Origin: Lytechinus variegatus
Lineage: Eukaryota > Echinodermata > Echinoidea > Temnopleuroida > Toxopneustidae
NCBI RefSeq assembly: GCF_018143015.1
Contig: NC_054746.1
Coordinates: forward strand, 28,609,129 to 28,673,128
DNA length: 64,000 bases
Direction: 5' to 3'
Shown in pieces: positions 1-64,000 of the stretch; the stretch's first letter is position 1; the number at the start of each line of letters is the position of its first letter. Under the pieces are notes generated by a model. It saw only the letters and a list, made by a program, of their open reading frames with translations, made no database searches and was not told the origin of the DNA. Position numbers and translations under genes: made by a program.

Positions 1-1500
1 CTCTCATTAATGTTTGACGTACATGTTTGTGTGCACTCTTTTCTTTATTTCAAAGAAACATTCAATGAATTGTATTGAAAACAATGTATTGACTATTTGC
101 AGCACAAGATAAAGTACATGTATATTTTGATGTCAAGGTGAGGGATTGCTTTGGGGGTGAAGTACCAAGACTATGGGTTGTCCAATGTCCATCCTTCTGT
201 CCTTTAAAGATTAAAAATGAGAAACATTGTGTCTTGTGAACCAATGGACAGATTTTCATTTTAAAAAATATGAGAATTGTACTGCAGTGAGTGGATTTTA
301 GGTTCATCAAGTCTACTCCAGTAGTTCAAGGTCACAGGTCAACACAACTACGGTTGAAATAGCTTGTGAACTTGATACATCACAACTGATCTCTTCATGT
401 AAAACTGGGCCCGTGTACAGTATGTATATTGCAGTAGGAAAGAAACTGATGGAATTTTTGGGTCAATAAATGAATTGTAATGGATGTAGAATGGTTTAAT
501 TGGTGTGACTTATTTGGAAGTACATATATAAACTACAGAAGACTCAAACTTGGTAGATATGGTGATGGTGATTGTTTTTTTTTTTAACAAGATATGTTTC
601 AATAAAGAAAGACATGTTTCAATACATCCCAAAATATTGATTTGGCAATTACTCTTTGTGGTGGTGTTACCATGTAGGTTTTGGGTCTTATGCAGTAATG
701 GAGTGATTTCATGCATAACTTAGTGGTAATAATTTACCTGAAAGTTTATAGTTCACATGGAACTTTTGTAAAAACATTTTAAAAATTCTTACATTGATTT
801 TGAAAACACTGAATTTCTGAAATACTGAAAATGCTGAAGCAGTTGTGTTTCCCCCACCTCTCTTTGAAATGCTATTATTTATCTATTTACTTGTTCTGTA
901 GTTTACTTCTTAGCAATCATATGGGACAACTATGTCTCTCATTTTTTTCCATTGTAGTTGCTGCATATAGGTACGAAATGTACGGCTTGTGCACTGTAGA
1001 AAACTGAATCATGACACGTGTGTTACTTCAGTTGAAACAAGAAACCTGTCTATTGCACTAATACAACTTACACTCTTATATCAGAACATACATTTTCAAT
1101 TGTTTCAGTCTTGTTTGTTGCAAAGAAATGTCACAAGCTTGTAATGTTTCTTATGAGAAAACAAAAATATTTAATGTTGACAACTTGACACAAGTTATAA
1201 AAAAAATCAAATTATCCAAGTGCAGGTGCAAAAACTTGTATGTTGATATCACTAGTGAAATATGTGCTTTTCATCGTAGTGGCATGAAGCAAAGTTTACA
1301 TAGCATCTATATACATGTGATTATAATTTGTAGAGTTAAAACAGAATTGGTATTTGTTTTTAAAGGAATGTCCTATGTACTTGTCAAATTTGGAGCATTA
1401 AATCATAAACAATGAGAGTGCATTATAGTCTCTGTGTCAATTTATTGAAATCATGTGTATTGTGATGGGTTTTTCAGTTCTAATTGGCAATTAATGCATA
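1..1500. other. AT-rich DNA, no gene seen
   Basis: No reading frame with coding character on either strand and no inverted-repeat element. Could be the UTR or flank of a gene outside the window. Confidence 0.6.
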
Positions 1501-1935
1501 CATATATATCTCTCAAGTGGGAAAGGATCTACAACATTGAAAACTACAGAATGAGGTGATGGTGTTGTTTTTAATACGAGGGGGTTCTCTTTTTTTTTCT
1601 TTACCCAATAGACAAATACCTTTACACGTTTTCCAGTATTTGAAACTGAACCAGCCATTTTGTGTGAAATGGGTTTGTGTGTGATTTGAATTTTGTGTGC
1701 TGTAAGAAATCTATGATTCATATATATCTCTCAAGTGGGAAAGGATCTACAACATTGAAAACTACAGAATGAGGTGATGGTGTTGTTTTTAATACGAGGG
1801 GGTTCTCTTTTTTTTCTTTACCCAATAGACAAATACCTTTACACGTTTTCCAGTATTTGAAACTGAACCAGCCATTTTGTGTGAAATGGGTTTGTGTGTG
1901 ATTTGAATTTTGTGTGCTGTAAGAAATCTATGATT
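1501..1935. repeat. Near-perfect 218-bp tandem duplication
   Basis: Copy one at 1501-1718 and copy two at 1719-1935 read the same from CATATATATCTCTCAAG to AAATCTATGATT, differing by about one base in a T run. Such identity implies a very recent duplication (or an assembly artefact). No gene is inside. Confidence 0.9.
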
Positions 1936-2319
1936 TCATTGATTTCTTTATATGATAAACTGAGATGGATGGGGGGGGCTACTGTGATGTGGTTAATATG
2001 CAAGCATTGCCTGAGGATATTTCATATACCACTTGATGAACTAGAAGTTACATATTCATTCATGTTAGTGATGTGGATATGTGGTTAAATTATAACAGAG
2101 TTTGTGGGGTAGGAATGAGTTGGTGTCATTGAGTGGGGTTTGGATTTACAGATTGTGGAACATTCCTGTATCCAAACACTAAAAAAAAATGAATTTTCAC
2201 ATAATGATGTCTCAGTAAGGCTTAGTTTATCATCCAACTATCCAAGAGTGATTTTTAGCTCATCCGGCCCGAAGGGCAAGATAGCTTATGCCGTGGCGTG
2301 GCGTCCGTCCAAAATTTCA

Positions 2320-3765
2320 AAATGCTACTACTTCGCCATTTCAAGTCCGATTTCAATTCTGTTTGCTTTATATGATAGCACTAGGTGGGGCATTCAAAAC
2401 TTTTACACAGAATTTAAAAATTCATTAAATATGCTAATTTATGCGCATTTTTCAAAATTCACAAAAAATGCTACTTCTTTATTTGTTGACCGATTTTGAT
2501 TTTTTTTGCTCCTATCTAGTAGAGTTTCATGAGGTCCACCAAACTTCTACACAGAATTTTGAAATTTTGACAGGAACAATTTTTATGCTAATTTTATGTG
2601 AAATTAATTTATGCATATTTTTAAGAATTCACATAAAATGCTTATTCTTCTTTATTTGTTGACCGATTTTGATTTTTTTTTTGCTTCTATCTGGTAGAGT
2701 TTCATGAGGTTCACCAAACTTCTACACAGAATTTTGAAATTTTGACCAGAACAGTTTTTATGCTAATTTATGCATATTTTTGAAAATTTACATAAAATGC
2801 TTCATTTGTTGACCGATTTTGAATTTTTGGCTTCCATCTGGTAGAGCTTCATGAGGTTCACCAATCTTGTACACAGAATATTTAAAATTTTGACTAGAAC
2901 AATTTTTATGCTAATTTATGCAAAATGAATTTATTCATATTTTTGAAAATTCACATAAAATGCTTTTTCTCCTTTAATTGTTGACCGATTTATACTTTTT
3001 TTCTTCTTCCATCTTGTAGAACTTTATTAGGTTCACCAAACGTCTACACAGATTTTTGACATTTTCAGTAGAAAATTACTTATGCTAATTTATGCAAAAT
3101 TTATTCAGAAATCACAGAAAATGCCTCTTCTTCTTTATTTGTTGACAGATTTTGATATTTTTTCTTCCATCCGGTAGAACTTTATGAGGCCCACCAAACT
3201 TCTACACAGAATTTTGTAAATTTTCAGTAGAAAATTACTTATGCTAATTCATGCAAAATGTATTCATAAATCACAGAACATTCCTCTCCTTTATTTGTTG
3301 ACAGATTTTGATTTTTCTCTTCATCTGGTAGAGCTGCATGAGGTTCACCAAACTTGTACAAAAAATTCTGAAATTTTGTCTGGAAAATTATTTATTCTTA
3401 TTCATGCAAAATTTATTCATAAATCACAAAAAATGTTTTTTTCTTCTTCATTTGTTGATCGATTTCAATTTTGTTTGCTTTATATGATAGCTCGAGGTGG
3501 TGATACAAAATTTAAACATAGAATTTTGGAACTCATTGAATCTGCTATTTATTCATATATTTTTAAAACTCACAAAAATTACTTATTTGTTGATTGATTT
3601 TGGTTATTTTTGTTCCATCTGAGAGCTACATTAGGTTCACCAAGGTTCTACACAGAGTTAAGAAACTTTGACTAGATAATAATTAATACTTAATTCATAT
3701 GAAATTTATTCATAGATCACAAAAAATGCTTCTATGTCATTTCTTCATCAATTTCAATTCTATAT
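2320..3765. repeat. Diverged ~160-bp tandem repeat (8-9 units)
   Basis: The phrase ATTTGTTGAC(C/A)GATTTTGA recurs at about 2481, 2654, 2814, 2977, 3137, 3293, 3450 and 3584. Each is followed by TAGAG..TTCATGAGGTTCACCAAACTT, split here, and ATGCTAATTTATGCA. Spacing drifts from 173 to 134 bp. The left edge (2258-2320) has a CGGCCCGAAGGGCAAGATAG module that looks like a separate part of the same dispersed repeat. Confidence 0.85.
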
Positions 3766-4501
3766 CCTCAATTTATGTCACCAATATAATTCACTACAGT
3801 GTCAACTGCATGGGCTGAAGTTAAAATTGTGTTAAATTGTGGTGCGAGATGCCGGATGAGCTCCACATCATTGATGTGCTAGTTTAGAAGATAATGTTGG
3901 TATGATTTCATCTGAAAACAAAGATAATGATTTAGTAAGTAGATTTCAAATTCATAAAAGATTAGTGCCTCTGTTGGTCGTCTCCTGTCTTACTATTCTA
4001 TATCATATCTTCTATTGTTTTTTTCTAAAAAAAAAACTCTAAAAACCTGCTTCATCATCAGTCATACAAAAATGCACATGATTGTTTATTGGTGACCGAA
4101 AAAAAAGAAAAAACGATGCAACCCTAATCAGGAACATCGCCAGAGAAAATTTGGAAATGACCACTCCCCAAAAGAGAGAGTAGAAAAATGAATTTCAATT
4201 CCCTTTCTGGGTCTCACACATAATATATCAACCCATACTTACAGCATACATGGATCAAGTGTCAATCTGCCGAACCAGACTTCCTCATAAATAGGAGGAA
4301 TTTCCTTTGATATAAACAAGGTTGTTTCCTGACATGTTGAATGTTACTCCGTGTGTTTGGTTTTTCAGGTCAACACTGCAAATACCAAAATGGCAACAGG
4401 GCCTATTCAATTTCACCACATGATATATACAAGAAAAAAAGTTTAAGTGCATTTTCAATTCCACTCCTGTGTTCAATTGCCTGTTAATGCCATAATGATA
4501 T

Positions 4502-5055
4502 CCCGGGGGGGCCACTTCCATTCACGAGTGGATACCATGCGCGACCATGGGGTCTCGAAAAGCACCCTAAACACGTAATTTCCATATTCTGAAAATGCAC
4601 CCCTTAACAAGTATTGGCGTGTGAAACCCTACCCTTAACAAGTATAGGAAACAAATCGATACTCTTGGCAAATATTCCTGAAATGAACCCCTAAACAAGT
4701 ACATGAATGTTTTATTGTTACGGGTCCTTCGGTCGTCGGCTTTACCTTATTTGGTTTAGTACGACCCCACCTTCTACACCTCGCGCAAATCGGACTCTAA
4801 ACACGAAGTGTTGGGGCAAAAAGGACACCCTTTATAAAACATTTTAATTTTGTTTAATCATCCCCCAAATTCGACCCTAAACACGTAATTTTCCTAGCGA
4901 AATAGATACCCTTTTTTCATAATTTTCGTGTTTTTGACACCCTTATCACGTTACGTACGTAACGTGCCCTATCGTGAAAAAGACATCCTTTTTACGTGTT
5001 TTTTTGGTCGCGCATGGTATCCACTCGTCAATGTAAGTGGCCCCCCCCCCCCGGG
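4502..5055. mobile_element. Non-autonomous inverted-repeat transposon, CCCGGGG ends, 8-bp TSD
   Basis: Ends are CCCGGGGGGGCCACTT and its inverse; the inversion continues through GAGTGGATACCATGCGCGACCA. Flanked by AATGATAT at 4494-4501 and 5056-5063. An 8-bp duplication fits hAT-type transposition. The interior has short runs of ACCCTAAACACGTAATTTTCC-like sequence (about 20 nt spacing drift) and no ORF. Confidence 0.85.
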
Positions 5056-5570
5056 AATGATATGTACATGTAGTTTAAAGATTATGGGGGTAACTATCAC
5101 ATATTACACTCAGTTGTATTCTAGACATGACTGTCATGTCAAGAATTTGGAAACCAATCTACCACCAGGGACCTAGGCCCCATTGCATAAACGTTACTAT
5201 ACATTACTATTATGGTAACTTTGCCATGGTAACTTCCGTGGTAACGGTGATCAACAGCCAATCAGAATCAAGGATTCCATGCAAGCTACCATTGCAAGCA
5301 ACGGGGCCCAGGGGTCCAAATTTCATTTTCTTTTTATTTCAATTTGCTACTTTTTATTTGGAATTTTATTCAACAAATATTGGGAGAGGCCTCCCCCCCC
5401 GCCCATGGAGCCGTGAACATTTTCAAAAAAAAATTGCACCAAGGAGTATTAACAAATGCTATGAAGTTTGTATGCACTGTTGACTGTTGTGTCAAAATAC
5501 CTATGATGTATGATTTTAAGTATTTTACACAACACTGTAGTCCAGTTTCAATATTCAATCCTCTTGTAAT

Positions 5571-6872
5571 GGCTTATTTCGAAAGGGTGGGTGCTGTCGC
5601 GTTAGGGTGCGTCAACGCGAACGCGAAGATTCGTCCAAAGCCCCCCCGGTTTGGCCGAAAGGGTGCGTTGGGAGCGCCACGTCGCGTCGCGTTCACTGGA
5701 ACGCGCCCTTTCGTCCAAAGCCCCCCCGGTTTGGACGAAAGGGTGTGTTTAATAATAATGAATAAATAAATACAAATATTCATAAGAAAGCTGAACAAAC
5801 AAAAAAGACGAGTGATATGTGAAATTTGCATTGGAACATAAATCATCATATGGCACAAACATTCTTTTTAAGGTAAAAAAAAACAATGACGGCATGCTGC
5901 ATGAGGATTTTTCGGTGGAAATGTTTTATGGTGTAAAATTGATACATGTAAAAATTATGACTGATTTCAAGGTTCTTTCAAATAAAAAAAAGTAACTTAC
6001 CTTCAATTTTATACTTTGCAGGTGTGTATTTATTACAAAGGAAAACATTCGTATACCTGGAGATATTTGGTGTCCCCCAAATTATAAAACTTACGGCAGA
6101 TGTGTCCTGGAAGGGCAAGGCCAAAATTGATGTCGGGTCAGCATTCACAACGTTTAACTCTTCAGACCCTACCTTACTATATTTTACACTTGAGACCCTG
6201 CCTCAGTATATTTTGTGAGATGTATCTGTTGTGTATGTGTGCGTGTTGTGTGTATAATAATAATATGTGTGTGTTGTTTGTATAATAATAATAATAATAA
6301 TACTTATAATAATAAAAATAATAACAATAATAATAATAATACTTATAATAATGATAATAATTTTCGCCCCAAAGAGTGAATTTATGGAAATGAATTTGGA
6401 GTGAAAAATTGGCGCCAAGTGGCTTATTGCAAGGGTGGGTATCTGATGTTATTATCATTATTATTATTATTATTATCATTATTATTATTATCATAATTAT
6501 TATTATCATTATTATTATTATTATTATTATTATCATTATTATTCTTAGTTGAACTTTTCTTTCTTTTCCTCAAATTGTCAATGCTTTAAATGATTGAAAA
6601 TCCACTATTTTACGTGCAAATTGGCAATGTTTGACGAAATACCTTATATTCAGCTTTCTTATAAATATTTGTATTTATTTATTCATTATTATTAAACACA
6701 CCCTTTCGTCCAAACCGGGGGGGCTTTGGACGAAAGGGCGCGTTCCAGTGAACGCGACGCGACGTGGCGCTACCAACGCACCCTTTCGGCCAAACCGGGG
6801 GGCTTTGGACGAATCTTCGCGTTCGCGTTGACGCACCCTAACGCGACAGCACCCACCCTTTCGACATAAGCC
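5571..6872. mobile_element. 1.3-kb element with ~225-bp terminal inverted repeats, 8-bp TSD
   Basis: The left arm (5571-5796) and right arm (6649-6872) are reverse complements over about 225 bp, from GGCTTAT(T/G)TCGAAAGGG to AAGAAAGCTGAA. Flanked by CTTGTAAT at 5563-5570 and 6873-6880. Arms are GC-rich; the 850-bp centre is AT-rich with long ATT/AAT runs and no transposase. The 8-bp duplication fits a hAT-type origin. Confidence 0.88.
6250..6545. repeat. AAT/ATT trinucleotide microsatellite blocks
   Basis: Plus-strand (AAT)n at about 6254-6360 and (ATT)n at 6450-6545, split by a short unique piece. The two blocks are roughly inverse to each other, inside the 5571-6872 element. Confidence 0.85.
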
Positions 6873-6880
6873 CTTGTAAT

Positions 6881-9061
6881 GGTGTATGGTAGGCCTACAG
6901 TGTTCAGTTCTCCAGCCCTTTCTAGGGGTGAAATATGACATCATTTTCTAAGTATGTAAAAAGACTATCACCAAATCTTCTTTTTTATTTACTTTTTTTT
7001 AATTGCTCATTTGCTTTGCTCACTCGCAGCTGTTTAGTTATTTTGCCCCACATGCTCTCCCCGTCAAAATGTTTTGATCATTAGCCTCTGGGTTTTAGTA
7101 CCCTACAGTGAGGCGGGAAGCCTGGAGAAACACGCATAAAGACAAATAAATATTTTTTCAGAGTTTAATTGTTCGTGCTTTTGAATTCAGCATCAGACTT
7201 TAAAAAGTCACTCCTGTGACTTTTGATGATTAACTGAATAAGGCTTGACTGCATTACAAAACGAGATAGCCAAGTGTCACTGATATCACGGTCAAAGGTT
7301 ATTTGGAAATCAATTGAACTTTGATCACCATATAAGTAACAAACATTAAACCAAGGTTTAGATTTTGGATTTTAGGTTAAAGTTTGAAAGTATAGGCCTC
7401 AGTAAATTCTTATTTCATGAAATCTACATGATTATGAAAATAAAAAAAAGATAAGTGATTTCACGGTCATTGGCCAAGGTCTGAAATCATGAATTAAAAA
7501 AACCCAATTAAACAACAGTTAAGATCCTTAATTTTCAAGATAATATTAAAAATACAAGGCCTTTTCTTGTGAGAAACTTGAATAAAATGGTTGTCAGGTA
7601 TCAGGACCACTGCCAAACACAGGCGTCGATCCTGGGGGGGGGGGCGATCGCCCCACCAATGAAAATATGGGGGGGGGCAAACATATCGTTTTGCCCCCCA
7701 ATAGTTCCAAATGTGTGCAAAAATAAAATAAGATTGTAATGTTACACAGAAATCAGCAAGCGAGATTGATATACAAAACTCGTTCTTTTTTATTTAAAAT
7801 CGTGCTCAAAATGTCCGCTTTTCAGATTGGAATATATAAATTTTCAGATCGCGCTTCGCGCTCGCATCATTTCTGAAGCAAAAACCCATATTTTTCATGA
7901 TTAAATAGGTAAATAGAATGTCCCGTTTTCAATTCTAAACCTCAAAAGACAATAATAATGAATTATTAAAGGCAACAATCAAGCGGAGTACAAGGTTACG
8001 TGTGGTTTATTGAGATCGTCGCGGCCAAGAGGCAGATCACAATCAAGTATCGATATCACATAATTTACAACACGATTATTAAACAACATAACACATTGGC
8101 GCAGGCTGGAATATCACACATTTTAGTCATTCTGTTCCTGAATAAATAAAATTCCTTTGCATGCAGCAAAATACCCTTTTTGGCATATAAGTGCCCTTTT
8201 GGGGATTTCCCCTCAAACGAAAATATGTTCCGCATGCATGGGGGCATAGCGACTGCCCTCTCCAGAAGAAGAAGAAGAATTAATGAGACGTATTCATGAT
8301 AATTCTTACAAACATGTGCCGTTTTCTCTGAATACAAATTTCAGCTCGTTCTCCGCGCTCGCATTCATTAGTGAGATATAGGCATACTTTCCCTTTTCAT
8401 GAATTTCAATAGGGAGCCACCCCCCCCCCCCTCCATTGGCAGAAGCTGGATTGTGTATTATATTTGCTTATAGCATCTGAAGAAAAAAATTCATGGGATT
8501 GGTTCTACAGGTCAATGGTTCAAATTTATGTGATATTTCAAAATCAAACGGTCGTATCCATTTATTTCCTTATTCCTTGAAGCTTGTTTAGCAGTGAAGA
8601 AAATATCTGTCATGTTTCAAGAATATGTTAATGAATATTCGATTAAACTTCAGACTTCAAGATTTGTAATGGAAGATCACTTTTCTATGATAGGATATAA
8701 TACAATGAGGAAAAGAAACACCTAAAACTTCTACTTCCAATAAGATTAGCATTGAGGTAATCCAACAGGGCATTCACAGTGCCTTGGCCCTTCAGTGTGA
8801 CCGTGTTTTATTATATTGAAATGGTAAATGGAAAAAAGATGTAGGCCTACAGTCAAAAATCAAATAACACAAGAATAAGTTACAAACACCATGGGTAAAT
8901 GGAAAAGATATACCGTTAATATTCAAATAACGCAGAGTTAAGTTACTAACACCAAGGAGATAGAGTGATAGTGATATCTCCTTGCTATATTGATTGCGTA
9001 TAGGCAAGACTGGCAGGGGCATTCATTTATATCTTCAGCATCATTATTCATAAGTCATCAT
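6881..9061. other. Non-coding, repeat-like DNA
   Basis: Contains GGCGTCGATCCTGGGGG with G/C runs (7620-7700), CGCGCTTCGCGCTCGCAT (7850) and CCGCGCTCGCATTCATTAG (8350) phrases that look like pieces of one dispersed repeat. GGGGCATAGCGACTGCCCTC at 8241-8260 recurs inverted at 13307-13325. No gene seen. Confidence 0.5.
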
Positions 9062-9192
9062 CATAATAATAACAATAATAATAATAATCATCATCCCCAT
9101 CATCATCATCACCATCATCATCGTCATCATCATCACCACCACCACCATCATCATCATCATCGTCATCATCATCATCACCATCATCATCTTCC
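9062..9192. repeat. CAT/CAC-rich trinucleotide microsatellite
   Basis: About 130 bp of CAT, CAC and CGT triplets. The apparent poly-His reading frame across it is a by-product. Confidence 0.9.
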
Positions 9193-9643
9193 CCATCTTC
9201 AGGTAGCTACTTCATTTATTGGACCCCCCCCCCCTTTGATTCAACGGCACATTAACGCCTATACAGTTGTAAAATGTAGATTCTTCTTTTCTTAAATGCA
9301 GGTCCTCTCAACAGATTTATAAAAAAAAAATAGGATTGTAAAACGGGAAGGAAATTGAAGTATCCCATGACTAAATTACAAACTGGCTCAAATGTATATC
9401 AAAAGGAGGAACTATAATTTCCATTTTATGATAAATTGCAAGGTATTAATCATAATAAACGGATCCACTGGAAGATTATTTTTAAAGGGGAAGGGGGTGG
9501 GTTCCCAAACGTCCTCACTGGTTGTCATTATGTTATGTAATTTGAAAATGATGTCTATATGAGTGTTATAGTTGGAACAATATTTTTTTTCCAATTTCTT
9601 CATTTTACATGTTCCTCTTAAACAATCTAGATAAGTTCTGGTA

Positions 9644-9911
9644 CACAGCAAAAACTGTGGTGTTAACCGGTGTACATAGAGGACCACACCAGTTATTTTA
9701 CACCGGTGTTAAATTGGTGGTGTTAGTTTTACACCAAAGGTGTTGTTACAACACCTATGGTTGTTACATGTACACTCTTTGGTGTTATGTTCAATCTCTA
9801 GGGTGTAATTTTAACACCTCAAGGTGTGGTCCTCTATAGAGGACCACACCCTGAGGTGTTAATATATCAACACCAATTGGTGTCAGTTTTAACACCACAA
9901 TTTTTACAGTG
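9644..9911. mobile_element. 268-bp MITE with TA target duplication
   Basis: Left end CACAGCAAAAACTGTGGTGT and right-end complement CACTGTAAAAATTGTGGTGT are flanked by TA on both sides. The interior is filled with GGTGTTA/TAACACC units and AGAGGACCACACC in both orientations, so it folds as a long hairpin. TA duplication suggests mobilisation by a Tc1/mariner-like enzyme. Confidence 0.8.
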
Positions 9912-10011
9912 TACCATGTTGAATGAGGGGGGTGGGGTGGGGTGGGTCTATTCTGCATCCAGATAAAGCTTCAAAAAGGGTGCGTTGCAGGCCCATTGTC
10001 TTGTGCCAACG

Positions 10012-10244
10012 CAGGGCCGTCACCAGCTTTTTTCTAGGGGGGTGCTTTTTATGAAAAAAAACCCACAAAAAAAACAACGTATTAACTCAATTTCATGCAG
10101 TTATATAGCCCGCCGGCCAGATCTTTTTCAAAAGAGCCCTCAAGTATCCCTACCCCCCCTCCGGTTTTTTTTTTTTTTTTTTTGGTTCTGAAGGGGGTGC
10201 GTTCGCACCCTCCGCACCCCCCCCCCCCCCTGGCGACGGCCCTG
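10012..10244. mobile_element. Short MITE, CAGGGCCGTC ends
   Basis: Ends CAGGGCCGTCACCAG and CTGGCGACGGCCCTG are inverted. Flanked by CCAACG at 10006-10011 and 10245-10250; because the last TG also repeats, an 8-bp duplication TGCCAACG is equally possible. The interior has homopolymer A, C, T and G runs. Confidence 0.8.
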
Positions 10245-10899
10245 CCAACGGAGTCTTTCGAAAAGTTGCTTTTCAACACCGTTCGCTGGCCCGGATTCGC
10301 CACTATGAGTGGTCCATACGTATTACGCCAATAAGGGTATGGCAGTCTGGGACCTGAAAAAGGTTTTGGCCTTGCCAAATAAAGTAGATTTTGGTGAAGT
10401 AATTTGACAAGCGATAAGAAAAGCCGGGTAAAAAAGTTGACATTCCAAAATGAAAAAGGTTTTGGTAAAAAGAAAAAAAAAGATAAGCCCCAAAAAGAAG
10501 GGGGGCATGGGGTTCCAAATGAAGGAGATTTGGGTATAATTTCTATATTATAGCATACAAACTTGATTAGGGCCAGGGGTGCACTATATAGCCCTGATAT
10601 AGCCCCCCCCGGGATATAGCCTATCCACCCCAGAAATGCAGGGTGAGGGGTGATTCCTCGGCACCCCGCATGCAGGGCCATGACAACAGTTGTTTTCTAC
10701 GAGATTCCTTTGGGTTATTTATTGATTAATCACTCTGTGTTTTAAACAGAGGGGTTGTGTATCATATTAGCCATTTTGGGTAAAAAAAAGTAGGACTCCT
10801 GACCTATTATACCGTAGGCCCTACCCCCAAATGGTATTATGATGAAAGGATGATAGGGTGGCGGATTTCAGTTTTAGGCCTTCGGAGTATTTTGTATAC

Positions 10900-11214
10900 G
10901 GTACCGGTACATGTTGTGGGCGTGTCTGATTGTCATGTGATTCCGAGATCTCAGCATTGTCTGTTCAGGTTCAGCGACCACCGCAATCTCTAGCGGGATA
11001 ACGCTGATCATCGATCGGCTCGCGTCGGGCGCGGGCTTCGCCGCCGGGTCAGCTATACGGTCTGTCGCAACGTAGAAAGAGTTCGTTGCTGGTCGGTGTG
11101 TTTACGGTTGGGACCCGAAAGAGGAATTCTTTTTTGCTGTAGTTAGTAAAATTACAGATCACCTGACTCAGTGTAAAGTTTCAAGAAAAAGCAGGTCATT
11201 TTGAGGTACGATAC
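10900..11214 (+). promoter_or_regulatory. GC-rich promoter-like segment with possible non-coding first exon
   Basis: A CpG-rich stretch (about 10970-11110, many CG dinucleotides) stands out in AT-rich DNA. It is followed by a strong donor-like site, ACG|GTAAGTAA, at about 11214. No good coding frame ends there. It could be the 5' UTR exon of the selenoprotein L gene, whose coding exon 1 starts 6.3 kb downstream on the same strand. This link is inference only. Confidence 0.3.
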
Positions 11215-11348
11215 GGTAAGTAACAGTCTATTACCGTACACATTTGAATGTCAGGAACAACGAGCAATGCCAATGACCAGAAATATTGATAAACATGCTC
11301 AGACTCAGAGGCCTCAGACCCCGGGAGGGGGGGGGCACTCAGTATATA

Positions 11349-12678
11349 CCCAGATAACAATGTTTCGTTGGGCCATTAACCTTTGCAGTTATGGAGGTGT
11401 AACGTTGGGCTAACGTTATTCTTGCCGTCGGGCCAACGTTGGCCCAACATCATTCAAAGGTATGATGTTGGTCCAATGTTAAGCCAACGTTAAACCAACG
11501 TTTAGCCAACGTATAGCCAACCACCAACCAACCATTTTTAAGCCAATAAAAAAATAGACATTCTCCTTATCACTCATACTTAACGCATCTTGTATCTGAT
11601 CCTACTTGTAGACATTAATTTTCTTAGTTTATAATACCTATACCTACACCTACACCTACAATCCTATTCTACTCTAACAACAATGACAGTCGGTGAAATA
11701 TATATATATATATATACACACATTCTCGTTGCGAGTATGTTTTTCATAGTTAGTATTTGTAAAAAGATGGATTTTAATTAGATTCTGAAATCATTAGCCT
11801 TCAAATCATATTCATAACATAACATATAGTTTTTTATTCATACTTAAATACATTTTATTCAATGACAAGAATATCATAGAAATTTTTAAAATATAAATCC
11901 TAACAAAATTGCATTACAAACACGATCATTTGTAATCGGTTCGTTGGCCAAACGTCGGCAATAGCGATTGCGGAAAAAAATCCGATAAATCATTATTTGA
12001 TTGGTATTGGTAAATGAAAGGGGGCTGCATAAAAAGGTTTTACACCCATATTATCCCAAGTGTCTTAAGGTTGATTTTGATTAAATTGTATTGTTCAATC
12101 ATATATTGAAAAATCATTTACAAATAACCAGAAATAGCATGTCATGCAAGAAAAACTTACCTCTTAAATGTTTTTAAGTATGAGCATTTATGGGTCAACG
12201 TTACTAGGCTACAGAAACGAAATTACACAATGTAGCGCGCACTCAAAATGGAAACGTTTACCCAATATTAGCTCGCGACGGTGGCTTTACGACCCCGACC
12301 AACAAGACCAAATGTCGACGTTGGGTGACCGTTAGACAGATGACCATTACCCAACGTCACACGCACTCAAAATGCCAACCTTGGCCCAATGTTGGCTCGA
12401 CGTTGGCTTTACGACCGCGACCAACCCGACCACTGCCGACGTTGGGCCAACGTTACATAGCTGACCATAATCCAACGTCGCGCAAACTCAAAATGCCAAC
12501 GTTGGCTCAACGTTGGCTTCACGACCGCGACCAACCCGACCACTGCCGACGTTGGGCCAACATTACATAGCTGACCATAATCCAACATCGCGCAAACTCA
12601 AAATGCCAACGTTGGCTTCACGACCGCGACCAACCCGACCACTGCCGACGTTGGCCCAACGTCGCCTTGCTATCTGGG
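11349..12678. mobile_element. 1,330-bp transposon nested in the CCCGGG element, TA duplication
   Basis: Ends CCCAGATAACAATG and CGCCTTGCTATCTGGG are imperfect inverted repeats. TA flanks both sides (11347-11348, 12679-12680). The uninterrupted copy at 63.9 kb reads ATATAATGCAT across this point with a single TA, which is the empty site. The interior is rich in CCAACGTTGG palindromes and has a 110-bp tandem repeat near its right end. No transposase ORF is seen. Confidence 0.88.
12310..12660. repeat. 110-bp tandem repeat with ACGTTGG palindromes
   Basis: The block from GCCGACGTTGGGCCAAC through CAACCCGACCACT recurs with a 110-bp step (about 12434 and 12544), plus partial copies at either side. 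It lies inside the nested transposon. Confidence 0.8.
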
Positions 12679-13619
12679 TAATGCATAGTGGGTATATGCC
12701 GCGGAGGGGACCCCCATTTTCACACTCAAATTTCCGTTCCAAGGCATAGCATTTTTGCCTTGTTGAGAAAAAAAACAAAGAAAGCCGCTCCAAGGCATAG
12801 CATTTTCTTCTTATCGAGAAAAAAAGAAGAGGGAAATCCGCTCCAAAGCTTCGCATATTTTTCGTTACGCCGCTTCGATCGCATTGAATGAGCTGCAATT
12901 TTGGTGAAAAGCGGCCACAGAGCTCCCCCGGAGGAGGCCGCGCTAGCTGCATCATCCATAGGGATGCATACGCACTCACACGCTGGTGATCCGTTCCAAG
13001 AACCCCTGTTTTCACAAACATTTGTCGTTCCGAAGCCTGTTCCGAGGACCCTCCTTTTTGCAATAACCCCGCTCCAAGGCCCCCGTTTTTTGTCTCGCCC
13101 GCTGCACACCCCCACCACATTTTGGTCGAGTGTCCCCCCCCTGGGCCTCATACACTTGACTTGAGACAGGCAGTGAAAAAGGTCAGTCAAAGCTGACAAG
13201 CATTCAGGTTGTTGTAAAGTATTACTTTTTTATTGGCAAGTTGAATTGAATTGAATTCTCTCCCCTTATTTTTCTTTCAATTTTTTTGCACCTCCAATAG
13301 AGTGCAGAGGGCAGTCGCTATGCCCCATTGCATGATTTGCCTATTTTTTTTTCAAAATAAGACTAAAGTAAAGACTAAAGAGGAAAGGTTTGTTTATTTC
13401 ATAAATATCACTGACCTCACATGACCTTTGATCTCGACTTGGCAACAAATTATTAATAAAATCTTATAAAATCCAATATTCATTGAAAAGGTGCACTCCA
13501 GGATGAAGATATTTATATTTCAATAAATTGAGTAAAATTAACAGAGCAAAATGCTGCAAATTTGATCAAAATTGGATAACAAAGTATAAATTGCATTTCA
13601 AAGATTTGCATTATTTCAC

Positions 13620-14830
13620 TGAAACAGTTCTGGGCATAATTTGTGAACAAATTTTCGGCATTACTCCTATGTGTTTAAGATCGCATGCCCGATCTTTAAT
13701 GAAAATCAGAAGTCCTAAAAAATTGAAACCAGTGGGATTCAAACCTGCCATCTAAGTCTCTGGGCAGCGACTCAACCACCATGCTATTCTGGTTCACGGC
13801 TAAGCCACGATGAACAGGAATTCAAATACCCTCTATCCTCTTCTTTCTGACTCATTAATATGCAAATGCCATCCGCCGTGGACAATAGATAGTAAATAAA
13901 GAGGCTTTAATAGGAGGTCATAATAATTTATGAACAAATTTTTGGCATTACTGCTATGTGTTTAAGATTCCATGCTTGATATTTAATGAAAATCAGAAGT
14001 CCGAAAAAATTGAAACCAGTGGGATTCGAACCTGCCATCTACTGCTCTCCGGGCAGCGATTTATAACCACCAGGCTATTCTGGTTCACGGCTGAGTCACG
14101 ATAAACTGGAATACAAATACCCTCTATCCTCTTCTTTCTGACTCATTAATATGCAAATGCCATCCGCCGTGGACAATAGATAGTAAATAAAGAGGCTTTA
14201 TAATAGGAGGTCATAATAATTTGTGAACAAATTTTTGGCATTACTGCTATGTGTTTAAGATTGCATGCTTGATATTTAATGAAAATCAGAAGTCCTAAAA
14301 AATTGGAACCAGTGGGATTCGAACCTGCCATCTACTGCTCTCCGGGCAGCGATTTATAACCACCAGGCTATTCTGGTTCACGGCTGAGTCACGATAAACT
14401 GGAATACAAATACCCTCTATCCTCTTCTTTCTGACTCATTAATATGCAAATGCCATCCGCCGTGGACAATAGATAGTAAATAAAGAGGCTTTATAATAGG
14501 AGGTCATAATAATTTGTGAACAAATTTTTGGCATTACTGCTATGTGTTTAAGATTGCATACTTGATCTTTAATGAAAATCAGAAGTCCTAAAAAATTGGA
14601 ACCAGTGGGATTCGAACCTGCCATCTACTGCTTTATGGGCAGCGACTTAACCACCAGGCTATTCTGGTTCACGGCTGAGTCACGATAAACTGGAATACAA
14701 ATACCCTCTATCCTCTTCTTTCTGACTCATTAATATGCAAATGCCATCCGCCGTGGACAATAGATAGTAATATAGAGGCTTTAACAGGAGGTCATAATAA
14801 TTTGTGAACAAATTTACTGCATTGCTCCTG
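13620..14830. repeat. Tandem array (~4 units, ~290 bp) of a tRNA-like repeat
   Basis: The marker TGTGTTTAAGAT recurs at 13671, 13959, 14251 and 14544, with a worn fifth start at 14830 (steps 288, 292, 293, 286). Each unit contains, on the minus strand, a tRNA-like block: AGCCTGGTGGTTA (A-box-like) and GGTTCGAATCCCACTGG (B-box), for instance at 14310-14390. The rest of the unit is shared A/T-rich sequence. This is most simply a tRNA-derived SINE amplified in tandem. A lone fragment of the unit sits at about 52361-52440. Confidence 0.8.
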
Positions 14831-15835
14831 TGTTTAGGCATGTCTTCATGAATATTCATTACATGGGCAGATGATGTCATATCCCCACTTGTTCTTTTGT
14901 ATTTTATGATATAAAATATTCGGTTTAATCAGAATTTCCTACGGTACCAAGATTGCTGCAACTTATTTCATCATAATGGAGGCATGTTTACACATGTGAT
15001 GAACAATTATGATTTCATATAATAACATAAGAAAAAAAGAATTTGACATCATCAGCCCACCAAATGAATAATCATGACAACGTGCATATAACTGTTTTCA
15101 CAAAATATTGCTAAAATTTAAAAATCAATTACTTCGTTATTATTTGTAATCCAATTTTGATAAAATTGTCAGCATTTTGCTCTGTGAATTTTACCCTATT
15201 TATTTAGATATAAATTTCGTCAGCCTGGAGCATCCCATTAACTATGGGTCTCTTAAAGTGGTACTACTACAGACTGGAAATAATAAACAGAGTAAAGTTC
15301 ACCAAGAAAAATGCTGACATATTTATAAAAATATGATAAAGTTTCTGCATTTCAAGGTATAGCAATATTTTTGTGAAAACAGTTTTACACATTGTCGTGA
15401 ATATTCATTAGGTTGGCTATTCATTGATGTCATGTCTCCACTTTCCTTATTCTTATGTTATTACATGAAATCATTAATTTCATATGTTCATACTATGAGT
15501 ACGGTCTCCCTTTAAACAAAATAAGTTGCAGCAATGATTATTTTACACAGTAAGTCAGTTGTCAGTCCATGATTATGTCTAAATCTTGGAAAACAAAATT
15601 TCAAATAATGTATACAAGAGAACAAGTGAGGATATGACATCAATTTGCTCAATGAATATTCATGAAGACATGCATAGAACTGATATAATGCAAAGAGCCT
15701 TTTATTATGTCTGAATGTTGTTATTCCTTGTCTGATTCTGATGAAATTATCAGTATTATGTTTGTCTGGTTTTTCTTTATCTGCTTAAACCATATTATTC
15801 TCTCCGTGGAGTACCCCTTTAAAATAGAGGTTAGG
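14831..15835. repeat. Dispersed inverted-repeat-like DNA with ATGAATATTCAT motifs
   Basis: The motif TGAATATTCATTA/GAAGACATG and the phrase GATGTCAT(A/G)TC(T/C)CCACTT appear at about 14850, 15395 and, inverted, 15625-15680. They look like parts of one or two worn fold-back elements; ends and target duplications could not be defined. Confidence 0.45.
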
Positions 15836-17530
15836 TTTGACGATAATTTGGTGCTCAATCCATAAAACAACCCAGAATATTCACTTTCTCCATTATGGCA
15901 GGGAAAAGAAAAGGAGAAATGCAATCTCAACATTTTTTTATGCGTATCTTCCTATAATATTTCGCACGGACTTTAGACCAAGGCCTGATTAAATTTTTGA
16001 TAAGTGTTACAATGTATGTCAATTATCTTACAACTGCCACTGTCTATCATAACCTCTTTTTCAGGGGGGGGGGGGATTTTGTGTGAATAATTTCTGATGT
16101 GAAATATCAACAAATAATCAGGTTTGAATTTAAGGCAATGAAAGCCTTGTGGCATACATGCACATGTACTGTCACTTCCTTGGCATTCAGAATATTTATG
16201 CTATGTTTCCTGAGCTGCATTTTCTAAAGATATTGAGATGACCTGAGAAGTGATGAGATCTCATACCATTTTCACCAACAATAATTTGTTGTAACTCCCA
16301 TCATACATCCTTGTGCTGATGTCCGTCTCCCCCCCTCATTTGTCCACTTCTAATTCTTTCCATTCCTTGACTGATAAATCTGAAGAGGTTCTAACCTCTC
16401 TTGTCTACTTCTCAATATTTTAAGTTATTTGTTTTAGCAAGTCTTTTTTTATCATCACACGGAAGATTTCTTCCTGAGAACTTTGTAGCTTTCAGTGAAG
16501 CAACACAGTTAATGCTAAAAAAATCATCTTCAAGACAGATGATATTTTTTTAATGAAAATTCTATATTTTTTGTTCATGTTGGACTCTGTATTGTTTGTT
16601 GTGTGGGACCCTTCAAATACTTATAGGTGTAGAAGCTTTGGTTGATAAAGTTGATAAAAGTAAGTTCTATTAATTTTTTTTCACATTTCATGCATGAGAA
16701 ATGAAGTATTACATGTAGGGCCTTAAAGGTAAATGCTAGTTTTGGTAACGATATCAAAATGATTTCGTACAGAATCCAATGAAATGACCACCAAAGTGTC
16801 TGTTTGTATAAATAAAACGCATGTGCCAAAGGATTCTGGAAGAAATTGTGTAATTGCTGAGAAATCAGCAAATAAGCACAGGATTCAGGTAGAGCGTCGG
16901 GCCCAACTCTCTAAGCAATAATTATACATTGTCCCACGTGCGCTTATCTGTGTTGGGGATCTTCGGTGTGAACATTTTTCAGCGTAGATTTCAAGATTTC
17001 ACAAAGTTCAGTTAATGTAACTGTACCAGATCTAGACCCTCGATATACTGACAATTAAGCCTTGTTTTACAGACTTTCTCATGAATTCAGTGTTTACTGC
17101 AACTACTGGAATTTTTCTTTAAGAATAATAACTATTAACTGTGCCATTCATTTATGTATTTTTGATTGCATAGACCTTTCAATCATTTGTTTAAAGATTA
17201 ATTTATTTTTATTCAAAGATTGAAAGTGCTTGTGAATATTCCACAAGATTACAACAAACCTCTTGTCCCTTATTCATATAAAAGGTATAATGGATATGTC
17301 TGGTACATTATGTTTGCATCAACAGTATACTTGATTATGAGGATGAATCCTTAAAAAAGTGCTCTCCGTAGATTAGGACATTATATAAACAACCGGCATT
17401 AAAACATTTAAATTTAGTAATTGTATTGCCACTTCAAGTTTATTACCTTAATTTTGATATTTTATGCATTGACAGGAAGTTTACAAGATTCCTGAAATGA
17501 TTGTGGTACCCTTCAGTCCTTGATAGAGCT
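15836..17530. other. Presumed 5' region or intron of selenoprotein L gene
   Basis: AT-rich, no coding exon recognised. If the 10.9-11.2 kb segment is exon 1, this is intron. Confidence 0.4.
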
Positions 17531-17624
17531 ATGGCAGATGAAAATAGACGGTTGGTGTCTGTTCTTGAACAGCACACTAAACAACTTGAGGAGCTACTGG
17601 ACGGAGTCAAGTCCAGGGTCAAAG
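17531..17624 (+). CDS. SELENOL: Selenoprotein L coding exon 1
   Basis: Encodes residues 1-31, starting MADENRRLV; charged and helical. It ends AAAG before donor GTGACA, phase 1. An in-frame TGA at 17498-17500 precedes the ATG. A possible acceptor (CTTCAG at about 17511-17516) suggests that a 5' non-coding exon joins here. Confidence 0.85.
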
Positions 17625-20600
17625 GTGACACCTATTTCTGATTGCATCGCATTATACCAAGGCTGTGTTTTCAAACAGCAAGTTGCTATTCCAAATATCA
17701 AGATTTTATTGTTAACCAAAGATCATAATTTTGATAATAAATGAACACATATTTGTAAAGCTTAGATTCCCCATATTTATTCAGTGCAACACAATATATG
17801 ATGAGATTTCTTGAATGTTCATTTTCAGCCTTTTAAGAAATAGAAAAATCACTCAGAAATAAATAAGTTTTCTTTTAAGAATCCATATTTCTTTCGATAA
17901 TTAGAAAAATATTTTTGCTGTAAAAACAGGAAGATATTTATTTTGCTGTGATTTTATTCATCACTCTGTTTATTGATAGTACCCATGCATTTTTCAACTA
18001 TGTTAGATGCCATGGAAGGCAGCCATTATAAAACAAATTTGCCTTAAGGCCTACTTTCCACCAAGTATTAGCTATATCCAATTATCCAGTCTTATTGTTT
18101 AGTTGTTTACCATTTTTTTTTAATTCCACTTTTAATGCAATGGACACTTAGTATATAGATCTACAGGCTTGACTGGTCTCAATGTTTGTCACCCATTTTA
18201 CTCTTTATTCAAGAAAATAATATGACTTTATCTTGTTTTCAGTCTTATTTCAAAGGAGATGAAGCATGTAGTCACTTTAAAGCTATCACTCTGATTCTTC
18301 CAATCTAGTTTCAATAATGCCAGAATAAAATTACTGACTTGTTGGTTTCTGTTGAAGGTGAACTTATGATCACCTCCCGTTTCTCATTTGATTTTACATT
18401 ATATATTGGGGAAGGAGGTGGGTGGGGTTAAAAAACATTAAATTTTATTTTCAAGCTAACAATTTTTTTTTCTAATTACTCCTACAAACAGATACTATGC
18501 AAGATGTTGCAGAAATGGGCATTTCTCAACTTGGTCGGGCAATTGGAATTTACTACTCTCTTTTCACGAGGTATGTGAAGACCCCTTTTCCCTTCTCTCC
18601 TCCCTCTCTCCTATCCCTTACTTTCTCCCTATCTCACTATCCCTCATTCCCCTTCCCTTTCATTTTTATTATTATTGATTTGTTAATTAGTTTCACTTCC
18701 AATGATGGTAACATAAGATTGGCGTAGAGAGTGTATTCACAAAATTAATCAGATACTTTCCGCCTTGTAAGACAACCTACACCTTTTCTGCATAGCTGCC
18801 TTCATGAAAACCAAAAGATGATTCTAATCAAAGTCTCTACTGCAAAAGGAATCAGTTCGGCAGTTGGTTTATATTGTTTTCTTGCAGATTTCTTGCTAAC
18901 ATAACCACATTTCTGAAAATGTTGTATTTTTGCAACATTCAAATTGTAGATACATGTGTCCATCATTAATCAGCAACCTTCATTTATTGCTGTTGACATG
19001 AACATTCACTTCACTTAAGACTTAACTCTATTGAACTTGTAACATTGTATGTTCAAACACATACATGGTATTCATGTTGGTCCGTAAACCCAGACAGCAT
19101 GACATCTGAACTAATACAGAGACGCTAATGACAAAACAGGTCAAGGAAGTTCAGAAATGAGACAATGGATGGAATGTAAAATATAGAAAAATAAAGAATT
19201 AAGAATTCATCTATTCTAGGTTCACAGATGTTTTCATAATTGTCATACCATAACAATTGTCATTCCATAACAATTGTCATTCAACATGGTTATGATCAAT
19301 ACATGTAGTATCATACATGAATATGCAAATTAACACATTAAGCTGTGATATACATGTAAGTCTTGATTGTGAGTTTTTTAATTCTGATGATTTATTTCAG
19401 TAATGTTTCGTTGTTGAATTTTCATCAGTAATCTGTCAGTTACATCTGACCTCTGAGCTTCATTAGATTGCAAGATTCAGCAAAAACATTTTTAATGCAT
19501 TTTGACATAATAGCATAATCTACCTAACATCCGACATGATAGCTCATCCCATTTGATTTCCCCCAAGAAACTGTCATATTTTTTTTCAACCTGTCACTTA
19601 ATGCTAATGATATTGAGGCTGAATGTTTGTATTCAAAGTTAATTTATTCAAAAGTTAACGGGGAGAGCCATCCTGAATTCAGAGAAGAGCTTTTATTTCA
19701 ATAGGCTAATTTCAGATCTGGAATAAAAAGAACATAAAGCTGTCAAATGCGACTGAAATTAGCTATGCGTAGAGAAACATTGAAGCACTGTGCACTAAAT
19801 CCTAGTTTTAGGTGAAAAGTTTAATACTAGTTCACATTTCCATTCTCATACACCTGCTGTTTCCATATTACATAGATGTTTATTAAACCTCACCTACCTG
19901 AGTTTATCGGGTCAATTTAATTGTTTAGGTGTTTTAAACTGTCTGGGACAGTATTGTTCTTTATGCAAGACTGCTCATACCTGCTAAGTGACATCGTACT
20001 GTTATGCTTAATTGACCATGAAAATAATATCCTGGATTTGTCAACATATTTGATCAGCCGAAAGTTCATGAAGAAAGGTAATAATTATAAAGTAAGATAA
20101 AGTTTCCTTCCCTTTTAGTTTTTATCATTCAAAGTTTTGAGCTACAACCTTTGTTCTATGAACCCCCCTGAAATAATACCATTTGAGAAAGACAAAAAAA
20201 AAATCCTTCTTCGCCAAAGAATCTTTATGTTGGCTAATTTTCCTGCTTGGTATTGCAATACCGGTACATACATGTACTTAAAAAAAAGTTTTTTTCAGTA
20301 AATTCTAAATCAAGGACAGATTGAGGGGTTGAGCACAGGAGGAACATTCCTCTTTTCTGTCCATTTTTTCTAAACACAGATAGTATCATTTGGTATGTAG
20401 TGCCCCCTTCCCCCCAGCCCCATTGGAACCTGGGTGGAAATAGGTTAAGATCTTTTCGGGAGCTTGATATACATTTCTTTTGAAAGAAAAAGTGGCAGAT
20501 TGTTATTTTAATACATTTGTTTATTCGTACACAGATAGCATTCCCCTTGTATGTAATTCCCCCATCTCCCATTTTAAAATCTTAGTTGGATATACTGTAA

Positions 20601-23189
20601 GAATGTATAAATACCCCCATTCTCTCATTCTCGTAGGCTATATTTTGGGAGTACCCAGTTTTTGAGGCTTATTCAGATATCAAAGGTGTGACAAAGCTGA
20701 AACAAAAATTGTGTGTACAAAGGGAGTAATTTAACGGAGACAATTACCATGACAGTTTGGAAGTAGGGAGTCCTTTATATGCTTAGTGTTCGTCTTAGTG
20801 TGACCATAGTAGAATAAAAACATGTCTTTATATAAAGGATCTACAACATGATCAGTTTCCAAAGGAGACAGATTTATACAATGATCCATCATGAGGAAGA
20901 TATAATTTCTGTGCACACCCTAAAACACAGGCAGACAGTTATCCTGAAATAGTGGCCTTTAATTCTGTTAGGGTTTCAGAACACATTTTTTTTCTTTAAG
21001 GAGACCAAGAAATCTGTACATGTTCTGCAACAAATGGTCTCTTTAGCCATCCTTTGATCTATAAAAATAGAAAGACCAATAGAATACCCTTTATTACATA
21101 ATAAACCTTCAAGATAAATATGACTTTTCCACACAATGAAGACTTATAATCTTCTTTGATGATTTCTTTCAGTTTGAACGTTGTTAGTCGTTCAGATCTA
21201 GAAACCATCTTCAAGCGTCATTTCCACCACCCACCTGTCCAAAATGCAGTCTCAGACTTAGAAGAGCTTGAGGTAGGTCTCTAAGAATTTGCCAGATACC
21301 CTCAAAGCAGTTAGAAATTCATATTTTTTCCACTTTTGTCATTAATTTCATTATTATGTGATTTATTTCATAATTGGAGTTTTCTCAGAGATGTTGCAGA
21401 GACATCTGCAACTAGCCAAATTCTGGAGTGGTAAACTAGTCACAAACTAGATGCAAGTCCAGTAAGATGACCCCTACTGCAAATTTCTATAATACAGCAC
21501 AAATATGGCAAAAAATAAATTGGCCCCAATAATATCTAAGACCAATGAGAGGGGTATAGAGGCCCAATCAATAGGGCATCCATTAATCTAAGCCTTATTG
21601 AATATGTCAGTGATCTGGGGCCCGATTCACAAAGCTTAGCAATGATCATAGAACAATTTTTTTAAAGATTGATTGCATTTACTACAATGAGCAATTAATC
21701 GTTAAAATCAAGCGTAAGATCAATCGCTAGTCTTTGTGTTACAGAACCCTGATCTAGTTTTATAATGTCTGGTGTTTTTTCATAAGACTTTCACTAATAT
21801 GCTTTAAGATTAGATTTATGTATTTCTGTTAGAGACTATAAAAGTTCTGGGTTTCATTATCTATTGATTCGGTTGGTTGGAGGCACCACTATTCTTCTAT
21901 CACATTTCATTGTTTGGTTATTTCTTTTGTAAATCTATACAATACTTGAATGCTTTCCAATGATGTCTGATGGCACATACATATATTTATTGTAGATGTT
22001 TAAATGTGAAGAAGTACTGCCAACAAAATGAATGGAAATTTTATATTGTATACAGGGTGAATGGGATGACTTCCTAGAAAGAGTCCAAAAGCAGATCTCT
22101 GGCCCTGGTGAGACACATTCTTCCCTTATTGTAGGATCCCAAGGACCATGTGAACTGATGGTGAAGAATGTAAGGAGTGGAATGTGAGTTTTTATTACTT
22201 ATTTTGACTCTTAACTACTACCCCTTCATTATTAAATGCACGGTTGATTTGTTATTGTTATTTGGTTGTTTTTTTACCCCAACCTACTTGTAGTTTCTAC
22301 ATGTATATTGTACTCTGTAAATTTGAGATAAGAAGAGTCTAGCATTAGATTTCTCTATGTGACTATGTTGATAGTGTGCATGTGGATTTTTTTTCATAGA
22401 AAAGCCCTTACTAATATGAGTCCTGAATTCAATGTATATTTATCATTCCCCCCCCCCCCCATACTGTACTGGTAATTTAAATGGCCATCATTCTGAATTC
22501 ATGTGTAATTTGAATAAGGCCAAAATTGTTAACTTCATCACACTAATCATCATGTACTTATATTTGATTTTGTTTGTTTCAAATTTGCATTTATTAAATG
22601 CAATAGCACCCTATAGGAAGCTGAAAGTCTTAGAAATATTTGATGTATGATTCATTTTTTGTTAAGCTATTGAAGACAAAGTGGCCACAACAATTTGTGG
22701 GTTCATCAAATAACGTCTGATGTAGAGCATAGGTAATTCCTAATAAAATATATCAGAAGAAATTGATCAAAATTTCGTTTTATATTGAGCCAATTATTAT
22801 TGTATAAGTTTTGTTTCATTTAAAGCTTTAGAAAAAAAAGGAATTCAATTCGATTCAAAATGGTCTTTATTGATAATCAAACATGTTAACAATCATACAT
22901 GAAAAAACAGCAAGAGCTGGAAAAATCATGTTTACAAGTTGGTTTTGGTACATTTTTAAATACATAGTAAAAACAATAGTAAAATGCATTAAAAAATGTT
23001 ATACATTTATTAAAAGTTAATACAATTTAGATAAAGCATAAAAGGCAATGAATATGATGAATAAGTGAGTGTAATATGACAATGGCAGACTTGAAGGAGA
23101 GGAGACTGACACTTATTTAAATGACAAAAAAATTGTATAGCTTGGGAGGGGATGACCATCTTGCATTGCCTTTCCTAGTCTACACACTC

Positions 23190-23251
<62 letters not shown>

Positions 23252-25685
23252 GGAAACTGAAAAAAAAAACAAATCACTGTTGCAAATTGGCAGATTTCAG
23301 ACCTTCAAAAACATACATGATTCATTTCTGCTACATGTATGTCATGTAAAATTTAAGAAAAAGAAAGAATGAAGCCCTCAAAAAGTAAAAATGTTGCCAT
23401 AGTAGCTGATCAAATAAGTATGGATTCCAATAATTAGAATTAGTTTAAAAATTGAAATATATTAAGTACTTTATTTCTGGGAATTCTGGCATGGAAACAG
23501 AAGTCAATTTAGACAGATATGTGATAGGTTCTTTAGTCCAAGTTTTTTTTTTTACTTAGTCTCCTGTTCAAAGGTGAAACTTTAGCTGGAAGTTTTCTTT
23601 GCAAGACAGTATGGTATGATTGTACCAAGAGTTCAAATATATTTTTGTGCTATCAACCTTTATGCTTGCTTGATCATGCCTACAGAATGTCAACATTGGC
23701 TACATACCTGGATGGTACAAGCCATGTTCTCCTTATCCTACTCCGACACTTTGCCTGACTACCGTGACGCACCCACGTAGCCGAACTAGAGAGACGGTAC
23801 CAAGAGGTCAAGGAGGCTGGTGGTCGTGTCTTGATTGTCTCGTTCGGCTCACAAGAGGGTGCACTTCACTGGTTAGATGTGACAGGATGTCCATTTGATA
23901 TGGTGACGGATGAAGAGAGGATGGTAGGTTGCAATTATTGTCAGTTTGTACAAACAGAATTGTATGTTCCACACCTACTACCCAACTTGTTGATCTCTTG
24001 TTTCCCTTAATTGCAATTTTGTATGTTGCTATGAATTTGCTCAGTGATTATTATATTAAATTTACACAAATATTTCAACATAATAATTACAATTGGTACT
24101 TTGCCATGAATTTGCACAATTATGTTTATATAGAATTTGCACAATTATTTCAACATAACATCATGATTTTGCATGTTTTAGGATGGTGTTTCTGGATTCA
24201 CCTCGTTTACAGCAATCACCCTAACCACCTTACAACTTTTTGAACGATTCAGTGCATCCTCCATCTTTTAAACATCCCCATTAACTTTGAGCTCTTAGTT
24301 TTTTTCTCTTCATGTTTCTGTCATTTCTAACTGTACGATCACTTTTATGAAATACTGTCCTGCTTTTTATTTCCTCCTATCAGATTTACAAGGCGTTTGG
24401 CCTACAGGTGTCCATATCCAAGGTTTGGCAGATCAGTGCTATGTTGTACTATGCTGAGCAGAAGGCTATTGGGACTGTGTTGCCTAAGAAACTAGACAAT
24501 GTAGAGGATGATCCAAATCAGGTAGGTCATTTGCATTGAGATCATATTGATGAGTTATCATCGAAGTACTGTAATCGATGGCAACCATAAAAGAACAAAA
24601 AAACTTCAAATGGATTATGCAATGAGCAGTGTGTATTGTGTCAGTGTACAGATTATCTTTCGTCATTACTTAAAAAAGATCTCCAGATAGAAATTTCCAT
24701 AAAAACAGCATCCAAACTGAATTGGTCTATAGTGATCATATTATTTTTAGGATGGTACAATGCAATTTGAATACATCAGACTCCCATTCTGAGATACTAC
24801 TGTTATTCATCTCTCTTTTTTCATCTCCTGTAGATGGGTGGTGATTTCATCCTGAATCCAATGGGCATTGTATCCTTTGTACACTGCAGTAAATCACCCC
24901 AAGATAGACCATCTGTAGATGAACTCCTCAAAGCCATCAAGGTACATGGAATTTATTTTTAATTCACTTAAAATCTAGTAGTGTATTCATCATATTTAGA
25001 ATCAGCCTAATTACACCAATGTGAAAAAATTTTATACAGGAATTCCCATTTTAAGTTAGTTACACTGTCTAATGTTATATATTGATAAATGATCAGAGGG
25101 TAACACAACATTTGCTCCTGTGCCAGTTGCTCTGGGCTTAATTGCGTCTAAGATATAGGATCTTAATATATAAGATATAGGGTTAGGGTTGCAATAGGGT
25201 TTTATGTTCGGTTTAGGGTAGGGTATAGTGTTAAACCCAAGGTTGGAGATGGCCATACAATGGGCATGTGGAATTTAGAGCTGAGCAATTGTTACAGGAG
25301 CATATGTCATGGAACTGATCAGAGACACCTTGTTGTTTTCATGCGAGCAATTCCATAATATAATCAAGCTCTTTGCATGTCTGACTTTGCTCACAGACTA
25401 CTCAACCATGTTAAAGAACATTACAGAAATCATTTCAGGAAAGACCGCCATATAGGGTGTAGGGTATGGATCTTGACAAAATATTGACAAATTGAAGTTT
25501 ATAAATAGAAATTCTTTTGTAACTCTCTTGTGAATTGATGATATAGCATGATGAGTTGTTTTTGTAATTAATACCTTGCTTTGAATTTTCTGTGATCAAA
25601 GTACCTGTTACTTTGATGATTTTATTTTTTCTTTCTTTTTCAACAGATAATGGACTTAAAAGATCAAGTTGAAGGTAGCGCATAA
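17531..25685 (+). CDS. SELENOL: Selenoprotein L (peroxiredoxin-like 2 fold, UxxU redox motif), 8 exons
   Basis: Spliced CDS: 17531-17624, 18492-18570, 21173-21272, 22056-22183, 23686-23923, 24384-24521, 24834-24941, 25647-25685. All introns are GT-AG and phases join to 924 nt (307 residues, stop TAA). Residues 1-115 are helical and charged; residues about 116-300 match the thioredoxin-fold, peroxiredoxin-like 2 family (FGSQEGALHWLDVTGCPFDM, then KVWQISAMLYYAEQ, then GGDFILNPMG with a DRPSVDELL tail). At the redox position, where relatives have CxxC, the frame reads HFA-TGA-LP-TGA-RTH, giving Sec158 and Sec161. This Sec-x-x-Sec spacing is the signature of selenoprotein L, a family known from fish, aquatic invertebrates and some bacteria, in which the two Sec form a diselenide. 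The ATG is the first after an in-frame TGA at 17498. The substrate is unknown. The alternative, a pseudogene with two nonsense codons, is unlikely because every other codon and splice site is intact. Confidence 0.92.
18492..18570 (+). CDS. SELENOL: Selenoprotein L coding exon 2
   Basis: Follows acceptor CAAACAG and ends ACGAG before donor GTATGTG. The leading two bases complete the Asp codon from exon 1. Encodes residues 32-57, including GISQLGRAIGIYYSLFTR. Confidence 0.85.
18571..21172. other. Selenoprotein L intron 2
   Basis: 2.6 kb, AT-rich. Only minor direct repeats (CATAACAATTGTCATTCCATAA near 19250-19280) are seen. Confidence 0.8.
21173..21272 (+). CDS. SELENOL: Selenoprotein L coding exon 3
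   Basis: Acceptor TTTCAG, donor GTAGGT, leaving phase 0. Encodes residues 58-91 (SLNVVSRSDLETIF at the start, SDLEELE at the end), a helical acidic segment before the redox domain. Confidence 0.87.
21617..21750. mobile_element. Worn MITE in selenoprotein L intron 3
   Basis: Left end GGGGCCCGATTCACAAAG and right-end complement GGGTTCTGTAACACAAAG form diverged inverted repeats. TGATCT lies on both sides. Its CACAAAG ends resemble the younger element at 61.3 kb. Confidence 0.55.
22056..22183 (+). CDS. SELENOL: Selenoprotein L coding exon 4
   Basis: Acceptor ATACAG, donor GTGAGT, phase 2 at the end. Encodes residues 92-133 and part of 134, starting GEWDDFLERV and entering the thioredoxin-like fold (KNVRSG). 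Confidence 0.87.
22184..23685. other. Selenoprotein L intron 4
   Basis: Contains the (TA)n tract and a GATTCAAAATGGTCTTTATTG stretch at 22850 that resembles the end of a dispersed repeat. No coding exon. Confidence 0.8.
23196..23249. repeat. (TA)n microsatellite in selenoprotein L intron 4
   Basis: An uninterrupted TA run of about 54 bp, 440 bp before the Sec-encoding exon. Confidence 0.95.
23686..23923 (+). CDS. SELENOL: Selenoprotein L coding exon 5 with both Sec codons
   Basis: Acceptor CTACAG, donor GTAGGT. The correct frame continues from exon 4 through TGA at 23756-23758 and TGA at 23765-23767 with no other stop, giving residues 134-213. After the UxxU motif come THVAELERRYQEVKEAGG and then a beta strand (RVLIVSFGS), the usual order after the active site in peroxiredoxin-like 2 proteins. 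Both other frames are broken or give no family resemblance. Confidence 0.92.
23756..23767 (+). other. SELENOL: Two in-frame UGA (Sec) codons, UxxU motif
   Basis: The twelve bases read TGA CTA CCG TGA, flanked by CGA CAC TTT GCC upstream and CGC ACC CAC GTA downstream, that is RHFA-U-LP-U-RTHV. Both TGA codons lie where related thioredoxin-fold proteins carry redox cysteines. Reading them as Sec is inferred from family, position and the intact frame on both sides. Confidence 0.9.
24384..24521 (+). CDS. SELENOL: Selenoprotein L coding exon 6
   Basis: Acceptor ATCAG, donor GTAGGT, phase 0 at both ends. Encodes residues 214-259, starting IYKAFGLQVSISKVWQIS and ending DNVEDDPNQ. The FGL-x(5)-KVW pattern is typical of peroxiredoxin-like 2 proteins. 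Confidence 0.9.
24834..24941 (+). CDS. SELENOL: Selenoprotein L coding exon 7
   Basis: Acceptor CTGTAG, donor GTACAT, phase 0. Encodes residues 260-295: MGGDFILNPMGIVSFVH, then a DRP and DELLKAI tail. This is the late beta-beta-alpha part of the redox fold. Confidence 0.9.
25647..25685 (+). CDS. SELENOL: Selenoprotein L coding exon 8 and stop
   Basis: Acceptor TTCAACAG. Encodes the last 12 residues (IMDLKDQVEGSA) and TAA at 25683-25685. The terminator is TAA rather than TGA, which avoids confusion with recoding. Confidence 0.85.
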   Translation: MMDLKDQVEGSA

Positions 25686-26285
25686 ACTTCCGTCCCGAGC
25701 TTTCTGAATGTTAGGAACAAAATCCTGTACTCGGGAACAAAATCTAATCACTTCCAAAGTGTATTTCCAATAATTGGAATTAAACATGGATATTGAGCAA
25801 GTACCAATAGAAAGTTTACTGTATTTTAAATGCATTTGTGTCTTAGCTATAACCCAAAGAGGTTTTTGTGATTCTTTGATATTGGCAACATGTACAATAA
25901 TTTTTTTTTGCACTGTTAATCTCAATTTTACTTTGTTATTCCTTTAGGCTTAGATTGCCTGAAGATTTTTTTTTAGGTATACCCAAAGTGTGAAGAATAA
26001 AATTCACAAATCATGAGTGTGTCACTTATATTAGCCTAGCATTCTTTTGAGTATTGTGGACTTTGCCTATCTATCCTAAAATTGTTTAAGTATTCCAGTG
26101 TAATGTATATTTTCAGTACCTATTGGGTGATTTCAAGTTTGGTATTGGTGAAATCATGAATTTTGTTGCCTGACCTATCTCCAATTTTAGTTGACAAAAG
26201 TGATGAAATCAAGTTTGTACTATAAAGGTTTTTGATAACTCAGTACTGAGTAATTTTAGTCTAAGCAGTGAACACCAACCTCATA

Positions 26286-26350
26286 TCAAGTTCAATGGCT
26301 AGAGTGAAGTAATTTCAACACAAACACCAGCTATCAACAACTGAACTTGA
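26286..26350 (+). other. Stem-loop in selenoprotein L 3' region
   Basis: TCAAGTTCA (26286-26294) is the exact reverse complement of TGAACTTGA (26342-26350). A second inner helix (ATGGCT with AGCTAT) can stack on it. It lacks the ATGA/GA core, so it is not a SECIS, but it is a structured element within the predicted 3' UTR. Confidence 0.4.
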
Positions 26351-26974
26351 AGTCACCGATACTTTAATATGAGTAGAGTTACATATTTAGATCGATGCCT
26401 TGTAATTGGTGATAAGACTGTTCTAATGACCAGCATAGTGTTCATTTATTGTGCAGTAATGTGTCATATGTGTGTATGTTAAATTGTAATACCTCTGCAA
26501 GTTACCACTACTTAAACATAAAATTGGGTATTTTCTTTTTTTCTTTTGTGCTAACATTTTCTATGAATTCAACTTGCTTGTCTTATTGTAAGAGTTGATA
26601 TATTTCATATCCTAGATAATTGAAGCATGTGCAATAATTGAGTAATGCTTGGTATGTATCAAAGTATCCCCTTCATAGAAATATGAAGTCATTGGATTTA
26701 CCCAATGTACCAAATCTTTCAGTTCTTGAAAGGTTACTCAAGTTGACCTGTATTCATTTAATTATCTGTCAGATTTTCCTCACAGGGAATTATAAATTTT
26801 CAACTCTCAGGGTTTAGTAAGATGGGGTAGTTTGAAGTATCTATGCAATTTTAATGTCCAATATGATTGTATTTTCTATTGTTTGAGAATGTGCAAACTT
26901 TTTCATTTGTATGACAAATCCCGAATTCATTCTTCATGGCTCCTTATTTGCATGTCTAGCCAAGGTTTGAACTG

Positions 26975-27020
26975 ATGACGGCTCTAACAAAAACCACTTC
27001 TGTGGGAGTCACTGCCTGAT
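26975..27020 (+). promoter_or_regulatory. Candidate SECIS element (type 2-like)
   Basis: Core elements are in order and about the right distances. ATGA is at 26975-26978, then 10 nt, then an A-rich unpaired run at 26989-26993, a small apical hairpin CCAC-TTCT-GTGG at 26994-27005, and TGAT at 27017-27020. ATGA and TGAT can form the non-Watson-Crick quartet, followed by GGC/GCC pairs. The middle of helix II has mismatches, so the fold is imperfect by eye. The element lies about 1.3 kb after the stop and 73 nt before AATAAA at 27093. No other stretch of the 3' region that I scanned has ATGA, AA and GA at proper spacing. Confidence 0.55.
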
Positions 27021-27092
27021 GTGAATTAGAATTCTGGCTAAACATGTAACTCAGGGCACTTGTAAAATGGATGGGTTGAAAATTGGACAAAT

Positions 27093-27098
27093 AATAAA
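27093..27098 (+). terminator. Candidate poly(A) signal of selenoprotein L mRNA
   Basis: AATAAA downstream of the SECIS candidate. An earlier AATAAA at about 25996 would give a short mRNA lacking that element and hence unable to decode Sec through it, so the distal site is preferred by inference. Confidence 0.45.
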
Positions 27099-27280
27099 TA
27101 CTGACAATTTGTTTGAACATCTGTTATTAACTAGTAGTACTTATAAGTATTGTATTTAGATGATAAAGGACGATTGTTTTTTCTTAAATATACATGAATT
27201 TACAAATTAAAGATATGATATATGAAATGACCATGTGCCAAATACTGAAAGATATTTGAATATTAGAGATTGTATCATTA

Positions 27281-27437
27281 TGTGGAGTATTGTGGCCAAG
27301 TGGATTAGTCTCCAGACTTTGAAACCTAGGGTTGTGGGGTCAAATCCCAGCCATGGTGTGTTTTCCTTCAGCAAGAAATTTTTCCACAAATGTGCAGCAC
27401 TCAACCAAACCAAGGTGAGGTAAATGGGTACCTGATC
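27281..27437 (+). repeat. tRNA-derived SINE, truncated copy
   Basis: Reads GTGGCCAAGTGGATTAGTCT (A-box region) then GTGGGGTCAAATCCCAGCC (B-box region), followed by TTTTCCTTCAGCAAGAAA and AGGTGAGGTAAATGGGTACC. The same order is found inverted at 50.4-50.7 kb, which defines the family. Confidence 0.8.
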
Positions 27438-29210
27438 GCAAGACTTTTTGAACTATTAACATTTTTCTGCGATCTTGAATGATCTGATATGATCACTACA
27501 ATTACTCCAAGGTTAAGATCACATTTCATAATCATGGTGCGAATCGTGAAAGTGTGAACTAGGTATTAGAAATGTTCAGGGTTTGAGGTTTCACATAGAT
27601 TTGTGCTAGGTGTAATGTAGTGCACAAAGTAAGGTTGATGTTTGTACAAATATTTATAATCAATCAATTTAATAAAATGATATTTATTTAATAATAAATC
27701 GCTAATGTCAGCAACTCATTTATTTAAGAATTTAATTTGATTAAAATCCACTTGTTTAGTTTTAATAGTGTACAAGGCCCCGCTGTATATACTTGTCCAT
27801 CAAAGTTATTTTCAATGGAAATTTTGCCATCACTTGAACTTGGGCACTCTGCAGAGTGAAATTGAGCATTGTATAGATTGTATCATCAATTTTAATCACA
27901 GAAACTGAGCTCAATTGTCAATCAAAATAATATTTCTATGTTTATCACCACCACATATATCAAAATACCGTGTTTTCAATGCTGTTCAAAATCAGGGTAA
28001 ATGATATCACTTAAAAAGCTTTCCCTGTAATAACTTGTTGTGGAAAAATCAGTCTAATGGCCTACCCTCACTGGTGGATTTTAGTCAAATTTTAAGGCAG
28101 TGATTTGCACCACAGACACTACAAGGGAAGACCGGACAGTAAGTAAACCTTCGCACATCGGCATGCAGCTGTGTATTAAACATATGGGGGAAATGAGAGT
28201 TTGGAAGAGGGCACAAGGAAGGCGCATGTGGATAATTACACATTTCTTTCCCAGAAAACTCCAACATATATTTATCTCTGATTTTAGGAAAAAAAATTGA
28301 AGAATTTTTTTTTAATGTAAAAATTGTCTATTCCTTCACCCCTCCACCATTGCACACAACCCAAAGTAGCGAAATGCGACTGTCTACTTTCTAAACAATG
28401 TATGGTGCTTTTCCCCGAACATTTCATTATGCACTCTATTGAGTGTCCAGTCTTCCTCTTGTAGTGTCTTCGTTTGCACCCAACGTTAGTCTTTATTTTG
28501 GGGTAAGCACATATCAAATCTATCACTTGAATGCCAGTCACTTTGGACCTTTAAATACTTACTTTGATATTGATTGCATCATTTGGTATTTCAATCTTAG
28601 TTTTGTCTTAGTTTGGTGATGATCTGAAGTTAGCAATCAGAGCCAATGTGAATTTGCAGCAAAAATGCATTCATTTTCATAACTAGTAACAGCACACAAA
28701 ATTCTGATTGCCAACTTCATTCTATAAAAAATAGATGAATCAAGATTTTGGGTCGAGTAACAACTTTGACCTGGAAGTAAAATTGGAGCTGTTGCCATTA
28801 TTCGATGTGATCAAAAATTGGATGCAAGGTTCAATATGCTTACAATTGAAATTGAGCAAAATATTACATTTGCTGAGATGTTATGGGATTCCACGATGAT
28901 CCCCTGAACAACATTGCAAATTTAAAATTTGCATGGTTTAATAAAATACTGTACATCTAAAATATTCAAAACATCACTCTGTTCCTCTTTTTCTGCTTCC
29001 ATGTAATGAACATGATTGTCTTTTGAAAATCATGTCAGTGGCTGAAAAAAATAATATTGGCCAGTATCTTTTTCGAGGCTTAAATATGTGGTTCAATTAG
29101 TTTGACATACAGGGCAAATATTACAGATGCAACAAGTTGCTATTTGCCTGTGCAGACCTGGCTGTGAATTACTATATCAAACAGTGATGCAACTCGCTCT
29201 TATTTCACTT
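27438..29210. other. Convergent intergenic region
   Basis: Between the 3' ends of selenoprotein L and RNF8. Includes an imperfect inverted repeat (GATCGCA at about 27435, TGCGATC at about 27468). No gene seen. Confidence 0.6.
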
Positions 29211-29422
29211 AAGGCTTGGCCACACCGCCCGAGCGTTGTTGGAGCGGTAGGGAGAGATGGTCGAATTTCGCTCACAAAATTGGGGAAAAAATCGAAAATA
29301 AAAATCCAAAACAAAAAAAAACAATCGAAATCGAAAATGGTGAACGGGAGCGAGCGGTGATGATTTTTTCTCTCCGCTCTACGACCGCTCCAACAACGCT
29401 CGGGCGGTGTGACCATGCCTTT
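29211..29422. mobile_element. 212-bp hairpin MITE between SelL and RNF8
   Basis: AAGGCTTGGCCACACCGCCC with GAGCGTTGTTGGAGCGGT at the left is inverted at the right, giving a near-perfect ~40-bp stem. A TTA repeat at each edge may be the target duplication. CpG-rich ends, AT-rich centre. Confidence 0.8.
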
Positions 29423-29511
29423 AGGTTGTAGATTTGTCTTAAGCATGCTGGTCTGTAAGAATGAGCGATATTTAACAATTACACATAGGCATAATATTTG
29501 AAGATACTGGC

Positions 29512-29517
29512 TTTATT
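29512..29517 (-). terminator. Candidate poly(A) signal for RNF8
   Basis: AATAAA on the minus strand about 980 nt past the RNF8 stop. It is one of several AT-rich candidates, so use is uncertain. Confidence 0.3.
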
Positions 29518-30069
29518 TGAGAACAGTATTTGCATTTGTACATTAAGATACAAATAATGAAAACATTGGCAAACTGACTATTTCACATCAAGGCAAGGGA
29601 TTGATACACAACAAATAATTCACCCTTAAAGCTCATTCATAACCAAAAAATACAATTATTGTAATACCAGCAAATAACACCAAGGAGTTACATGTAAATT
29701 AAACTATTCTCATATTTAATTTCAAAACATTTGTATGGATGTCTTTTGTCACGACAGATACATAGATATAAAATTCAATGAATAAAGCTCTGATGGGAGT
29801 TATAAGTCTGTGCAAATTTTATGTTAAAGTGCTTATTCCAGTTCATCTTCTGGAAAAAAAAATGATTCAATGATATGTTGATTATTATATTTCACAATCA
29901 TGAAACCCATCCAGCACATACTTGCCAAGGCTGGAAAATGTACTCTAGCAAGTCCAGATGTTTGTGAATTGACATGGTAAAAATTCAATGAAAGTAATGA
30001 CTGTTCTACATTTCTCTGGATCAGCAGGTATGTATTGATATTGTAAATAATACATCTGCTCTTAGCAAT

Positions 30070-30162
30070 GAGATTCAAAAGAAGAAAACAATTACCACAA
30101 AGATGGAGAGCAGTTATGGCTCTTACTGCCTCATCTGAATTTTGAAATTTTACAAAGCACAT
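30070..30162 (-). pseudogene. Possible RRM-like exon fragment
   Basis: The minus strand reads MCFVKFQNSDEAVRAITALH, which has the pattern of an RRM RNP1 strand and following helix, ending CTTTGTG|GTAATT like a donor. No partner RNP2 segment was recognised, and it lies in the predicted RNF8 3' region. It could be a relic exon, a lone exon of another gene, or chance. Confidence 0.25.
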
Positions 30163-30498
30163 TTATCAGGAAAATTATTGAATGTTGGCTTCAAAAGATC
30201 AAATTCTCAAGCCGTTAAGACCTTGCATTGTCCTTTAAAAAAAACCCATGAACCTTCTTACCTATGGGAAAAGTTTCTTAGGGAACAAACATGATCCAGG
30301 AATGGGGAGAAGAGAGAAGACTGTGTACAATTGACATCAATCTCTATCGAGGCACTTTGGCAGACAAAATATGAAAATAATTTTGTTTAACCTTTAAAAT
30401 TTTGTGCATATAAATAAAATGCAACAGCAAAAAGATGGTTGCCTTTTTATGATTCCATCAAAGTTCTCTTGAAATAAAAAGTGAGGATTAGGTACTTG

Positions 30499-30722
30499 TT
30501 AGTAGTAATCATCATCCTCATTTTCTGAGTCTAACTCCTCGTCGGAAGTGTGATAGTACCGGCGCATGCCATGGCGACCAAACCGATCAAATCTGTCGTA
30601 GTACTCAATTTCTTCATCCTCTTCATCTTCGTCTTCATCCTCCTCATCAGAGATGACAAGAGGGACAGAATTGACAGTGGTAACACCAGCATTGGGCCTG
30701 GTGCTGTAGTTTGGATCCTCAC
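30499..30722 (-). CDS. RNF8: RNF8 exon 8 (acidic C-terminal tail)
   Basis: The phase-1 donor of exon 7 joins acceptor TTCTAG here to give GEDPNYSTRPNAG, then ISDEEDEDEDEEDEE and a Tyr/Arg/Asp-rich end (YYDRFDRFGRHGMRRYY, finally SENEDDYY). TAA is at 30499-30501. The tail has no counterpart in human RNF8. The open frame and phase match support it being real; transcript evidence would settle it. Confidence 0.75.
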
Positions 30723-33700
30723 CTAGAACAGAAATAGAAAAGAAAAGTTTGAGGATATCATGATCTGCGATTATGATTTGAACACGCTAGAGATACAGTT
30801 AGACCTTGCTTCTGCCACACAGGGAATCCTACCAATCCATGTACATGATACCAAGACCCAAGGAGATGATTGATCTTAATGAAGAGTAGAAAGAGTAAAA
30901 TGAAAAGAGCAATTTAATACAAGTTTCATCAAACTGGTTATAGACTAAGAGTTATGGATGTTTGAACTTACTATGGAACCCTCAAATTTATTTTACATAT
31001 TTATGATTATCTCCGCCTTACCTTGACATATGTTGTGTGAATTATATTTTCCAATGACATATGTCATGCTTAGGAGGCAAGATGCAATTTGAAAGATAAT
31101 GAGGAAATTTGATAATTTGTGTATAAAACGATTGGAGAGTTGCCCACAAAATCAGCTATTTTGAAGCATATTTGCCAATTTGAAGATCCCCATTGATAGT
31201 ACAAGATTTGTCAAACTTCCATAAGTTTTTTATTTCAAAACTCATTTTTTATAAAACTTCTTTATATCAATCCTTTCATTTTACTCTTCGATTCTCTTCT
31301 TTGGATTTGGTTTCCTTTCATCCTTTGCCTGCCATAGATATAATCCCTCCTATGCCACATTGATATTAAATGTGCAATCTTAAGAAAGGTTTTTTAAGGA
31401 ATATGCCAATTACAGCATTAATTGAAAAGAAAAGCTTTGTGTGTACAATGTGTGCATCACTATTATGAATGTATGTATTTACAATACATGCACTCTTGTG
31501 TGTATTATGAATGAAATGTGAGTAAAAGATTGCAGTGTGCTGTATGTTACTTTAGTTGAAGAGACATTTTATGATATTTCACTCATTTGTTCAAATCATA
31601 CTACACAAACAAGCAAAGAAAGTTTGAAACATTTCATGTATCCAGCATTAATCAGTATTGTAATTATACAAATTTTGGTTCATAATAGATATTGAGTTGC
31701 AAGCAATTTTTGAAAAAAATTATGTTCACTTTACTTGTCTAATGGGTATTACCTTTCACAGGACTTTGATTCTCTCAATATTAAAGGGATCGTTTAACTT
31801 TGTGAGCAGCTGATTTAAAAAATTCTCAAACTGAGATGAAACATGTGTATGAGTGCCTGTATTTGTCCTCAAAACCCTGAAAAAGACCACAATATTGGAT
31901 GAAAAACTCTAATTTAGATACAAGTAGCAATTTATTAGCTTGATTTTGAGAACCGTCTAGTAGATGGGTTCCAGCCTATGACCAGTTTTCTCCAATTCAA
32001 AAAGTCTGTTGGCTATGTTGACTGCCTTCTGCTGTGTGTATCTCCTATACACACGCTATTATTAGCTGCACTGTACATTCAGTGTATACCTTGTACACAC
32101 TGTATGTAGGTCATGCTGTGTTCATCTAGAGTTTAATGTGTTGTGTTGCACAGATTCACTCTATACACATAGACATTGAAACCGACTTCCAATTATTTTC
32201 AAACTTTGGTTTACATCTCCAAGGTTTTAAAATTGATCCTGTAGATATAATACTTTGAAACCTTTGGGATGGTATTTTTACACTATAATCCTATTAAAAT
32301 GATTAGCCCATTTTCAAGAACCAAAATGAGATTTTTTTAAATCAGAACAAAGTGAAATGATCACTTTAATTTAAATTATACAATTGAGATATAAACTGCA
32401 ACACTTTTCATGAATTTCATTCTGCATTGCTCTAGATAATTTTCAAATGAATTTCACATCCATGAAAAAAAGACATTATCATTACATTCAGAACCATTGT
32501 GTTACAGACAAAATAATTACTTTCAATCTTATGTTCAATCAGATGTTTATAATGACTTAAAGTTCATTCACCCTTCCTCTCTTCAACTATCTCCTTTCGT
32601 CTCTGTTTGGCTTCGTCTCCTAACTTCTCAATCATCTTGTCAATGTAGTTATCAAGGACAATGGAGCGACTGTGTGAGGTGGTCTTCACGCGGCAATTCG
32701 GGCATTCATTCTTCCGCTTTAACCAAGTGTGTATGCAGTATGCACAGAAAGAATGAGAACAGTTCAGTGTTGTCGCCTGAAAAAATAAATGATCAAAAAT
32801 ATATTTCATACAGAGAAGTATACCTGTATTTTGATTCTAATTATTATCATTTTTAATTAAAAGGGCAGTAAAGTCATGTAAGTTCCAAAATATGCCTTCT
32901 TCCCCCATTAATTTGTCACTTAATTTTCACTTTTAACATTGACAGAGATCTGTAATTGTAAATGAAGTATATCCATAGATCATAATATATAACCGAATGG
33001 ACAACTGGCTATTTTGAATAAGAAAAATCAAATAAATAAATTAAAACAGGTAGCAAGTTCCAACACTGCAAACAAAAAGACATGGAAAATATGATATGAT
33101 AATGTGCAATTTTCAATCAAATGATGTTGGAATTTTGGAGTTGCATATTGATTTTTATGTTACCCAAGGGTTATATTATTATTTTTTGTCTTTCTTTCTT
33201 TTATTTTTACTTATCAACTCTTCACAATGTAAAGTTACATTGTAATTATTGTTACACTGTATATATTACACTGTTAATATTGATCATAATTTTTTCAATA
33301 ATTTCAGGTATTTAATCTCATTCAAATGTTTTTTTTTCCAGACCACTCTTTTACTTGGTCATATTAATAAACTAAATGATGATAAGTACCTGAATGAAGA
33401 GTTCTGAGCAAATACTGCATTGGAATTCATTCTCCATGACGATGGTAAAGTCATCAAGAGCAGACCTTTTCGCATTTTCTATCTTCACTTTTTCCTCTTC
33501 CTCTCGTTCTAAGCGGCTGGCTTCCATCTAGAACCAAACAAACACAATGTGATTGTCATAAATGTGATGACAGAAAATTTGTTAAGCGACAATTTTCCAG
33601 TCTGCATTGCCATTCAATTCTGTCTAGGCCAATTTGTAAATCATCAAGAGAGTTCTGGAATTGCAGTAGACAGACAAAATTTGCACAGGTTTTGGTATTG

Positions 33701-36700
33701 TGCAAATGTTTCAACAGTCAATAATTTGTTTGGCAGAGCCCATAATGTTACTAGCACTTTAGTATCTATCACATCAGGGCACTACTGAAGCTGACCCACT
33801 ACTTTTCACCTCCCATTTCTGTCCTTTACCGATCTCTGGCATTTTCCAACAACCATATTATCTCTCCATCTCATGCTGTTTTTCATATTTCTTTACCTAA
33901 TATTCCTTGCAATATTGTTTTACCAAGGCAAGCCTGATGATAAACATAACCATACAACTTAAGTGATCCAGCAGTCGACAGTTCTATCTATTGAGCTCAT
34001 GACTTTTTCACATGCATGTAAATAATACTCACTTTGTGATCCCTTTGCAACAATACATTACTGCAATAAATAAGGTAGTACTTCTTACCTCATCTTCCAT
34101 GTCTGTCTTTTCTTTTTCTTTTTGCTGAATGATGTCATCTAATCTTTGTTTCTCTTCCTCCAGCCCCTTGTCCTTCTCTAATGCTGTTTGAAGCTTTTCT
34201 TCAACCTGAAACAGAAAAGAGAGAAAAGTTGCTGCGAATGATAAACCAATGTGACATTCTGATATCAAACTACTACCGGTAGTAATTTACAATCTATTCT
34301 CATTTCTATAATGAAATATTTTCAAATGAACTAATAGATCCAGTACTCATATTTTCATGTTGAATTAATTTGTGCCATTTAGTGACAAACTCCTTCAGTG
34401 AAACACCAATGACCTTATGTGACATTTTACACTTTATCTCTCTAAATCAACAGTAATATTTTCTACACAATTACAGAACGTTTGTTAAAATTTACCATGA
34501 AAAGATGAACTGACTAATAGTCTTCCCACCGTTTCATCCATTTCTTCATTGTACCACAATACTTCTGGCATTTTTACAAACATCTTTTTGTTACTCTTTT
34601 CAAAGAAAAATTGTACATACTTTTTGTTTCTCATCAATCAGAGCTTGTTTCTCTGCTTCCAGCTGAGCCAACATCTGTGCCTCTTTCTCTCTGATGGCTT
34701 CTTCTAATTTCCTTTGCATTTCCTCTTGTTCTTCCTTCATGTTCCTGTCCTTCTCAGCCAACTGTTTGCTGAACTCCTGAAGACTATTGTCCACCTGAAG
34801 TATGAAGCATAATGATAGAGGATTATAGTATTCATGATGCTTCATATTAAATGGTAAGCTTCAACCAAAAACATTGTAAGGTACCTTCCTGATTAGTTCA
34901 AGCCACTTTTTGCAAAGTACTTCAGTAATAATCCCACTCAGTGTCTTTTCCACAATAATTTTCTCATCTTGTCTTGTCTGAATGCTGAATCAGTCAGATT
35001 GGAAGGGAAAGGATGCTCAGCAGAATAATTGCTGAACATGACCAAAGTTCAATTGGACTTTGGTAAGGCTCCTACACTATGTATGCGAGGATTGTTAGCT
35101 ATACCAAATGACTTTCATATTATTGTGATGTATATGGACATTCCAGTGACTCACTTGTTTGGGTGGACTAAGGACAACCAATAAAGAGGGAAAGAGGGGG
35201 GAGGCTGTGTTCATTAAAGGTCAAGTCCACCTCAGAAAAATGTTGATATGAATCAATAGAGAAAAATCAGACAAGCACAATGCTGAAAATTTCATCAAAA
35301 TCGGATGTAAAATAAGAAAGTTATGACATTTCAAACTTCTGCTTATTTTCAACAAAATATTTATATTAACGAGCCAGTTACATCCAAATGAGAGAGTCGA
35401 TGATGTCACTCACTATTTCTTTTGTTTTTTATTGTTTGAATTATACAATATTTCAATTTTTACGAATTTGACGATTAGGACCTCCTTGCCGGAAGCACAA
35501 AATGTTAAAATAATGGAATTCCACATGTTCAGGGAGGAATGAAACTTCATTTCACATGACAATGACAAGAAAATAACAATATTTCATATTTCATATAATA
35601 AAATACAAAAGAAATAGTGAGTAAGTGATGTCATCAACTCTCTCATTTGGATGTAACTGGCTCGTTCATATAACTATTTTGCTGAAAATAAGTGAAACTT
35701 TAAAATGCCATAACTTTCTTATTTTACATTCGATTTTGATGAAATTTTCAGTGTTATGCTTGTTGAATTTTCCTCTTTTTATTCAAATCAAGTTTTTGTT
35801 GGGGTGGACTTGTCCTTGAAACTTGATACTGAATGATGCCTCTCCCATGTATTCATTGTCTAACATATTTTACTTTAGTAACACTTGTGTGATTTTCACC
35901 TATCCACCTCACTTTCAGATTTAATAAAATGAGGCATTTTTTCAAAATTGAATTAATGGAATTGACTGTTAGAGCTTTTCATAGAGACTGAACTAAAGTC
36001 TTGGCGAAATGCCTACATATATGAAAAATATTTTTAAAACTTTTGTTACTCAACTTAACTACCCCTGTAATTCTCTGAATGCGGTGTGTAGTATATGTAC
36101 ATGTAATGTAGTATATGTACATATAATGTAGCAAACTGGGCATTACGTTTACTGATTTAAAGGGACCAAGGCATGATTTGTCCCGTTTTATTTTTACCTT
36201 AAGGACAACGTCTATCTCAACATAATTTTCATTTTGGCACACATAAATGGTAAATTGTTTGATCTGTGACATCGACATGATTTTCACATTTTATGCTGAG
36301 CATGTCAGGAAGGAGTTTTCAAGGTTTCTATGATGTATTTTTAACCCACATACATGCTAAATTATTTCCTAACAGAAAAATTTCAATTAGAAAGTCTTCA
36401 AAACTATGTCAGAAATCTGTACAAAATAATTAAAATGACAGAGGTTACTTGCATATTATCAAGAAGCTTATTTGATGTTAAATTTTATAAATAAAAACAT
36501 TTTAAAGTTTTCCAACATTTATGACATTACACCAATTTGTTGGGTTTGTTTATGAAAAAAATATGAACATTTATCCATGTTTGGTAATCACGTGTATACA
36601 TGTATGTATAAGGGATAGACACAGCTAATTTCAGATGTACAGTATTTTTAAGATTGAACATATTTTGAAAGGTTTCTATTTCAAGTTTATCATGCTGTTT

Positions 36701-39700
36701 GAACGTGGGCACTTGTCAATACAATTAATTAGACAAAAAATAATTAATTAATTGGATCAATATAGTAGAAGAGTGGAAGAGCCATACTAAGGGTACTTGC
36801 AAGAACTATGGAAGAAGTTTCCAGAATCGCCCTCCATTGTGACATCACCATTAGTCATAGGTGTTTAGATTCTACAAGCGATACTCATTTTCCCCTAAAA
36901 ATTGAAACCAGTTAAGAGCTTTATTCTTTAGTATTCTTTTTCTGCAATACTATTGATGATATTATTAATGGAAGTGAACTTGGTTGAATTTAATTATTAA
37001 AGATATGTATGTAATCATTTAACTGATTAGTAATTCCAATCAATTTTCTACTTCATAATTTGTTGCGATAACAGTACTTAGGCAGTGGTTTTTCTCTAGA
37101 GTTTTTTGTCCCTTGCTTTGGCACTTGGCCTGTGACAGTATTCTTTCAATAATCATGAATAGTTACTGTGAATTAGTCACTACTGTGAATTTAAATCAAT
37201 TTACCTTTTCTTTCTCATGTTTGAGTTCTTCTCGTTGTTGTTTGAGCTGTTCCATTAGAGCTGTCTCTTTCTCCTTGACCTGCTTTTCCAACACCTCCTC
37301 CATCTCACGTTTCATCTTTGCCAACGCTTCTTCCTTCTCCTCTAAGAGTCTCTTTTGCATTTCTACTGCTTCTTCTTGAAGTCTTTTTTGCTCTACAAGC
37401 TCTTTGTCCTTTTGCCTCAGTTCCTCTTCCTTCTCTTCCACCCTGGTCTTGTATTCAACCTCAAGCTTGGCATTCTTCTCCTCCACCTCCTCCTGCTTCT
37501 TCACCGTCGATCGAAGTCTTTCAAGCACACTCTCTCCCTTGTTCTCTCCTTTCTTCTCTGCTAAGAGTTCTGTTATTGCTTTCAATTCTTCAGCTGTCAT
37601 GTTGGCCCCTACCTCCTCCATGAGCTGCCTAAATCCAGAGTTCTTAAGATTACCATCTAGAGAAAGTCTAGTCCTCTTTACATCAGATGAGGTGGAAGGT
37701 TCATTGAATGCACTACTTCTAACATTATGTTCATCTCTTTCTTTTCGTTTTCTATCACCCGATGATGAACAGCCAAGACTACCCGACTGAGAATCGGACT
37801 TTACACTGTTTTCGCTGTCCATGGGTTGAGAAGATTTTGCCGCCAACTTGAGCTTGATTTTTTCGGCCCTTCTTTTCCAAGCTCTCAGGAGTTTGTCCAC
37901 TTCCTCTGCGGAATGGTCTATGCAGCACACTGTGAAGATAAACTCGTTCATTTGTCCTTTGTTTGCTTGACCCAACTCTAATTTATCACCAATTCTCAGG
38001 TTTGCCGGCTCCATTGGTTTTACCCGATTGTCATTAATCCGAACACCATTCAGGCTCTGAAAACATAAAACAGATAATCAATTTTCAAAGCTCAATTGAT
38101 ATACATGTACAATTCTAAATTTTAGTATAGGATCAGAACAGGTTACTTACTGCTATGTATTCTCATAAGGTATAATTCACCCCTATATAAAATACTAGGA
38201 TTTATTTCCTCCATCAACAGACAAGACAAAGGATAACATCCTAAAAAACATGATCAATAATTCAGTTCAAAGTTCAGTAACAACGAGTATGACCCAAAAT
38301 ACAAACATTTAGTATAATAATGTGAATTTCAATGACATAACATACCTTGTTATCAATCACTGTCCATCCTCCATCTTCCACTTGTTTGAAGGTACAGTGC
38401 TTTCTTGAGAGGAATAGATTGTTCTGTGACGCTAGCAACTGAATGCTCACATCCATCCCTCTTCCAACAGTTACCTTCATATCAAATTTAAAGAAGAAAT
38501 TTGGACGAAAATGATTATTGCTTGCCTGGGAAGCAAATATCAGCATCTATTCAAAGTAGTCACAACTTGTTAATTATTTATTCCATATATAAGGGCACCA
38601 TACGTTTATTCGGTGGCATTCAGGCCATCACACACACAAAATAAGAGTTTATATGGAGCCTTGTCTAATATTACCTCACTTTTGGCATGTATTACTTGTT
38701 TATATCTTGTTGCTAGTTGCTAAACAACCATTTAATGAGTTAATATTGCTCTTTGTTTCATCTTGATGTTCAATAAATTTTGTCATTCCTTGACTAGTTG
38801 CCATGCCAAAAACAAAAATATGAATTTCAAACTCACATTGTTCAGTATACCCGTTTGTTGTATGTCCAGATAGGTTATTTGTCCGGACAAGATGGTAATT
38901 TCAGGAACTTTGAGATTAACAATTATTTAAGAATTGAAAGTAATATCACACAATATTACAAAGCACAAATATTTTAAATTATTTTAGTATTGAATGCACC
39001 AATGTTGAGAAAATCCAAAACAAAATATAATTCAATTTGCTAGACTGTCTGGACAACAGATCACCATCCTTGAATGTCCCCCCCCCCTTACTAAAACGAG
39101 ACATAGAACTTTCTTTATTCATTGTAAATTCCATCGTGTCCGGGAGGGGGGGGGGCATGTCTGGGCATCTAAAAACCTTACCCTAATATTGAGCGTGAAT
39201 TCATTTTAAAACCGATATAATAATAATTTGATAAAGTCCCATATATTCTTGAAAGTAAATGTGCCCAAAATCTCATAATTGAGAGAAATATTTGATCTTC
39301 TTTGAAAAACCCACCAGCCAGTCATTTACATTGAACAAAACAATGGCGCCCCATGTCTGCTCTCCCATTCACTCTAAACACAATTCAGGGATATTTTATG
39401 AGAAAGACTGAATTTTAAGGCTGTTACATGAAATGCCAGAAATTCAATTTTTTCCACCACTTTGACTCAGATTTTTAAAAATCTGTCTGGATCTAGATCT
39501 ATAATATATTGCAGGTGTTAAGTTTGTGGTCGTTGTAATACTTGATATTTTTTATAATAAGGGTGAAATTAAGCACTGTGTAGGGAAATTGTGAAGTGGA
39601 TGTGGATAGCAATTAATAAATGATGAGTACGAAGCGCGAGCTGATATTTTTATTATCATTCTGACCTAGGACCTGGACATTCTAGGCCTAAGGACATTTT

Positions 39701-42700
39701 GTCATCATATGAAAATGATGACTATATTCCTATTCCTCTTCACATGTGAACAACTTTCCCTTTGATGGACTATAAAGTACCCTAAAAATGTCTCTTTTTG
39801 CTTTTTCTTATGGTGATACAAACTCTTTATCCATGATGTATTCTTTAAAAATCTGTATCACATGCCCTCCTATAGAAAGAACACATGATCTACTGATAGA
39901 TGTGATAAAAGAGGCAATTTAAGTGAAATATATATGGGGAGAGTTGTTCACAAGTGACATCACACATCTTTGTTGCAATGCCACTTTGAGGATCTCCATA
40001 GCATTAGTGATCACAATATTAAAATGCTCATAACTTTCTCATCATTTGTCCGAGTTTTATCAAACTTTTGTTTATCTATTTCTTTGATTTTTCTGTTTTC
40101 ACACAAGCTATCTAGACTTGTTCCAAATGTTTCATTCTCCTTTAAGGTCACACTATTGTATGACACTTTTTCAGCCGATCACGCGCACTAGTCAATTGTC
40201 AAGGAATTTTGAGATCGCAATACCAACGAAACCTGTGACCTACTTTAGAATTCCGTCAAGCAAATTTGACTTTGTTTGGGATGTTGCCTAGCCTGGAGGC
40301 TTCTGGAGAGTAAAAAGTATCTCACGTTACTGTACGTAGGCTAGCCTATGCCTACGTACAGTAGATACTTTTACTCTCCAGAAGCTTCCAGGCTAATCTT
40401 GCCTTACGTTTGGTATTTATGATTTTGATTTGTGTGCATTGTGAGAAATTTTTCATTGAAAATCAACTTCATTATAATTTTAAAATTATGCACAAAGTTA
40501 TGGTCACCCCATCAGGCACAACAGTAGTCTGCAGGCACAGACCCTCATTGGAACTTTGATCAACAAGTGTGCCTCCACGCAAAGACTAGCACATACAAAA
40601 CTTGCTGTTCCGCCTTCAGTACACAAGGCATGAGTAGGCTGCACATTCAGACCCTTATTTTGAGTGAAGGGTTTGCCCAGCAGACTAGCACAACAGCACG
40701 ACAAGTGCACACACACACGAGAAGAGAGGTGACTTAATTCACGATAATGCCAATAAATAGCCATATTTTTATCTTTTGTAAACAAAGTGCGTAGTTTTTG
40801 GTTCCCCCCATACACGAACCATCATCCGAGGGAGTGAGGCTCATTGCCCACAAATATTCAAGCGGCACAAATGAAACACATTTTCAAAACAGGTCTCAAG
40901 AGATTATCTGTGTGATATGGATCACAATGACTATTTTTCTGTTGTTTTTATCAAAAGACAATTTCTTTTTTCTGTCCCCAGTACATGTATTATGTTTTGC
41001 TTTTATATGGCATCAGTATTAACCAAGTTTTTAATGCTTTATAATTATTTTCAGTGTATGTTTAGTTATCATAAATTTTCCAGTCATTTTTATATGTTTA
41101 GCTTTAATCATTGATAAATCATGACTTGTATTCATTTTCTAGTGCTCGGTTGTCCATTATAGAAACATGCATTTACTTTGACATTTTACTTTACCGTGTA
41201 GGCCTACACATTTACTATTACCATGTATGCACCGCTTTGTTCCAATTTACCTATAGATATTTCATGTTGTAAGTTATTGATGATTTTGAGAATAACTGAA
41301 TAGTATATGATTTCTTCGTCTTCTTCTTATCATTATTCTTCTTTTTCTTCTTCTTCTGTTATCTTCTCTATTGTCTTTTTCTTCTCCCTCTCACTTTTCC
41401 CTTCTTCTTCCTTTTTTCTTCTCCTCCCGATCCCCTCCTCTTCACGTTTCAATGATTGCCTTGTAATATTTCATTGATGCTTCTGTTCCAGACCATATTG
41501 TTTTTTAAACACTGGTTTAAAAAAAAATGTTTACTTTGTCAATTGTAAGTACATATTAAGTTGCACACGGCCCCAATGGAAATCAGTCTGTGAACTGTAG
41601 GGCTGGGACTAAAACCCGGGTACCTGGGTCCCGCCCGTAAGCGTCGGGTACCCGGGTAGAAAAATCAATACCCGATACCCGAAAATTTCTCACCAGTATA
41701 ACGTACATTTGATTTGTATTGCGTAGTGTAAGACATTATTGTAAACTCATCACAAAAGTACACAAGTCTCATTTTGAATCTCACCAATTACCCTCGAAAT
41801 ATCCATAAATATACTTGTTTTTCAAGTGATGATGATGTGACTAAGATCGTTCAATCGTCGCCATGTTTCTTTTGCAGCGCAGTGACGTCATCCAGCCACT
41901 GCGACGCAAGCCAATTTATGAATGAAAATATAGTAAGCATGCGCATTGCAAGCCTTAGCCCCACGCAGTATTCTGTCAAAACAAGTCTGCAATACTCTGT
42001 CACCTCGTACCAAAATCGACCTAGAATTCCACTTTCCTTTATTTCATATGAATTATGAAAGGTATTCTCAGAGGATCTGTTTTCTCACCGATACCACGCA
42101 AGTAAGCAAATTTTATTACTTCTTGCTTTTCCGTCAAAATCTTACGAAGTAGCGTCGATGTTGCATCGTGTTTGTGAGTTTGTAAAATCTATCGCTACGT
42201 GAACAAAGTCAATTGATTTCCGGGTTTCGGAGCATACGAGGCGCCAGCCAATCACGTTCTTGATACCATTTTCAGTTCATCATAAACCGAAAATGGTAAC
42301 ACGATCGTGATTGGCTGGCGCATTTGACGCTCCGAAACCCGGAAATCAATTGGCTTTGTTAACGTAGCGATAGATTCTACAAACTCACGAACACGACTAA
42401 TATCGACGCTATACTTCGTAAGATTTTGACGGAAAAGCAAGAAGTAATAAAAATTTGCTTACCTGTGCGGTATCGGTGAGAAAACAGATCCTCTGAGAAT
42501 ACCTTTTATAATTCATATAAAATATAGAAAAGTGGAATTCTAGGTCGATTTTGGTACGAGGTGACAGAGTATTGCAGACTTGTTTCGATAGAATACTGCG
42601 TGGCGCACGGGAGGCTTGCAATGCGCATGCTTACTATATTTTCATTCATAAATTGGCTTGCATCGCATTGGCTTGATGACGTCACCTATGGGGTTTTTCC

Positions 42701-44014
42701 ACCAGTCATATTTCGAGCGACATGATTTTCGGGTACCCGCCCGAAAATTACCACGGGTACCCGAAAAGAAAAAAACCCGAAAGTCCCAGGCCTAGTGAAC
42801 TGTTTGGGATTTTTATCCGTGTATAAATAACGGCATGCCTAAATAAAATCAATCTTATCTTACCTAGGCTGAGGCCTGAGCTCAGCTGAGCCATCAAGCA
42901 TGCAGCAGCAGCCACGTCAGATACGGCCTGGGGTGGTATTCTGAGGTCATTTTATCTTTAAAATATTTTATTTTATCTCTTAAAATAAAATTGGTATTCT
43001 GAGATGACATTTTATCTCTCAGATATAATTTTAGATTTTATCTTGCGTATAAACTTTATCTTGCGTGTCTACAGATGATACGCAACAGAACAATGCCTGC
43101 GTACACATACCCATCGCGTATCTGGCCATTGCAAGGCAGATGATGTGCTTGCGCCCATGTTACTTTGAAGAAAAAACGAAATAAACTTAAAAGAGGGTAG
43201 AGGCTATTTTATCTCTGCGACGTTGATTGCACCAGTATTTCTAGGTGAATTAACCCAAAATGGTGACATGAAACTTAAGAAAAATTATATATTTATTGAG
43301 AATAACACCTTAACGTTGTTCCTGTACAATCAGAGAGTATTTCATTAGACTTTTCTTTACTAATATTGTCTTTGAAATGATGCTTGAAAAGATGCCATAT
43401 AGACTGCGAAAAAAGATGAGAGTATTGTCCTTTTTGTTAAAAAGAAATCTCCGTAAAGACGCGCAAGCGTATAGTGCAAGCGTATTTGAAGTCAATAAAT
43501 TGACGCAATCTCACTCTTTTGCCACACCTCCTGGCGGAATGGATTTTAATTGGTTGAGTAATATGAGAGAGCTATAATAATGCCATTATTGATTTAAAAA
43601 TAGGTGTGTCTTACAGAGATAAAATGAAGATAAAATGGTTCTCAGAATACCAATTCGGAGAGATTTTAAGGGCATTTTATCTCACTGATTTTAACAGAGA
43701 TAAAATATTTTATTTTATCTGAGATAAAATGGATCTCAGAATACCACCCCAGGCCTAGGCTTAAGCCTTAGGCCTTGGCTGCCGGCTGCTCCGCCGCCGG
43801 TTCAGGCGCTGCTAGCTGCCGCATAGCCTCATACTAGAGTCATATTCACTTTCAGGCGCTTGGCAAGAATATCCAAAGCATTAACAATAATTCCCCTTTA
43901 GTATTACACTAATTGTGACATTACCTCTTCTCCATTCTTCAAAGGAATCAAGCCGTATTTTTGGTCACTCCCTGTGACTTTCCTGAGGCACCAAGTTGCT
44001 GTTCCTTCTGCCAT
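30499..44014 (-). CDS. RNF8: E3 ubiquitin-protein ligase RNF8 (FHA, coiled coil, RING), 8 exons
   Basis: Exons in transcript order: 44014-43925, 38474-38346, 38056-37205, 34794-34621, 34205-34089, 33527-33390, 32776-32572, 30722-30499; phases join to 642 residues ending TAA. The N-terminus (TWCLRKV) and FHA domain (VGRG at 33-36, SRKHC at 53-57, SLNG at 74-77) match vertebrate RNF8. Residues about 240-480 are a highly charged Glu/Lys coiled coil. The RING is C491-x2-C494, C506-x-H508, C511-x2-C514, C525-x2-C528, followed by the RNF8-typical LDNYIDKMIEKL. In vertebrates RNF8 binds phospho-Thr of MDC1 through FHA and, with UBC13, builds K63 chains at DNA breaks. Human RNF8 has 485 residues; here the coil region is longer and an acidic tail of about 70 residues is added. 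Confidence 0.95.
32572..32776 (-). CDS. RNF8: RNF8 exon 7 (RING domain)
   Basis: Residues 501-568 plus one base. Starts ATTLNCSHSFCAYCIHTWLK and supplies the remaining six RING ligands, then the RSIVLDNYIDKMIEKLGDEA helix. The human protein ends near this exon's end (RERKAKRLF); here the exon ends EERKG at a GTGAAT donor and splices on. Confidence 0.95.
33390..33527 (-). CDS. RNF8: RNF8 exon 6 (end of coil, first RING cysteines)
   Basis: Residues 455-500. Ends MENEFQCSICSELFIQ, carrying RING ligands C491 and C494. Human RNF8 has LENELQCIICSEYFIE at this point. Acceptor TTCTAG, donor GTACTT, phase 0. Confidence 0.95.
34089..34205 (-). CDS. RNF8: RNF8 exon 5 (coiled coil)
   Basis: Residues 416-454, VEEKLQTALEKDKGLEEE to MEDE; 39 codons, phase 0, acceptor TTTCAG, donor GTAAGA. 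Confidence 0.92.
34621..34794 (-). CDS. RNF8: RNF8 exon 4 (coiled coil)
   Basis: Residues 358-415, starting VDNSLQEFSKQLAEKDRN. Exactly 58 codons, phase 0, acceptor CTTCAG, donor GTATGT. Continuous heptad-like coil. Confidence 0.92.
35217..35818. mobile_element. Fold-back element, AAGGTCAAGTCCACC ends, in RNF8 intron
   Basis: Arms of about 215 bp (35217-35435 and 35600-35818) are reverse complements at roughly 85-90% by eye. No clear target duplication. Lies in the RNF8 intron between exons 3 and 4. Confidence 0.8.
37205..38056 (-). CDS. RNF8: RNF8 exon 3 (FHA second half, linker, coiled coil)
   Basis: An 852-nt exon for residues 74-357. It begins SLNGVRINDNRVKP (end of FHA), then a KRRAEKIKLK basic patch, a Ser-rich linker (SDSQSGSLGCSSSGDRKRK, possible nuclear signal) and from about residue 240 a long Glu/Lys/Leu coiled coil. 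Pyrimidine-rich plus-strand frames over this exon are shadows. Confidence 0.95.
38346..38474 (-). CDS. RNF8: RNF8 exon 2 (FHA domain, first half)
   Basis: Encodes residues 31-73, starting VTVGRGMDVSIQLL and ending WTVIDNK. Contains the FHA phosphopeptide-binding Arg (R35) and the SRKHC strand. Acceptor AAG|GT, donor GTATGT, phase 0 at both ends. Confidence 0.93.
38475..41589. other. RNF8 intron 1, left part
   Basis: AT-rich, with C and G runs at 39077 and 39146 near GTCCGGGAGG / GTCTGGACA phrases that hint at another worn element, the palindrome at 40289, and a TTC-rich tract at 41320-41440. No exon seen. Confidence 0.7.
40289..40395. repeat. 107-bp near-perfect palindrome in RNF8 intron 1
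   Basis: TAGCCTGGAGGCTTCTGGAG followed by AGTAAAAAGTATCT is mirrored as AGATACTTTTACTCTCCAGA and AGCTTCCAGGCTA, with TACGTAGGC in the turn. Likely a small MITE or a hairpin; no target duplication was found. Confidence 0.8.
41598..42794. mobile_element. hAT-type palindromic element, 8-bp TSD, RNF8 intron 1
   Basis: Ends TAGGGCTGGGACT and AGTCCCAGGCCTA are flanked by GTGAACTG at 41590-41597 and 42795-42802. Inside the ends come ACCCGGGTACC-type repeats, then two arms of roughly 450 bp (about 41800-42270 and 42270-42690) that are almost exact reverse complements meeting near 42270. The whole could fold into a single cruciform. No transposase. Confidence 0.88.
42925..43755. mobile_element. Inverted-repeat element, GGCCTGGGGTGGTATTCTGAG ends
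   Basis: Ends GGCCTGGGGTGGTATTCTGA and its inverse at 43735-43755. Multiple subterminal ATTTTATCT / AGATAAAAT blocks in opposite orientation on the two sides, and a second pair of TTGGTATTCTGAGA / TCTCAGAATACCAA further in. It sits 130 bp from the 41.6-42.8 kb element. Target duplication not resolved. Confidence 0.8.
43925..44014 (-). CDS. RNF8: RNF8 exon 1
   Basis: Encodes residues 1-30 (MAEGTATWCLRKV at the start), then donor GTAATG. The frame stays open upstream to 44104, but the codon there is GTG, so the ATG at 44014 is the first usable start. It also matches the vertebrate start position relative to WCLRRV. Confidence 0.88.
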
Positions 44015-44150
44015 GGTTTTCTCAAGATCTTCTTGAAGAAGATTGAAAATGGCCGCGAAATTTAAATTGAGCCGAGGTCGACAAGGGGCCGGAGCGCCGG
44101 CCACGTATGTTCATATGCGCTCATTTAACGCGTGCGTCCATTTTCCATAG

Positions 44151-44158
44151 TGACGTCA
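44151..44158. promoter_or_regulatory. CRE/ATF-type palindrome upstream of RNF8
   Basis: TGACGTCA, the full CRE consensus, lies about 137 bp upstream of the RNF8 ATG in a locally CpG-richer stretch (44040-44170). The same core also occurs in the palindromic transposon at 41.6-42.8 kb, so chance or repeat origin cannot be excluded. Confidence 0.4.
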
Positions 44159-46079
44159 TCGAAAATGGAGCAAACGGTCCGTTCTCAAAATAAATATTCA
44201 GATAAAATTTACCTCTTCTTCCCTTTCAACCAATCACATCAAAAGAAAGCAATCGCGAGAAAAATACCTACGCAAACCTTATGAATATTCATATATTTTC
44301 CGATAAACCTATTTAGGCCGGCTTTTTCAGGAGAAAATGTCTCAAATCATAGGGCGAATTTGAGACGTGTTTTTGCAATAAAATAGCGTATTTTGAGAAA
44401 AAAATACAGGGTTTGGGAAAAATATCACAACTTTCTAACCATAGATTTTGGTTGAAAACTGTATTTTATAATATACGAACGAGGATCCTCATTACCATAC
44501 CACAACAAAAAACCTTCTCCACTACTTTTTCTCTGATAGCCAGTGATATTCTGATTTGGAGGAATTTAGGGCAAAATTCTCATTTCATCTCCGGAAAACG
44601 ACGATAGAGTGAGAATGTGAAATTTACGTGACACATGCTGATCGACGGTAATCATAAGTTCACATTAAAAATCATCAATATTTATTTGATTTGATACGTG
44701 TCTTCACTGTATTTTAACTTCAAAATGGATTTTGGAATTTATGCTCGTATCCAGTGTTCCGAGCAGCGAAATTCAAATTCCAGCGGTACGCCAGCCAATG
44801 CACTGCCGGTGTTGTCGGCAATGCGAACCCAGTCCCGCATCGAAGTACGTGGAATGGTGTTCGCTGCTTTTGCTGCATTTGACAATATCATCAATGTGAT
44901 TGCAATGTTTCTTGGCTATTTTAAACGTTTAGTAGTATTTGTTCCAAATGACTTTCATATGACTGGAGTTACTGAAGTCCACTTAATAGCCAGATCGAAT
45001 CTTTATTTGGCATGTTTGGTGGTAATTCTGATTTCTACTTTTTATTTCGAGGGGGGGGGGGGGGGGTCCGGGGTGTCATTAATTTTTTTAAAATCGTTTA
45101 TTGTAAAAATACACAAAAGTAGGCCCCTAATGTTTATTCGACTTGATTTAGGGTTCTTTTTAAACATGTAGTTTAAAATCCTGGGCTTTAAAAATTAAGA
45201 GAATATTTTAGGCCCTATTTATTATTTTTTTTATTTTTTTTTTAGTTATATCAGTAGGCCCAGGGGCATTCATTATTATTAAAAATTGAAAATAGGTACA
45301 TTTGAAATAAGTCACCTTTCTTCTCGTGTGTGTGCTCGTTGTGTACAAAGTCAATGGGAGAGGAAAGAAGTCACCGCCGCTGATGAAATGAACTGCAGTG
45401 AATGGAGTGGTGAAACCAGGCAGGATAGTGCCCCTTATTAATTATCCAAAATATAATTATTTTACATTTTACTTCATTGATGTAGAAAGACTTTTTATCT
45501 ATTCACGTTGCTCAAGATGGTGATCTTGTCTTTTTCTTTGTTTTACGTGGGTGTAGCCTCTAGATTGAGCCAACGTAGCTTATGATACTGATATTTTATG
45601 AGGATCAGTTTGGTAAGAGTGTATTGACAGTTCTATGAAGTTGGATTAAAATACGTTGGAAATATTCTTACGTGTGGCACTTCACAGATGCAGACAATGA
45701 AATCTCGAGGAGTTTTTTTTTTCATCAGCGAAAATTCACCCTTGGCCTTGAGAGGGTATATCACGTACACCGGTTTCTGACCATGAGCAAGATGATTTAT
45801 ATTGCAATTTTTATCAAATAAATATCAATTATTAACCTTAATCAATTACCTTAGTTATATATTTTCATGTACATCACCCAAATATCTATTTTTATCCCCT
45901 TCATCCTATTACTTCCCCCCGTTCTTCTCCATCCCCCCCCCCCCCCCGCCCTACTATTGGAAAGTCATAGTGTGCGTTTGCCCCCTGCCTGCTCCCTCGT
46001 AACTGTGTGTGTGTGTGTATTTGAGTTTTGTCAGACGTGTATCAATCAGATATGATTATCTACGTCTGGGACCGACCTT

Positions 46080-46215
46080 TAACGTCACCATCCGAAAGAC
46101 GTGACCAGGGCTCGAACCTCGAACCTCTGCATCAATTTGTAACTTCCCCACAGCCTGGATTACAGGCGCACGCCACAACGCCCAGTGGCGCACGCCACAA
46201 CGCCTGTTATTTCAA
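46080..46215 (-). repeat. tRNA-like SINE fragment
   Basis: On the minus strand GAGGTTCGAGCCCTGG is a B-box, and upstream GCGCCTGTAATCC resembles the anticodon-stem part of many tRNA-derived SINEs. The CGCACGCCACAACGCC unit occurs twice in a row. Confidence 0.4.
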
Positions 46216-49200
46216 TGTATAAGCCAAAAGATGATGTAATTAAGATCAGGTTAATTAATTGAATATTCAATGAATTGAACAGAATAAAACTAACACATTT
46301 GTCATCAAATCATTAAGGGAAAGGTACGTAATAAATCAATGAATAAATTATTTGGTACAGATGAAGATAAAATTTATTCATTGTAATGAAACAAATTAAA
46401 GTGAATAAATAAATAGATTAGTAAGTAAAAAAAAAAATTAAGACAAAGACATCTTGAGCAAAGAATGCAGTACGGTAGTACGTGGAGTAGACATTGACTG
46501 TTTTGTCTGATTGAGAGGGATGAATGGTGGATCTGATTAAATGTACAATATTACATCTTAATAAACCTAAAATCCAATGAAATTATTGATTCATGCAACG
46601 CTCTACATATATCTTTTAGCTATTTTAATTCCATAACCATGCATACAGACTCAGATTCATTCTTCAACTTGAGCTCAGCCCCCGAGCTCAGCCGCACAGC
46701 CCATTTACGCCCTTAAAACCATACACAGAAAATGACGTATGGGACGCCCTGAGCAGACGACGTGCTTCCATAGAGCCGCGTGTATTACGCCTTGCAACTG
46801 TGCGCAGCAAGGCCTTACAGGGTCACGCAAGAACACGAATTCCTTTTAAGAAAAAAGTGATGGATGGGATTTAAGATCTAATTTGTATCAGTTAATAATC
46901 TCTTATTTCGTTAATCTATTTTTTTAATCTGGAAAAACTATGGTTTTAAAAGGATAAACCATAACTTTTGGGGTAAATTTCGCTTACTTAAAAAAAGTCG
47001 CACGAAACCGGAAGTTTGGACGGCTGAGGTAAAATGCTTCCCAAGAGATAGTTTTGTTGAATTGAATGTTGTTACTTCTAACGGTGGTAAAATATGTCTG
47101 TAATGACAATATTATATTGCTATACGATGTTGAAATCCATTTTGGGATTTTATATATGAATTTATCTTTGGGCAATCTCGGAAGTCTCGGTCGTAAAAAT
47201 GAGCGTGATTAATTTTTGATCTTCACTAGGATGCGCGCCCTCTTGTGCGCCATTGTAGATACATTACCCGAGCGCTTCTCCCATCTCGTGCACATACGTG
47301 CGGCCGGCCGGTCTAGCCTACTCATTACTTCATCAAAATTTGTATGGGCACTGATTGTGCCCCATTTTGAAGTGGCTACCTTAGTTTCTTCCCTATTGTT
47401 TGTTTTAATTAAGAAAAATGCAAATAATGAAATGGACCACATGAACACAGTATGCATTTTCAGCAGAGAACATCATGATAAACGTTAACCACTTTGATTT
47501 GAGCCCCATTTTTTTTTCCTAATGTACTTTTTTAGTTTACCCCTTTTCTTTCAAGAAATATTTTGTATTTCTATTTTGGGCATTTTAGAATTACCCTTTA
47601 TGGGCCTTTATATGTGTAGTCATCAGGAAGCTAAGTTGTGCAACAATTGAGTTCCATCACCCTATCGTGATCACAATCATTTTTGTTTGAATTGTAATAA
47701 AGGGCCTATAGTGGTGGGTGTGGGAAATGTACACAAAATATTATTATTCCAATGCATGGTCATTTCATTAGAAGGCACTAAAAAGAGATCGCAAGAGGGC
47801 ATGCAGTTTTTGCACATACCATGCATGCATATGAATTTTCAAACCGGACCCACAACTTAGGATTTTGTTTCCCTTTCCTAATGTCTCATATATTTTGCTT
47901 TCATGTGTCCTCAACCCTATCCCTTTTTCAGATTGCAATTTGGATAACCTAGCTTTACCAAACTCTATGCACATATCTAGTTTGCAACCATAAACATCCA
48001 TTTCCACACTACTTTTGCCTTATACACGCGCCATGCATGGTGTCCTCTTGCAGGAGCATTGACCCGGACTGCCCCCGGCCCCCTCCCCATTATCCTTAGA
48101 ATTCTAAAAATCTTTGCACACACTGGAAAATGAGACATAGGCTTTGATGAACTGGGAGGTTTTGCATTTATGAGACGTCAGAGGAAATAATTCCAGTTAC
48201 CATAATGGTTGGTTCTGCAGAACCAAACCATACCCCCCACATGCACACACACACACTCAATCAAAGGCCTATCGCCGGGGGGGGGGGGCAGGGGTTCACC
48301 AGGTGCCATATCTGCAAAATAGGTGTATCATCTTTGTGGAAGGTAAAAAGAAATGAAGGAATTTACATTAAAAAAAAATGAATTTCACAACATTGCATCC
48401 CCAGCCCCCCGAAATAAAGAAGAAGAAAGAAATGTATATCATATTCAAAACACCATATTTTGTGAGAAGTATATTTCATTTATATTATTCATCCTATATT
48501 TAGGTTACATAGCAAATGATAAATGAGTCATATATACAGTTTGGAACATATTGATAATAATTATATAAAAAAGTAATAAGCAACACATTAGACTTTTATA
48601 CATATTAAATCATTATGCTGAGTTTGTATATATGTACTTTAAGTAACAAATATACCATGAAATTGTACATATTTTCAAGATACACTGTCCACCAAGGGCT
48701 GCTGAATGGTTTTGAAGGGGGGGGGGGCTGACCATGCATAAATCACAATCAGATGTTTATTCCCCCCCCCCCACCCCCGGTTCCGCTGCCCCTGTCCACT
48801 GCTTATAACATTTATATAGTAGTTTGTGTCTGTGGAAAAAAAAAATTCTTGAAATATCTTTAGAGTGATAGAGAGCAAGCAATAATAATTCTCATGATTT
48901 TGCTAACATTTACTATTTGAGCCATATCATAGGAGTAATAAATAATGCTCAATGTATGACAATTCAAGTACACAGGTCTTACACTACATACAATATCATC
49001 AAAAGTGTGCAGTACTTGTCGTCATTCATAAGTGTACAGTATCATCACAAACATATTTTGATGATATGTGTGCAGTGTTATTCAGCAATTAAAACCAGAA
49101 ATTTTTGCCTAAAGCTCCAGATTGACATAAAGTCCTGAACAGTACATGCTAAGTTGACTGAAAGTCTCGGAGACCAAATTCCTTAAAATTGTATATTCCC

Positions 49201-49597
49201 ATTCAATTACAACAGAAGATCTCAATGTCTGCCTCACCTGTACATCAATACAATACCATAACTTTACTTTGTTTTTGTTTTCAATCTTACTTTCTTTTGC
49301 TTTATCCAGAACCCAATTGCTCCTATATTAAATAAAGAGCCTATAAGTCTTAAAGACTTTTAGAGAAAGGAAGTAAAAAACAGATTGGAAAATGGGGGTA
49401 AACTGGTTTCACAAGCCTTCAGTCCATGAAGCATCTGCTGCATAATCCTTTAGTCAAGTGATTAATTAGACCCTTACGAAATACACATGTAAACAATGAT
49501 ATGAAATGGTTGGTAAAGGGTCAAAGTAAAGTTTGCTCTGTGAGCGAAATTTGGAATGAATATGAAAAATCTAAAATCCATATTATATTGTTCGAAA

Positions 49598-49790
49598 TAG
49601 AAATGAAATACTAAAAAATTTGCTTTGCCCAATTGATCGAAGGCCTAGCAGCCACTGTGCAGCGCCAGATATATCCTTTAATCGTTGAATGCCAAACAGG
49701 GTAGCAACTCCTATCTTGGTTTGACGCGGCCAGGTTTGAACCCCTGACCTCCCGATTGTGAGACGGACGCTATACCAACTGAGCCAACTA
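49598..49790 (-). repeat. tRNA-derived SINE or tRNA-Val-like relic
   Basis: The minus strand at 49790-49721 reads TTGGCTCAGTTGGTATAGCG (A box), then CGTCTCACAATCGGGAGGT with a CAC anticodon-like triplet, then GGGGTTCAAACCTGG (B box). The 3' part continues into non-tRNA sequence (to about 49598), so a SINE is more likely than a working tRNA. The acceptor stem pairs poorly. Confidence 0.6.
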
Positions 49791-50416
49791 AATATTTCTG
49801 ATATTTTAGATTTCAGTACATCTATAATATTTAAAAACAAAGCAAACAATGCTATTTGCAAAAAAGTGGTCAGTACATTTCACACCGGCCCTGGGTACCA
49901 GAACATATTTTTACCTTCCTGGGTCCAACAATGAATATTAGTGAATCAGCTTAAATAAGGGCAAATTTGAATATATATGCATATCTATTGAACACATGAA
50001 TATAAGAAAAAAAAACATATGAGTTTGGTTTCATTCAGCAAAGCATTAAAGATATTGTTTTATTTCCAGAAATGGAACAACAAACAAATGCATGTATGCA
50101 CAACTTAATAAATGTAATGCGTATCTTTCCAATCAAAGCATGAATTGTAAACACTGGTTACTACATCCGCAAAATATATTATTTTCACAATTGCACTAAA
50201 TTATACATATAATTTTCTTCATAAAGAAATAATAAACAATACAAACAATACCCACATATAATAACTTTTTATACTAAATATAACATGCATATAATATTGA
50301 AATAGATTTTAATCAATACTTTTCTAAGAAAACATAAAAATTATAAAATGAAAGCTGGCTACATTTGAATATCTAAAGGGGATTGTTATGATCACTCTAC
50401 ATATGCAGGCTTTTTT

Positions 50417-50707
50417 CATCATCATAATAATAATAATAATATAGGATATTTATATTGCGCACATATCCACCTTGTTAGGTGCTCAAGGCATCTCCTATAT
50501 TACCCGGCTAAGCTAGGCGTTCATAGCGCACACAGCTTCTTAAGGAATTACTTCCTACCGGTACCCATTTACCTCACCTGGGTTGAGTGCAGCACATTGT
50601 GGATCAGTTTCTTGCTGAAGGAAATTACGCCATGGCTGGGATTCGAACCCACGACCCTCTGTTTCAAAGTCCGAAGACTAATCCACTGGGCCACAACGCT
50701 CCACATC
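50417..50707 (-). repeat. tRNA-derived SINE, longer copy
   Basis: The minus strand has GTGGCCCAGTGGATTAGTCT, CGTGGGTTCGAATCCCAGCC and TTTCCTTCAGCAAGAAACTG like the 27.3-kb copy, then a tail with GCCTTGAGCACCTAACAAGG and ATATAAATATCC ending in an ATT repeat. The tail resembles the 3' ends of many metazoan SINEs that borrow LINE machinery. Confidence 0.8.
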
Positions 50708-50784
50708 CAAATCATATTCTTATAACAAGCAATCAGTTATACGACTCTCGTCTTTCAACAAAAGGGATGTGGGTTTAATTCTTT

Positions 50785-50890
50785 ATAGTCATGGCATGTT
50801 TTCCTTCAGCAGGAAATTTAGCCACTTTGTGCTTCACTCAACCCAGGTGAGGTGAATGAATAGGCCTACCCAGTAGGAATAAATTCTATT
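50785..50890 (+). repeat. Fragment of the same SINE, opposite strand
   Basis: GGCATGTTTTCCTTCAGCAG, then CACTCAACCCAGGTGAGGTG and ACCCAGTAGGAATAAATTC match the middle of the SINE. It is inverted relative to the 50.4-50.7 kb copy only 80 bp away. Confidence 0.6.
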
Positions 50891-53164
50891 TCTCGAATGC
50901 TTCCTCAAATCTTGACCGCCGTTAATTGAAAGGAAGAATTACGTGTTTCAATGAGGAATACTAACTCAATGGAAACCAAACTTGTAGTCTTTATAAACAG
51001 GAGTACCTTCTATGCAAAGCAGGCTTCAATGAACTTGTACATCTATGCTTGTAAGTACAATAAATTGGTAAATATCAAGTGTATACCTTAAAGCCCTTTC
51101 ACAGTTTCTAGAGAATTATACTAGAATAATTGCTGGGATTCAGGAGTATTACACCATGGTGTTGTAATCAATATAATTTACTGAACAAATAAACCCCACA
51201 TAGATGGCTGATTAGTTTACTTGAATTCTCAAGAGAAAAATAAATTAAAGTTAAAGATATATCCAATACCATTATAACTATACATAATTAGTTCACACAG
51301 ATTATATTATAATCTAACATAATGTTTTCATGGTCACTGTTGATATCATTAATCCAAGTTCAAATATCTTAAGATTGGATAATATTTTTTCTGCAAGAAT
51401 GATGATGATTAACCAACACATATGTGTAAGCTATAAGTCAATATATTCTTTGCAGATACTGCAGTATTCAATTCCTTGGCATTGCATGGAGGCCATTTTG
51501 CATAGTGATCTTCTATTTTTTTAATGAAAAAAAAAAACTTCAGAAGTAATGTCTACTTTTTATGTTTTGCAGTCCATTAGGAATAGAAAGGATAGTAATG
51601 ACATTTTTCTCCTTTTTCACTTGTAACTTTTGTTCATTAACAATCCTTGCTTTGTCTTGGACAAGACACTAAGGAAATACAACTATTTCTGTGAATTAAA
51701 AACATGATAATATTTCACACAAATTGTGAAGCTAACAATGATTTCACTTTCTGAGTTTCAATAATCAATCATTATAAATTGATATTTTAGACTTACATCA
51801 AATACAAGATAAAGACATAATATCTAAAAATAATGGTGATTTTTTTTTTTACATTAACAATAAAATAATAGTTAACTCTCATATCAAGTACTGTTGTTTG
51901 TCTATTACCAGCTACAAACAAAGAAATGAAATCATGTGAAAAATTAAACAAAGTACATATGATTTCCAGATCCCAACCAATTTATAGCATGTCAAAAAAT
52001 AATTAAAAAAAACTTGTCTGGTCACAGAGATAAATGTGACAAGCCACTGTGTATTTAGTCAAAATCCCATCCTTGACAAAACCTGCTTAAATTTATCTTC
52101 AGATAAATTTAAATCAATGGTTTATGTGCCTATTTATGCCTACTATTAAAAATGAAATATACAAATGATCAATCATTATCACAAAATGTACATGTGCAAA
52201 ATTCAGTACTCTTTCAACTTTGGTTAATTATGATCTTATCTCCAGAGTGGAGCAGGTGGCAAGCAAGAGAAGATGATATGAAATTCAAAGCAAAGACACA
52301 ACACCTGGCAGTTGACTAATATAACCTTAAAATTTACATTTCTTGATAAACAAGTTCAGGAATTTGAAAATTTTTGGGATTACTCCTATGTGTTTAAGAT
52401 CGCATGCTCAATCTGTAATGAAAATCATAAGTCAGAAGTTCAGGAATGTTGAATGGAACCAGCATTGCAGTGTGTTTAGGGCTGAAACATGATACTCCTG
52501 GTTGAAAAAAGATAGTTCACCATTTTTACTTGAGATATCTCCAGGAGCACAATATACATAAGAATTTTCCCCAAACCGGAAGTGTACCCAGTTATCAAAC
52601 ATAAGGATACAATTTTGAAAAAGTAGAAGTTAGTGCCTTTGCAATTTCATTACAGCTCAACACTTGTCATCATGTAATAGGTATAGTTATTTCATTATTT
52701 CAAGACAAACCTTTACATCTGTATGAAACAGAATGGCGTATTTACATATGATACATGGTATCCTCATGGAGTATCTTATCAAAGCCATTCTCCAAGGATG
52801 TATCATCCTTAATCTTGACTACAGCATTGTCGGTTTATCACTTCAAAGGTAGTTCTGGTATGTGTGTGTGCAGCAGCTATGACACAAAGGGTGATGATTG
52901 TGAATTTAGTTCAATGGAATGGAGCGTCTTCATTTGTTACAACATCAAGACAAGAATTTTGCATCTCTAAACATCCTTGAAAACACCAACTGCCATCTGG
53001 CCTAGTATAGACCTACAGTATTTCCACAAGCAGGAAGCATGGTTGTCATTAACTCCAGACATTCTGAATGGCACATCAGACTCTTGTATACTTCCAAATC
53101 TTTCTTGCATTTTCAGTTTTTCATAGTTTTGATCTATTTGATATTTTTTGCAGAATGCTGGACT

Positions 53165-53218
53165 CTAGTTGAGGAAGCGAATGCTCATCATCTGCTCGAT
53201 ATCAGACTTCTCAAGGGC
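53165..53218 (-). CDS. CHP1: CHP1 exon 5 and stop
   Basis: Residues 175-191, ALEKSDIEQMMSIRFLN, then TAG. Acceptor TTTGTAG. This is the C-terminal export-signal/helix region of CHP1. Confidence 0.92.
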   Translation of the reverse strand, partial: ALEKSDIEQMMSIRFLN

Positions 53219-56200
53219 CTACAAATAGATAGGGGAGAGAATGGTTAAGAGAACATAAGGATCCTTTTAAAAATCATCTTTAGTTCATTCATCAAGGCTT
53301 TTTTTAAATCATATTTGCACATGAACATGGAACATGTTTACCAGGCCAGTGCAAGTGTATTACATAGATTTTTGATAAATTGTCCCATGCCAGTAGAAAT
53401 TGAGAGCATTTCTACTGTGAAACATGTAAACCCACAGAAATCAAGCACTTTTTGAAGCAAACCATATTGTCCAAGTGCAATCAAAAGCAATTCAAGTAAA
53501 AAAATACCACACTCTAGCACACCAAGCCAGGTTGGTTCAAATATATGTTAACAGTCAGTCTTTCAAGGGCCCATAAAGGAACATAGTTTGCATTGACATG
53601 ATCTGGAACATAAAATGTGACCAGCCACCCTGAAGCCAAAAATAAGTTGGTCAAAAGTTCGCATAAGATGTGCATAATGTGCCATCACTATGAAACTTTC
53701 AATCTGTCCAGGAAAAATGGTAAAAATCCTTTATTTTGTCATTTATTCAACTATATATGACTTCAAATCTTACAGTATGAAGAAGATACTCTTTTAGAAA
53801 AGCTTGTTTTTTATTTTCACTTTGTGAAAACGAATTATTGTTTTAGTTATTTACAGAGAACCTGTCCTGACGACTTATTGTTGGTTTTGGCGTGGCTGGT
53901 TACAACTGTTGCACAGTTCCCACTTGGTACAATATGTCATACATGTAGTATACTTGGGAGAGTGTTCAAGTGCTTCTTTGGCATGTTTCTGTAACTACAG
54001 AACTATTGAACGTTTTACCCAAGGTCCATTTCAAATTTATGATGTTTGCATATCATGGTGTAAGTAAGCAAAAACAAACATTATAAAATTCATCTCTATC
54101 AGACTTAATATTTCAGACATTTGTAAATAATCTTAAATCACAATATTACACAGATGGCACATTCTTCTAAATCAAAACCTAAACACAGGTGTCATTGAAT
54201 TTGTTCAAATGAATGAATAGGCAATAACCCTTCCTTTACGTTTACGGTCATTTTCACTTCATGTCCTGAAACTAATGTATTATGATTAGAAGTCTGCTTA
54301 ATACACATTTCGTGCCATCTCTCGCATACTTACAAGAGAAATTTGTGGAGTATTTACAGAATCATAATATGCTTACACATTCATTCCTTAATTTAGACTT
54401 GAGCCGCATAACATAAAGCTGAGTGATGAACGGAAGCTGATTGCTAGCACTATGATTGATTGCATTTATTAATTTGTAAGATTAATCATAACAACTTGCC
54501 CCACAATCAATTGGTAAGTTTTATGAAATGAGGCCCTGTAAAAATAATGCATACCTTGAGAAATTCATCAAATGAGATCTGACCATCTTGATCTAAGTCT
54601 GCTTCTGTGAGGGTACGGTCTGCGATAGCACCAAGCTGTTCTTCTGTGATGTTACTTCCAACCATCATATGAAGTAATACCAGCAGCTCATCCCGTGCTA
54701 TGCTGCCATCGTTGTCAACGTCGTACATTTGGAAGGCAACTGTTAGAATAGAAATGTAGTATAAGTTCACTCTAATATATTTGAACAGAGAGTTGAAAAT
54801 TTTCAATGTAGCTCTATTAAGGGGGCATTGCAAGAAAATATTTGCAGTCAATTGCAAATATTCTGTTATGATTTTACAATTAATAGGTAAATTTTGTCTA
54901 TGAATCAATTAACGCTCCTTGTTTCAAGAAGCAGATTAGATATAAATCACAAATCAACAGTGAATTTCAAACATAGTGATTGATTTAGGGACCGAAAATA
55001 AACGTGCAATTGATCACAACTTTCTTGAAATGCCCGATAAGTCTGACAAGAGGAATGCCTCTGGCAGTCTCACCTGCATCATGCGAGTCAATATAGCAGC
55101 AGTGCTGACTTTGAAAACTACTATAACTTGCACAAGATGTTCAGTAACTCCAGTGATACTTGATTACTCTTATGTCCAAGTTTTATGAACTAGACCAACA
55201 TACTTTCAAAGTTATGATGGTAATTCAACTAATACCCCCAATTTGGCCAAAGTTCATTGACCCTAACTGACCTTTGACCTTGATCATGTGACCTGAAACT
55301 CGCACAGAATGTTCAGTGATATTTGATTACTAGTACGTCCAAGTTTCATGAATCAGATCCATAAAATTTCAAAGTTATGATGGTAATTCAACAGATACCC
55401 CCATTCGGCCAAAGTTCAGTTATGATGACACTTCAAAAACTTAACCTTAGGTTAAGATTTTGATGTTTATTCCCTCAACATGGTCTAAGTTCATTGACCC
55501 TAAATGACCTTTGAACTTGGTCACGTGACATGAAACTCAAGCAGGATGTTCAGTAATACTTGATTAACCTTTATATGACCAAGTTTCATAAACTAGGTCC
55601 ATATACTTTCTAAGTTATGATGTCACTTCAAAAACTTAACCTCAGGTTCAGATTTGATGTTGATGCCGTCGCCACCGGAAAAGCGGTGCCTATAGTCTCA
55701 CTCTGCTATGCAGGTGAGACAAAAATTGTGGTATTACCCAAAACTACATTTAGTACAGGATGAGGAAGTACACTCATTCAAATGATAGGCCTATGAAGTC
55801 ATTATTCTGTTTTCAAATTCACATTTCCGGCAGCCCTCAGTTGAATGGTATTATAATCCACTTTACATAATTGACTAATTATTTAGTCTCTAATCAAAGT
55901 AGATTATTCAACCGTTAAATCTGAAACTGAAACATATATGATTGTAATATCTCTACAAAATTTGATTCTTTTTTGCCAGGGCACAAGGTACATGCATAAT
56001 AATTATTAATTAATAGAGTACTAATACTTTACCAATGTTAACTCTTTGACAAAAAGGCATAAAATGAATAAGGTAAAAACTCACATTTGAGTTTCTTTTC
56101 TCTTGTGTTGATAGCTTCAAGTCCATCATGTTTCTTGTGATAGGGTCTAAAGAGGCCCAAGGTCTTCATAAATTGTCTGAAGTTAATCTGATCAGATTCA

Positions 56201-59200
56201 CATTCAAGGAAGAAAGTCTGGATGATGCGTTCTCCTAATGGGTTGATCACCAACTCTGGAATCCGGTAAAGATCCTCAACCCTAAGAAATAAGATTACAA
56301 TAAGCATGCCAATAATATCTGCACTACTTCGAAAATTCATTGAAGAATAACTTCTGAGTAAGTCAACTACTGATTATTGAAATGCTAATTTGTGATATTA
56401 CTTGTGCCCCCCCCCCTTATAATAAAAATCTCATTCTATAGAAAAGTCAACTTCTTATGGTGTGTGTCCTGATAGATGAGTAGGTCTTGATTGGAGATTG
56501 AAATGTGTGTTATGCAGATAGTTTAATAATTTGCAGGTAAAATAATCTACTGATCCAATATTTCCTCTTAAAAAAGTTAATGTAATTCATGTCACAGGAC
56601 ATGTTTATCAAGAGAGCAACTCACATACCAAGTCACAGAAATTACCATTCTGATGGAAAAAATATGATTCAGATGAGGGACTGTAGTGAAACTCCTAATT
56701 CTACTTACTGTCTGTTTTTTGTTTTGTTTTTGTTTTTAATTAGAAACAACATGACTTCAGGTTGGAATTGCCATTTTGAGAAGCAGGTTCAATATGCTAC
56801 ATGTAACATGCTACGAAACAATATGATGTAAAAATCATTTCCTAGAATTGGGAATTCATGCAATTTGAAAGTATCATTATTAGCTTAAACTGTACAAAAT
56901 ATAATGCTCGTGTATTGGTATGTGAAAGGTTCATCAAACACTTTTTCTCCATGGATTGCCATAAATTACAATAGATAACCAAAGATGGTGAGTAAATTGC
57001 AGTATTCATTATTCAGTCAGAAATATATTGAGATAAAGAAATCATATCCAGTATGCAGTTCAAATTCTATTTGCATTAATGAACTCAAGCCTCACAATAA
57101 TGTTCAAGATAAACTTGATGAAATAATGATGGATTGATGTCTTTCTATGATCAAAGGGTTCACTTAGGGACCCCTCTGTAAAACAGCATGATACCAGTAT
57201 GTTTAGCAATGCTGAGGAGGGCAATCCCTCTGTGTTTTTACTGATCATTTCTTTGTTATTGTAAATATACATATCACCTCAAATCATTGATTATTTTTAA
57301 TTATGCAAAATAAATACAATACAATATAATACTTGATTGTAATGAAAAAAAGGAATTGAGATTTATTTTATAATTTTATTATTGTTTTTTACTGCAAATT
57401 TTCTGTTCAACATACAATATGAGTTGTTTTGTTTACAAGAAAAGAAATCAACCTCACATTATTCTGCTGATTACTTGTGAGTCCTTGATCAATACATAGA
57501 GTGAATGCTTTGTACATGTATTGCAGTGCCAATTGCCAAACAGTATTTCCAAATTAAAACTTTTTTCTTCTAAATCCTGATCTAAATAGCCATTTCAGAT
57601 TTTCTGTTCAGTTTTCAAACATCCTACATGAAATAAATACTTGAACATTGAACACGCAAATTATGTTTTATCAACCCCCCTCTCCCTCTCTCTATTTCTT
57701 CTATTTGACTTCCTGGTTGAATGTGGTCAATCCCATTCTACTCACTCAATATAAATTTGCCAGTCATGCATGTAAAAAGGGCAAAACCATTATAACATAA
57801 TATCCTGAATGTACTTCCTGAATTACAGGAGGATGTGCATCAATATTGCATACAATGTGGATGAGCAATCTTTGTACAGCATATATTGTAGGTTCAGGTT
57901 GTCATTTGCTTTATAACATTCAGAAGGGGAGGGGGCACGTGTATTCTAGATGTACATGCTCATATATGTTCTAAGTATCATAAATCATGATAATGAAAAT
58001 AACTTGAGTATCAAAAAAAAACACACAAATGAAAAGAGCTTAAAAATCTCACCTGAGCATGCCTCTGTCACTCTTATCCAAGTTTGTAAAGCGACTGTAC
58101 AGGCGAACAATTTGTTTAGGAGAAACTGCAAGAAAGAACAGTATAAATCCATGTTATTACCCCTCATTTGGAGATTTTATGCCTCTAATCTAGTACATAT
58201 ATTACATAGTTTGAGTCTATTCCCATTCATGATATAGACTTCTCTGTTTGATTTGAGTTTCATTCTTAGTTGAGAAATACATGTTACATAACCATTTTGA
58301 CAATATGATTTTCTAATGTGGAATCACATATATATCAGCTTTATGAATACTTTCTGGTTCCAACACTCACAGGCAAATTTATGCATTACAAATGTAAGCC
58401 AAATGCATTAAATTGATCCCTTTTGATTTACAAGGTCTGTAAAACCCTGTATAAATCTTGTGAATTGTAATCGATAAAACATGTAACATTTTAAATTGTT
58501 CAATGTCTTCTTACAATTCTATCAAAATGGTAGTACATATAGTACACTAGCCTGTTAGATATTTATGTTCTCAGATTGAAAACAGGTAAAGAGCAATACT
58601 GTAGATACAGTACATCAATATTGCACAAACATGTGCATCCTGTCTTGTCACCTGCATTAAGTTCTGCATACTGTAAAAATGTAATGTGCACATGAGATCA
58701 GAGTCCTCTTATCTGCTTTCAGTGATGGCCACTATTCCAATTTATTACAACATCACATGTGTACATGTTTAAAGCAGATACGAACCAATGGCGCCATCTC
58801 GAGTCCTCAACTACTCATACCTGTCCAGTTTCCTGACCACTAATGCTAGTGTAGTCTCGTAATATAGACCAACTTGAATGATAACATGCTAATTAATTAA
58901 TCAATACATTTATACCGCAATAATTATGTTACCGAGTAGCAAAACAATAATACTTTTCTTCTCAAAACATTTTTGTTTCTCTATCCACATAAAATTATAG
59001 ATCAATTTACTCTATGTAGTATTAGTAGATATCTGAAAACATACATTTTAGGACTATGTATTTATGACACACAGTCAATGAGAAACAACACACAGTTCAC
59101 TCCTCCTTTTAATAAGCCCTCCAAAATTGAAGGTGAGGAAAATCAAACCATGTTTTAGTTCATGTCTTTTGAAATCTTATAAATTAACAAATTATTTTGG

Positions 59201-62200
59201 TCTGGATCCTTTTTTTTTAGTATGAAATAGGCTTAGTATGAAACCATTTCTCATGCTTTGAATGGAATGAAAATTAGAAGATAAAATCTTTGTAGCTTTT
59301 TATATGCAAGCACTAAGTTTATAATGAGAGAAGTGTTCAAAAGGCCTTTTACAAAATAAAAGAGAAAAATATTACTGATTGAAGGTGCTAGATATTCACA
59401 AATTATGCAAAATCAATTTTCTCAAAAATTAACGGATGAAAAATATGTAATTACGGAATATTAGATGATAGTGATAACCCAATCAAGTCCTGTAGCTGAA
59501 CCGAATGGATGTTCGCCGAACTTGGCACTTCCGAACCGAACACAAAGGCTTGGTTTGGTATAAAATGCCAAGCACATTTATAAATTGCCATGGATCTCAA
59601 ACTGATTTTGATTGGGACTCCATATATTTGAATATAAAATAATAAACATTTTTAATGGTTAGTGATTGAGCACAATAAGAATTCCAAACAAAATATTCTT
59701 AAATCCAATTGATAGCATTGGCCTAATCTTTGATTCACTTCTAAATATCAATTTTAAAATTTGTAATTGATTTTTTTATTCTTCATAACATGGGAGGACA
59801 TTTGAAGCTAAACTCGGTAAAAAAGTGTGAGTGACCATAATCAATCATATTTGTAATTAGTCATAATTGTTTTTATATTTAAAAAGAAAGTAGACAAAAC
59901 ATTAAGTCCTTCCTCATAACTGACAAAATTTATTTTTCAGCTTCTGAGATGTCCAAATAATTATTTAATAGGGTAAAAACAGAATTCTAAATAAAATGAA
60001 ATAAAAGATCAAAAAGTCAAAGCAAAGGGAAATAGTTGATCTGGAAGTATATGGCCAAATCGATCATAGTAGCAATCAGTCATAATTGTTTTGTATTTAA
60101 TTAAAGAAAATAGAAAAGACATGAATTCCTTCCTCATAACTGAAAAACAGACAAAGTAAGGGAAAATATATTTTTGCCCTTCTGAGTTCTGAAATGTCCA
60201 GATGAATAAGAAATTAGGGTAGAAATAGAATGTTAAATACCAGAAAAGATAAAAAAAAGTCAAAGAAAAACAAAGACGTCAAAGAAAGACAAAGACGCCA
60301 CGATTGTGTTTGGGAAATCATTGATCTGGAAAGTTGAAACAAACAACCTGCACTCAGCTGATATTATACTTGAAAAATTCACATTCCTAATATGAGGCGT
60401 TCCTCCAAAGTCAATATTTTTTAAAAAGTGGTTTAATCTTGTCAGTTACTGAAAATAATGAGATAAATGATCTTTTCCATCTTGGTCCTGAATGATGATA
60501 TCTGGTGATTATTTTCACAACACTAAAATACACAGTACAGTCCAATGCACTCATTTTCATATTTGAAGTCGCTTAGCATCGATCTTTCAGGACCAAGAAT
60601 GGACTGATAATTTATCTTTTTAGACTCTTAATTCACTAGATTAAACCACTTTTAAGGAAACATATGGACTTTGGAAAACATTTCATATTATTTGGAATAT
60701 GAATTTAACCAACATAATAGCAGTTGAGTGAAGGTTTTCTGTCTTGTGGTTCAACATTCCCGATCAACACTCTCCAATCGGGGTAGCTCTGTGTTTGTAT
60801 GACATTGTTATTGATCACAATTCACAATCAAAACTACATGAAATAATCCTAAAAATTGTTCTGTTCTTTGAAATTCTGTTTCTATCCTCATTCTCTTATC
60901 TTAATTTTTCCTTTGGTACTTTTATTTAATTTGAAATGAAAATAAAAAGTTCAGAAAAAAATTCCTGAACTCTGCCGAACTGAACCTGAACATGCCACCT
61001 ACCTGACTTGCAGCACTACCCCTATTTTCAAGTGAAGTATTATTATTTTTTAAGTGTGTATTAGGTGACAGGTCCAACTCTAACTCAACAAAGCTTGCGT
61101 GTGCAAGCAATATTTCTTCTGCTCAATTAACAGCCTTATATTTCTCAAAACCTCTAAAGTATAAGGCCTTATCTACTGAAAATAATAGAATAAAAACATT
61201 ACAGTGATATTAAACAAATATACCAGGCTTTGAGTAAGTATCCGAGGTTGGACTGGTATTACTTCGCCCCTCCCGTAAAAAAGTAACTTTGCCAGTACAA
61301 CCGAGGTTGAATAATTCCCTCTATACTTTCAAAATAAATGCTTGGGGGGTGTTTCACAAAGACTAATGTAAGAGTCTAAGAGTCGCACTTAAATGCCTAT
61401 TTGCGTGCATAACCGCATTGGTCTGATCATGCAAAGAGGACGCGCACAACTGCGTACTGATCAATTAGATTGCGTGTTGTATTCAAATACGTGTTGACAT
61501 TTACGCGCAATTTAAGTCATACTTAAATTAAACCTTTGTGAAACACCCCCCCTGGTATATTTGTTTTATATCCAACTTTAATAAGTTAGAGCAATAGATC
61601 TTAATAATCTAGTACTTGTACTCGTAGTTCATCCTTTTAAATCTGAATCAAGATAACCAGTGGCGGACCATGACGAGAGGAGATAAAGCATTGGAGGGGC
61701 ACAGCATTGTTCACAAACAATACAGTGCCCCTCCAATCAACTGTCTCCTACTCTCCTCAGGGTCACGGCCCACCACTGAAGATAACCCTGAGCACTGCAC
61801 TGACTGACCTACTTTTCCTGAAGCCACACGCTCAGCGCACGGACACGTATTAGTACTTGCGCCATCATGATCTGTGACATCCATGATGGAATAGTGCACT
61901 ATTCCACCACTGATGTCACGGAATTAGCATTTATTCAGTGGGCGTCAACCTGGTGGACGTGGGCATGTCATTTTCAACATCATCACAAAATATTGTGAAT
62001 ATGTTTGGTCACATGATGCTATTTAAACCAATCGGCATACATGATTTAATTTATGTAGGATATGAAATAAGATTGCCAGATTGGCGCATATTCTTTTTTT
62101 ATGAGAGCGGCATTGCCGTTAATAAAATTTTAATGGCAAAAAGAAGCTGCTGAAAACTGCTTATCTAAAAAAAGAGCCAATGGAGTAAATTAGAGAGTCA

Positions 62201-62689
62201 AAAGGGGCCTAAGCTTTCGATCCTAGCAGAATCTTTGACTCTCTAATAAAATTTTAAATTTAAAACAAGTCAACATAGATTTAGACCTAACTTCACATTA
62301 TCAGATTCAGATATTTTCCAACATGTCCAAAGCGAATTTTTTATAAGTTTTAATAATATTAAAAGTCTCTGATACATCAGAATCTGCTGGAAATTCAAAT
62401 TTCAGCTGTTTACATTCAAAATGTAACCTGTTAGTGTTGAATGTTGGGTCGGGCCACTCATTCGCATATACCCGGAACTTCCAGGCCAGTGCAAACCAGG
62501 AACTGACTACTACAATATACCGTAGTGAGGCAAGAATGAAGAAACATACGTCGACTGCACTGGATACGGAAAATCATACCCGAAAACTACACCTCTTAAG
62601 AAAGAAATGTTAGTCTACTTACAACCAGTTTCTTGCTGAATTTCTTCAATTTCCTCCTGCTGAAGGAGTGAGGATGTCCTGGAACCCAT
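53165..62689 (-). CDS. CHP1: Calcineurin B-homologous protein 1 (EF-hand), 5 exons
   Basis: Exons in transcript order: 62689-62623, 58125-58053, 56281-56085, 54739-54555, 53218-53165; 576 nt, 191 residues (human CHP1 has 195). The N-terminus MGSRTSSLLQQEEIEEIQQ carries Gly2 and Ser for N-myristoylation. EF1 and EF2 loops are degenerate; EF3 (D119-x-D121-x-D123-G-x-I-x3-E130) and EF4 (D160-x-D162-x-D164-G-x-I-x3-E171) have full Ca2+-binding ligands, as in vertebrate CHP1. The C-terminus MSIRFL is near-identical to human. CHP1 is an obligate cofactor of Na+/H+ exchangers and inhibits calcineurin. CHP2 is a vertebrate paralogue, so the invertebrate gene may equally be called CHP. Confidence 0.95.
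54555..54739 (-). CDS. CHP1: CHP1 exon 4 (EF-hands 3 and 4)
   Basis: Residues 113-174 with both functional Ca2+ loops, DVDNDGSIARDE and DLDQDGQISFDE. Between them MMVGSNITEEQLGAIADRT closely follows the human sequence. Acceptor TAACAG, donor GTATGC. Confidence 0.95.
55067..55720. mobile_element. 654-bp element with GTCTCACCTGCAT inverted ends
   Basis: 13-bp exact terminal inverted repeats GTCTCACCTGCAT / ATGCAGGTGAGAC. The interior consists of about three diverged copies of a module with TGACCCTAA(C/A)TGACCTTTGA, GTGAC(C/A)TGAAACTC, ATGTTCAGT and CAAGTTTCAT. In CHP1 intron 3. No target duplication found. Confidence 0.75.
56085..56281 (-). CDS. CHP1: CHP1 exon 3
   Basis: Residues 47-112: RVEDLYRIPELVINPLGERI, the non-binding second EF-hand (CESDQINFRQFM) and the charged linker ending NTREKKLK. 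Acceptor TTCTTAG, donor GTGAGT. Confidence 0.93.
56282..58052. other. CHP1 intron 2
   Basis: 1.8 kb of AT-rich DNA; no element or exon recognised. Confidence 0.8.
58053..58125 (-). CDS. CHP1: CHP1 exon 2
   Basis: Residues 23-46: FSPKQIVRLYSRFTNLDK and SDRGML, the degenerate first EF-hand. Acceptor TTGCAG, donor GTGAGA. Confidence 0.92.
59820..60330. repeat. Diverged ~230-bp tandem duplication in CHP1 intron 1
   Basis: TCAGTCATAATTGTTTT / TTAGTCATAATTGTTTT, CCTTCCTCATAACTGA, GAAATGTCCA/GAGATGTCCA and TTGATCTGGAA appear in the same order at about 59855-60045 and 60085-60330. Confidence 0.65.
60351..60730. mobile_element. 380-bp fold-back element in CHP1 intron 1
   Basis: CACTCAGCTGATATTAT at the left and its diverged inverse at the right; AAGTGGTTTAATCT and TCTTGGTCCTGAA are mirrored further in. 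Arms about 170 bp. No clear target duplication. Confidence 0.7.
61343..61552. mobile_element. MITE with GGGTGTTTCACAAAG ends
   Basis: TTGGGGGGTGTTTCACAAAG on the left, CTTTGTGAAACACCCCCC on the right, plus mirrored subterminal pieces with ACTTAAA. About 210 bp, in CHP1 intron 1. Confidence 0.8.
61658..61778. mobile_element. 121-bp hAT-type MITE with exact 8-bp TSD
   Basis: Ends CAGTGGCGGACC and GGCCCACCACTG are flanked by AAGATAAC at 61650-61657 and 61779-61786. The arms include GGAGGGGCAC / GTGCCCCTCC, so nearly the whole element is a hairpin. Confidence 0.88.
62623..62689 (-). CDS. CHP1: CHP1 exon 1
   Basis: MGSRTSSLLQQEEIEEIQQETG plus one base (22 codons + 1), ending before donor GTAAGT. 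The alternative donor GTTGTA four bases earlier would break the frame into exon 2. Confidence 0.92.
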
Positions 62690-62939
62690 TACCAACAATT
62701 TCAAATTAACCCTAACGTTAGTTTGAGAGGTGTAATTGCGTGTGATTCGATCGACAAACGCGAACTATGGACGTCCCACTGCACTCGACTCGTTCTCGAA
62801 ATTCACTTTACCAATAATACCGTATATACGGCACGCCAGAGTAAAGAGTTTAACAAATACTATTCCATATTAACTTTTAAAAGTCAATTTTCACTGGGGT
62901 ATGAAAAATTAATCATTAGAAAAAAACATTAATTTCAGC

Positions 62940-63248
62940 GCTAAAATTAGATGTTTATTTCGCCATTTATGTACATTCGATGTGAAATGAGATCATTACA
63001 AAATACCACCAAAAAATAACATTTACATAGCTCTCCGTAGTACCGGTAGATGGGGATGTCCCTTTTTCTCAGTGCTGCAGAGCGCGTGTACATGCGATAT
63101 GCTGTATGTACTGAAGTTATAAAGAAAAGGCGCGCTGGCATTGGACTGCCGGGGTCGTGGAAGAGGATCTTCTCTAGCTTGATCCATACTTGTAGTTGTA
63201 GAGAAGTTGTATCAATCACTGAAGGCGTTCTTGGGCTAGATTCTAGGT
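62940..63248 (+). other. GC-richer segment with donor site, possible divergent first exon
   Basis: About 250 bp upstream of the CHP1 start, on the opposite strand, the DNA becomes GC-richer and ends in TTCTAG|GTAAGACC. Both strands have an open frame here (plus 63050 on, minus 63219 down), neither with a recognised family. It may be a 5' exon of a gene running out of the window. Confidence 0.25.
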
Positions 63249-63374
63249 AAGACCTGTTACTAGATTTATTCCTTGTCCTAGATCTCGGATTTAAACCTTA
63301 AATAACAAATTTTTAGAGAAAAGCATAACTAGATCTACGTCTTATAAAATTTAAATGTAATCTTCTTATCTTGC

Positions 63375-63517
63375 TATCTCGATCGAATCTCAATGGTGAT
63401 GCTGATGATGGCGATGGTGCATTGATCATGTAGATGGTGCACTGATGATGATGATGCTGATATGGTAATGATGATGATTGATGATGATTGATGATGGTGG
63501 TGGTGGTGGTGGTGGTG
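63375..63517. repeat. GAT/GGT trinucleotide microsatellite
   Basis: About 140 bp of GATGAT, GATGGT and finally GGTGGT triplets, abutting the CCCGGGG element. Confidence 0.85.
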
Positions 63518-63983
63518 CCCGGGGGGAGCACTCGACCAAAAAAATGGTGAGGGTGTGCCGCGGGCGAGACAAAAAACGGGGGCCTTGGAGCGGGCTTATT
63601 GTAAAAAGGAGGGTCCTTGGAACGGTCATGTGTGGATTGTGTGCATGATGCAGCTAGCGCGGCCTCCGCCGGGTGCGCTCGTGGAGAGCTGAGGCGATGG
63701 TAGGACAGCGCTCTGCGGCCGCTTTTCACCAAAATTGCTGCTCATTGCAGCAGATCAATGCGATCGGAACGGCGTAACGAAAAATATGCGAAGCTATGGA
63801 ACGGATTTCTTCCTTCTTTTTTCTCGTTAAGAAGAAAATGCTATGCCTTGGAGCGGCTTTCTTTGTTCTTCTCAATAAGACAAAAATGCTACGCTTTGGA
63901 ACGGAAATTTGAGTGTGAAAATAGGGGTCCCCTCTGCGGCACATACCCACTATGCATTATATTCTGAGTGCCCCCCCCCCGGG
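63518..63983. mobile_element. Uninterrupted CCCGGG element, inverse of the 11.3-kb copy
   Basis: Ends CCCGGGGGGAGCACTC and GAGTGCCCCCCCCCCGGGG. The interior shares AAAATGCTATGCCTTGGAGC, GCGGCCGCTTTTCACC-type and CGAAGC blocks with 12,690-13,145 in the opposite direction. It preserves the site where the 11.3-kb copy was interrupted. A target duplication is obscured by the neighbouring GGT repeat. Confidence 0.85.
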
Positions 63984-64000
63984 GCCTGGTGGTGGTACCC

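Follow-up and report, generated by a model that had tools for sequence, protein, structure and literature searches.

A probable selenoprotein L gene with two in-frame UGA codons in the sea urchin Lytechinus variegatus

Selenoprotein L (SelL) is described, in the accessible text of one report, as a protein with a diselenide bond that is confined to aquatic organisms, i.e., fish, invertebrates, and marine bacteria (PMC2397514). Among vertebrates, the available part of another source places it in fishes only, and a single SECIS serves both selenocysteines (Sec), which lie two residues apart (PMC3316567). UxxU forms of a Prx-like 2 family were noted in ocean metagenomes, where SelL is called a Prx-like protein, as far as the accessible text goes (PMC2398784). 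According to similarly partial sources, SelL is known from Ciona ESTs (PMC2874816) and is listed for all but one (Lg) of six invertebrates, the carriers being Aq, Ta, Nv, Ct, and Bf, with Amphimedon (a sponge), Trichoplax, and Nematostella named among its carriers (PMC3473315). In the accessible portion of the open literature on SelL, no statement on an echinoderm SelL was found. In the invertebrate list, we take Lg to be a limpet, Ct the annelid Capitella, and Bf amphioxus.

Here, a stretch of 64,000 nucleotides from L. variegatus, referred to as the window, was analyzed. It contains a locus that is, with high confidence, a SelL gene, in which UGA codons 158 and 161 would be read as Sec by means of Sec-tRNA(UCA) and a 3′ UTR SECIS to give a redox enzyme. 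The direct basis of this reading is the gene structure at the DNA level, the family match, the position of the UxxU motif, and the tRNA-Sec genes.

Gene model and the exon with two TGA codons

The coding sequence was rebuilt from the DNA by splicing eight exons of the + strand within positions 17531–25685. The spliced product has 924 nt, which corresponds to 307 codons plus TAA, and the Sec residues fall at positions 158 and 161. Each of the seven introns begins with GT and ends with AG, and all eight exons are in phase. The G+C content of every exon is above that of its own flanks, in the case of exon 8 just slightly.

17531..17624, + strand: coding exon 1 with the ATG start; open frame, GT donor; one further frame open; without homology support
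18492..18570, + strand: coding exon 2; open frame, AG/GT borders; open in all three frames; without homology support
21173..21272, + strand: coding exon 3; stop-free in the coding frame only, AG/GT borders; without homology support
22056..22183, + strand: coding exon 4; stop-free in the coding frame only, AG/GT borders; residues from 118 onwards align locally with a bacterial relative (L013)
23686..23923, + strand: coding exon 5 with both putative UGA(Sec) codons (158 and 161); frame, borders, family match (NF040769) across the two TGA, bacterial alignments
23756..23767, + strand: predicted U-L-P-U redox motif, TGA CTA CCG TGA; read from the sequence and the splice
24384..24521, + strand: coding exon 6; frame and borders, NF040769, alignment with bacterial relatives
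24834..24941, + strand: coding exon 7; frame and borders, second NF040769 place in the genome search
25647..25685, + strand: coding exon 8 with the TAA stop; AG acceptor, frame

As in exons 3 and 4, the coding frame is the only stop-free one in exons 6 and 7. Residues 1–117 are derived from splice signals and open frames only, upstream of any homology support.

The earlier note had placed an exon of 238 nt at 23686–23923, which continues the frame of exon 4 and has two TGA codons in the context RHFA-U-LP-U-RTHV. The re-analysis confirmed its borders (AG acceptor and GT donor), length, frame, and motif; both in-frame stops are TGA, namely codons 158 and 161, and the surrounding protein sequence reads LLRHFA-U-LP-U-RTHVAELERRYQEV. 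The other two frames of this exon contain 2 and 6 stops. By chance, 79 codons would be free of TAA and TAG with a probability of 0.077 if the composition of the exon itself is assumed and of 0.013 if the local one is used, so the open frame by itself is weak evidence. What raises exon 5 above chance is the homology that spans both TGA codons.

It had also been claimed that standard gene finders would either end the protein at residue 157 or skip exon 5 and thereby delete the active site. The first part is likely; a standard translation gives 157 residues. The second does not hold: the length of the exon is not a multiple of three, and therefore a plain skip shifts the frame and runs into stops instead of neatly removing the active site.

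Other features were noted in the window. About four tandem copies with a unit of roughly 300 bases were seen by eye at 13600–14820. A RING finger and part of an FHA domain are encoded in − strand exons at 32564–32836 and 38274–38546; SelL is on the other strand, and these exons point to its 3′ end. If they belong to one gene, the pair of domains presumably recalls RNF8. Further on, EF-hand matches at 54507–54908 (− strand) mark an exon of a gene for a calcium-binding protein.

Family match and bacterial relatives

The spliced protein was compared with the NCBIfam and Pfam models. It matched NF040769 (SelL-related redox protein) with 140.6 bits at a cut-off of 120, and residues 144–293 were aligned with positions 23–172 of the 173-position profile with no net gap. 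Among the Pfam models, AhpC-TSA_2 (PF13911, 45.6 bits, cut-off 27) and AhpC-TSA were above the cut-off, whereas MtrG, ASCH, and DUF6674 remained below it and were taken as chance matches. The suggestion that the flanking exons join in phase is borne out, but the family match starts only at residue 144. In the NF040769 search of the whole genome (869,567,369 bases; all four candidates scored), two matches were obtained, both in exons of the SelL gene. One of them was read across the two TGA codons, and each exon taken singly is under the family cut-off. In the control searches, 6 of 14 prokaryotic genomes gave a signal, none of them over the cut-off.

The two TGA occupy the CxxC site of the family and are separated by two codons. 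When different residues were placed at these sites in the C-terminal 175 residues, the NF040769 score was 137.7 for C/C, 132.9 for C/S, 129.8 for S/C, 125.0 for S/S, 121.2 for W/W, and 120.9 for R/R. Among the four residues tried (C, S, W, and R), the profile therefore favours Cys at both positions. Cys is the usual stand-in for Sec. Given its name, "SelL-related", and its preference for Cys, the model should also admit homologues with Cys.

Bacterial relatives with the TGA pair retained were sought with the pattern L-R-[HY]-F-[GA]-TGA-x-x-TGA-R in the contigs of 84,980 species, one genome each. The scan yielded 27 stretches, three of which are relatives with alignment scores of 276, 251, and 239; the remaining 24 scored at most 59 and were set aside as chance by frame and alignment score alone. 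The three relatives carry TGA-N6-TGA at the same columns and share 36–38% identity with the animal protein over 143–174 residues:

L013: Acidobacteria MAG, 66/174 identical residues
L017: Chloroflexi MAG, 55/143 identical residues
L011: Dehalococcoidia MAG, 51/143 identical residues

All three are above the NF040769 cut-off (153.8, 155.7, and 153.2 bits for L013, L017, and L011, respectively). The motif was fixed beforehand by the scan pattern, and therefore its identity is mostly by construction and the independent evidence lies in the flanks only. The two residues within UxxU were left free in the pattern; LP is present in L011 and L017, and LL in L013. Consequently, the stretch LRHFAULPUR is identical between the animal protein, L011, and L017. 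The bacterial proteins as cut have 181–185 aa, with starts picked by us (GTG in L013). The frame of L017 remains open further upstream, for 369 residues in all. L011 and L017 each have a third in-frame TGA close to the end, which has the look of the real stop and was used as such.

For L013, a structure model with a mean pLDDT of 68.3 was examined. In this bacterial model, rather than in the animal protein, a thioredoxin-like fold was seen, with the motif (44–47) where the first long helix (45–63) starts. A Foldseek search against the PDB gave Bcp-type and AhpE-type peroxiredoxins and ResA; among the 50 rows listed, the TM-score by query length was 0.43–0.62 and the identity 13–25%. At the sequence level, the match of animal residues 157–220 to ResA was not significant (E 0.051).

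In a tblastn search of plasmids, 11 records were obtained and set aside; their identity was below 60% throughout, and their names were those of peroxiredoxin-like or redoxin proteins. No match was obtained in the phage search for SelL relatives, and the genome scan with peptide words of the protein gave 18 stretches, none of them a relative.

Selenocysteine decoding and the candidate SECIS element

The genome was searched with the tRNA-Sec model, with 53 of 59,135 first-look candidates scored. Two of the 25 matches listed were over the cut-off of 47, with 76.9 bits each, and ARAGORN called both places tRNA-Sec with the anticodon TCA. A signal was given by all 14 prokaryotic control genomes (over the cut-off in 5), and therefore a match below the cut-off carries little weight. 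The two tRNA-Sec genes point to a host that decodes UGA as Sec. According to the accessible text of one paper (PMC3328465), SBP2L is the only SECIS-binding protein that sea urchins and some further invertebrates have.

The 3′ region contains one strong candidate for the single SECIS expected of a SelL gene:

26950..27048, + strand: candidate SECIS; long helix I, quartet ATGAC (26975–26979)/TGAT (27017–27020), A-rich bulge, 4-bp apical stem
27093..27098, + strand: AATAAA, possible poly(A) signal, 45 nt past the hairpin

The hairpin lies 1290 nt past the stop codon; in the mRNA, its distance from the first UGA is 1742 nt. In helix I, GCAUGU and UAGCCA are each paired with their complement with a probability of 0.81–1.00, and the inner part (GGUUU) has four pairs at 0.34–0.39. 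The quartet is AUGAC/UGAU, and ten bases separate AUGA from the A-rich bulge. We take this layout to be the arrangement known as form 2. The predicted fold has −28.1 kcal/mol (z −2.79), and 1 of 200 shuffled sequences was equally stable. The SECIS-like fold lies 1.1 kcal/mol above the minimum, and its helix II is weak (3 + 2 bp, closing-pair probability 0.25) in a folding model that has no term for the quartet.

In a fixed ATGA..AA..TGA scan of the 64 kb on both strands, the candidate was the best site with −22.6 kcal/mol; the best site of the − strand had −14.7. A first, stricter scan that asked for six pairs before AA had missed the candidate, which has five, and a looser scan recovered it, with −19.4 for the best − strand site and −16.3 for the best other + strand site. 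None of 1000 Markov simulations of 25686–27800 reached the candidate (lowest −21.4; 40 of 1000 at −15 or below), a count that is not a blind test, as the hairpin had been seen by eye before the scan rules were set. No further copy was found in the window or, by a search that skips very common words, in the 870-Mb genome. As it was the sole match found in the genome, the hairpin is probably not a repeat. Taken together, it is likely the SECIS of the SelL gene, a supported but unproven candidate with a weak helix II. Two further signals, ATTAAA at 25779 and AATAAA at 25996, precede it and, if used, would drop it from the mRNA.

Rfam gave no SECIS in the window at the gathering score, in 25600–30600 with E up to 10, or in 26940–27060. 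In the whole genome, the SECIS_1 model (RF00031) gave at least one match over the gathering score, with 150 of 24,006 candidates scored, and none in the 14 controls. Because many SECIS elements are expected in an animal, we infer that this model finds few of them; the single genome match is a lower bound, and the silence of Rfam on our candidate thus says little. The match itself (38348722–38348787, − strand, 46.3 bits) is on the same contig, about 10 Mb from the window.

The alternative that survives best is a real SelL gene with its true SECIS elsewhere, either overlooked in the scan or carried by an additional 3′ exon. The weak helix II and the missing Rfam match would fit such a case. It is unlikely in our view, given that the hairpin is the best in the window, was not equalled in the simulations, gave no second match in the genome search, and is followed closely by AATAAA, and that the Rfam result says little. 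Much less probable is that the locus is a pseudogene in decay, derived from a SelL-like protein of the Cys type, with two Cys codons turned into TGA. Such a change takes one base from TGC or TGT, but the stops are found at the two active-site codons only, 307 codons run without a frameshift between intact borders, the same two columns are TGA in three bacterial relatives, and the genome has tRNA-Sec genes and a SECIS candidate. True termination at the TGA codons, with a truncated protein of 157 residues or degradation of the mRNA and no reading as Sec, is what standard translation gives, and it is scarcely credible in view of the tRNA-Sec genes and of the family match and bacterial alignments, which run on past the TGA codons to about residue 293 and beyond.

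Proposed function and comparison with known systems

The reading as selenoprotein L, put forward in the earlier note, is supported by NF040769, the three bacterial UxxU relatives, the preference for Cys, the tRNA-Sec genes, and the candidate SECIS. On this basis, the eight exons would be spliced to an mRNA with UGA at codons 158 and 161. Sec-tRNA(UCA) would read both of them as selenocysteine, directed by one 3′ UTR SECIS about 1.7 kb downstream. The protein is predicted to contain a thioredoxin/peroxiredoxin-like domain at approximately residues 135–295, in which U-L-P-U would replace CxxC where the first long helix begins. The motif of such a redox enzyme may then alternate between the diselenide form and two selenols. 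Sec insertion, the diselenide, and the redox role are proposed by analogy with the published family.

The bacterial SelL-related proteins (NF040769; L011, L013, and L017) have the domain and both TGA columns as in the animal protein, and as cut they have no counterpart to most of animal residues 1–117. In bacteria, the SECIS sits within the coding region. From the two Chloroflexi-type bacteria with the identical LRHFAULPUR, it may be speculated that this core is a ready-made diselenide module moved between bacteria and early animals; both UGA would have been kept while decoding passed from the bacterial to the 3′-UTR SECIS, and an added N-terminal region of about 117 residues would give the animal enzyme its own partner. 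We regard this scenario as doubtful, with the odds well against it.

Standard gene finders would likely cut the protein at the first TGA; the results provide a complete gene model for it, together with a SECIS candidate. They also add one animal and three bacterial sequences for comparison within a rare family of two-selenocysteine enzymes.

Compared with the peroxiredoxin-like AhpC-TSA_2 proteins, the protein described here passes PF13911 but scores higher on the more specific SelL-related model (140.6 bits), and it has UxxU where they have CxxC. ResA and the peroxiredoxins with solved structures are Cys-based, and the likeness of fold to them was seen through the L013 model of modest quality. 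As judged from the accessible parts of the cited papers, the gene is a further member of the published SelL family, whose two Sec residues and occurrence in marine animals are already in print. Set beside these published descriptions, rather than sequences, of animal SelL, the protein showed no difference. Like the SelL of fish and aquatic invertebrates, as described there, the candidate model presented here has two Sec two residues apart and a single SECIS.
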